Source: Bacteroidaceae bacterium (GTDB lineage Bacteria; Bacteroidota; Bacteroidia; Bacteroidales; Bacteroidaceae). From it: DNA of 39,957 bases. Below the pieces are notes generated by a model. That model saw only the letters and a program-made list of their open reading frames with translations, did not search any database and was not told the DNA's origin. The stretch lies in contig JAFZPZ010000070.1 in the NCBI GenBank assembly GCA_017552435.1, positions 1 through 39,957 on the forward strand. The letters run 5' to 3'. A program made the translations under genes and the position numbers. Positions 1 through 39,957 of this stretch are shown in pieces; within the stretch, counting starts at the first letter, position 1, and the number at the start of each line of letters is the position of its first letter.

Positions 1-1515
1 TATCTTGCCGTCGCTGTCGCAGGTGATGTCCTGCAGGGTGGCACTCCGGGTGGGCTGTTCCTCCAGCCGTTCAATGGGCATGATGGGGAAGAGCTGGTCG
101 ATGCCCCACGAGTCGGGCATGCTCTGGAAGAGCGAGAAGTTACAGAAATACTTGTCCGCCATCTGCTTGTCGAGCTTTCGCAGTTCGTCGGGAACATGCT
201 TCTGGTGGTGTGCCAGTTCTGCCACTTCGTGACTGATGGCCCAGTAGAGGGACTCGATCTGTGCACGTGTCTTGAGGTCGATGATGCCGTGGCGGAAGAG
301 GTCGAGCGCCTCCTCGCGGATATCTTCGGCATCGTGCCAGTCCTCGAGCAGAGAGCGCTGTGAGAGGTGGTCCCATATCTCCGTCAGGTCGTGCACGAGC
401 TTGTGGTCGTCGGGACCTGGCTCGAAGTCCTCGGGCATCTGCGGTGCAGAGACACTCTCCAATACATCTATGATGAGGACGCTATGGTGTGCTGTGAGCG
501 AACGTCCGCCCTCGGTGATGATGTTGGGGTGGGGGATTTCGTTCTTGTTGGCCGCCTCGACGAAGGTATAGACGCAGTCGTTGACGTACTCCTGGATGCT
601 GTAGTTGACACTGCTCTCGCTGTTGCTGCTGCGGGTGCCGTCGTAATCGACGCCCAGTCCGCCGCCACAATCCACGAACTTGATGTCGAAACCCATGGCG
701 TGGAGCTGTACGTAGTATTGTGCAGCCTCGCGGAGGGCTGTGCTGATGCGGCGTATCTTGTTGATCTGGCTACCGATATGGAAATGGATGAGGCGCAGGC
801 AGTCGCGCAGTCCCAGCTCGTCGAGTTTCTGCAGCGCCATCAGCAACTCGGAGCTGTTCAGTCCGAACTTGGAGGCATCGCCGCCGCTCTCGCTCCACTT
901 GCCGCTGCCGTTGCTGGCCAGCTTGATGCGGATGCCGAGGTTGGGATGTACGCCCAGTTTCTTGGCAGTCTCGGCAATGACGGCCAACTCGGGAAGCTTC
1001 TCGATGACGAGGAAGACGCGCTTGCCCATCTTCTGTGCCAGCAGAGCCAGTTCGATGAAGTTCTGGTCCTTGTGTCCGTTGCAGATGATGAGGCTGTCGC
1101 TGTCCATGTTGGTGGCGAGGACGGCATGCAGTTCGGGCTTGGAGCCTGCCTCCAGTCCCAGGTTGTAGCGCTTGCCGTGACTGATAATCTCCTCGACGAC
1201 AGGACGCATCTGGTTAACCTTCACGGGGAAGATGATGAAGTGCTCGCCCTTGTACTCGTACTCCTTGCCCGCCTTGCGGAAGCACTCGTCGGTCTTCTCG
1301 ATGCGGTTGTCCAGGATGTCAGGGAAACGGAGCAGCACCGGGGCCGTCACATGACGTGTGGCCAAGTGGTCCACGACCTCCTTGAGGTCAACCTGTACGC
1401 TGTTCTTCTTGGGCGTGACATAGACGTGCCCCTTTTCGTTGATGCCGAAGTAATTGACTCCCCAGCCCTTGATGTTGTAGAGCTCCTCGGAGTCCTCAAT
1501 ACGCCACTTCTTCAT
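1..1515 (-). CDS. speA: Biosynthetic arginine decarboxylase, 3' end outside window
   Basis: Decarboxylates arginine to agmatine, the first step of the agmatine route to putrescine and spermidine; a cytoplasmic, PLP-dependent enzyme of the SpeA family. The 505 residues visible begin MKKWRIEDSEELYNIKGWGV. The PLP-binding lysine lies in FPVKVNQMRP (about residue 99), and a glycine-rich phosphate-binding stretch reads VDCGGGLGVDYDG. SpeA proteins are usually about 630-660 residues, so roughly the last 125 are beyond base 1. The start is the ATG at 1515, 30 bases after the aroK stop, which suggests it is the last visible gene of a topA-aroK-speA operon. The frame stays open to the window edge. A long open frame on the opposite strand (367-1590) is a codon-bias shadow. 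Identification is firm. Confidence 0.95.
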   Translation of the reverse strand, partial: MKKWRIEDSEELYNIKGWGVNYFGINEKGHVYVTPKKNSVQVDLKEVVDHLATRHVTAPVLLRFPDILDNRIEKTDECFRKAGKEYEYKGEHFIIFPVKVNQMRPVVEEIISHGKRYNLGLEAGSKPELHAVLATNMDSDSLIICNGHKDQNFIELALLAQKMGKRVFLVIEKLPELAVIAETAKKLGVHPNLGIRIKLASNGSGKWSESGGDASKFGLNSSELLMALQKLDELGLRDCLRLIHFHIGSQINKIRRISTALREAAQYYVQLHAMGFDIKFVDCGGGLGVDYDGTRSSNSESSVNYSIQEYVNDCVYTFVEAANKNEIPHPNIITEGGRSLTAHHSVLIIDVLESVSAPQMPEDFEPGPDDHKLVHDLTEIWDHLSQRSLLEDWHDAEDIREEALDLFRHGIIDLKTRAQIESLYWAISHEVAELAHHQKHVPDELRKLDKQMADKYFCNFSLFQSMPDSWGIDQLFPIMPIERLEEQPTRSATLQDITCDSDGKI

Positions 1516-1545
1516 TTACTATTTGACTTCATTAACTTCCATTAT

Positions 1546-2073
1546 TTACAATCCCAATTCTTTTCGGATAAGCTGTACACTGGTCTGTAGCTTGTCGTAG
1601 TTGTCGAGTAGGGTTACATCGACGATATGCTGTGCCTGGAGGTAGAACGGTTCGCGCTCCTTGAGCGAAGCGCGGATGTATTCGAGTAGTTCCTCCGGGC
1701 TCTTGCCTTTGATGAGGGGACGTTCCACACGACCCATCTTGAGGTGCTGGGTGAGCACTTCCGGTGTGGCCTTCAGATAGACGCTTTCGCTGACGCTTCG
1801 GATATAGGCCATGTTGTCGAAGAAACAGGGTGTTCCGCCGCCGCAACTCAGCACGATGTCCTCGAACTCCGCTGCCTCATGCAGCATGTTGCGTTCCATC
1901 TCGCGAAAACCCTCCTCGCCTTTCTCGGCAAAGATTTGTGCTACGGAACGGTGGTAACGCATCTCGATGTACCAGTCGAGGTCGTAGAAGGTACGACCGA
2001 GTGCCATAGCGAGCTGACGTCCGACGGTCGTCTTGCCCGAACCCATGTAGCCAACCAGGATGATGCTTTTCAT
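1546..2073 (-). CDS. aroK: Shikimate kinase
   Basis: Phosphorylates shikimate to shikimate-3-phosphate with ATP in the chorismate pathway; cytoplasmic. The 175-residue product has the family's normal length. The Walker A loop is GYMGSGKTTVG (residues about 8-18). An acidic shikimate-binding stretch (YDLDWYIE) follows, then the GGG loop in LSCGGGTPC and a lid arginine in RVERPLIKG. I chose the ATG at 2073, not the upstream ATG at 2145, because the protein then starts directly at MKSIILVGYMG. The start also overlaps the topA stop by four bases (ATGA), a typical translational-coupling arrangement. The upstream extension would lie entirely within topA. Confidence 0.94.
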   Translation of the reverse strand: MKSIILVGYMGSGKTTVGRQLAMALGRTFYDLDWYIEMRYHRSVAQIFAEKGEEGFREMERNMLHEAAEFEDIVLSCGGGTPCFFDNMAYIRSVSESVYLKATPEVLTQHLKMGRVERPLIKGKSPEELLEYIRASLKEREPFYLQAQHIVDVTLLDNYDKLQTSVQLIRKELGL

Positions 2074-4415
2074 TTGCGTGTGAACCGACGCTTGGCCGGC
2101 TTTGCGGCAGGCTTGTCGCTTTGTTCGTTTATTATCTCCATGCACTCCTCGTAGGTCAGATCCTTGGCGCGTTCATGCATGGATTTCGGCAAACGGTAAT
2201 TGTTGCCCTTGTAGGTGATATAGGGGCCATAGCGGCCGTTCAGGACTTCCATCTCTGCATCCTCCTCGAAGGTCTTGAGGTGACGTTCGGCCTCTTCCAC
2301 GTGCTTGCGATGAACCATGATGACGGCCTGCTCGAAGGTTATCTCCATAGGATCGGTATCCTTGGGGACGGAGACATACGAGCCTTTGTGCGAGATGTAG
2401 GGACCGAATTTGCCGGCGCCGATGATGACGGGCTCGCCCTCGTACATACCCAGCTTGCGGGGAAGCCGGAACAGTTCCAGCGCTTCCTCCAGGGTGATGG
2501 TCTCCAGCTTCTGGCCGGCGGCGAGCTGGGCAAAGCGAGGCTTCTGCTTGGGATCTGTGCTTCCCATCTGAGCCACAGGGCCAAAACGACCTATCTTCAC
2601 GGTAACAGGGGCTCCCGTAATGGGGTCGTTGCCCAGCAAACGTTCGCCTACCTTGTGTTCAGTATGAGTGTTGACGGATTTCTCGACCAGCGGCTCGAAG
2701 CCTTCGTAGAACTTGCGTACGACGACTTCCCAGGCAATCTTGCCCTCGGCGATGTCGTCGAACTCCTTCTCGATGTCGGCCGTGAAGTTGTAGTCCATGA
2801 TTTCGGGGAAGTTGTCCTTGAGGAAGTCATTTACGACGATGCCGGTGTCGGTAGGCAGCAGCTTGCCGCGTTCCTGTCCGACTGTGGTGGTATGAGACTC
2901 TGCAACCAGTTCGTTGCCGGAGAGCGTAATCGTCTGGTAGTTGCGTTCCTCGCCGGGCTTGTCCCCTTTCTCCACATATTCACGCTGCTGAATGGTGGTG
3001 ATAGTGGTAGCATAGGTGCTGGGGCGGCCGATGCCAAGTTCCTCCAGCTTGCGCACCAGACTTGCCTCGTTGTAGCGGACGGGGCGCTGCGAGAAACGCT
3101 GTGTGGCCACAATCTGTTCGCGGCTCAGGCTCTCGCCAATCACCATAGCAGGCAGGGTGCTCAGGTTCTCGTTGTCGCTGTCGGTATCATTGAAGGAATC
3201 AATGCCCATATCGCTATAGACGCGCAGGAAACCGTCGAACTGGATGACCTCGCCGTCGGCCAGGAAGGTCTCTTCCTTGCCGTCGATGCTGATGGTTACG
3301 TGTGTGCGTTCCAGCTCTGCATCGGCCATCTGGCTGGCGATTGTGCGCTTCCAGATGAGGTCGTAGAGACGGCGCTCCTGTTGGTTGCCCTCGATCTGGG
3401 GCTGATCCATATAGGTCGGGCGGATGGCCTCGTGAGCCTCCTGAGCGCCCTTGGAACTCGTATGATATTGACGCGTCTTGACGTATTCCTTGCCCATCTG
3501 CTCGGTGATGACCTTCTTGCTGGCTCCCAGACAGAGGCTACTCAGGTTGACGCTATCGGTACGCATGTATGTGATGCGGCCGCTTTCGTAGAGGTGCTGT
3601 GCCACCATCATGGTCTGAGCCACGGTGAAACCCAGTTTGTGGGCTGCTTCCTGCTGGAGGGTGCTGGTGGTGAAGGGAGGTGCCGGCGTGCGCTTGACGG
3701 GCTTTGTTGCGATGTCTTGGACGGTGAAGCGGCTGTCCTTGCAACTCTCGAGGAATGCTTTTGCCTCCCCGGCTGTGGCAAAGCGGCGACTGAGTTCTGC
3801 CTTGACTTCGCTGCCGTCAGCACTGTGGAAAACGGCTGTGATGCGATAGTTCTCTTCGCTACGGAAATCCTGTATCTCGCGTTCGCGCTCTACGATGAGG
3901 CGTACTGCAACACTCTGCACGCGACCTGCCGAGAGGCTCGGCTTAACCTTACGCCAAAGCACAGGGCTGAGTTTGAAGCCCACGATGCGGTCCAGTACTC
4001 GACGCGCCTGCTGGGCGTTTACCAGATTTAGGTCAATCTGCCTCGGGTGCTCTATGGCATCCAGTATGGCAGGCTTTGTTATTTCGTGAAAGACGATGCG
4101 GCGCGTGTTCTCCGGTTTCAGACCAAGCACTTCATAGAGGTGCCAGCTGATGGCTTCTCCCTCACGGTCTTCATCGGATGCGAGCCACACCATAGAAGCT
4201 TGATCGGCCTGTCCTTTTAGCAATGCTACGACCTTCACCTTGTCGGCAGGTACTTCGTATTGCGGGGCAAACGTTTTCTCATCTACACTGAATGATTTTT
4301 TCTTCAGGTCGCGAATGTGTCCGTAGCTGGACAGGACTTTATATTTATCTCCCAGGAATTTCTCGATGGTTTTTGCCTTTGCGGGGCTCTCTACAATAAC
4401 AAGATTCTCCTTCAT
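2070..4415 (-). CDS. topA: DNA topoisomerase I
   Basis: Type IA topoisomerase that relaxes negative supercoils through a 5'-phosphotyrosyl intermediate. The 781-residue protein opens with a Toprim domain: NLVIVESPAKAKTIEKF, then SDEDREGEA with D81, D83 and E85 of the DxDxE motif. The catalytic tyrosine is in SGRITYMRTDS, about Y283. The C-terminus has no cysteine zinc ribbons. It has repeats of the GxxGPY type (GRFGPVAQMG, GKFGPYISHKG, GRYGPYITYKG) and a basic tail, as usual in Bacteroidetes. The start is the ATG at 4415, giving MKENLVIVES; the longer frame to 4460 runs into the repeat-rich leader. It heads the topA-aroK-speA operon and overlaps aroK by four bases. Antisense frames in this gene are shadows. 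Confidence 0.96.
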   Translation of the reverse strand: MKENLVIVESPAKAKTIEKFLGDKYKVLSSYGHIRDLKKKSFSVDEKTFAPQYEVPADKVKVVALLKGQADQASMVWLASDEDREGEAISWHLYEVLGLKPENTRRIVFHEITKPAILDAIEHPRQIDLNLVNAQQARRVLDRIVGFKLSPVLWRKVKPSLSAGRVQSVAVRLIVEREREIQDFRSEENYRITAVFHSADGSEVKAELSRRFATAGEAKAFLESCKDSRFTVQDIATKPVKRTPAPPFTTSTLQQEAAHKLGFTVAQTMMVAQHLYESGRITYMRTDSVNLSSLCLGASKKVITEQMGKEYVKTRQYHTSSKGAQEAHEAIRPTYMDQPQIEGNQQERRLYDLIWKRTIASQMADAELERTHVTISIDGKEETFLADGEVIQFDGFLRVYSDMGIDSFNDTDSDNENLSTLPAMVIGESLSREQIVATQRFSQRPVRYNEASLVRKLEELGIGRPSTYATTITTIQQREYVEKGDKPGEERNYQTITLSGNELVAESHTTTVGQERGKLLPTDTGIVVNDFLKDNFPEIMDYNFTADIEKEFDDIAEGKIAWEVVVRKFYEGFEPLVEKSVNTHTEHKVGERLLGNDPITGAPVTVKIGRFGPVAQMGSTDPKQKPRFAQLAAGQKLETITLEEALELFRLPRKLGMYEGEPVIIGAGKFGPYISHKGSYVSVPKDTDPMEITFEQAVIMVHRKHVEEAERHLKTFEEDAEMEVLNGRYGPYITYKGNNYRLPKSMHERAKDLTYEECMEIINEQSDKPAAKPAKRRFTRK

Positions 4416-4591
4416 TGTTTCGTCGTTTCGTTGTTTAGTGGTTCTTTGATGCTTTAGCACAAAGGCGCAATGTTAGTTGCGGATGTCGCGGAGTAGTCTT
4501 TTTGGGAAAGTTGCCGATGACCTTAAAGGTAATTGAACCTAAACGACCAAACGACCAATTTGCCAAACGACCAATTGCGGCTGCAAAGGTA
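4416..4591 (-). promoter_or_regulatory. topA promoter and long repeat-containing leader
   Basis: A TACCTTTG -7 box on the minus strand lies at 4591-4584, giving topA an untranslated leader of about 165 bases. The leader contains blocks also found in front of the purF-like gene. Bases 4431-4460 are identical to 39371-39400, and 4485-4498 are identical to 39483-39496, with the following 20 bases similar. It also holds repeats of the form AAACGACC. No clear -33 element is seen. The function of the shared blocks is unknown. Confidence 0.5.
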
Positions 4592-4753
4592 AGGCAATTT
4601 TTTTAAACTACACATTATTTATATAGAAAAATTTATTTTCCCCCAAAAATCTTCCTTTGCACTATGACTTATGAATACCTTTTTATATACGCGACATACA
4701 TGCGGACGTACGCGCGAAAAAAAACGCGAGACACTGTTGTGTATCGCGCGTTG

Positions 4754-4827
4754 TGGTTGGACTACCTGGATTCGAACCAAGACTAAGAGAACCAAAACCT
4801 CTTGTGCTGCCATTACACCATAGCCCA
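4754..4827 (-). tRNA. tRNA-Gln (anticodon TTG)
   Basis: Reads on the minus strand from 4827. The acceptor arms TGGGCTA and TAGTCCA pair. The anticodon stem AGAGG/TCTCT encloses the loop TTTTGGT with anticodon TTG, and the T arm carries GGTTCGAATCC. A discriminator A and an encoded CCA (4756-4754) follow. The cloverleaf is complete. Confidence 0.95.
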
Positions 4828-4860
4828 ATCCAAACCAAACGTTATTAGCGTTTGCGGCTG

Positions 4861-4868
4861 CAAAGGTA
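4861..4868 (-). promoter_or_regulatory. -7 box for tRNA-Gln
   Basis: TACCTTTG on the minus strand, about 34 bases before the tRNA-Gln 5' end. The surrounding GCGGCTGCAAAGGTAAG (+ strand) is repeated almost exactly at the topA promoter (4577-4593). Confidence 0.5.
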
Positions 4869-4939
4869 AGACAAATAATTCAAAATTCAAAATTATTAAA
4901 TTCAAAATTATTTGTTTGCCCTTGCTTTTTTACTTCTTT

Positions 4940-6244
4940 TTACTTTGCGATGAGCAAAAAGTACTTCTTCTTGCCTTGCTGTACAAGCAGATATTTGCCG
5001 TCGATGAGGTCGGCTTCCGTCACCATTTGGTCGAAAGAGGTGAGCTTTTCCTTGTTGAGGCTGACACCGCCGCCCTGTGTGAGCTTGCGCATCTCGCCCT
5101 TGCTGGGGAAGCATTGGGTGTGCTCGGCAAAGAGGTCAACTGCCTTTGTGCCTTCGCCTTTTAGTAAGTCCTTGCTGATCTCGAACTGCGGCACGCCGCT
5201 GAAGACATCGAGCAACGTCTGCTCGTCGAGCTTCACGAGGCTTTCCTTTGTGGCTTTTCCGAAGAGAATATTGCTGGCTTCGAGTGCCAGTTCGTAGTCT
5301 TCGTTGCTGTGCACCATGATGGTCAGCTCTTCGGCGAGACGCTTCTGCAGGAGACGGCGACCCGGGTCTTGGCGATGCTCCTCGATGAGGGCTTCGATGG
5401 TAGGCTTGTCAAGGGATGTGAATATCTTGATGTAGCGCTCTGCATCCTCGTCGGCTACGTTGAGCCAGAACTGATAGAAGGTGTAGGGAGTGGTGCGGTT
5501 GCGGTCGAGCCAGATGTTGCCTTTCTCCGTCTTGCCGAACTTCTTGCCGTCTGCCTTCGTGATGAGCGGACAGGTGAGGGCAAAAGCCTCGTTCTCCACG
5601 CCCAACTTGCGGCGGATAAGCTCTGTGCCTGTCGTGATGTTGCCCCACTGGTCGCTGCCGCCCATCTGCAGCTTGCAGTTCTTTGTCTGGTAGAGGTGCA
5701 GGAAGTCGTAGCCCTGAAGGAGCTGGTAGGTGAACTCGGTGAACGACATGCCGTCCTGAGCCTCTCCATTGAGGCGGCGCTTCACGCTGTCCTTCGCCAT
5801 CATGTAGTTCACGGTGATGCACTTGCCTATCTCGCGTGCGAAGTCGAGGAAGGAGAAGTCCTTCATCCAGTCGTAGTTATTGACCAATTCGGCCTTGTTG
5901 GGCGCGTCGCTCTCGAAGTCGAGGAAGTGCGCCAACTGCTTCTGTATGCAAGCCACGTTATGCCGCAACGTCTCTTCGTTCAGCAGGTTACGTTCTTGGC
6001 TCTTGCCGCTTGGGTCGCCTATCATGCCTGTGGCACCGCCAACGAGTGCGATGGGTTTGTGGCCGCAGCGTTGCAGGTGACGCAGCATCATCACGCCGCA
6101 AAGATGGCCGATATGCAGGCTGTCTGCCGTTGGGTCGATGCCGACGTATGCCGACACCTGTTCCTTCATGAGTAATTCTTCTGTGCCGGGCATCATCTGG
6201 TGGATCATGCCCCTCCATTTCAGTTCTTCAACAAAATTCAACAT
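4940..6244 (-). CDS. tyrS: Tyrosyl-tRNA synthetase
   Basis: Charges tRNA-Tyr with tyrosine; cytoplasmic class Ic synthetase. The 434-residue product has the normal TyrS length. The HIGH motif appears as [10 protein letters not shown] in the first 50 residues and the KMSKS loop as KKFGKTEKG. The substrate-binding region reads [11 protein letters not shown]. The last 70 or so residues form an S4 RNA-binding domain ([10 protein letters not shown]). The ATG at 6244 gives [13 protein letters not shown], the usual start for Bacteroidetes TyrS. It appears to be transcribed alone from a -7 box at 6274-6281. Bases 4869-4939 after its stop are AT-rich simple repeats without an obvious terminator. Confidence 0.96.
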
Positions 6245-6273
6245 ATTATGTGCGATTTTTCGATTTTCGGGTG

Positions 6274-6281
6274 CAAAGGTA
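6274..6281 (-). promoter_or_regulatory. -7 box for tyrS
   Basis: TACCTTTG on the minus strand, about 30 bases before the tyrS start. No convincing -33 TTTG at the expected distance; the upstream sequence is an AT-rich simple repeat (6297-6323). Confidence 0.45.
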
Positions 6282-6352
6282 CAACATTTAATTTACAATT
6301 CATAATTCATAATTCAAAATTATGTTGAAATGTGCGAGGGGCGATTACACAA

Positions 6353-6382
6353 ACAGCGGCCACCGTTCCCGATAGCCGCTGT
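6353..6382. terminator. Hairpin downstream of the M48 protease gene
   Basis: An 8-bp stem ACAGCGGC/GCCGCTGT with a 14-base loop, 17 bases beyond the stop of the minus-strand protease gene. The T run is weak, so it may act as a processing or transcript-end hairpin. Confidence 0.45.
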
Positions 6383-6398
6383 AAACAATTAAATTAAA

Positions 6399-7397
6399 TC
6401 AGAATTGCTCTAAGTAAGCTATACGGCTCTCTATGCTTGGGTGGGTGCTGAAAAGCTTACTCATCATGTTGGTGAACTCGCTCTTGAAAGCATGTGGCTT
6501 GGCAATGAAGAGTTGCGCCACATCCTCGCGGTCCACGTGCCCAAGGCCTGGATCGTTGCTGATTTTCCGCAGAGCAGAGGCAAGAGCCAAGGGGTTGCCG
6601 CAAAGTTCTGCTCCACCTGCATCGGCCATATATTCGCGTTTTCTGCTGATGGCAAAGCGCGTAAGAATCGTGAAGAAATAGCCCACAGCAGCCAGCGCAA
6701 TGGCAACAAGGATGACGGCAATGACTGCTGCTCCACTCTTGCCGTCGCGGCTTGTGCGGCGATTGCCTCCACCGTAAATGAAGGTGTTCCACAATAGGCG
6801 TACCGCCAGACTCAACATGGTGCTCATGATGCCCACGAAGATGATGCTCACAATCAGCAGACGGGTGTCTCGGTTGCGGATGTGTGTCAGCTCGTGCCCA
6901 ATGACGCCAGCCAGTTCGTCGTCGTTAAGGCGTTCACAGATGCCCGTTGTCACCGTTACGGTGTAACTCTTCTCGTCGATACCGCTGGCAAAAGCGTTGA
7001 GCTGTGGGTCATCGATGATGTTTATCTTGGGCATCGGCATACCACAGGTCATTGTCAGATTCTCCACGATATTATAGATGCGTGGATTCTCGCGACGCTC
7101 CAGCGGTTTTGCCCCTGTTGCTTGTCGGACTATACTGGTATTGGTGAAGTAGGAAATCATAAACCAGATGCCTACTATACCTATGACCCAAGGCAACGTC
7201 ATTAGGAAGGCCTCATTGGTCGCCATTGCGTCAAAAGCTATGTGCGAGGTCTGAAAGCCGTCCGGTACCTCCTGCATATTCAAGAATGCCACAAATGCAT
7301 AGACGATGGCAAGGATAATGCAGGGAAAGAGCAAGAGCAGCAGCAGGCTCTTTATATTGTTCCGAACCTGCTGCGTATGGATACCTACGTACTGCAC
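6399..7397 (-). CDS. M48 family membrane zinc metalloprotease (HtpX-like)
   Basis: Predicted integral-membrane zinc protease of the M48B/HtpX type, likely acting in envelope protein quality control. The 332-residue product has membrane segments near residues 17-40, 64-84, 180-203 and 222-246. The zinc motif HELTH is at 168-172, and a downstream REYMADAGG supplies the probable third ligand, E255. The motif lies between the second and third membrane segments, on the cytoplasmic face in HtpX. It starts 14 bases after the lemA stop, forming the lemA-M48 pair common in Bacteroidetes. I leave the symbol blank because several M48 paralogues are named htpX. The family assignment is firm; the substrate is not known. 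Confidence 0.9.
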   Translation of the reverse strand: MQYVGIHTQQVRNNIKSLLLLLLFPCIILAIVYAFVAFLNMQEVPDGFQTSHIAFDAMATNEAFLMTLPWVIGIVGIWFMISYFTNTSIVRQATGAKPLERRENPRIYNIVENLTMTCGMPMPKINIIDDPQLNAFASGIDEKSYTVTVTTGICERLNDDELAGVIGHELTHIRNRDTRLLIVSIIFVGIMSTMLSLAVRLLWNTFIYGGGNRRTSRDGKSGAAVIAVILVAIALAAVGYFFTILTRFAISRKREYMADAGGAELCGNPLALASALRKISNDPGLGHVDREDVAQLFIAKPHAFKSEFTNMMSKLFSTHPSIESRIAYLEQF

Positions 7398-7411
7398 TGA
7401 CTAATTAAAAA

Positions 7412-7978
7412 TTAAAACTTAACTTCTGGTGCCTTTTCTACGGTAGCGCGTTCTTCCTGGGGAACCTCAAACATTGGCTCCTGATGGAAACCGAACATGC
7501 CGGCAAAGAGTACTGCTGGGAAGCGCTGTACACCGTTGTTGAGTTCCTTGGTGGCACTGTTGAAGAAACGGCGCACGGCAGCCAACTTGTTCTCTATGTC
7601 TGCCAACTCGCTCTGCAACTGCAGGAAGTTCTGGTTTGCCTTCAGGTCGGGATAGGCTTCTACGCTAACCTTCAAGCCTGCCAGGGCACTGCTCAGAGCA
7701 TTTTCTGCCTCGATTTTCTCATTCAGAGTGGTTGCTCCCATCGCTGCTGTACGAGCTGCCGTAACACGTTCCAGCACACCTTTCTCATGCTCGGCATATC
7801 CCTTTACGGTGTTCACGAGATTGGGAATGAGGTCGTAACGCTGCTTCAACTGAACATCGATGTTGGCGAATGCGTTTTCACGATTGTTGCGCAGGGTTAC
7901 CAAATTGTTGTAGATACCGATAACCCAAACTACCAGTAGTACGATGACTACTATCACGATAATTGTTGTTGTACTCAT
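7412..7978 (-). CDS. LemA family protein
   Basis: LemA-family membrane-anchored protein of 188 residues. One N-terminal hydrophobic segment covers about residues 4-24 (a run of V, I and L). The family signature follows: a helical bundle beginning NNRENAFANIDVQLKQRYDL with IPNLVNTVKGYAEHE. The C-terminus ends in acidic, proline-rich sequence. Molecular function is not established. In Bacteroidetes it is regularly found beside an M48 protease, as here (6399-7397, 14 bases downstream), so the pair probably acts together at the inner membrane. The ATG at 7978 is directly followed by the hydrophobic anchor. A -7 box lies at 8016-8023. Confidence 0.9.
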   Translation of the reverse strand: MSTTTIIVIVVIVLLVVWVIGIYNNLVTLRNNRENAFANIDVQLKQRYDLIPNLVNTVKGYAEHEKGVLERVTAARTAAMGATTLNEKIEAENALSSALAGLKVSVEAYPDLKANQNFLQLQSELADIENKLAAVRRFFNSATKELNNGVQRFPAVLFAGMFGFHQEPMFEVPQEERATVEKAPEVKF

Positions 7979-8015
7979 AATTTTAATTACTATTTATTGA
8001 TTAACGATTTTGGTG

Positions 8016-8049
8016 CAAAGTTACGCAAAAAAGCGAAAATGGAGACAAA
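8016..8049 (-). promoter_or_regulatory. Promoter of the lemA-M48 operon
   Basis: On the minus strand, TTTG at 8049-8046 is separated by 22 bases from TAACTTTG at 8023-8016. This is close to the Bacteroidetes -33/-7 arrangement. It lies about 38 bases before the lemA start. Confidence 0.55.
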
Positions 8050-8139
8050 AATGACTGCTATTTTGGGAAAGTTTGTGCGTTTTTAGCACTTTTTTGCATC
8101 TTTTAGCATTTCTACATTAAATTTTAAATATAAATGTTC

Positions 8140-8147
8140 TATATTTG
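8140..8147 (+). promoter_or_regulatory. -7 box for rpoD
   Basis: TATATTTG, 38 bases before the rpoD start, matching TAnnTTTG. No TTTG is seen at the -33 distance; the region upstream is AT-rich. Confidence 0.5.
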
Positions 8148-8185
8148 CGCGCTAAAACTCTGAAAAGAAAAACATATTAAGGTAT

Positions 8186-9049
8186 ATGAGACAGCTTAAA
8201 ATTACAAAAAGTATCACCAGTCGCGATAGTGCTTCGCTCGACAAGTATCTACAGGAAATTGGTCGCGAGGCCTTGCTCCCCGTGGAAGAAGAGGTGGAAC
8301 TCTCTCAGAGGATACGAAAGGGCGATCGTCGTGCACTTGACAAATTGGTGCGTGCCAATCTTCGTTTTGTGGTCAGTGTAGCTAAGCAGTATCAGAACCA
8401 GGGACTTTCCCTGCCCGACCTTATCAATGAAGGCAACGTGGGTCTGATTAAGGCCGCCGAGAAGTTCGACGAGACACGTGGCTTCAAGTTTATTTCCTAT
8501 GCCGTGTGGTGGATTCGTCAGACTATCCTCCAGGCTTTGGCTGAGCAGAGTCGTATTGTTCGTCTTCCCCTCAATCAGGTTAGTGCTGTCAATAAGATTA
8601 CCAAGGCAATGACCAAGTTCGAGCAGGAGTATGAGCGCAAACCCAGTGCTGATGAGTTGGCAGAATTGGTCAATGAGTTGCCCGAGAAGATAAATGATTC
8701 CCTGCGCGCCAGTGGCCGTCATGTCAGCGTGGATGCTCCCTTCATCGAAGGCGAGGAGAATAGCCTCTTGGATGTGATGACAAATCCCGATTCCCCTATG
8801 GCCGACAAAGGCCTGGTCAGCGAGAGTCTCTCTACTGAGATTGACCGGGCATTGGGTGTTCTTAACGAGCGTGAGAAACAGATTATAGAGCGCAGCTTCG
8901 GCATCAATAACCAGCCCGAGATGACGCTCGAGGAGATAGGCGAGACCTTTGGTTTGACTCGTGAACGTGTTCGCCAGATTCGTGAGAAGGCTATCCGCAA
9001 GCTCCGTGCCGGCAGCCGCAACAGTCTGCTCCGTTCTTACCTCGGTTAA
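8186..9049 (+). CDS. rpoD: RNA polymerase primary sigma factor (sigma-70, short Bacteroidetes type)
   Basis: Directs core RNA polymerase to housekeeping promoters. The 287-residue protein lacks region 1.1 and the large non-conserved insertion of proteobacterial RpoD, as is normal for the Bacteroidetes primary sigma. Region 1.2 starts near residue 13 ([15 protein letters not shown]). Region 2 carries the core-binding and -10 recognition helices, with [18 protein letters not shown] about residues 101-118. Region 3 follows. Region 4.2 is the helix-turn-helix [20 protein letters not shown] near residues 250-269. It stands alone, diverging from lemA and ending at a strong hairpin shared with gltX. 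The TAnnTTTG boxes across this window fit a sigma of this type. Confidence 0.95.
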
Positions 9050-9074
9050 GCGAAAAGGCTTTCAAATCCTATAC

Positions 9075-9107
9075 AAAAAAGCATCCTCAAAATGGGGATG
9101 CTTTTTT
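9075..9107. terminator. Bidirectional terminator between rpoD and gltX
   Basis: A stem of GCATCC against GGATGC is extended by A and T runs on the two sides, so it works as an intrinsic terminator in both directions. It lies 26 bases after the rpoD stop and 20 before the gltX stop (convergent genes). Confidence 0.85.
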
Positions 9108-9126
9108 GTGTCTTCGGCCTGTTCTC

Positions 9127-10692
9127 TTAGCCTAGAGTCTCGATGGCAAACTTCATGCGGCGGAGGGTCTCCTCCTTGCCGAGGAAGGCTGCAAGTTCGT
9201 ACATGTCGGGACCTTGTCCCTCGCCAACGAGGCAGATGCGCCAAGCGTTCCAGGGCTTGATGCCGGTCTTTTCTGCCCAGATATCGACAACAGCTTTCTG
9301 GCCTTCGATGCTGAAGTCCTCGATGCCGGCAAGCACGTCGGCAAGTTGCTGCATCTCTGTGGCGGTTGTTTCTTTCCAGTTTTTGCGGATGAACTTGTCC
9401 TCAGGGTCAAACTTGGAAGGAGCAACGAAGAAGAAACGCGTCAAGGGCCAAAGGTCACTGACGAAACTGATGTTGCGCTTGTGCTTCTGTCCCTGTCCGT
9501 CGGTATATTCGATGACCTTCAACTTCATCATGCGCACCACATCTGCCTCTTGCTCGGGCGTAGCGGTGATGCCCTGTTCGCGAAGTACTTTGTCGAAACA
9601 GGGCACCCAGGCCTCGTCGGGTTGCTGAAGCAGGTATTGATGATTGAACCAGGCGGCTTTGATGTAGTCGAACTTGGCACCGTTCTTCGAGCATTTGCTC
9701 AGGTCGAAGAGCTTCACCATCTCGTCGAGGGACATCACTTCCTGGTCATTGCCGGGATTCCAGCCGAGCAGAGCAAGGAAGTTGACGACAGCCTCGGGCA
9801 GATAGCCTTTTTCGCGATAACCGCTGCTCACTTCGCCGCTCTTGGGGTCGTGCCATTCGAGGGGGAAGACAGGGAAGCCCAGCTTGTCGCCGTCGCGCTT
9901 GCTGAGCTTGCCGTTGCCGACGGGCTTGAGTAGCAGGGGCAGATGGGCAAAGCGAGGCATAGTGTCTGCCCAACCGAAAGCCTCGTAGAGAAGGACATGC
10001 AATGGGGCACTGGGAAGCCATTCTTCGCCTCGGATGACGTGTGTCACCTCCATCAAGTGGTCATCCACGATATTGGCGAGATGGTAGGTGGGCAGCTCGT
10101 CGGCACTCTTGTAGAGCACCTTGTCGTCGAGGATGCTGCTGTTGATGCGGACCTCGCCTCGTATGATATCATCCACAATGACATCCCGACCGGGTTCGAT
10201 AAGGAAGCGCACGACATACTGTTTGCCTTCGCCGATGAGGGCATCCACCTCCTCTTTCGACATTGTCAACGAGTTGCGCATCTGCATGCGGGTGCTGGCA
10301 TCATACTGGAAATTCTCCACTTCGGCACGCTTGGCATCCAGTTCTTCCGGTGTATCGAAAGCAATGTAGGCCTTGCCTCTGTCCAGAAGCTCGCGCACGT
10401 ACTTCTTATATATATCGCGACGTTCGCTCTGACGATAAGGGCCGTGGTTGCCGCCGTAGCTCACACCTTCGTCGAACTTGATGCCCAGCCAGCGGAACGA
10501 CTCGATGATGTACTCTTCGGCTCCAGGCACAAAACGGGTGGAGTCGGTATCCTCAATGCGGAAAATCAGTTCACCGCCGTGCTGTTTTGCAAAGAGGTAG
10601 TTGTAGAGTGCAGTACGAACGCCGCCGATATGTAGCGGACCTGTGGGACTTGGGGCAAAACGAACCCGCACTTTTTTCAATTCACAATCCAT
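9127..10692 (-). CDS. gltX: Glutamyl-tRNA synthetase
   Basis: Charges tRNA-Glu with glutamate; cytoplasmic class I synthetase. The protein is 521 residues from the chosen start. The HIGH motif is [20 protein letters not shown] near the N-terminus and the KMSKS loop is [14 protein letters not shown]. The middle has the tRNA-contacting stretch [16 protein letters not shown]. The frame is open to 10818, but the extra 42 residues come from AT-rich intergenic repeat. I take the ATG at 10692 ([12 protein letters not shown]); an alternative TTG four codons later is possible. A TACTTTTG box at 10752-10745 lies about 53 bases upstream. It ends against rpoD at the shared terminator. Confidence 0.95.
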
Positions 10693-10744
10693 AATTCTCA
10701 ATTCATATTTGTCATCTCCGCCACAAGACGGATTTATTTCCGTG

Positions 10745-10752
10745 CAAAAGTA
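10745..10752 (-). promoter_or_regulatory. -7 box for gltX
   Basis: TACTTTTG on the minus strand, about 53 bases before the chosen gltX start. The intervening leader contains AT-rich simple repeat. Confidence 0.45.
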
Positions 10753-10827
10753 CAACAAATAAATGAAAAAGTGAAACGTGGATAGTGAAAAAATATGGGA
10801 AGGAGGAAGAACTTTCAACTTTTTTCG

Positions 10828-10835
10828 TAACTTTG
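10828..10835 (+). promoter_or_regulatory. -7 box for the 7TM-HD gene
   Basis: TAACTTTG, followed by GC, 51 bases before the start at 10886; matches TAnnTTTG. No good -33 partner. Confidence 0.5.
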
Positions 10836-10885
10836 CAAACGAATTGCAATTATGAATTGTTAATTAGGAATTGTGAATTAAGGAA

Positions 10886-12940
10886 ATGAGCCGTTATAAT
10901 CATAAGCACAAGTTGAGCGTAAAGGCATACCTTTACCGAATTCTTTTCTCCATTATCGCCATTGCTATCCTGGTGGTTTTCATGCCGCACGAAACCACTT
11001 CTGCCTTTCATTACCAAAAGGGTGAGCCCTGGGATGAGGAGGCTTTCATCGCGCAGGATAGTTTCCCGATTCTGAAACCGGAAGAACAGGTGATCCATGA
11101 GCAGGATAGCTTGCGACAGTTCTATGTGCCCTATTTCCGACAGGATGTGGATATCCTGGAGCAGCAGCTGCAAGCGCTTCGTCAGGACTTCCACTCTTCG
11201 CCAGCCGCTGGTATTCCGTACTATTTTCTGCCTCATCTGCTTGAGAAACTTCAGCACATCTATTTGATAGGCATTCTCCCGGCAGAGACTGCAGCCCGCT
11301 TCGGCGATGACAGTCCGCAAAATGTGAACATTTATCATGGCAACGAATCCCGTGCCCGCTCTTTCTCTGAACTGTTTAGCGAGAAGACTGCCTATGAATA
11401 TATGGCTTACGAGGAAGATAGTATCCGTTTTAATCACAGCCATCTTCATGGACTGGATCTGGTGAAGTATATAAGCCCGAACCTGACATACGATGCAGAG
11501 AAAAGTGCTCAGCAGCGGCAGGAGGTGGACGCCAAGTTGGTTCGGACCAAGGGCGTTGTCCTGCAGGGACAGAAGGTCGTTGACAGAGGTCAGATAGTAG
11601 ATGACGAGGTAATCGAGATCCTGCATTCTTGGGAACAGCATCAGAAGGAGCACAAACTCAGTACCCGCGAGCGAGTGTCCCGCATCGGAGGACGTGCCCT
11701 CTATGCAGCCATCCTGGTGTTCCTTTTGCTTATGTATTTCCAGCAGTTCCGCAGTGATTATCTGGACAGCCTTCGCACAGTGCTCCTCATCATGAGCCTC
11801 TTCCTCATTTTCCCCATTGTTACCTATACGATTATGGCTCACATGTGGGCCAGCGTCTATCTGATGCCATATTGCGTGTTGCCCATCCTTCTGCGAATCT
11901 TCCTGGATTCCCGCACGGCATTCGTTACACACGTTATTACCATCCTGGCATCGGCTGTCGCCCTGACACAGCCTTTCCCTTTCATCGTCACACAGATAGT
12001 GGCGGGTCTTGTGGCTATCTATTCCCTGCGAGAACTTTCTCAGCGTTATGAACTCTTCCGCGCTGCTGTCCTGGTTACCCTGGCAACCCTTCTCACCTAT
12101 CTCTGTCTGGATTTTGTGAGGGGAACAGCCGACGGTAGCCTGCAGATCAGTCGTTGGCCTTACATCTATTTGACTGTAGCTGGTGTGCTCTCCATGCTTG
12201 TATATCTGTTGCTCATCCCTATCGAGCGTATTTTCGGTTTTACTTCAATCGTCACCCTGGTCGAGTTGCAGAATGTCAACAATCCGTTGCTACGTCGTCT
12301 CTCGGAGGAGGCCAACGGTACCTTCAATCACAGTTTGCAGGTGGCCAATCTCGCAGCGGAGGTTGCCAATAAGGTCGGAGCCAAGGCACAACTCGTCCGT
12401 ACAGGAGCGCTTTACCACGACATAGGGAAACTCGAGAATGCCGTTTTCTTCACGGAGAACCAGAATGGCAAGAATCCCCATGAGGGGCTTTCCTACGAAC
12501 GTAGTGCCCAGATTATTATTCAGCATGTGGAAAACGGGCTTCGGTTGGCGGACAAGTACAAGTTGCCGGCTATCGTCCGCGACTTCATTTCCACACATCA
12601 TGGTCGCAGCTTGACGCGCTATTTCTATGTTTCCAAGAAGAACGAAAATCCGGATTCACCCATTGATGTTAGTCTTTTCACCTATCCTGGTCCCAAACCG
12701 CAGACTTTGGAGCAGGCTATCCTGATGATGGCCGACGCTGTGGAGGCTGCTTCGCGCAGTCTGTCTGAATATACCGAGGAAAGCATCAATGCGATGGTCG
12801 AGAAGATTGTCGGTGCCCAGGTGAACGAGGGGAGTTTCAGCGAGTGTGCTATCACTTTCCGCGAGATTGCAGAGGCGAAAGAGGTGCTTTGTGCACGTCT
12901 CCGCACCGTCTATCATACCAGAATACAGTACCCCGAGTGA
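10886..12940 (+). CDS. 7TM-HD family cyclic dinucleotide phosphodiesterase (PgpH-like)
   Basis: Membrane protein of the 7TMR-HDED/HDIG class; family members such as Listeria PgpH hydrolyse cyclic di-AMP. The 684 residues give an N-terminal membrane segment (about 14-33), an extracytoplasmic domain to about 265, a block of six or seven membrane segments at 270-455, and a cytoplasmic HD domain. The metal-binding HD pair is in GALYHDIGKLEN (about 511-512), with further conserved blocks NPHEGLSYERS, ISTHHGRSLTRYFY and MADAVEAASRSL. All the usual HD-domain metal ligands appear present. It faces away from gltX and has its own -7 box. The nucleotide specificity is inferred from family membership, not seen. 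Confidence 0.88.
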   Translation: MSRYNHKHKLSVKAYLYRILFSIIAIAILVVFMPHETTSAFHYQKGEPWDEEAFIAQDSFPILKPEEQVIHEQDSLRQFYVPYFRQDVDILEQQLQALRQDFHSSPAAGIPYYFLPHLLEKLQHIYLIGILPAETAARFGDDSPQNVNIYHGNESRARSFSELFSEKTAYEYMAYEEDSIRFNHSHLHGLDLVKYISPNLTYDAEKSAQQRQEVDAKLVRTKGVVLQGQKVVDRGQIVDDEVIEILHSWEQHQKEHKLSTRERVSRIGGRALYAAILVFLLLMYFQQFRSDYLDSLRTVLLIMSLFLIFPIVTYTIMAHMWASVYLMPYCVLPILLRIFLDSRTAFVTHVITILASAVALTQPFPFIVTQIVAGLVAIYSLRELSQRYELFRAAVLVTLATLLTYLCLDFVRGTADGSLQISRWPYIYLTVAGVLSMLVYLLLIPIERIFGFTSIVTLVELQNVNNPLLRRLSEEANGTFNHSLQVANLAAEVANKVGAKAQLVRTGALYHDIGKLENAVFFTENQNGKNPHEGLSYERSAQIIIQHVENGLRLADKYKLPAIVRDFISTHHGRSLTRYFYVSKKNENPDSPIDVSLFTYPGPKPQTLEQAILMMADAVEAASRSLSEYTEESINAMVEKIVGAQVNEGSFSECAITFREIAEAKEVLCARLRTVYHTRIQYPE

Positions 12941-13023
12941 CCGCATCCTGTGCTCCCGGCTCCGCAAAATTGCAGAAAAGGAGCGTTTTGTATGGGTGGC
13001 AAGAAAATTTTTTTTTATTTTTC

Positions 13024-13055
13024 TTTGGGGTTTGGATAAAAAAGTGTAACTTTGC
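13024..13055 (+). promoter_or_regulatory. Promoter of tRNA-Leu and probably of the lipoprotein gene
   Basis: TTTG at 13024-13027, 20 bases, then TAACTTTG at 13048-13055. This is one of the best -33/-7 pairs in the window. The tRNA 5' end is 11 bases later. No separate promoter is visible for the lipoprotein gene that follows. Confidence 0.75.
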
Positions 13056-13066
13056 TCCCGATATAT

Positions 13067-13148
13067 GCGCTTGTGGTGGAATTGGTAGACACGCCAGACT
13101 TAGGATCTGGTGCCGAGAGGCGTGTAAGTTCGAGTCTTATCAGGCGTA
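13067..13148 (+). tRNA. tRNA-Leu (anticodon TAG)
   Basis: Class II tRNA with a long variable arm. The acceptor GCGCTTG pairs with CAGGCGT (one G-T), the anticodon stem CCAGA/TCTGG encloses CTTAGGA with anticodon TAG, the variable arm is TGCCGAGAGGCGT, and the T arm is AAGTTCGAGTCTT. CCA is not encoded. It is only 16 bases from the next start codon. Confidence 0.95.
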
Positions 13149-13164
13149 CAATATAATTTGGGCT

Positions 13165-15258
13165 ATGAAGAATCTTTTTTCATTCTTTCGTATTTTTGTT
13201 CTACTGTTGTTCGTGACTTCTTGTACGGAAAACATAGACACTTCTGCACGCTATGTTTTCACGGAACACACCATTGCCAGCTATCTTGAGGATCATTCGC
13301 AGTTCAGTGAATATGTGCGGCTGATGAAGGAACAGAAGGTTAGTGAGATCAGTGAAACCAGTGTATATCAGCTGATGACAGCGTATGGCTACTATACCTG
13401 TTTCGCTCCGACCAACCAAGCTATCCAACTTTACCTGGATTCGCTCGTCATCAAGGGTATCATCCCCGAAGCCAACTGGGATGCCTTCCCCGACCAAAGA
13501 ACTCTGGACAGTATTCGTTCTGTGTTAGTGCTCAACAGTATCCTTGATGGCACGAAGGAGGAGACGGTATTCTACTCTGCCGAGTTTCCGAGGACCAATC
13601 AGGAGTTTTCCATCAATACGATGGCAGACAGGAAGATAAGTGTCACATACTATAGGCAGGACCCCGACAGTATGGCAATCGATGGCATCTGTCCCGTTTC
13701 CAAAAAGAACCGTGACATCGAGACCATCAATGGCTTCATCCATCAGGTCGGCTACGTCATCAATCCCAGCAACGAAACACTAGGCAGCACCCTGCACAAG
13801 TACACCATCGATTACACCAGCAACCTCACCGTGATGTCAAAACTCGTGGAGATTTGCGGCTTGATAGATACCCTCACACGCGTGAGGGACGAGCGCTACG
13901 AGCGGCTCTATCGTACCGGCGCCTTCCCCTCATTCAACTGGCAGTTGCGCAGCTGGCCGATTCCTCCACCAGAGCACCGCAAATATGGCTTTACATTCTT
14001 TGCCGAAACCGATGAGTTCTGGGAGAAAGAGCTGGGTAAGGATCGCCGCGATATCACCAAGGAGGATGTGATGGATTGGTTAGAAGAACAGGAATTCTAT
14101 CCCGAAGCCGTCAGGGATGGGAATTACACCAACGAGAATAACCTGCTCAACTTGTTTGTCACCTATCACCTTCTGCCTCAGCGCATACCCGTGGACAAAC
14201 TGGCTCTGCACTACAACGAGAAGGGCTTCAATTACAAAAACAAAAATGCAGCGCCCACCGTTCCCGTCTGGGCACACTATGTTACGATGGGCAAGCGTCG
14301 CCTGCTGCGCATCTGGGAGAGCGCCGAGAGTGGAGGACCTTGCCTGAACCGTTTCCCGAAACTCAACAACGGACGTCACGAGGACTACCACGAGAAGGAG
14401 TGCTCCGATGAGAATAAAGGTGTCTTCATAAACACAGATGAAACCTCTGGTATCATCAAGCTCATCAATGCCATCATCTATCCTATCAACGGACCCATCG
14501 CCTATTCGGAACATGTTCGCAACGAGTTGGGCAAAGTGCGCCTCCGCTACGATTCATGGGAGTTCCAGCCCGAAGCTATGAACAACGATTTGCGTCTCAC
14601 GTCCAAGACCGATGCTTGCTGGTACTTCTCCAGCGACCCCGACAAACAGTACTTCGATAATATGACTGTCAACAGCAAGCAGACAAGATTCATGCTCCTA
14701 AGTGGTCGCGACCAGAGTTGGCCTAACTATCAGGGCGACGAGGTGCTGGCTGAAGGTGTCTATGACATCACCTTCACTTTGCCTCCTGTACCCAGAGCAG
14801 GCATCTACGAGATACGAATGGGCGTTTCCACCTATAGTGGCACACGCGGCATATGTCAGGTCTATTGGGGGTCTCGGAAAGACCAGCTCGTAGCCTCGGG
14901 TATTCCCGTCAACATGCAGTTGGGTGGTAACGCAGTTCCTAATGTCCTGGGATGGGAAAAAGACACCGACGACGAAGACTATGATGCTGAGGTAGATAAG
15001 AAAATGCGTAACAACGGCTTCATGAAGGGGCCCGAGTACATTGTGGCCAGTGCTGGTGGTAGAGAAACCAACCGAATGAACGCAGGTTCTACGCGCCGTA
15101 TTGTCGTCCGCGAGCAAATGTCGCCAGACGTGGTCTATTACATGCGCTTCAAGACGGTTCAACCGGACTATAACACAAAACAGCTCTTCGTCGATTATCT
15201 CGAATGGTGCCCCAAGGAAGTTTACGACAACCCCGAGCATCCAGAAGATATCTGGTAA
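13165..15258 (+). CDS. Fasciclin (FAS1) domain lipoprotein
   Basis: Predicted surface or periplasmic lipoprotein of 697 residues. The start ATG at 13165 gives a hydrophobic signal (MKNLFSFFRIFVLLLFVTSC) with lipobox VTSC, so the mature protein begins at Cys20. A FAS1 domain covers about residues 35-205, with the typical TCFAPTNQAI block. A second, more divergent FAS1-like region spans about 215-385 (YGFTFFAETDEF). The C-terminal 300 residues resemble the beta-rich tails of Bacteroidetes fasciclin proteins often placed near SusC/SusD genes, but no SusC/D pair is adjacent here. The frame is open upstream to 12844 through the tRNA, so that extension is not coding. Its role, perhaps adhesion or glycan binding, is not established. 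Confidence 0.85.
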   Translation: MKNLFSFFRIFVLLLFVTSCTENIDTSARYVFTEHTIASYLEDHSQFSEYVRLMKEQKVSEISETSVYQLMTAYGYYTCFAPTNQAIQLYLDSLVIKGIIPEANWDAFPDQRTLDSIRSVLVLNSILDGTKEETVFYSAEFPRTNQEFSINTMADRKISVTYYRQDPDSMAIDGICPVSKKNRDIETINGFIHQVGYVINPSNETLGSTLHKYTIDYTSNLTVMSKLVEICGLIDTLTRVRDERYERLYRTGAFPSFNWQLRSWPIPPPEHRKYGFTFFAETDEFWEKELGKDRRDITKEDVMDWLEEQEFYPEAVRDGNYTNENNLLNLFVTYHLLPQRIPVDKLALHYNEKGFNYKNKNAAPTVPVWAHYVTMGKRRLLRIWESAESGGPCLNRFPKLNNGRHEDYHEKECSDENKGVFINTDETSGIIKLINAIIYPINGPIAYSEHVRNELGKVRLRYDSWEFQPEAMNNDLRLTSKTDACWYFSSDPDKQYFDNMTVNSKQTRFMLLSGRDQSWPNYQGDEVLAEGVYDITFTLPPVPRAGIYEIRMGVSTYSGTRGICQVYWGSRKDQLVASGIPVNMQLGGNAVPNVLGWEKDTDDEDYDAEVDKKMRNNGFMKGPEYIVASAGGRETNRMNAGSTRRIVVREQMSPDVVYYMRFKTVQPDYNTKQLFVDYLEWCPKEVYDNPEHPEDIW

Positions 15259-15284
15259 TGTAACTCCAGGGCGGATAAAAAAAT

Positions 15285-15307
15285 GAAGGCTGCAAATCGC
15301 AGCCTTC
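15285..15307. terminator. Bidirectional terminator
   Basis: A perfect 9-bp stem GAAGGCTGC/GCAGCCTTC with loop AAATC, preceded by A7 and followed by a T-rich stretch. It separates the convergent lipoprotein and kinase genes. Confidence 0.85.
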
Positions 15308-15312
15308 GTTTG

Positions 15313-16437
15313 TTATTTCAGTTTCGAATTGATGAATTCTTTCATCTCTGGGTAGTGGCGCTCGATGCTGAGCAGCAGGTGCAGCTGGTTATTGGCGCGG
15401 ACGAAGTTGTGGTCGGGGTACTGGCACTTCCAGTACTTGTCGCCGCTAAGGTAGTCCCAGAGGAAACGGACGCATTGCATGTAGGGGAAGAGAGCTGTGG
15501 CGTAGGGCAGGTTCTCTATCTCGACGGGTAGCAGGAAGCTGCGGGCACTCTCCAGATAGCCCTCGGTGAAGGCCTTGAAGATGTCCATGCGGAACTCCAC
15601 CTTGTCCATATCCGGGCAGTCCTCTGCCACGCGGTTGGCTCCGGTGCGCAGGAAGTCGCCGTAGTCGGAGAAGATGAAGTTGGGCATCACGGTGTCGAGG
15701 TCGATGACGCAGAGCACGTTGTCCTGCTTGTCGAACATCATGTTGTTCACCTTCGTGTCGCAATGGCAGACGCGTTTGGGCAGTGTTCCCTCGCGTCCCA
15801 TCCGCTCGGCCTTGCACATCTCTTCGGCTCGCTTTTCTATCTCAGCGAGCATGTTCTGTACGCGCTCTTCTTTGACTCTTCCTGCAGGATCGCGTTTCAC
15901 GACCTCTCTCAACTGCTCCAGGCGGAACTCCATGTTGTGGAAGTCCTTGATGGTCTCGCCCAACTGCACGGGGATGTCGGCAAGCATAGCCTGGAAGTTG
16001 CCGAAGGCCAGACCTGCAGCGCGGCTGCTGTCGGGATCGACGGCCTGCTTGGTGATGGCATCGTCGATGAAGACCATCAGGCGCCAGTAGGACTCAGACC
16101 CCCCATCCCCCTTTTGGGGGAGTTCCTTTACGTAGAGTTTGCCGTCGGCCTTTGCGGGGATGAAGCGCAACACGCGGCGGTCGATGTCGGGTGTGCCCTG
16201 TGCGGCAAGTTTTGCCCGGATGTGAGAGGTGACGGCATCAATGTTGCGCATCACCATATCCACATCGGGGAAGACGTTGTGGTTGACGCGCTGCAGCACA
16301 TAGTCGGGCTTGTCCGGTTCGGCAGTCTTTACTTTGTAGGTGTCGTTGATGAGTCCCTCGCCCAGCGGCTTTATCTCGCTGACGGTCCCCTCGTAGGCAA
16401 AACGCCCAACGATGCTTGATAATAGTTCTTGGTTCAT
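15313..16437 (-). CDS. Aminoglycoside phosphotransferase-fold kinase, NahK-like
   Basis: Small-molecule kinase of the choline/aminoglycoside kinase fold. The closest functional group I recognise is the N-acetylhexosamine 1-kinase type found in Bacteroidetes and bifidobacteria, which makes sugar 1-phosphates in the cytoplasm. The 374 residues show a nucleotide loop (LGEGLINDTYKV, about 26-37), the catalytic loop VCHCDTKVNNMMFD with H, D and N, and the metal-binding CVIDLDTVMPN. The C-terminus is helical. A GC-rich palindromic repeat (16098-16125) lies inside the gene and codes in frame for about eight residues around QKGDGG. The gene is single, bounded by a terminator and by the island's left repeat. 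The substrate is inferred only. Confidence 0.75.
   Translation of the reverse strand: MNQELLSSIVGRFAYEGTVSEIKPLGEGLINDTYKVKTAEPDKPDYVLQRVNHNVFPDVDMVMRNIDAVTSHIRAKLAAQGTPDIDRRVLRFIPAKADGKLYVKELPQKGDGGSESYWRLMVFIDDAITKQAVDPDSSRAAGLAFGNFQAMLADIPVQLGETIKDFHNMEFRLEQLREVVKRDPAGRVKEERVQNMLAEIEKRAEEMCKAERMGREGTLPKRVCHCDTKVNNMMFDKQDNVLCVIDLDTVMPNFIFSDYGDFLRTGANRVAEDCPDMDKVEFRMDIFKAFTEGYLESARSFLLPVEIENLPYATALFPYMQCVRFLWDYLSGDKYWKCQYPDHNFVRANNQLHLLLSIERHYPEMKEFINSKLK
16098..16125. repeat. GC-rich palindromic mini-repeat inside the NahK-like gene
   Basis: The core CCCCCTTTTGGGGG (16107-16120) lies in a unit matching 25 of 29 bases of the unit at 37649-37678 inside queE. It is read through in frame without stops. 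Confidence 0.7.
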
Positions 16438-16473
16438 AGTTTTTCGCTTTTAGCTCAAGCAGAAAAGCCAGAG

Positions 16474-16481
16474 CAAAGTTA
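16474..16481 (-). promoter_or_regulatory. -7 box for the NahK-like gene
   Basis: TAACTTTG on the minus strand, about 37 bases before the start. A second candidate, TATCTTTG, lies at 16510-16503. Confidence 0.45.
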
Positions 16482-16551
16482 GTAGTTAATTGTTTTTATT
16501 TGCAAAGATACAAAAAAAAGTGAAAAGTGAAAAGTGAAAAAATTATTTGTA

Positions 16552-16608
16552 TTTTTGCTGAAACGTGCAAGAGAAAAGATGGAAAAATGGGTTCATATGG
16601 GGTATGTT
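16552..16608 (+). repeat. 57-bp inverted repeat, left copy (island boundary)
   Basis: Bases 16552-16608 are the exact reverse complement of 27569-27625, 57 of 57. The match stops abruptly on both sides. Starting at its outer end it reads TTTTTGCTGAAACGTGCAAG. It contains an ATG (16579) that opens a short frame, MEKWVHMGYV, kept in both copies. It lies just outside the accessory genes and just beyond a gene-free AAAAGTG simple repeat (16517-16541). Confidence 0.9.
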
Positions 16609-16862
16609 ATTAGGTAAATCTCCGCTGCTGCCGCCTAAATGCCTTGAAAAGAGCAAAGTGAAAAAAGTGTATTTCTGTTGTAACTCGCTGAAAACTAGAG
16701 TCTCTCCGAATCGGATAGGCTCCTTTACTAGGTTTTGACCCTGAATTTCATGTCTTCGAGAGCCCGAATGCCCGCGCAAGACCGCTAACTTTTCGATGAC
16801 CGCCTGATTGGGTTGGGCTAAATTTTGGTTACAGCTACGGAATTTGCACTATTGTAAATTAT
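16609..16862. other. Gene-free left shoulder of the island
   Basis: No recognisable gene. An open frame on the minus strand (16543-16779) matches nothing I know. The stretch holds a small palindrome TCCGAATCGGA and, at 16794-16835, one copy of an imperfect direct repeat. Confidence 0.4.
16794..16835 (+). repeat. Imperfect direct repeat, left copy
   Basis: Shares CGATGACCGCCTGATT exactly with the right copy near 26769. Similar sequence continues (GGGTTGGGCTA and TTTTGGTTAC against GGGGTAGGGTTA and TTTTGGTAAC). It lies between the left 57-bp repeat and the first island gene. Confidence 0.5.
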
Positions 16863-17069
16863 TCAGTTGTCTTTTCCCGACAACAATTCCTCTGCCAATG
16901 CTTTAACCTTTTGCTCAGTTATAGGCTCCTTAGACGAATACAACTCTTGCGTCAGCGGACTATTCATCACCAGCCCTGTTGCGTCTCGTGGTTCGAGATC
17001 ATATTCCGATACCAGATAGGCTGCAAGGTCAGCCATCAAATCCTCGAACTTCAAATATCTCTCTTCCAT
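16863..17069 (-). CDS. Small protein of a DUF3990/DUF3791-type cluster
   Basis: A 68-residue acidic, helix-rich protein; no family recognised with certainty. Its middle (LAAYLVSEYDLEPRDATGLV) resembles the short DUF3791 proteins that usually accompany DUF3990 genes, but the match is weak. It starts six bases after the DUF3990 stop and so belongs to the same transcript as 17076-17567 and 17564-18031. It may be an accessory antitoxin or a second DUF3791-like partner. It is the last gene before the gene-free shoulder of the island. Confidence 0.6.
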   Translation of the reverse strand: MEERYLKFEDLMADLAAYLVSEYDLEPRDATGLVMNSPLTQELYSSKEPITEQKVKALAEELLSGKDN

Positions 17070-17075
17070 ATTCTG

Positions 17076-17567
17076 TCAATCTTTAACCAATTCTTTCAAT
17101 GCCCTTGCCGTACAAAAGCAATATTGTATGTAAGTGCTGCCAAACTGCGAGACATGTTCGGCAAAGTCAAGCAAAGCCTCTGTATCCAGATAATGTTTGC
17201 CGTATTTCTGCTTGTGACGTTCAATTTCCTTATCTACGAAAGCATCAGCCACAGGGCCAATTACTATATCATATTCGTGTGTAAAAGTCTCGTCCGTACG
17301 ATTCAAGATGATAAACTTGGACCACCCAGCACTGAAGCCCTTGAATATTTTTATCTTCAGCCTATGCTCTTGCGCCTTGGCAGGATAATAGAGGAAAGGT
17401 GAGACCACGATTTCTCCACCATCTCTGCTTGCCCGACGCTTACCCATCATATACGCACGCTGCCATTGAGGAGTCAGGTAGAATCCACGACCAAAGTCGT
17501 TCTTCGACTGGCATTTTACCAGATCAGGTTGCACGATTTCAACGTTGCTCCCATGCAAGAGTCTCAT
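17076..17567 (-). CDS. DUF3990 protein, ADP-ribosyltransferase-like putative toxin
   Basis: A 163-residue protein with the DUF3990 pattern. The N-terminus reads MRLLHGSNVEI, then FGRGFYLTPQWQRAY. This mirrors the NAD-binding layout of PARP/diphtheria-type ADP-ribosyltransferases, in which an HG motif is followed by a G-(I/F)-Y block and an aromatic further on. A later EYDIVIGPVAD supplies acidic residues that could fill the third catalytic position. The start overlaps the HTH-DUF3791 stop by four bases (ATGA), so translation is coupled to the upstream regulator. By position and fold I infer a toxin that modifies a target with NAD. No activity has been shown from sequence, and an immobile NAD-binding role is possible. 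Confidence 0.75.
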   Translation of the reverse strand: MRLLHGSNVEIVQPDLVKCQSKNDFGRGFYLTPQWQRAYMMGKRRASRDGGEIVVSPFLYYPAKAQEHRLKIKIFKGFSAGWSKFIILNRTDETFTHEYDIVIGPVADAFVDKEIERHKQKYGKHYLDTEALLDFAEHVSQFGSTYIQYCFCTARALKELVKD

Positions 17568-18031
17568 ACAGCTTTCCTGAATTTTTCACGATTCATATTG
17601 CAGACTTTGTCAAGGTCGCTGAGCAAGGTCTCGCGAGGCAACGTCTGTTCATAGGCGTAGTTATCTTCCATGAACTGGATGCCCTTATATATCAGAAGAT
17701 ACTTGTAGGCATCGGCAAAAGCCATCTTCTTTCTATGGGCATACCAAGCAACCCCGATAGTCACAAAGCGTACACATTCCACCTTCTTCTCGTCCGGCTC
17801 CTTCATGCCCATTACCTGAATGCTGATTTTCTCGCCCATAGCATCCATCAGCAGCGACGCATCCTCGAATGAAATATGCGTCAACCCCTTTTCTATCTTG
17901 CTGATGCTGCTCTTTGGCAGACCAACACGCCTGCCCAGTTCCTCCTGAGTAATCCTTTTGGCTTTTCTCACCCTTTGGATAGCAGAACCCAGCATACTGA
18001 CGTTACCTTCGTTTTCAAATTTTCTCTTCAT
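17564..18031 (-). CDS. XRE-HTH regulator fused to a DUF3791-like domain, putative antitoxin
   Basis: A 155-residue protein. Residues about 13-70 form a Cro/C1-type helix-turn-helix (IQRVRKAKRITQEELGRRV, then GLPKSSISKIEKG). The remainder (VRFVTIGVAWYAHRKKMAFA onward) resembles DUF3791, which in other genomes is a separate short gene beside DUF3990. The fusion therefore joins a DNA-binding repressor to the toxin-neutralising partner. I start at the ATG at 18031 (MKRKFENEGN); the frame extends only seven codons further. A TAATTTTG box lies at 18057-18050, about 20 bases before the start, so the protein could repress its own operon. It overlaps the downstream DUF3990 gene by four bases. Confidence 0.75.
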   Translation of the reverse strand: MKRKFENEGNVSMLGSAIQRVRKAKRITQEELGRRVGLPKSSISKIEKGLTHISFEDASLLMDAMGEKISIQVMGMKEPDEKKVECVRFVTIGVAWYAHRKKMAFADAYKYLLIYKGIQFMEDNYAYEQTLPRETLLSDLDKVCNMNREKFRKAV

Positions 18032-18049
18032 ATTTGCATTCCTCCGCTG

Positions 18050-18057
18050 CAAAATTA
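18050..18057 (-). promoter_or_regulatory. -7 box of the DUF3791-DUF3990 operon
   Basis: TAATTTTG on the minus strand, 18 bases before the start of the HTH-DUF3791 gene. Confidence 0.45.
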
Positions 18058-18163
18058 CAAGAAATTTCCGAAACGGGAAACTTTTCCGGTAATATTTTCA
18101 GGAAACGTATCGACTTTGCTACTCTTTGTTTGCAAATCCTGTCCTTCTATCTTCCTTCATCCA

Positions 18164-18421
18164 TCAAACAGACTCCGCGACAAACAATGACTCCATCTCG
18201 TAGGTAGGTTCATATGAATAGCTGGAGACTCTGATAATATCTTCTCCAAGAGCAGCAGAAATCTTACAAATCATCGCCATCGTCAGGTTATGAGTACCAG
18301 ACAGCCAACGACTTACCTCCGTTTCCGTCTTTCCCATTAGACGAGCAAACTCTTTCTGCGACATCCCTTTTGCTTCGAGAATACTGTAGATGCGGTTAGC
18401 TATCGTAACCGACAGTTCCAT
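18164..18421 (-). CDS. XRE-family transcriptional regulator (HigA/HipB type), 5' end frameshifted
   Basis: An 85-residue Cro/C1-type DNA-binding protein. The helix-turn-helix covers about residues 18-50 (GMSQKEFARLMGKTETEVSR, WLSGTHNLTMAMI), the pattern of antitoxins of Bacteroidetes toxin-antitoxin pairs. The intact frame begins at ATG 18421. In homologues of this type I would expect about 20 more residues. Just such a stretch (MKTNRIMDEIRSTISP) is encoded upstream from ATG 18483 in another frame, behind a strong GGAAAGGAGG ribosome site. One base seems missing near 18424-18428. It may be a damaged gene, a sequencing error, or a translated short leader. No toxin gene is next to it; the preceding gene is res. 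Confidence 0.7.
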   Translation of the reverse strand: MELSVTIANRIYSILEAKGMSQKEFARLMGKTETEVSRWLSGTHNLTMAMICKISAALGEDIIRVSSYSYEPTYEMESLFVAESV

Positions 18422-18483
18422 CTGAAGCTCATTCCTGGTGAGATTGTACTGCGAATCTCATCCATGATTCTATTTGTTTTCAT
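18400..18483 (-). other. Frameshifted 5' segment of the XRE gene
   Basis: An ATG at 18483 with GGAAAGGAGG upstream opens a 27-codon frame. Its first 20 residues look like the missing N-terminus of the XRE protein, after which it continues out of frame to TAG at 18400. The ribosome site is unusually good for this genome, which suggests 18483 was the real start. Confidence 0.5.
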
Positions 18484-18556
18484 GTATGCCTCCTTTCCTT
18501 ATTCATCGTCTATTGTAAACGACAATTCACCCAGGAGTCCTGTCCCTTGGCATATT

Positions 18557-21451
18557 CTATAATTCTGCAAACAAATCACCCACTAGGAAAGACAACGAAA
18601 CTTTTAGGCGGTCACAAATGTCTTTGAGGCTTGCGCCGTTGTGGGCAAGACTATAGAAGTTATCTTCACTCAAAAGAATATATTCCCAAGTCCTGTTCAT
18701 CCTTTCTTCTGGCTTCAGGCTGTTTATCTTCCGCGTCCATTCAACGGTTGCCGTTTGCTTCTGTCGAACATTTTTGTCGAAGACCTTGTCGTTGCCTTTC
18801 GTCTCAATGAGATAGACCTTGCCTGCTGTCGTGACGATGAAGTCGGGATGATAGGTCGCCATGAGTCCGTCGGCACGGATGTAGTAGATGACGGCAAAGG
18901 GATGTTGGTTCTCGCTTATCTTCAGGTATCGTTCCACTTCGCCGTCTTTTTCGAGGAACTCTATGAAAGCTTTCTCCAAGCCTCCGCCATGAGTGGGATA
19001 TGCTTGTCGCTCGTAGATGGTTTTCGTTGTCTCCATCGAATAGGCCTCTCGCATCTTGATTTCCTCTACTGATGAGAACTTGGTATGCAAGACCTCTGCA
19101 TCCGTTGTCAGAATCCTTTCTTGCAAACGGAAGATGGCGCGTGCCATAACTTCGATGATGTGCTTTGTGACAACGGCTTCCCTCGACAGCAGAATCTTCC
19201 AGTCGCTTCCATTGAAGGGATTAAAGGGCTGCCCGAATAGTCTTGTCCTAATGTATTGATCAACTACAGCAATCGTCTTTGCCTCGTTGATTTGCAAGTT
19301 AGGCACAGGCATTTCCCGATGTGCCGAGACGCGGTCGAAGCGTTTTGTAATCGTGTCCAACAGCTTTTGCAGGTACTCGTTGTAGCAGGTGGCAGAGAAC
19401 AGATTGGCTGTCACTTTGTATCGTCCGAATTGTGTCTTCGAGAGGGCTTCTTGCGAGATAAAGGTCTCGCCGTCTTGTGCCAGGAACTGCCGGAGTCTTT
19501 CCAACGGGAAGGCGGTGAAGGGTTCAAGGCCATTGATGTCTATCTCTGCATCCTCCAGTTCCTCTTCCGCATCCTTTATTATCATGGGCCATTCGAGGTC
19601 GAACTGCTCATAGCCTTCCCTCAAGCCGACCCGGAGAATGTCGCCTGTAGAGCCGCCTTCGCCTACCTCGCCAGTTTCCTCAACAGCCAAGCCGCCTGCA
19701 AGCAATTCGTCATAGAAACGGATGAAGGCAGGATGCTCTATGATGCTGAGCATATCGAGGTAGGTCTTTGGCTGGCTGCGCAACTGGATGACACGCTTGC
19801 GGTCTTCCTCCTTGATGCTTTGATATTCCTGTTCGCGCCACATCAACCGAAGTCCGCGCCCCACAATCTGCTCCAACAGAATTGGTGCTTCCGACGAGCG
19901 CAGAGGAACGATGACGCAGATGTTGTTGACATCGAAACCTTCGCGAAGCATCAGCACAGAGATAATGACCTTTGGCCGTTTGTGCTTGTCGATGTCGAAG
20001 AGTTTCTTCTTCGTCTCTTTCCATTCATCCTCAGAGACTTCGCCCTTTGCATTACTGTCGATGACAACAACATCTTCCTCTGCCAAGCCCTCGTCCATCA
20101 TAAGTTTGGCGACGAATGGCGTTACAGAAGTGTCTTCGCAAACGACCAGCATCTTTGGATTCTTCCTTTCATCCACAGCAGTAAACTCCGCTTCCAGCTT
20201 CCTCAGCTTTGCCAATCCTGCACGCAGCATGAGCCTTTGCCCGTCACTAAGGTTGCAAACCTTATTGCGGTCATCGCGTTCTGCCTTGTAATCCAAGTCT
20301 TTCAGTTCTGTCAACTCCTGTCTTCTGTCGAGCAAGAGCGTCTTGACCAATCCCTTTCGCATAGCCGTTGCCAAATCGAAGTCAACGACGATATGCGGGA
20401 AGTAGGACTTCTGGGCATTCCTTCCAGAGCCTCGCATATCGTAAGGCGTTGCCGAGAAATCAACTTGGAAGAAGCGGTCGCCTTTCTTCTCCGAGATGAC
20501 ATTCAAGCCCTTCTGCCATTCTACCTCTTCTGTCTCGCCATTTCGCTTTAGCTCGTGAATATGGTGGGCTTCGTCGTTGATGACCATAATGTCGTCCAGC
20601 CCTGCGAGGTATTCCAATTCAGAACCTTTGAGATATCTTCGGTCAAGCATCCCAAGGTCATTCCCTGCGGCCTTGCCAGGACGGATAGGTAGCAGCTTGT
20701 TGATGATGCCAGAGACACTTTCGTCTTCTTGTGTTTCCTCTTCCATCTGATTCTCGAACAAATGCCAGTTGGTCAGGGCAATAAGCCCGTCACCTGTTGT
20801 CTTGCGTCCGATGCCTTCTTCTTTCGTGACGACATTGTTCTGTATGAATGAAAAGACCTCTTGCCGGAAGTGAACAGGGATAAAGACCTCTTTGTTCAGA
20901 TAAAAGTCGTTGGTCTCGGTGTTGCGGCCTTCTCTGTCACGCTCTAATCTTCCGCAGAAGGCATCTAAGAGGCGGTCATAGACGATAAGACCAGGAGCAA
21001 CTATCAGGAAGTTCTTGGTGAAGCGCTTGTCGTCGAGGCTATGTCTGGCATTCAGCATCTGCCAAATCAGCAAAGCATGCATCACCCAAGTCTTGCCTGT
21101 GCCTGTTGCCATCTTCACGGCATATTTGGGCATCTGATATTTCTGCTGCCCCATCGTGCCGAGGTCGAGCATCGGCATCAGGTCGGGCGTTATCTGCTGA
21201 TAGTATTCGAGGACGTTCTTTGCGCCCAGCACCTCGTGCAGATAGATGATGTTGAGGATAGCCTGTTTCTGCCCTGCGTGGAAGTTGCGGCTCCGTAGCG
21301 AGCAGTATTCCTCGGAGAACCAGAACTTCAGCAGCTCTCCTGTAGTGGGCGTGACCTTTTCCTGCATCTCGCCACTCTCCCAAGCCTCATTCACCGTTTC
21401 GCTCAGCCGCTTTGCCAACTCCAGCGAAGCACTAATATTCGACGCTATCAT
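18557..21451 (-). CDS. res: Type III restriction enzyme, Res subunit
   Basis: ATP-dependent restriction subunit that acts with Mod to cut DNA carrying unmodified sites. The 964 residues carry SF2 helicase motifs: Walker A VKMATGTGKTWVM (about 112-124), DEAH box VINDEAHHIHE (about 290-300), SVLMLREGFDV, and motif VI QIVGRGLRLMW (about 527-537). The C-terminal nuclease is of the PD-(D/E)xK type: HPDFIV near 866 and YLIETKGND near 880-888. All motifs are intact and the length is usual for Res. It starts nine bases after the mod stop, in the same operon. Its codons resemble the rest of the island. The long plus-strand frame at 19256-20551 is an antisense shadow. Confidence 0.93.
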   Translation of the reverse strand: MIASNISASLELAKRLSETVNEAWESGEMQEKVTPTTGELLKFWFSEEYCSLRSRNFHAGQKQAILNIIYLHEVLGAKNVLEYYQQITPDLMPMLDLGTMGQQKYQMPKYAVKMATGTGKTWVMHALLIWQMLNARHSLDDKRFTKNFLIVAPGLIVYDRLLDAFCGRLERDREGRNTETNDFYLNKEVFIPVHFRQEVFSFIQNNVVTKEEGIGRKTTGDGLIALTNWHLFENQMEEETQEDESVSGIINKLLPIRPGKAAGNDLGMLDRRYLKGSELEYLAGLDDIMVINDEAHHIHELKRNGETEEVEWQKGLNVISEKKGDRFFQVDFSATPYDMRGSGRNAQKSYFPHIVVDFDLATAMRKGLVKTLLLDRRQELTELKDLDYKAERDDRNKVCNLSDGQRLMLRAGLAKLRKLEAEFTAVDERKNPKMLVVCEDTSVTPFVAKLMMDEGLAEEDVVVIDSNAKGEVSEDEWKETKKKLFDIDKHKRPKVIISVLMLREGFDVNNICVIVPLRSSEAPILLEQIVGRGLRLMWREQEYQSIKEEDRKRVIQLRSQPKTYLDMLSIIEHPAFIRFYDELLAGGLAVEETGEVGEGGSTGDILRVGLREGYEQFDLEWPMIIKDAEEELEDAEIDINGLEPFTAFPLERLRQFLAQDGETFISQEALSKTQFGRYKVTANLFSATCYNEYLQKLLDTITKRFDRVSAHREMPVPNLQINEAKTIAVVDQYIRTRLFGQPFNPFNGSDWKILLSREAVVTKHIIEVMARAIFRLQERILTTDAEVLHTKFSSVEEIKMREAYSMETTKTIYERQAYPTHGGGLEKAFIEFLEKDGEVERYLKISENQHPFAVIYYIRADGLMATYHPDFIVTTAGKVYLIETKGNDKVFDKNVRQKQTATVEWTRKINSLKPEERMNRTWEYILLSEDNFYSLAHNGASLKDICDRLKVSLSFLVGDLFAEL

Positions 21452-21460
21452 AACTATGAA

Positions 21461-23416
21461 CTATGAATTATGAACTATTTCAATCACTTGACTCTCGAAG
21501 CCAAACACATCCACTGCTTTGATGCAAACTTGGCGCGTTTCCTTGTGCGGAACGCGGAGGCGAGTCTTATAGACGCAATGCAGCGGGTCGTTGTCGTTGC
21601 CTGTGTTCTCCCGATAGTCCTGCCAAGTGGAACGGAAGGTCGTGCCGTCGTAGTCGGGGTCAATGCTCCAGTACTCAATCAGGGATAGCGGGTCGTCGTT
21701 CATCACCTTCTGGAGCGAAGCCTTGTCCTTTTCGTCGAGCGGGATGTTGTCGGGCGAGAGAAGCACATAGTTCTCCAACTCTATGTCGAGCTCGTCGCTC
21801 TCGCCTTGCCTTGTTGTGACGACAGGCTTTGCCACAAGGTATTGCAAAGAGGAGAAGCGGACGGAGCGGTCGTCGATGAGCTTCCTGTAGCCCTTCTTTG
21901 CTAGCTTGTCGAGGAGGTCTGGCGGGATGACGAGCACTTCGACCTTGCTGTCCTGATACTTCTGGATGGCAGCCGAGATGTCGAAGGCGAAGTTCCAGCC
22001 AAGCACCACAACTCTCTCCCAGTCGCCGCCGAGCAACGAAGCCTTTGCCTCTACTGCCTTGCGGATGGTGGCGGCAGTCGTGAGGCGGTTGGGGGAATCG
22101 GCCATCACGAGTGTACGCGTACCTTTAATATATCCGAAGCTGCGGTCGTTTGTCTGTTCGGGGGTGAAGGGCAGAGCGCCATACAATCCCAAGACAACTT
22201 GGCTCAAGTCACCTACATGCTTGTAGCGTTTGTTGTTGCGGAAGGCTTCTTTCTGATAGTCGCCGATGCTCTGATAAAGGAACGGCTTCACCTCCTGGTC
22301 GATGAATCGCTTGCGCATCACCAACGAAGCAGGTTTCCCAATGTCGCAGGTTATCCATCGCCTGCCCAAACGCTCCGCCACAGCAGCCGTCGTGCCGCTG
22401 CCCCCGAAGAAGTCGCAGACGAGGTCGCCTTCATTGGAAGAGGCTTTGATTATGCGTTCAAGAAGGGCTTCGGGCTTTTGGGTTGCATAGCCTACGTTTT
22501 CCTTTGCTGAATTGTTTAACTTGTCTAAATTCCATACATCATCAATAACAACTCCTTCTCTCATTGCTTCATCCAAATAGCGTCTAACTCTATTGCCATT
22601 ACCCGCATCAGACATAACATATCTTCTTCCGTTTTCATCAGTATAGGGCTTTTGTTTCCTCCTTTTTATGTATTCTTCTTCTGATTCCCATTGTTCAAAA
22701 TAAGAGTTAAAATGGCATCCTTCATCATCAAAAGAATAAAAAAGGATTACATCATGTCTTTTCTCAAATGAATTCTTTAGTTTTTTGTTCCATCCAGAGT
22801 ATTGCCATACTATTTCATTCCTAAACTTCTCTTTACCAAAGATATCATCAAGAATAACTTTCATATAATGTCCTATATGCCAATCTATATGTACAAACAG
22901 ACTCCCTGAGCTTGAAAGTAGTTCTCTTATCAGCACCAATCGAGGATATATCATCTTCAGATACGAGATAGTTCCTTCTTCCCATGTGTCTGCGTAAGCA
23001 AACTGCTCGATGACTGTCGGCTTCTGCTGAATGTCTGTTCCTGGCAAGGATATCTTTGTGCGATAATCTGCCTTCGAGTCAAATGGTGGGTCGATATAGA
23101 TAAGGTCAACCTTTCCACGAAGCGAGGGCAAGCCTGTTTGGGCATCGCCCGCAAGGAGTGCCTGCATTGCCAAGAGGTTGTCGCCATAGATGAGGCGGTT
23201 CATCCATCCTGCGTTGCCTCCTGCCATATTGAAGGCATTGGGTATTTGTGGCGTGAAGCCTCGGAACAGCCCACTTGTGTCCTTACTCGGCAGCACCAGT
23301 TCGTTTGTCTGTAACCCGATTTGTGTGCCGCTACTGAGCCGCTCTAATATCTGTGCGGCTTCCCGTCTGCCCTCGCTCACAATGCGGGGCAGCTCTTCAA
23401 TCAATGATTTAGCCAT
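21461..23416 (-). CDS. mod: Type III DNA methyltransferase, Mod subunit (N6-adenine)
   Basis: Recognises the target sequence and methylates adenine; needed by Res. The 651 residues have the beta-class order: motif [17 protein letters not shown] first (about 102-116), then the target-recognition region, then the S-adenosylmethionine motif [14 protein letters not shown] (about 332-345). The extended C-terminus is typical of type III Mod. I start at ATG 23416 ([10 protein letters not shown]); the frame is open to 23476, but that part overlaps a large hairpin. No simple-sequence repeat for phase variation is seen inside the gene. Its last residues (EIVHNS) are encoded by an AT-rich simple repeat. 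A leader of about 300 bases with stems and a duplicated promoter lies upstream. Confidence 0.93.
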
Positions 23417-23460
23417 ACTTGCATTATATTTCTTATAATGCGTCGAGCCAATAAACAAAA

Positions 23461-23605
23461 GTTCCTGCAAATACATAAAACGTGGACGTTTTCACCGTCC
23501 AACGTTCAAGGTACTTGCAGGAAACCTATACTACGAAACAGGAAAACGCCCACTATCCAGTGAGCGTAACCATTATAATCGTAGTATGTTCTTTCACCTG
23601 CAAGT
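23461..23605 (-). promoter_or_regulatory. Structured leader of mod with alternative stems
   Basis: Two strong inverted structures adjoin. The first pairs 23462-23470 with 23515-23523 (perfect 9 bp) and continues inward to GGACG/CGTCC around a 7-base loop. The second pairs 23528-23536 with 23579-23587 (ATACTACGA/TCGTAGTAT) and encloses ACGCCCACT-ATCC-AGTGAGCGT. The segment 23513-23521 (ACTTGCAGG) can instead pair with 23597-23605 (CCTGCAAGT). The outer stems thus exclude one another, as in attenuators or switches. It could also be a DNA hairpin site for a recombinase. Confidence 0.55.
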
Positions 23606-23655
23606 TTCTGAACGCTTTGTATAATAGCCAACGCTTGTTATTTACCGATAAGATC

Positions 23656-23872
23656 ATACCGCCTCCTTGCGCTCAGGGACTTGATTTCATGCCAAAAGCA
23701 TGCGTCTTTTGTGACGAAAACAGCGATACTTGCCACAAAGATACAAAAAAATGAAGAATGAAGAGTGAAGAATGAAGATTTTTCTTTCAATTTCGAGGCA
23801 GAAGCACAAAATAATCGAAAAAAACAATCTTGTAGGCTCCGCATTGTAGGCTCCGCATTGGCCTCACAAAAA
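23656..23872 (-). repeat. 217-bp direct repeat, copy 1, with promoter
   Basis: Aligns without gaps to 24963-25179 with four mismatches. It contains, on the minus strand, a TATCTTTG -7 box (23743-23736), a GAAGAATGAAGAGTGAAG simple repeat, and a tandem 14-base duplication (GTAGGCTCCGCATT, near 23831-23858). It lies between the rhuM terminator and the mod leader, so it may supply the mod promoter. Confidence 0.9.
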
Positions 23873-23875
23873 AAA

Positions 23876-23898
23876 CAGCACCCATTTTGTGGATGCTG
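23876..23898 (-). terminator. Intrinsic terminator of the RhuM-family gene
   Basis: On the minus strand, CAGCATCCA/TGGGTGCTG (one mismatch) with a 5-base loop, followed by at least eight T. Its sequence resembles the terminator at 25181-25206. Confidence 0.8.
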
Positions 23899-23945
23899 GC
23901 TTGTGACATTAGTCTATTCAGTACTATTTTAACAGCTTTCTGCTT

Positions 23946-24950
23946 TCATTGGTCTTCTTCCTTGTTTTCCAACAGGGCTTTGACGGCTTTGTCGAAGTCG
24001 CTCTCTAACAATCGCATCTCCCGCTCACGATAGATTTCAAACTCATGTTCCGCCTTTTTTATGGCTTCTTCGTGCGAGATAGTGCCAGAACCTTCTAGAA
24101 TGTTTTTTCTCAGGCGTAGTATCTGGTCATCGAGTGCCGCCACCCAGTCGGCCATTGTCATTGGGTTCTGTTCCAAGGCCTGGAACTCTGCATAATCGAG
24201 GAACTGCGATGTCAATAGGTTCAGGCGCTGTAGTTCCAACTCCGTCAAGTAGTTCTTGGCTATCTTCACATCGTCGCGAGTCACGTAGTTGCCTTTGAAA
24301 CTGGTCATGCCCACGAAAGGCTTCTCGTTATCAACACGCTCATAAATCAGCTCTGCTGCTGTATGCTCGTGAACGGCATAGTGCATCTTGTTCTGCACGG
24401 TAGCAAAGAAGAGCTGTGTTGTTTTCGAACGTGGGTCGTAATCGGTAGAGGTTGCATAGATGTCCGTCACCTGCTGATAAAAGTTGCGCTCGCTGCTGCG
24501 AATGTCGCGAATGCGCTGCAGTAGTTCCCTGAAGTAGCGGTTCCCACCTTGTTTCAAGCGCTCATCATCCATTGCAAAGCCCTTTTGGATATATTCGTGC
24601 AGCAACCGGGTTGCCCAGCGACGAAAACGCACAGCTATAGGCGATTGCACGCGATAACCAAGGGCGATGATGACATCGAGATTGTAGTGCTGTACAGGAT
24701 GAGTCTGCGTTTTACCTTCTATAGCGCCATGTGGAGTGGTTGTTCGGAATTTCCGAACTACCACTTCTTTGTCCAATTCCTTGTCTGCAAAGATGTTTGT
24801 CAGATGCTCACTGATATTCGATTTACTCGACTGGTATATTTCTACCAATTGTGCTTGTGTCAGCCACACATCCTCGTCGGCAAACAGCGTATTCACACTC
24901 AGTTTACCTTCCTCATCCTTATAGAGTATCAGTTTATTTTCTTTGTCCAT
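23946..24950 (-). CDS. RhuM family protein
   Basis: A 334-residue protein of the RhuM family, named from a Salmonella pathogenicity island gene; biochemical role unknown. The N-terminal half holds the family core: VWLTQAQLVEIYQSSKSNIS, HYNLDVIIALGYRV, then FRRWATRLLHEYIQKGF. The middle (VHEHTAAELIYERVDNEKPF) carries conserved polar residues, and the C-terminus is helical and charged. RhuM genes are frequently found within or beside restriction-modification loci, as here just upstream of mod-res. The start is ATG 24950; the longer frame to 25151 runs through the 217-bp repeat and is rejected. The gene and one repeat copy form a 1307-bp unit that looks like an inserted cassette. Confidence 0.85.
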   Translation of the reverse strand: MDKENKLILYKDEEGKLSVNTLFADEDVWLTQAQLVEIYQSSKSNISEHLTNIFADKELDKEVVVRKFRTTTPHGAIEGKTQTHPVQHYNLDVIIALGYRVQSPIAVRFRRWATRLLHEYIQKGFAMDDERLKQGGNRYFRELLQRIRDIRSSERNFYQQVTDIYATSTDYDPRSKTTQLFFATVQNKMHYAVHEHTAAELIYERVDNEKPFVGMTSFKGNYVTRDDVKIAKNYLTELELQRLNLLTSQFLDYAEFQALEQNPMTMADWVAALDDQILRLRKNILEGSGTISHEEAIKKAEHEFEIYREREMRLLESDFDKAVKALLENKEEDQ

Positions 24951-24962
24951 TATCCTATGTTT

Positions 24963-25179
24963 ATACCGCCTCCCTGCGCTCAGGGACTTGATTTCATGCT
25001 GAAAGCATGCGTCTTTTGTGACGAAAACAGCGATACTTGCCACAAAGATACAAAAAAATGAAGAATGAAGAGTGAAGAATGAAGAATTTTCTTTCAATTT
25101 CGAGGCAGAAGCACAAAATAATCGAAAAAAACAATCTTGTAGGCTCCGCATTGTAGGCTCCGCATTGGCCTCACAAAAA
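24963..25179 (-). repeat. 217-bp direct repeat, copy 2, with promoter
   Basis: Copy of 23656-23872, 213 of 217 bases the same. Its TATCTTTG box (25050-25043) lies about 93 bases before the rhuM start and probably drives that gene. Confidence 0.9.
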
Positions 25180-25180
25180 T

Positions 25181-25206
25181 AGCCAGCACCCTGATGGATG
25201 CTGGCT
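25181..25206 (-). terminator. Intrinsic terminator of the ATPase gene
   Basis: An 11-bp stem (AGCCAGCATCC against GGGTGCTGGCT, one mismatch) with a 4-base loop, then ATTTTTG on the minus strand, 20 bases after the ATPase stop. Confidence 0.8.
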
Positions 25207-25226
25207 AAATGATAATAAAATTTTCT

Positions 25227-26615
25227 TCACATATCCTCTATCGAGAGGCCGCGAAGCGAGAGGGTGTACTCGCCAAAGCTCTTTGAGGGCAGCACATTGA
25301 CCTTCTCCTGCAAATCTTTAAGGCTGATTTTTCGGGGATTGCGCTTGATTTCGGCCGCCACTCCCGTGTGGTCGAACTCGTTGATGGCTATCATGTCTAT
25401 CTCGTTGGCTTTCGCCTTCCTCTGTCGCGACTCGGGATAGTCAAAACCAGCTTTGCCTCTCCTCTCGCTGCTCCATCGGTTTTCGCCCTTGCGGTCCCAC
25501 CAGTTGCCCACCAGCGTGTATTGTCCCGTCTCCATCGCCTGCGTCTGGAAATACTGCTCCAACGTCCTACCGGTAAACTGCTCATAGTGCTGGCTCATAT
25601 TCTGACGCAGCAGCGCGAGCTGTCCCCGTTCGACGAGCGACTGGTACGGCCACACAAAGCGGAACCAGAACCGTAGGAACTGGTCGGAAATCTCGTAGGA
25701 GGTCACCTTGCTGTTGGGCTTAGCTAGCAGCGGCTTCAATCGGCTCACCATCAGGTAGTTCTTCTCAAGGTTCTGCAGATAGACACCCATGTCCTTCTGC
25801 ATGGCCCCGTCGATATCCGAGCGTGTGGTCAACCCACCGGCGATCAGCTGCAGGATGGAGAAGTAGGTAGCGCTCTCGTCGCTGAACTCCTGATTCATGA
25901 TGTCGCGCCCCTCGGAGAGGAAATAGGAATCCTGACGGCACACATAGTTGAGCATCTTCTCCTTCGTGTAGCAGCCCGCATCCATCAGTAATTCAACATA
26001 TTTGGCCACACCGCCGGTAATCATGTAGAGGCAAAGCAAATCCTCATTTTTATAATCCGGACAGTGGTCGCGGAATATCTGCTTGAGAACGCTGATGGCG
26101 AAGGGTTTCAGCGTCAGTTTCGAGGTGGGGCGGCCATAGAGCGGCTCGTTTTCGTTCTCGAAGATGCGCTTCATCAGCGACTGGATGCTGCCCGAGGTGA
26201 TGAGGTAGAGGTGCGACTCGCGGTGGTAGCGGTCCCACAGGTCCTGTATCTCGCTGAAGATGGCGGGATTTACCTTGTAGAGCGTCTGGAACTCGTCGAA
26301 GATGATGATGAAATGGCGGTTCAGCGACTCCTTCATGATAACCTCGAACAGGTCGCGGAAGTGGCTGATGGTGCCATAGATGTGGATGCCCAGCTGCTCC
26401 TCCAGCGTCTGTTGGAATTTTTGGCAGAGTACCGCCTCGCTGTCCTTCGAGACGAAGAGGTAGGCATAGTCGTAATTCTTCAATGCCGTCGTGATTAGCG
26501 TAGTTTTGCCCACACGCTTGCGGCCCATCAGCACCGTAAATACTGCGCTCTTCCTCGACTGCAATTCATTCTCTTTCAGAATGTTTATCTCGCTCTCCCT
26601 ATCGTAGAATTTCAT
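25227..26615 (-). CDS. AAA ATPase with DUF234-like nuclease domain
   Basis: A 462-residue ATP-binding protein of the archaeal-type ATPase_2 family. Walker A is VLMGRKRVGKTTLI (about 28-41), Walker B is HFIIIFDEFQTLY (about 118-130), and a sensor-like LYLITSGS follows. A winged-helix region comes next. The last 100 residues match DUF234, a PD-(D/E)xK-type domain: NEIDMIAINEFD followed by GVAAEIKRN. Function is unknown for most members; they are common in accessory and defence regions of Bacteroidetes. The start is ATG 26615, with a TAAATTTG box at 26668-26661. It is the first gene of the island on the minus strand and has its own terminator. Motifs look intact. Confidence 0.85.
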   Translation of the reverse strand: MKFYDRESEINILKENELQSRKSAVFTVLMGRKRVGKTTLITTALKNYDYAYLFVSKDSEAVLCQKFQQTLEEQLGIHIYGTISHFRDLFEVIMKESLNRHFIIIFDEFQTLYKVNPAIFSEIQDLWDRYHRESHLYLITSGSIQSLMKRIFENENEPLYGRPTSKLTLKPFAISVLKQIFRDHCPDYKNEDLLCLYMITGGVAKYVELLMDAGCYTKEKMLNYVCRQDSYFLSEGRDIMNQEFSDESATYFSILQLIAGGLTTRSDIDGAMQKDMGVYLQNLEKNYLMVSRLKPLLAKPNSKVTSYEISDQFLRFWFRFVWPYQSLVERGQLALLRQNMSQHYEQFTGRTLEQYFQTQAMETGQYTLVGNWWDRKGENRWSSERRGKAGFDYPESRQRKAKANEIDMIAINEFDHTGVAAEIKRNPRKISLKDLQEKVNVLPSKSFGEYTLSLRGLSIEDM

Positions 26616-26660
26616 AATGTTAATTGCTATTTATATTAATTACCATTTATATTTGTGGTG

Positions 26661-26668
26661 CAAATTTA
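26661..26668 (-). promoter_or_regulatory. -7 box of the ATPase gene
   Basis: TAAATTTG on the minus strand, 45 bases before the start. Confidence 0.45.
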
Positions 26669-26768
26669 CGAATAAAAGAAACATTAAGCAAGGATTTTGC
26701 GGAAATATTTGCAGGGTTCAGAACCTTTGGCATATATAACCGACAAAAACGGCCACCGGAATTCAATC

Positions 26769-26815
26769 CGATGACCGCCTGATTTTTGGGGTAGGGTTAC
26801 TGTTTTTGGTAACGT
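26769..26815 (+). repeat. Imperfect direct repeat, right copy
   Basis: Partner of 16794-16835 (16 identical bases, then similar sequence). It overlaps the right arm of an imperfect hairpin, CGGCCACCGG/CCGATGACCG (26752-26779), followed by T-rich sequence. Confidence 0.5.
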
Positions 26816-27079
26816 TACTATGTTACCTTGCTTATTTCTTTTTGGTCAGCTGATTTACCAAACAGCAGCGCAAATGGGTTATAAAAGTTACAGTACGCCA
26901 ACCAAGATATCTGCCCTTCTGTAAGAATGATGGAATGTCTTTTGCCAGAGCATTCTTGATGGCAAATAAATTAAGAATGAAGAGTGAAGAATGAAAAATT
27001 ATAGTAAAAATCAATGAAATTCTTTTAAATCTGGTTTTGCTTCTACTAAAAATGACGTAACCATCAGATATTAAGCATT

Positions 27080-27114
27080 ATTCGTTCATTTTTCCCTCTA
27101 CTTTTCCTTCTACT
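27080..27114 (+). repeat. 35-bp inverted repeat, left arm
   Basis: Pairs with 27399-27433, 34 of 35 bases complementary; about 284 bases lie between the arms. It starts ATTCGTTCATTTTTCC and continues as a pyrimidine-rich run of CTACTTTTCCTT type. Confidence 0.85.
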
Positions 27115-27216
27115 AAAGTTCTACTAACCTTCAACTTTGCCTCTACTATTTATTTACTCATCATCTGTTTTATTTTAATAGGCGCTGTTAACAAAAGGAG
27201 TAGGGGCCGGCTTAAT

Positions 27217-27277
27217 ATTCCCACCTTGGGAATAAAATATTCCCAGCCTGGGAACAAAACATTCCCATGTTGGGAAT
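27217..27277. repeat. Three tandem palindromes with a 22-bp period
   Basis: Three 17-base units of the form ATTCCCAnnnTGGGAAT begin at 27217, 27239 and 27261 (the middle one ends AAC). They are separated by five A/T-rich bases. The period is about two helical turns, as expected for protein-bound iterons or operators. Confidence 0.85.
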
Positions 27278-27279
27278 AA

Positions 27280-27378
27280 ATGATAAGCTACGGGCAAATA
27301 TCTCATAAAAAGATTGGCTTTGAAATCAGCGAGGTAGTATCAAAGCTGAAAGACTATGGAAAATTAGTAGAGCTTTAG
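27280..27378 (+). CDS. Possible 32-residue peptide between the inverted repeat arms
   Basis: An ATG right after the third palindrome opens MISYGQISHKKIGFEISEVV and ends KLVEL at TAG 27378. The composition looks protein-like (alternating charged and hydrophobic residues). No homologue is recognised. After two stops the same frame reopens at ATG 27382 for about 41 codons (MESRGKVEGKVDGKM). It may be a relic of a longer gene or chance. It lies just downstream of possible operators. Confidence 0.25.
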   Translation: MISYGQISHKKIGFEISEVVSKLKDYGKLVEL

Positions 27379-27398
27379 TAGATGGAAAGTAGAGGGAA

Positions 27399-27433
27399 AG
27401 TAGAAGGAAAAGTAGATGGAAAAATGAACGAAT
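27399..27433 (-). repeat. 35-bp inverted repeat, right arm
   Basis: Partner of 27080-27114. It is part of a purine-rich series of AGTAGANGGAAA units (27377-27425). Confidence 0.85.
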
Positions 27434-27568
27434 GGCACTTACTATCAGAATGTTATAGCATATTTAGTAGAGGCAGAACTAAATTTTCATTAATTGAAGT
27501 CTCTTAAGTAACTGGTTTATTAACAAAATCAAAAAACTATGGCAATCAAAATCAATGCAAGGGAGACG

Positions 27569-27625
27569 AACATACCCCATATGAACCCATTTTTCCATCT
27601 TTTCTCTTGCACGTTTCAGCAAAAA
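27569..27625 (-). repeat. 57-bp inverted repeat, right copy (island boundary)
   Basis: Exact reverse complement of 16552-16608. Outside it, 54 bases separate it from the next gene. Its outer end GCAAAAA pairs with TTTTTGC at 27632-27638 to form a small hairpin that overlaps the promoter of that gene. Confidence 0.9.
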
Positions 27626-27629
27626 GCCG

Positions 27630-27637
27630 TATTTTTG
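27630..27637 (+). promoter_or_regulatory. -7 box of the MG2-type gene
   Basis: TATTTTTG, 42 bases before ATG 27679. A weak -33 (CTTG at 27606-27609) lies 20 bases upstream, inside the 57-bp repeat. The ten bases GTATTTTTGC at 27629-27638 also occur at the left repeat's outer edge (16549-16558). Confidence 0.5.
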
Positions 27638-27678
27638 CAGCCAACATGTAAACTCATCAATCAAACGGATAACAAAAC

Positions 27679-30568
27679 ATGAAAAAGTCACGCCTCAACT
27701 TTCTCGTTTCATTTTTCATTTTTCGTTACCTCCAGTGCTTTTGCACAGCAGGCTCCCACTACGCTGGAAGGATGGGCCGAGCGTCTGGAAAAGTTCGGTA
27801 AGACTATCCCGCAGGAGCAGGTTTTCATCCATACCGACAATACTTGCTATTTCCTGGGCGATACCCTCTACTACAAGGCCTATGTGCGTCGTAGCGACAC
27901 GGGTGCCCCGAGCCGCCTGAGCGGTGTCCTCTATGCCGAACTGCTGAATCAGGACGGATACCTCGTGCAACGTCAGCAGCTGGAACTGCAAAACGGCCAG
28001 GTGCACGGCTCTTTTGTGCTGCAGGATACACTCTACGGCGGCTACTACGAACTGAGGGCCTATACGCGCTGGCAACTCAACTGGGGCATCACCGAGCATC
28101 CACACAACAAGGTCTCGGAACAGTGGTTCTATAACAAGCGTATGGCGCAGGAGTATTATCGCGACTACGAGAAGCTTTACAGCCGCGTCTTTCCTGTTTT
28201 CGACAAGCCCAAGGAACCCGGCGATTTCTTCCATGAGATGACGCTCCGGCCTCTTCGCCGCCAGTCGAAAGTTGACGAGACTTCGCCCAAGCCGAAAATG
28301 CAGCTCTTCCCCGAGGGCGGCAATCTGGTGGCAGGTGTCCCCAATCGTGTTGCCTTCGAGGTGACAAGCAACGAGGGACTGCATCTGGAGGGAAAGGTGA
28401 CTGTGACCGAAGGCGCAAGTACTGTGGTAGCAGAGGCAGACGTTGAGCAGCGAGGCCGCGGCTCCTTCACCTTCACACCCCAGAGCGGCAAAAGCTACAG
28501 CGTCACCTATACGGGCAAGAAAGGAACCGTGAAGGAACACCTGGCAAGTCCCGAAAAGGATGGCTGTGCGGTACAGGTGGTGAATGAGGGAATAGGGAAT
28601 AGAAGAGTAGAGATTAGGGCTGCTGGCACTGCTGCCAGCGAAGAACTTGGCATGACGGTAATGCACGACGGCGTGATGCTCGATTTCCAGACGATTCCTG
28701 CCGGATCTTCTGCCGACATTACCCTCGACGAGGCCAAACTCCGGACAGGTGTCTGCCAAGTCACTATATATAATAATGTGGGCCGCATCTACGCCGACCG
28801 CCTCTTCTTCTGCCGCAAGAATGATTTCTCGCCAACCACTCTCCGTTTCAGCGGTCTCAGCGAAAAGCCGGCAGAGCCCTTCGCTCCTGTCAGTCTTGCT
28901 GTGGAAGGCGGAAAACCAGGCGCCACAGTCAGCGTCTCGGTATGCGACGCTACCCACTCGGAGTATCTCTACGACAATGGCAACATCCTGACCGAGATGC
29001 TTCTGGCCAGTCAGATACGTGGTTTCGTGGAGAATCCCGGCTATTTCTTCGAGAAGGACGACGAGGAGCACAATCGCGCCCTCGACCTCTTGCTGATGAT
29101 ACAGGGCTGGCGGCGCTATGACTGGCACACAATGACCGAACCGGGTGCTTTCGTGCTGAATCACAAGCCCGAGCAGACACCGCTCTTTGTGGGCGAAGTC
29201 AACAAGTATATGGCCATCGAGCAGGAATCGATGTTTGCCGACAACTTTAGCTCCCTGGATGCGGGAAGCAATGCTACAGACGCTGTGAGCCTGACCGGAG
29301 AGAATGAGGTGGCGTCTAACATGGAAAATGACACGAAGGAGGCTACCGATGGGGGCGCAGTGACAGCAGCCCGTGAAAATACCGAGACCACCGGACGCGA
29401 TATCCCCACACAAAACGACCAGCTCACTCGTCGTATGCAGAACGAAGGAACCATGAAGCGCGAGGTTCTGGTTCACGCACTTTTCACCAAACCCGGAGCA
29501 GGGCAAGTTGTCGATGGCGAGATGATGACCGAGAAGCATGCCTTCTCCATCCCATCGCCGCGCTTCTACGAGGGCAGTATCTTCTATCTGTCGGCCAGCG
29601 ACAGCACAAAATGGAAGAAGGACCAGCCCCACATCTGGGACATCCCGAGTACCGATCGCAACGACAAGCTCAACTACCCCGAGTTCTATGTCCGTCTGCG
29701 TCCATTCTTCCCGCGTTTCGTCAAGCCCTATGACTGGTATCAGTGCCATTTGGCAGAGGCGCCGAAGGGCTCCGTCATCGCTCAGGATTGGCTGATGGAC
29801 GGCTCGCGTATGCTCGATGAGGTGACCGTCGGTGTCAAGCGCGCCCGTCTGCGTAAGTTCGACCCCACGAAGCCCGCCTACGTCATTGATGCCTACGAGG
29901 CCTTCAACGAGGCTTGCGATGTAGGATTCTGCCCAGGAGTCTTCTATGGTAGCAACCGTTTTGCTCGCGACATCTCACGCACCTACATCGGCGACATGAA
30001 CCTGTCGCGCGACTATGAACTGGTGCTCCGTATGGATGGCAGGAGCCAGTCCAACATGTCCGTCAATACACAGAACCGCACGGCCGTCGGTGGTGTTGCT
30101 CCCGCTCCAATGCCTGTCGAAACCTTCAACATGTCATCTTCCGAGAAGGAGAAGTACAACCTGCTGAAAAACCTCGGCAAGGTCTATATCTACACCGACT
30201 ACAGCCCTCGCAGGGAAGGTAACTCGCTCTATGATGGCGAGGACATTCCTAATGTGGAGGTTGATATTCACCTCATTGACAAACTCGATTCGCATCGCGC
30301 CACTTCCCGAGACCGCCGCTATGTCTTGCCTGGTTACTCGGCACCGGAGGATTTCTATCAGCCCGACTACAGCAACAAGCCTTTGCCAAATGTGAAGGAC
30401 TATCGCAGGACGCTCTACTGGAATCCTGACCTGAAGCTCGATGACAGCGGCAAGGCTGAGTTCAGTTTCTACGGCAATGGCAAGCAGACGCACCTGACCG
30501 TTACGGCCGAAGGCCTTGCAAACGACGGCACCCTGCTCACGGGAAAGAGCATGCCGGAAGATAGGTGA
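27679..30568 (+). CDS. Large exported MG2-domain protein, signal peptide frameshifted
   Basis: Bacteroidetes surface or periplasmic protein of about 960 residues; no function established. The mature N-terminus (FIHTDNTCYFLGDTLYYKAY) is an alpha-2-macroglobulin MG2-like domain. Further beta domains follow, then a C-terminal region with LDEVTVGVKRARLRKFD and a closing beta domain (FSFYGNGKQTHLTVTAEGL). ATG 27679 begins a good signal peptide (MKKSRLNFLVSFFIF), but the frame then stops at about 27800. The frame of the remaining protein picks up with VTSSAFAQQAP, one base out of register, after two T5 tracts (27715-27724). The first in-frame ATG after that is 27884, inside the MG2 domain. An extra T, a real mutation or slippage-based switching would explain this. 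The 677-codon antisense frame is a shadow. Confidence 0.75.
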
Positions 30569-30656
30569 TGAGATAATTCAAAATTATAAAATTATAAAAT
30601 TCAAAAATTGGGATCACGCGTATTCTTTGATATATAATCTCATAATCTTATAATCT

Positions 30657-31469
30657 TTGAATTTAATCACTATCACTTCGCTCGATTTGCCGGGGTTGGA
30701 TGTTTATGGAACGCTGACCGAAGCTCAGTTGCGCAACAGGTTGGAGCCCGAAAAGGGACTCTTCATCGCCGAGAGTCCGAAGGTGATTCTGGTTGCCCTC
30801 GATGCCGGTATGCAACCCGTTTCGCTGCTCTGCGAACGTAAGCATATCGAAGGCGATGCGAAGAGCATCATCGCGCGTTGTCCAGACGATATGCCTGTCT
30901 ATACCGGCAGCCGGGAACTGTTGGCACAACTGACGGGCTACACTTTAACGCGTGGCGTGCTCTGTGCTATGCGTAGGCCTGAGCCGCTTTTGCCCGAAGA
31001 GGTCTGCAAAGGAGCTCGTCGCATCGTGGTACTGCATGGTGTGGTAGATACTACCAATGTCGGAGCCATCTTCCGTTCGGCAGCAGCACTCGGTGTCGAT
31101 GCCGTGCTGATGACACGCGATTCGTGCGACCCACTGAATCGTCGCGCCGTCCGTGTTTCAATGGGCAGCGTCTTTCTTGTGCCTTGGACCTGGCTCGATG
31201 CAGAGGGGTCTATCCAAAGGTTGAAGCGGATGGGCTTCACGACGGCTGCGATGGCGCTGCGTCACGATAATATCAGCATCGACGACCCAAAGCTAAAGGC
31301 CACCGACCGCTTGGCACTCATTCTGGGCACCGAGGGCGATGGCCTGCCTGAAGCAGTCATCGATGCTGCTGATTATGTCGTGAAGATTCCGATGCATCAC
31401 GGCGTCGATAGCCTCAACGTAGGCAACGCCGCCGCCATAGCTTTCTGGGAGCTTACATATCGTACTTGA
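30657..31469 (+). CDS. SpoU/TrmH family RNA 2'-O-methyltransferase
   Basis: Methylates ribose 2'-OH in rRNA or tRNA using S-adenosylmethionine; SPOUT knot fold. The 270 residues have an N-terminal substrate-binding domain (LRNRLEPEKGLFIAESPKVI). The catalytic domain has motif 1 in VVDTTNVGAIFRSAAALGVD, motif 2 in ILGTEGDGLP, and motif 3 in IPMHHGVDSLNVGNAAAIAF. The only plausible start is TTG at 30657; no ATG lies nearby and the first residues (NLITITSLD) are typical. The target nucleotide is not known. It follows AT-rich simple repeats (30576-30608). Its end overlaps the end of the convergent DUF4954 gene by 17 bases. Confidence 0.88.
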   Translation: MNLITITSLDLPGLDVYGTLTEAQLRNRLEPEKGLFIAESPKVILVALDAGMQPVSLLCERKHIEGDAKSIIARCPDDMPVYTGSRELLAQLTGYTLTRGVLCAMRRPEPLLPEEVCKGARRIVVLHGVVDTTNVGAIFRSAAALGVDAVLMTRDSCDPLNRRAVRVSMGSVFLVPWTWLDAEGSIQRLKRMGFTTAAMALRHDNISIDDPKLKATDRLALILGTEGDGLPEAVIDAADYVVKIPMHHGVDSLNVGNAAAIAFWELTYRT

Positions 31470-33243
31470 GGTTCTCCCACTCGGTCTCTTGGTCGAGCTG
31501 AGCCATGAAGTCGTCGAGGACACTTTGGTCGATGTCACCCAACTCGAACTCCTTCTGCGCATCTTTCCGTATTTCGGCAATCCATGCTCGGCGAGCCTGT
31601 ACATAATCCTCGTGAACCTGTTTTGCTGTTTCTTCCGTTATCTCGTCGATGCCGTAGTATTCGCAGATGAGGCGGTAGCTCCAAGCCCAGCGGTATTCGG
31701 CATAGTTGTCGTTGGCGCGCACGAACTCTTCGCGGATGGCAGGAATACTGTCCAGCGAACCGTCCTTGATGGCAGCAACGATGCGCTGTTCTTCGCTGAG
31801 TGGGATGAGCAGGCCGCTGAGGTCGCTCCACTTTCCAGTGCCGGTAGATGAAATTGGGCGCTCCAGACGGTGACGTTTCATGACGGCTCCCATGTAGATG
31901 CGGAGGGCGATGTCGTAATACTTGATACCCTTCTTGAGCGACGAGTTCTTGATGACATAGTCGTGGAAGTTGTAGGTCTCTACGTCACCCGACACCTCGC
32001 GAAGTGCCTCCAGCGTCCTTTTGGCCACCATGATGCCACCGACGGAGAAGGGGGAGAGCCAATCGAAGTTGACGATGGAGTTCTTGCCTCTGTCGTGACG
32101 CTTGTCGCGCTTCGGCCACTTGCGTATGTCGCGATAGAGACCGACCGTCGTGAGGTTACGCCCAGGCACCAGGTACATGTCGTCGCCGTAGGCAATGAGG
32201 TAGGAGAAGGGCAGCTTGTGCGTGTCGGGATGGTGCATGAGCTTGCCGAAGCAGACACTGAAGGTGCCTATGCGTGCAGGCAAGAGAACATAGCTGCCGC
32301 TGGCTGTCTTGGTGCCGCGCTCCAGTACGCCCCAGTGCATCGGTCCCATCTTGTAGGCATGATTCGAGAAGTTCGTACCGGAACCAGCATTGTAGAACGA
32401 GAACATACCGCCGATGAGCAGCGAGCTCTTGTGGTGTGAGGCGGAGAAAGGACCGCAGAAGGCAGCACAGGCCTCACCGTTGCTCATGTAGCAGTTGGCG
32501 AAGAAAAGGCTGTTCTCGGCCGTGAAGCCGTCAGTTATCTTGCAGGCCTCGCCCACGAAGCAGTTCTCCAACTTTACGGCGTTGGTGATGCTGGAACCGT
32601 TGTAGATGACCGAGTCCTTGCAGATGACGCCCACACCGATGTTCACGGTGGCGCTGGGAATACTTTTCAGTGTGCAGTCTTTCAGGCGGAGGGCACCGTC
32701 GATGACGCAGCCGTCGCTGATGTGGCAGTTCGTGATGTCGTGTGTGGAAGTGATGCGTACGTCGTTTCCTATTGTCGTAATGGTAAGACTGTGTGCCGTG
32801 ATGCTGTCAGTGACGAGCCGGCGCACGATTTCGGTGAACTCCTTGTCCTGCTCATACTTCACCATCAGGGAGGCGAGCTGGGAGTTGAGGCCGTCGAATA
32901 TCATCACGTTGCCGTCGCCCACCTCGTTGAGAACGGAGATGACATGCCCCTCGCCGAACGATGCATTGGGCGTAGTGTTGATCTGGCCGACATCCTCGAT
33001 GAGGCAGTCGTTGCCGATGACGCAGTTGCGCAGTGTGGCGCGTCGTATGCCGCTGTGTTTGGTGAAGCCTTCGGCCACCTCTATCACCTTGTTGAAGGAG
33101 CCGAGGTTGACCTCTCCATAGAAGTCTGTTTGCCAGATATAATCGGCGCAGAAGTCGTCGGCTACAGTAATGCCCTGCCAATCTTCTGCGGTGCAACCTT
33201 GACTCTTGAGTGCCGCAATCTCGTTTTCGTTAAGTTTCCTCAT
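31453..33243 (-). CDS. DUF4954 family protein (left-handed beta-helix, acyltransferase-like)
   Basis: A 596-residue protein of the Bacteroidetes DUF4954 family; function unknown. The first two thirds contain hexapeptide-like turns (RRATLRNCVIGNDCLIEDVG, NIGVGVICKDSVIYNGSSIT) forming a left-handed beta-helix as in sugar nucleotidyl- or acyltransferases. The last third is helical. Conserved blocks include HHKSSLLIGGMFSFYNAGSG and NHAYKMGPMHWGVLERG. No signal peptide, so cytoplasmic. Start at ATG 33243, with a TACCTTTG box at 33288-33281. It is transcribed alone and converges with the SpoU gene. The family call is good; an enzymatic role in glycan precursor synthesis is only a guess. Confidence 0.85.
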   Translation of the reverse strand: MRKLNENEIAALKSQGCTAEDWQGITVADDFCADYIWQTDFYGEVNLGSFNKVIEVAEGFTKHSGIRRATLRNCVIGNDCLIEDVGQINTTPNASFGEGHVISVLNEVGDGNVMIFDGLNSQLASLMVKYEQDKEFTEIVRRLVTDSITAHSLTITTIGNDVRITSTHDITNCHISDGCVIDGALRLKDCTLKSIPSATVNIGVGVICKDSVIYNGSSITNAVKLENCFVGEACKITDGFTAENSLFFANCYMSNGEACAAFCGPFSASHHKSSLLIGGMFSFYNAGSGTNFSNHAYKMGPMHWGVLERGTKTASGSYVLLPARIGTFSVCFGKLMHHPDTHKLPFSYLIAYGDDMYLVPGRNLTTVGLYRDIRKWPKRDKRHDRGKNSIVNFDWLSPFSVGGIMVAKRTLEALREVSGDVETYNFHDYVIKNSSLKKGIKYYDIALRIYMGAVMKRHRLERPISSTGTGKWSDLSGLLIPLSEEQRIVAAIKDGSLDSIPAIREEFVRANDNYAEYRWAWSYRLICEYYGIDEITEETAKQVHEDYVQARRAWIAEIRKDAQKEFELGDIDQSVLDDFMAQLDQETEWENLKYDM

Positions 33244-33280
33244 ATTATTGTCTTTTTACCTTAAAATTGCTCTCGGGGTG

Positions 33281-33288
33281 CAAAGGTA
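33281..33288 (-). promoter_or_regulatory. -7 box of the DUF4954 gene
   Basis: TACCTTTG on the minus strand, 38 bases before the start. Confidence 0.5.
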
Positions 33289-33347
33289 CGACATATAATT
33301 CGAAATTCAAAATCCAAAATTATAATAATAGGAAAATAACTATGAAC

Positions 33348-33383
33348 TTTGAACGATGAACTGTGAAATAATTTGTATCTTTG
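33348..33383 (+). promoter_or_regulatory. Promoter of the isomerase-oxidoreductase cluster
   Basis: TTTG at 33348-33351 and TATCTTTG at 33376-33383. The spacing of 24 is a little longer than usual. The leader to the first start is about 50 bases. Confidence 0.5.
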
Positions 33384-33434
33384 TATCCGAAAAGGGCGTT
33401 GCCTGAACAATACAAATAATAAAATATATATGGT

Positions 33435-34346
33435 ATGATTATGACTAAAAAATCTCTTATTCTGTTGATGATCATGGTTATGACCGTCGGGATGCGGCAG
33501 GTGTGTCTTGCCAAGAAAAGCCAGTCGCCTATTACCATCGGCTGCATCGTGAGTGGGACAGGCAATGTGGATGCTACGTTCAAGAACCTCCGAGACATGG
33601 GATTTACGTCCTGCCAGATCGGGTTCCCGGCTAACTACACTCAGGAAACTATCGACAAACTGAATGCCGCCCGCGAGAAGTACAACATCAAAATCACTAC
33701 CGTCATCAATATCCCGGGCCGCTGCGTGTGGAACTTCACGGAGGGACCTTCCACCATTGGCCTTGCTCCGATGGAGGGTCGCGAACAGAAACTCGCCGAG
33801 TACCGCAAGTGCGTCGATTTCTGTCAGAAGGCGAAAATCCCTGCTTTGCATAGCCACTTCGGCTTCATCCCCGAAGACCCTGGAACAGAGCAGTACAAGA
33901 CGTTCATCGTGGCTATGAAGGGCCTGGCCCTCTATGCCAAGGAACGTGGCGTGGACATCTACTTCGAGACAGGACAGGAGACGCCGACCACCCTGATTCG
34001 CGCCATCAAGGATATCGGGACCGGCAACTGCTTCATCAACTGCGACACGGCCAACCTGCTGCTCTATGGCAAGGCCAATCCGACTGACGCGATTCGCCAG
34101 TTTGGTCACCTGGTTCGCGACATGCATGCCAAGGACGGCACGTATCCCTCGGCCGACGACCCCTACAACCTTGGCAAGGAGAAACCCATCCCCGAAGGCG
34201 ACGTGGACTTCCCGGCCATCATCAAGCTGCTCAAACAGCAGGGATACACGGGGGCCATCACCATCGAATACGAGATGAGCGACAGGACCAGCGACTATAT
34301 GGTCAAGACGCGCAAGTATCTGCAGAAACTTATCGATAAATACTAA
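33435..34346 (+). CDS. Exported sugar phosphate isomerase/epimerase-like TIM-barrel protein
   Basis: A 303-residue protein with the xylose isomerase-like TIM barrel. An N-terminal signal peptide (hydrophobic run LILLMIMVMTVGM, cleavage probably after VCLA) predicts export to the periplasm. Barrel metal-ligand positions can be placed at VDIYFETGQETPTT, NCFINCDTANLLLYG, DMHAKDGTYP and GAITIEYEMSD, giving E, D, H and E. ATG 33435 and ATG 33441 are both possible starts; the second is a better fit for a signal peptide (MTKKS). It is the first gene of a three-gene cluster with two Gfo/Idh/MocA oxidoreductases (12 and 24 bases apart). Similar gene groups act on keto-sugars or inositols. The substrate is unknown. 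Confidence 0.82.
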   Translation: MIMTKKSLILLMIMVMTVGMRQVCLAKKSQSPITIGCIVSGTGNVDATFKNLRDMGFTSCQIGFPANYTQETIDKLNAAREKYNIKITTVINIPGRCVWNFTEGPSTIGLAPMEGREQKLAEYRKCVDFCQKAKIPALHSHFGFIPEDPGTEQYKTFIVAMKGLALYAKERGVDIYFETGQETPTTLIRAIKDIGTGNCFINCDTANLLLYGKANPTDAIRQFGHLVRDMHAKDGTYPSADDPYNLGKEKPIPEGDVDFPAIIKLLKQQGYTGAITIEYEMSDRTSDYMVKTRKYLQKLIDKY

Positions 34347-34358
34347 AGCTTTAGAACT

Positions 34359-35570
34359 ATGACCGCAAACGACACAATACGTGTGGCGCTCATCGGGTGC
34401 CGCGGCATGGGATGGGCCGACCTCTGCGCCATGATGCAGAACCCGGGCGTCCAGCTGGTGGCTTTGTGCGATGTGGACGGGGAAGTGCTCAATAACCGTA
34501 CCGCTGATGCTGAAAAGAAATGGAGGCGGCGGCCGGACCAATATGCCGACTACCGCCGCGTGCTGGAACGTCAGGACATCGACGCCGTCATCATCGGCAC
34601 GCCCGACCACTGGCATTGCCTCATCATGATCGACGCCTGTTCGGCCGGCAAGGATGTCTATGTGGAGAAGCCTGCAGCCAACAGCATCGGAGAGTGCGAC
34701 GCCATGCTGGCCGCCCAGAAACGCTACGACCGTGTGGTGCAGGTGGGTCAGCAGAAGCATAGTGCCGAGCATTGGCAGAAACTCCATGAGTACATTGCCG
34801 CCGGAACGCTGGGACACATTGGCCGCATCAACATCTGGGCAAACTTCACCTATGTTCACCTGAAGGAAGCAACACCCGATGCAGAACCGCCTGCTACCCT
34901 CGACTACGACATGTGGCTTGGGCCTGCCCCGAAGCGGCCTTACAGCTTGACACGGAACCATAGCTGGCGCTGCTTCTGGGATTACGGAGGCGGACTGATG
35001 ACCGACATGGGGCCGCACCTCTTGGATATGGCGCTCTGGCACATGAATATCAAGGAAACGCCGCTCAGCGTCTCTGCAGTGGGAGGTCACTTCGTCGATA
35101 CCGATAACAAGGCCGAGACCTTCGACACCCTGAGTGTCCTCTACGACCTGCCGCAGCTCAGCATTCAGTGGAACAATACCGCCTTCTCCTCCGGTCCTTA
35201 CGGCAGCGTCAACGGCCTGGAGTTCATCGGAGAGAAAGGTACCGTCGTCACCAACTACGATTGGTGGGAAGTGCTGCCGAACGCAGGACGCACCGAGCCG
35301 ATGAAGGTCATGGCCACCCCAGGCGAACATGTGGTGCATACAGGCAACTTTCTGGATTGCGTCCGCTCGCGCCGCATCGACCAACTGGCTTGTCCCATCA
35401 CGCACGGCGTGCTTTGCGCCAAGTACGCTCACCTGGGCAACATTGCCGCGCGGACAGGGAAAGTGCTGCATTACGACGACCAGCGCCACACCTTCCACGA
35501 CAAGGCCGCCGACCAGCTCATCACCCGACCCTATCGCAAACCCTGGAAGATGTATAAAGTTGAGAGTTGA
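34359..35570 (+). CDS. Gfo/Idh/MocA family oxidoreductase, no export signal
   Basis: NAD(P)-dependent sugar or cyclitol dehydrogenase of 403 residues. The Rossmann loop is VALIGCRGMGWADL (about 9-22), followed by LVALCDVD. The dehydrogenase motif is VYVEKPAAN, with the catalytic-region lysine of the EKP motif. GGGLMTDMGPHLLDMALWHM carries the active-site aspartate and histidine. It begins MTANDTIRVALIG, so it has no signal peptide and should be cytoplasmic. Its neighbour downstream is a close paralogue with a Tat signal. Parts of the two genes are nearly identical at the DNA level (around 34550-34640 and 35880-35965). It lies 12 bases after the isomerase-like gene, in one transcript. Confidence 0.88.
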   Translation: MTANDTIRVALIGCRGMGWADLCAMMQNPGVQLVALCDVDGEVLNNRTADAEKKWRRRPDQYADYRRVLERQDIDAVIIGTPDHWHCLIMIDACSAGKDVYVEKPAANSIGECDAMLAAQKRYDRVVQVGQQKHSAEHWQKLHEYIAAGTLGHIGRINIWANFTYVHLKEATPDAEPPATLDYDMWLGPAPKRPYSLTRNHSWRCFWDYGGGLMTDMGPHLLDMALWHMNIKETPLSVSAVGGHFVDTDNKAETFDTLSVLYDLPQLSIQWNNTAFSSGPYGSVNGLEFIGEKGTVVTNYDWWEVLPNAGRTEPMKVMATPGEHVVHTGNFLDCVRSRRIDQLACPITHGVLCAKYAHLGNIAARTGKVLHYDDQRHTFHDKAADQLITRPYRKPWKMYKVES

Positions 35571-35594
35571 AAGATTATAGTTACCCGAATTACC

Positions 35595-36896
35595 ATGAAA
35601 CGTAGAGAATTCCTTCGCCAGTCAGCAACCGCTTTAGCTGCTGGCATCATATTGCCTCAGGTCTTGCAATCAAGAGCCCTTCGTGCTACAGCGGCACCAA
35701 GCGACCAGCTTCGCGTCGCTCTGATCGGCTGCAAGAGCATGGGATGGGCTGACCTTTCCGACATTATGAGGCACCCCGACGTACAATGTGTGGCACTCTG
35801 CGACGTGGACCAAGGCATACTGACGAACCGTACTGCAGAGGCTGAAAGGCTCTGGGGCCGTCGTCCCGATACTTATACCGACTACCGCCGCGTGCTGGAA
35901 CGGCAGGACATCGATGCCGTCATCATCGGCACACCCGATCACTGGCATTGCCTCATCATGACCGACGCCTGCTCGGCAGGTAAGGACGTCTATGTGGAGA
36001 AGCCTGTCGCTAACTCCATAGCCGAGTGCGACGCAATGGTGGCTGCCCAGAAACGCTACGGGCGTGTGGTACAGGTAGGACAGCAGCAACGCAGCTCCCA
36101 GCTCTGGCACGAGATGAAAAGCTACATCGACAGCGGACAGCTGGGAAAAATAGCCCGTGTCAACGTCTGGGCAAACTTCGCCTATGCTGCCATCCTCAAC
36201 CACGCACAGGACGGTCCCGTTCCGCAAGGTCTCGACTACGATATGTGGCTCGGCCCTGCTCCCCAGCGCACGTTCAATTCAACACGCGTGCACGGCCTTT
36301 GGCGCATGTTCTGGAACTACGGCGGCGGACTCCTGACCGACTGGGGCGTCCACCTGATGGACATGGCTCTTTGGGGTATGAACGTCACCGGCATGCCTCG
36401 CCGTGTGGTAGCCTCCGGAGCCAATCACACTTATCCCAATAACTTCGCCGAGACATTCGACAACCTAAGTGTCTTCTATGAGTTCCCCGAATTCCTGATA
36501 CAATGGAGCAACGTCACCATCGAGTCGGGACCTTTCGGCATGAACTACGGCCTCGAGTTCAAGGGAACCAACGGCACACTACTGGTGAACCGCGAGAAGA
36601 TGGAACTCATTCCCCTCGGCAATAAGCTCGAAGCTCAATCGTGGAAGCCCTCCAACAATGATCACTACGACCACACGACCAACTTCATCGACTGTGTGCG
36701 CTCGCGTAGCTTCGATACCGCCTGCACCATCCAGAACGGCGTCTTCTGTGCCAAGTACGCTCATCTGGGCAACATAGCGGCCCGCACAGGCGAGTCCCTC
36801 ATATACGACGACCAGCGCCACACCTTCCACAACAAGGCCGCCGACCGGTTCATTACTCCGGAATACCGCAAGCCTTGGAAGATGTTTAAGGGGTAA
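35595..36896 (+). CDS. Gfo/Idh/MocA family oxidoreductase with Tat signal
   Basis: A 433-residue paralogue of the preceding gene, with a twin-arginine leader (MKRREFLRQSATALAAGIIL). It is therefore probably exported folded with its nicotinamide cofactor bound. Rossmann loop VALIGCKSMGWADL, EKP motif VYVEKPVAN, active-site block GGGLLTDWGVHLMDMALWGM, and the same C-terminal DDQRHTFHNKAADRF ending. Exported Gfo/Idh/MocA enzymes of this layout are frequent in Bacteroidetes polysaccharide-use clusters. It starts 24 bases after its paralogue. It is the last gene of the cluster and no terminator is seen before the queD promoter, which overlaps its end. Confidence 0.88.
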   Translation: MKRREFLRQSATALAAGIILPQVLQSRALRATAAPSDQLRVALIGCKSMGWADLSDIMRHPDVQCVALCDVDQGILTNRTAEAERLWGRRPDTYTDYRRVLERQDIDAVIIGTPDHWHCLIMTDACSAGKDVYVEKPVANSIAECDAMVAAQKRYGRVVQVGQQQRSSQLWHEMKSYIDSGQLGKIARVNVWANFAYAAILNHAQDGPVPQGLDYDMWLGPAPQRTFNSTRVHGLWRMFWNYGGGLLTDWGVHLMDMALWGMNVTGMPRRVVASGANHTYPNNFAETFDNLSVFYEFPEFLIQWSNVTIESGPFGMNYGLEFKGTNGTLLVNREKMELIPLGNKLEAQSWKPSNNDHYDHTTNFIDCVRSRSFDTACTIQNGVFCAKYAHLGNIAARTGESLIYDDQRHTFHNKAADRFITPEYRKPWKMFKG

Positions 36897-36898
36897 AT

Positions 36899-36929
36899 TT
36901 TGTATTCCGCTCACTTATTCGTACCTTTG
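36899..36929 (+). promoter_or_regulatory. Promoter of queD-queE
   Basis: TTTG at 36899-36902, 19 bases, then TACCTTTG at 36922-36929; the queD start follows 17 bases later. There is too little leader for a preQ1 riboswitch. Confidence 0.7.
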
Positions 36930-36946
36930 CAGAAATTTTCATATTT

Positions 36947-37282
36947 ATGTATTACATTAGCAAACGATTAGTTATATCTGCCAGTCATCGGTTGGAACTG
37001 TCCTATCCGAGCAAATGCAGCCAGCTTCATGGTCACAACTGGACCATCACGGTCTATTGTAAGGCCCGTGAACTCAACAAGGACGGGATGGTCGTCGATT
37101 TCAAGATTATCAAGCAGCGCATAGAGTCGCAGCTCGATCATGCAAACCTGAACGAGGTACTGCCCTGTAATCCTACTGCCGAGAACATCGCCAAGTGGAT
37201 ATGCGACCAGATTCCTGAATGCTACCGCGTCGATGTGCAGGAAAGCGAAGGGAATTTGGCAACTTATGTAAGTGAAGAGTGA
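36947..37282 (+). CDS. queD: 6-carboxytetrahydropterin synthase
   Basis: Converts dihydroneopterin triphosphate to 6-carboxytetrahydropterin in the queuosine/preQ0 pathway. The 111 residues show the zinc histidines in SASHRL (about 12-15) and LHGHNW. The catalytic cysteine is in YPSKCSQLHGHN, and the pterin-anchoring glutamate is in VQESEGN near the end. Length and motif order match the family. Start at ATG 36947 (MYYISKRLVI). The last codons (VSEE) and the stop are encoded by the simple repeat at 37271-37316. queE follows 31 bases later in the same operon; queC and queF are not in the window. Confidence 0.93.
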   Translation: MYYISKRLVISASHRLELSYPSKCSQLHGHNWTITVYCKARELNKDGMVVDFKIIKQRIESQLDHANLNEVLPCNPTAENIAKWICDQIPECYRVDVQESEGNLATYVSEE

Positions 37283-37316
37283 CGAGTGAAGAGTGAAGAA
37301 TGAAGAGTGAAGAATG
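37271..37316 (+). repeat. GTGAAGA-type simple repeat between queD and queE
   Basis: Degenerate tandem 7- and 14-base units of GTGAAGA/ATGAAGA. The queD stop and the queE start both lie in it. Related sequence occurs at 23752-23777, 25059-25084 and 26971-26995. Confidence 0.8.
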
Positions 37317-37913
37317 AGAGTTAACGAGACTTTTCTGTCGCTGCAGGGTGAGGGGTTCTTTACAGGAACGCCGGCTTTCTTCCTGCGGTTCTCGGGATGC
37401 AACCTGCAGTGTCCTTTCTGCGACACACAGCATCAGTCTTTTACTGAGATGACGGAGGAGGAGATTGTTCGGGAGGCATGCCGCCACAAGCCGCGCCATA
37501 TCGTCATCACAGGCGGCGAACCGGCCTTGCAGCTCACACAGTCGCTCGTTGACAAATTGCACGAAGCGGGTTTCTTCATTCAGGTGGAGACGAATGGCAC
37601 CTTGTCGCTGCCGGAGGGAATAGATTGGGTGACGGTTTCACCCAAAACGGACCCCCCAACCCCCTTTAGGGGGAGGTCTATAGACGAGTTGAAGATTCTC
37701 TATATGGGAAAAGACACTGACCCTGACACCATACTTAAATCACTCCCCCTCGGGAGAGAAGGAGGGGGGCTTCCTCGGCTTTACTTGCAACCGCTTGACA
37801 CAGGCGACACAGAACGCAATCGCATCATCCTTCGTGAGACGATTGATTATATCATGCAGCATCCCAAATGGTCACTCTCGCTGCAGACACACAAATTGTT
37901 AGGGATTAAGTGA
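37314..37913 (+). CDS. queE: 7-carboxy-7-deazaguanine synthase
   Basis: Radical SAM enzyme that makes 7-carboxy-7-deazaguanine from the QueD product on the way to preQ0. The 199 residues have the [4Fe-4S] cluster motif CNLQCPFC (CX3CX2C) preceded by SLQGEGFFTGTPAFFLRF. They also have ITGGEPALQ and VETNGTLSLP for S-adenosylmethionine binding, and VTVSPKTD. The region after that is unusual: two short insertions (about TDPPTPFRGR and LPLGREGGGLPR) coincide with GC-rich palindromic repeats at 37649-37678 and 37743-37770. They interrupt an otherwise conserved DELKILYMG block without breaking the frame. Start at ATG 37314. The stop overlaps the convergent purF-like gene by eight bases. Confidence 0.92.
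   Translation: MRVNETFLSLQGEGFFTGTPAFFLRFSGCNLQCPFCDTQHQSFTEMTEEEIVREACRHKPRHIVITGGEPALQLTQSLVDKLHEAGFFIQVETNGTLSLPEGIDWVTVSPKTDPPTPFRGRSIDELKILYMGKDTDPDTILKSLPLGREGGGLPRLYLQPLDTGDTERNRIILRETIDYIMQHPKWSLSLQTHKLLGIK
37649..37678. repeat. GC-rich palindromic mini-repeat inside queE (1)
   Basis: Core CCCCCTTTAGGGGG, matching the unit in the NahK-like gene (16098-16125) at 25 of 29 bases, in the same orientation on the plus strand. Confidence 0.75.
37743..37770. repeat. GC-rich palindromic mini-repeat inside queE (2)
   Basis: CTCCCCCTCGGGAGAGAAGG followed by AGGGGGGC: a different but related G/C-run palindrome, about 65 bases after the first and also in frame. Confidence 0.65.
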
Positions 37914-39348
37914 AGAGTGAATCCTTGTTTTCCTCTTCGAGTGTATAGAACGAACTGCCGTCGAAACAGTGCGTGCAGATGCGTTCCTTGGGCAAACCGA
38001 TGGCCTTGACCAACGTTTCGAGTTTAGAGAAACGCAGCGAATCGAGGTCGAGGCGACGGGCTATCTCAGCCACCAACCGTTTGTACTCGGGACTGTCGGT
38101 ACGGGTATAGGCTTCCAGATTCTTGCCGTCTTCGCCCTCGAAGTCCTTGATGATACGACGAGTGATGAGCTCCAGGTCGCTTTTGCTGGCACTATAGTTG
38201 ACGAAGGGGCAGCTATAGACCAAGGGAGGACAACCGATTCGCATGTGAACCTCCTTGGCTCCCAAGTCGTGAAGCACTTTGGCATTGTCGCGCAACTGTG
38301 TGCCTCGCACGATGCTGTCGTCACAGAAAAGCAGGCGTTTGTTCTTAAGGAAGTCCCTGTTGGCAATGAGCTTCATCTTGGCTACCAGATTTCTTGTCTC
38401 CTGATTGCTCGGGGTGAAGGAACGGGGCCAAGTGGGAGTGTATTTGCTGATGGCGCGCATGTAGGGGCATCCATGTCCCTGTGCGTAGCCTACAGCCATT
38501 CCGACTCCGCTATCGGGGATACCACAGGCGCAATCCACCTCTGTATCGTCTTCCTGTCCCATCACGCGGCCGCACTCGTTGCGCACCATTTCGGTGTTGC
38601 GTCCCTCGTAGTTGCTGGTTGGGAAGCCGTAATAGACCCACAGGAAAGCGCATATCTGCATGCGTGGATTGGCAGGCCGCAGCACTTCCATCTTGTCGGC
38701 ACGGATGCGGACGATTTCACCGGGGCCTATGTAGTGCATTATCTCGAAACCGAGATTGGGGAAGGCTGAAGTCTCGCTTGTTACCGCCATTGCCCCATCC
38801 TTGCTCCCGACCACGATAGGCGTGCGTCCCCACGAGTCGCGTGCGGCAATGATGCCGTCCTCGGTGAGCAGCAACATGGAGCAGGAGCCCTTGATTTGCT
38901 TGAAAACAAATTCAATGCCATCCACGAAGTTCCTGCCTTTTATAATAAGAAGGGCGATGAGCTCGGTAGGGTTGATTTTACCGCTGCTGAATTCGCTCAA
39001 GTGTCCGCCTTCTTCGAGCAGCTTTTGCGCCAAAACTTCCTGATTGTTGATTTTCGCAACTGTGACGAGTGCGAAGCGTCCCAAATGGCTGTTCATAAGC
39101 ATGGGCTGTGCGTCGGTGTCGCTGATGACGCCGATGCCCGCCTTTCCCTGAAACTTGTCCAGTTCCGGCTCGAATCGTGTGCGGAAGTAGGAGCTTTCCA
39201 GGTTATGTATGCTGCGAAGGAATTCTCCTCCGTCGCTTAGAGTGGCCATACCGCCACGTTTTGTGCCAAGATGTGATTGATAGTCTGTACCGTAAAAAAG
39301 ATCAGCAGCGCATTGCTGCTTCTGTATTGTTCCGAAGAATCCACCCAT
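37906..39348 (-). CDS. PurF-like amidophosphoribosyltransferase lacking the glutaminase cysteine
   Basis: A 480-residue protein with PurF architecture: N-terminal Ntn-type glutamine amidotransferase domain, then a type I phosphoribosyltransferase domain with the PRPP loop LLFCDDSIVRGTQL (about 337-350). PurF makes 5-phosphoribosylamine at the first step of purine synthesis. Here the N-terminus is MGGFFGTI where catalytic members have Cys next to the initiator Met (CGIFG type). The nucleophile is therefore missing although the rest of the domain (HLGTKRGGMA, FALVTVAKINN) is kept. It may use free ammonia, take a partner's glutaminase, or have another role. It has a long leader sharing blocks with topA and overlaps queE by eight bases. 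A shorter symbol would overstate what is known. Confidence 0.85.
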   Translation of the reverse strand: MGGFFGTIQKQQCAADLFYGTDYQSHLGTKRGGMATLSDGGEFLRSIHNLESSYFRTRFEPELDKFQGKAGIGVISDTDAQPMLMNSHLGRFALVTVAKINNQEVLAQKLLEEGGHLSEFSSGKINPTELIALLIIKGRNFVDGIEFVFKQIKGSCSMLLLTEDGIIAARDSWGRTPIVVGSKDGAMAVTSETSAFPNLGFEIMHYIGPGEIVRIRADKMEVLRPANPRMQICAFLWVYYGFPTSNYEGRNTEMVRNECGRVMGQEDDTEVDCACGIPDSGVGMAVGYAQGHGCPYMRAISKYTPTWPRSFTPSNQETRNLVAKMKLIANRDFLKNKRLLFCDDSIVRGTQLRDNAKVLHDLGAKEVHMRIGCPPLVYSCPFVNYSASKSDLELITRRIIKDFEGEDGKNLEAYTRTDSPEYKRLVAEIARRLDLDSLRFSKLETLVKAIGLPKERICTHCFDGSSFYTLEEENKDSLFT

Positions 39349-39609
39349 TGTCTTCTGTTTTGTCGTTTAGTTGTTTAGTGGTTCTTTGATGCTTTAGCAC
39401 CTTCCGCCTGCGCCTGAGACGTCCGGCTTTGCCGCCTGAGCACTTGCGAAGACCAACTGGAGCGCAAGAAGGCGCGATTATAGTCGCGGAGTAGTCGTTT
39501 AGGAAAGTTTCCGATGGATGTTTGTGCTTAAACCCAAACGGCCAGACGACTAATCTCCCGGACCACTAATTTTTGTGCAAAAGTACTGCGTTTCGTGCTT
39601 TTCTGCAAG
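39349..39609 (-). promoter_or_regulatory. Promoter and long leader of the PurF-like gene
   Basis: On the minus strand, a weak -33 (CTTG at 39609-39606), 20 bases, then TACTTTTG at 39585-39578. The leader is about 225 bases. It has the blocks shared with topA (39371-39400 and 39483-39496), separated by an extra 70 bases that include the hairpin CTTGCG/CGCAAG (39444-39469). Confidence 0.55.
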
Positions 39610-39869
39610 ACTTTTTGCCAAAAAAAATGTGATATTGCAAAAAAAAATCGTACGTGGCGTATGAGGACGGTTTTGATGACTTCGCCGGCAGCATCCCAGC
39701 AAGCCTGCATCACGCCCTGGCTCACGCCGCTGCGGAGGGCAGCTTCCTTGATTACCTTCTGTTGGGCAAGGGGGATGTACAGCTCAGGCTGCATCACGTA
39801 GAGGTACTTGCCCGCGTCGTTCTTGTTGAACCTCACCAGTCTCTCGACTGCTTTCACTTTAAGTGCCAT
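39528..39869 (-). pseudogene. Truncated HU-family DNA-binding protein gene
   Basis: The frame starts MALKVKAVERLVRFNKNDAG and runs through PELYIPLAQQKVIKEAALRS and GVMQACWDAAGEVIKT. This is the N-terminal part of the Bacteroidetes HU-like DNA-binding proteins, usually about 130-190 residues. After about residue 67 (base 39669) the family similarity stops: the expected strand with the basic DNA-binding arm is absent, and the frame continues through poly-A-rich intergenic sequence and the purF-like promoter to 39528. It appears to have lost its 3' part by deletion or rearrangement. The remaining 5' fragment could still give a short unstable protein. Confidence 0.7.
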
Positions 39870-39957
39870 AATTGAATTTAAAATTTTAAGGATGTAAAAC
39901 TTTTTCCTATTCCTTAAAACCTCTTCCTCAGTCCGTGTTTTTGCGCCCTAACTAGGA

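Follow-up and report, generated by a model that had tools for sequence, protein, structure and literature searches.

We analysed a window consisting of positions 1-39,957 of the forward strand of contig JAFZPZ010000070.1 from a Bacteroidaceae bacterium (GCA_017552435.1, a draft assembly of 3.50 Mb in 129 contigs, 87.9% complete). The window contains an island, 16552-27625, in which seven main genes, all on the minus strand, lie between two inverted arms (Table 1). The gene content named in the original prediction is recovered by Pfam (DUF3990, HTH-DUF3791, a second HTH, ResIII, N6_N4_Mtase, RhuM and ATPase_2/DUF234), and Pfam and PADLOC together point to several neighbouring defence modules, several of which are candidate families. 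In the genus comparison set (139 genomes: the window's own and 138 others), the DUF3990 unit, the lone HTH protein, type III mod/res, RhuM and the ATPase are each matched separately; the matches to the restriction module have sharp ends, and in one genome, G138, the DUF3990 unit is likewise enclosed by an inverted repeat, there an imperfect one. By sequence similarity, the cargo is a patchwork of modules of defence type.

The noncoding stretch inside the right arm contains an imperfect 134-bp inverted repeat (27018-27151 / 27362-27495) and recurs in noncoding DNA across the genome, with matching repeats on contigs 5, 10, 21, 26, 67, 71 and further contigs. Several repeat copies sit at contig ends. 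A continuation of the truncated HU-type gene inside the left arm was considered and rejected, since 148 of 300 shuffles did as well; over the initial 40 bases alone, 4% did.

Table 1. Coordinates of the island, its ends and its flanks in the window
Feature	Position	Strand	Evidence
Left flanking gene, APH/choline kinase-like	15313..16437	-	Pfam
-7 box of left flanking kinase gene	16503..16510	-	sequence
Six-base spacer TTTGTA, left counterpart of GCCGTA	16546-16551		sequence read; role inferred
Left copy of target core GTATTTTTGC	16549..16558	+	sequence and comparison with relatives
Left 57-bp arm, outer end TTTTTGC	16552..16608	+	repeat search and script
68-aa ORF of DUF3990 unit; close counterpart in G138	16863..17069	-	genus comparison
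DUF3990 protein, PADLOC candidate PDC-M13B	17076..17567	-	Pfam, PADLOC
HTH-DUF3791 protein, PDC-M13A	17564..18052	-	Pfam, PADLOC
HTH protein, PDC-M64C-like	18164..18421	-	Pfam, PADLOC
Type III restriction subunit-like (ResIII)	18557..21451	-	Pfam, PADLOC
Type III methyltransferase-like (mod), N6_N4_Mtase	21461..23476	-	Pfam, PADLOC
224-bp direct repeat, copy 1, flanks RhuM	23649..23872		repeat search
RhuM family protein (PDC-S05)	23946..25151	-	Pfam, PADLOC
224-bp direct repeat, copy 2, 97% identical, overlaps RhuM ORF start	24956..25179		repeat search
ATPase_2/DUF234 protein (PDC-S27)	25227..26615	-	Pfam, PADLOC
Noncoding stretch repeated elsewhere in own genome	26640..27568		repeat search and genome matches
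First ten codons of HU-type gene (name by eye), truncated by right arm	27539..27568	+	longer gene on contig 67
Right 57-bp arm, exact reverse complement of left arm	27569..27625	-	repeat search and script
TTG within right arm, 20 bp before -7 box, -33-like element	27607..27609	+	sequence
Six-base spacer GCCGTA, right arm to TTTTTGC; candidate crossover sequence	27626..27631	+	sequence read
Right copy of target core GTATTTTTGC	27629..27638	+	sequence and comparison with relatives
Right flanking gene	27680..30568	+	sequence and Pfam scan

The arms form a perfect inverted repeat and the island encodes no detected recombinase

The original prediction of a perfect 57-bp inverted repeat with abrupt ends is borne out by a repeat search, by a script and by simulation. 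The arms are 100% complementary over 57 nt with 10,960 nt in between, and complementarity stops abruptly both outside (GTA vs GGC) and inside (ATTAGG vs CGTCTC). In 20 second-order Markov versions of the window, with copies more than 200 bp apart counted, the longest exact inverted repeat was 13-16 nt. We conclude that the inverted repeat is genuine and far above chance level. Within the arm, no DNA hairpin was found beyond those of shuffled sequences.

A Pfam scan of 12 island ORFs (seven main and five small, the short open stretches of 26640-27568 being left out) detected no integrase, transposase, invertase, relaxase or transfer families, and for these ORFs the prediction that no transposase or integrase lies inside holds. 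Elsewhere in the same genome there are four PF00589 matches, two of them adjoining a relaxase on contig 123, and candidates for an IntDOT-type integrase occur only on contigs 123 and 127. These include integrases with arm-binding, SAM-like and catalytic domains, a subgroup described in PMC8138268. Contig 127 and the part of contig 123 that was read (40,000 of 56,230 bases) contain no arm-like sequence.

The island lies in a promoter -7 box that is intact in relatives

We compared the flanks with 20 chosen orthologous loci from relatives. Empty sites, which the original prediction had proposed looking for, are present in 17 of the 20 loci, in which the matches to the two flanking genes are 159-246 bp apart; the other three loci hold different inserts (380 bp in G124, 1071 bp in G102 and 974 bp in G080). 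A TAnnTTTG box precedes the right-hand gene in all 20 loci, and in the 18 loci without a large insert this box lies 40-71 bp (exactly 52 in 11 of the 18) from the reverse box of the kinase gene; the corresponding distance for the window's left box is 47. Relatives have a single -7 box for the right-hand gene and the window has two, one per outer junction (GTATTTTTGC at 16549 and at 27629). The left copy contains the ancestral box (16550-16557), now orphaned, and extends 7 bases into the left arm; the right copy contains the box (27630-27637) of the gene with ATG at 27680. Set against a two-copy model, an empty-site model with one core copy scores higher in 11 of the 20 loci, equally in 8 and lower in one (G124); set against a model lacking the core, it scores higher in every locus but one (G039, lower). 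Since relatives have one box with adjoining flanks and the window has the box twice, the island was inserted into the -7 box, with the arms as its ends; and since genomes with the empty site have no arms, the arms came with the island. The prediction that the repeats could be the ends of a non-autonomous element thus agrees with the comparison, in which the relatives' flanks adjoin without island or repeat and the core stands at both junctions, and the prediction that they could be insertion targets does not: the target is the promoter -7 box. The duplication of the promoter box at the outer junctions and the recurring noncoding stretch 26640-27568 are new relative to that prediction.

Copies and relatives of the arm

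Searches with the 57-bp arm, the check proposed with the original prediction, found only the two window arms in the window's own genome and no copy in the 138 other genus genomes, at up to 3 mismatches in both cases. Shorter queries gave scattered matches: a 24-mer of the arm had a single match in the genus (3 mismatches, G128), and a 19-mer had four additional places in the own genome, each with 3 mismatches. A 25-mer gave one partial 3-mismatch match (G382) in a 399-genome family sample, as did the reversed control, and a 19-letter arm pattern with one N gave 14 matches in public genomes, in dissimilar taxa and including G128, against a rough chance estimate of about 7; neither set was accepted. 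In plasmids the arm had no match; in viral contigs no copy was accepted, the single match falling inside a phage coding sequence; and in phages 13 weak records (best E 0.04) were all rejected. The entire island had no match to plasmids or phages in a near-mode search, nor did 16545-17080 to plasmids or 26640-27640 to phages in distant-mode searches; one 63-bp distant-mode match of 26640-27640 to plasmids was regarded as chance. Within the genus, 5 of the 138 other genomes had weak BLAST matches (E 1e-4 to 5e-3) to the arm region of 16545-17080; these were not counted as copies. Judged by eye, those matches are intergenic.

The pattern GCAAAAA-N6-TTTTTGC occurs in 36 of 139 genus genomes (41 sites by hand count; reversed control, 7 genomes), and no element ends were seen among the 30 of 41 sites read, the window's own included. 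One such site (G116) runs on as TTTTTGCTGAAAC, resembling the arm. A screen for exact inverted repeats of at least 18 nt, with copies more than 300 bp apart, in fetched loci of at least 3 kb returned 18 of 177 loci: nine are the window's own sequence, three a noncoding unit on contig 26 and two one G138 locus; three (L097, L113 and L170) were inspected and judged unrelated, and the remaining one (L124) has an 18-nt repeat. The lack of relatives of the arm weighs against a mobile element, the movement of which should leave related copies.

Proposed origin and alternative explanations

We propose, as the reading that is on balance probable, that the island is a non-autonomous insertion with the 57-bp perfect inverted repeats as its ends, joined in the -7 box from a circular form, with a trans-acting tyrosine recombinase as the most likely enzyme. 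According to this proposal, a recombinase-less island would be present as a circle with the junction arm'-GCCGTA-arm, and a tyrosine recombinase supplied in trans would recombine that junction with AAATTATTTGTATTTTTGCAGCC in the promoter of the right-hand gene, at the -7 box GTATTTTTGC; the element would have the ends TTTTTGC...GCAAAAA, with the left spacer TTTGTA derived from the target and the right spacer GCCGTA brought by the element. The observed junctions match those expected from this recombination; joining driven by microhomology would give identical junctions. We infer the circular intermediate, the enzyme class, its action in trans and any present mobility of the island. A 57-6-57 palindrome in a circle would be awkward to replicate, which counts against this proposal, as does the lack of an identified helper enzyme.

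The island could instead have grown where it stands, as its mosaic cargo and the host-type noncoding DNA bordering the inner side of the right arm might indicate. Under this reading, the -7 box would first have received a short MITE-like palindrome (arm-loop-arm), inside which defence modules would later have accrued through recombination between repeated intergenic sequences. We consider this unlikely; it is consistent with the separate genus matches of the modules and the sharp ends of the restriction module, with the resemblance of 26640-27568 to noncoding repeats on many contigs, with the truncation of the HU-type gene start at the right arm and with the inverted repeat around the G138 unit; however, neither a solo palindrome nor an additional arm copy was found in searches of the own genome, the genus and the family sample. 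It is improbable that a DNA invertase acts at the arms and switches the 11-kb island between two orientations (phase variation). In Bacteroidales, inversion affects promoters as well as longer segments, including restriction loci (PMC8748976 and PMC12632263), and here too perfect inverted repeats enclose genes, including restriction genes, but empty-site genomes have no arms, the 12 scanned ORFs include no invertase, and the seven main genes share one strand.

The presence of GTATTTTTGC at both outer junctions would also fit a DDE transposon, or a composite, that has terminal repeats of 57 bp and duplicates 10 bp of its target. We regard this as more improbable still: with the ten bases taken as target duplication, the left end reads TGAAACG and the right end GGCTTTTTGCTGAAACG, so the ends are not symmetrical; the repeats are offset by ten bases from the duplicated core rather than directly adjoining it; no related copies were found; and the 12 scanned ORFs include no transposase, although a non-autonomous derivative could lack one. 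An assembly artefact or strain chimera with one misjoined junction is very improbable. The genome is a 129-contig draft with several repeat copies at contig ends, and the repeat, at 57 bp, is near the word lengths commonly used by assemblers; but the outer flanks together make up a single site found undivided in relatives, the core stands at each junction, and a misjoin within the repeat could flip the island but would not produce a second junction.

Comparison with known systems

The insertion as proposed would resemble Tn916/Tn1549-type conjugative transposons in its inverted ends, its short variable spacer per junction and its AT-rich target. The ends TTTTTGC/GCAAAAA with spacers TTTGTA and GCCGTA, read from one insertion only, are compatible with a Tn916-like layout, in which, according to PMC5871717, variable 5-6 bp crossover regions lie between inverted ends. 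In contrast to the imperfect 11-bp ends of Tn1549 given there, the island ends are perfect and 57 bp long, and whereas Tn916/Tn1549-type elements have a Y-transposase and conjugation genes, none were found among the 12 island ORFs scanned, and the island has cargo only. A possible likeness to CTnDOT/NBU-type elements of Bacteroidetes lies in the integrases with arm-binding, SAM-like and catalytic domains elsewhere in this genome and in the island core GTATTTTTGC, which fits GTANNTTTGC, which we take to be the CTnDOT target consensus; that consensus was not found in print in the literature searched. However, the window has 14 occurrences of GTANNTTTGC, most of them -7 boxes, which makes insertion into one weak evidence for any particular enzyme, and the scanned island ORFs include no IntDOT-type integrase, relaxase or transfer genes. 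Long inverted ends are not known as a CTnDOT trait. With trans-mobilised genomic islands and IMEs the island would share a cargo dependent on other elements, but the elements described in the accessible part of PMC5704250 encode an integrase and none was found here. Type III restriction-modification, a toxin-antitoxin-like unit and adjoining RhuM PDC-S05 and ATPase PDC-S27 recall defence islands, although this one ends in perfect inverted repeats and has a copy of the promoter box at either end. Like invertible Bacteroidales loci, the locus has inverted repeats around DNA with restriction genes, but its repeats are missing from empty-site genomes and no invertase was found in the island.

Defence modules move among bacteria, and the carriers of small recombinase-less islands are often unknown. 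The known ends, the empty site and the core at both junctions allow primers to be designed and give a model for tracing the enzyme that moves this island.

Promoter at the right junction

The same ten bases can serve as recombinase target core and as promoter -7 box in these bacteria. At the right junction the arm gives a TTG 20 bp upstream of the retained -7 box, and the promoter that was hit therefore keeps a Bacteroides-type layout; the rebuilt promoter may be active. At the right flanking gene the ATG and the long frame are in different reading frames near the start, which counts against the idea of a kept promoter. Pfam gave no match for 27884-30568 of this gene. It is conceivable, though doubtful, that a class of recombinase-less islands with long, perfectly palindromic attachment sites enters -7 boxes, rebuilds the promoter with a TTG from its own arm and the box from the shared core, and depends on helper recombinases; if so, the gene that is hit could stay transcribed while the island relies on its helpers. 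A TTG 19-21 bp before the box is present at none of the 18 loci of relatives without a large insert; it is present at 20 bp in the window and at 19 bp in two relatives with a different insert.

Probable insertion at the −7 box of the right-hand gene

The original prediction described an exact 57-bp inverted repeat that ends abruptly, and an identity check confirms it: the match breaks off immediately at the inner and outer edge of each arm, and the longest exact inverted repeat arising by chance in 20 Markov-2 simulations was 13–16 nt, versus 57 observed. A search for the 57-bp sequence returned two copies in the own assembly, at these two places only (≤3 mismatches), and none in the 138 other searched genomes of the genus; none was accepted from a family sample, viral contigs, plasmids, phages or public genomes. 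Because most of these scans tolerate few or zero mismatches, diverged ends of related elements could escape detection.

Coordinates of the island, its boundaries and neighbouring features
Feature	Position	Strand	Description
Island	16552-27625		arms included
Left arm	16552-16608		57 bp, exact inverted repeat of right arm
Right arm	27569-27625		10,960 bases between arms
Reverse −7 box	16503-16510		kinase gene
First forward −7 box	16550		47 bp on from reverse box
Second forward −7 box	27630		beyond right arm, 50 bp before ATG 27680
Island genes, right to left		-	ATPase_2/DUF234, RhuM, type III-like mod and res, HTH, HTH-DUF3791, DUF3990, 68-aa ORF
HTH protein	18164-18421
Restriction module	about 18565-23654
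Direct repeats (224 bp)	23649-23872; 24956-25179		97% identical, enclose RhuM
Noncoding unit	26640-27568		just inside right arm
HU-type gene start	27539-27568		first ten codons (30 bases), beside right arm
Frame break	27673-27884		right-hand gene
GFO/IDH/MocA genes	34359-36896		two neighbouring paralogues

The left flank (kinase gene) is matched in 137, and the right flank in 131, of the 139 genus genomes, own counted. In a chosen subset of 20 loci, fetched where both flanks lie close together on one contig, the check for empty sites gave gaps of 159–246 bp between flank matches in 17, and larger gaps in G124 (380 bp), G102 (1071 bp) and G080 (974 bp); the arms occur in none of the 20. Between the same two flanking genes, G102 and G080 (L079, L080) carry what looks by eye like a small HEPN/nucleotidyltransferase pair. 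In G124 (L078) the locus is lengthened, on the downstream side of the −7 box, by roughly 150–200 bp that contain hairpin-like repeats.

In the relatives two −7 boxes occupy the intergenic space: one belongs to the kinase gene and is reverse, the other (TAnnTTTG) belongs to the right-hand gene and is forward. Leaving aside the two loci with a large insert, their spacing is 40–71 bp in the remaining 18 and exactly 52 bp in 11 of these. In G093 another forward box stands 8 bp before the usual one, and the surplus boxes of G084, G024 and G124 fall outside the intergenic space. The two forward boxes of the window have ten bases, GTATTTTTGC, in common. Many score differences between empty-site models are small, and within that limit a model with one copy of this core is at least equal to a two-copy model in 19/20 loci (11 better, 8 tied, G124 worse) and beats a no-copy model in 19/20 (worse in G039). 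Because relatives have empty sites, the one-copy model performs well and a box stands at each window junction, we conclude that the island is very likely, and with good support, an insertion into the −7 box of the right-hand gene. The genome is a 129-contig draft, but a misjoin inside the repeat would not produce this arrangement: the outer flanks are the two halves of one site that relatives keep intact, and the core stands at both of them. The presence of the island is better established than its orientation.

Bacteroides promoters are described in PMC9330008 and PMC12632263 as −33 TTTG and −7 TANNTTTG. The right arm supplies TTG 20 bp ahead of the −7 box; among the 18 relatives that lack a large insert, TTG never stands at 19–21 bp, and G102 and G080, with their different insert, have it at 19 bp. 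Three cases make a small sample, and these two may share one event. Reading from ATG 27680 soon meets a stop codon, and no ATG lies near the long frame that encodes the downstream protein; this break, through either decay or sequencing error, counts against a kept promoter. Further right, the GFO/IDH/MocA oxidoreductase pair is probably a tandem duplication.

Gene content of the island

The original prediction also found no transposase or integrase inside the island, which holds for the 12 ORFs scanned for these families (seven proteins and five small ORFs; short open stretches in the noncoding unit lie outside this set). PADLOC models give candidate labels with predicted functions: PDC-M13 (DUF3990 with its HTH partner), PDC-M64C (lone HTH), PDC-S05 (RhuM) and PDC-S27 (ATPase). 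The island has a G+C of 46.9%, against 52.1% for the left side and 54.2% for the right. The HTH protein at 18164-18421 belongs to a candidate toxin-antitoxin type, and no partner was recognised in the neighbours scanned; it is possibly a remnant. Part of the 224-bp repeat sequence recurs on contigs 26 and 67.

Origin and placement of the island

With 17000-26640 as query, 46/139 genus genomes match, own included (E up to 1e-30), as separate pieces: the restriction module, sharp-ended, in G136, G037 and G027, the DUF3990 unit in G138 and G030, the lone HTH in G086, RhuM in G123 and the ATPase in G092. The arms are absent from all eight. The noncoding unit recurs in the own genome on contigs 5, 10, 21, 26, 67, 71 and others (main alignments 71–96% identity), and on contig 67 a 52-bp exact match runs into an HU-type gene (named by eye), of which only the start remains beside the right arm. 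Because these noncoding repeats and the HU-type gene start recur there, the island partly matches DNA of its own genome. This match and the mosaic cargo are the main support for a less likely rival, a stepwise origin in which a palindromic insertion came first and defence modules were added inside later; they fit modules having been brought together through repeated intergenic DNA, either earlier or later than acquisition of the arms. The unit itself carries a long imperfect inverted repeat, and its contig 26 copy lies, by eye, near ORF6N- and DUF1016-like genes. In G138 the DUF3990 unit is enclosed by an imperfect inverted repeat (L227 626-1215 and 2833-3402); 27 bp of the repeat match exactly, and on both sides this exact stretch contains a −7-like box that faces outward.

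As for placement, the ten bases are unlikely to be an ordinary transposon target duplication, since the ends would then be asymmetrical (TGAAACG vs GGCTTTTTGCTGAAACG). The element ends would instead be the arms themselves, TTTTTGC...GCAAAAA, leaving a six-base spacer at each junction: the left spacer, TTTGTA, agrees with the target, and the right spacer is GCCGTA. Such junctions would be expected if a tyrosine recombinase joined a circle to the target with little crossover-region homology. PMC5871717 describes such joining for Tn1549/Tn916, and two conserved crossover bases for CTnDOT. Among the possible readings we rank placement by a tyrosine recombinase supplied in trans first, and lean towards it slightly; we infer the enzyme, because identical junctions would also result if such a circle were joined through microhomology.

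PF00589 has four matches elsewhere in the own genome, two of them on contig 123, where a relaxase and a DUF5906 protein accompany them. The second contig 123 recombinase has arm-binding, SAM-like and catalytic domains, the make-up given for the IntCTnDOT subgroup in PMC8138268. Arm-like sequence is absent from 40,000 of the 56,230 bases of contig 123 and from all of contig 127, and we therefore name no helper. At L222 8608-20000, contig 123 carries both tyrosine recombinases, the relaxase, the DUF5906 protein and a helicase/PLD-type protein, likely an integrative mobilizable element. Near 7051 of contig 146 of G116 (L182), another genus genome, a GCAAAAA-N6-TTTTTGC site continues TTTTTGCTGAAAC, resembling the arm's outer end.
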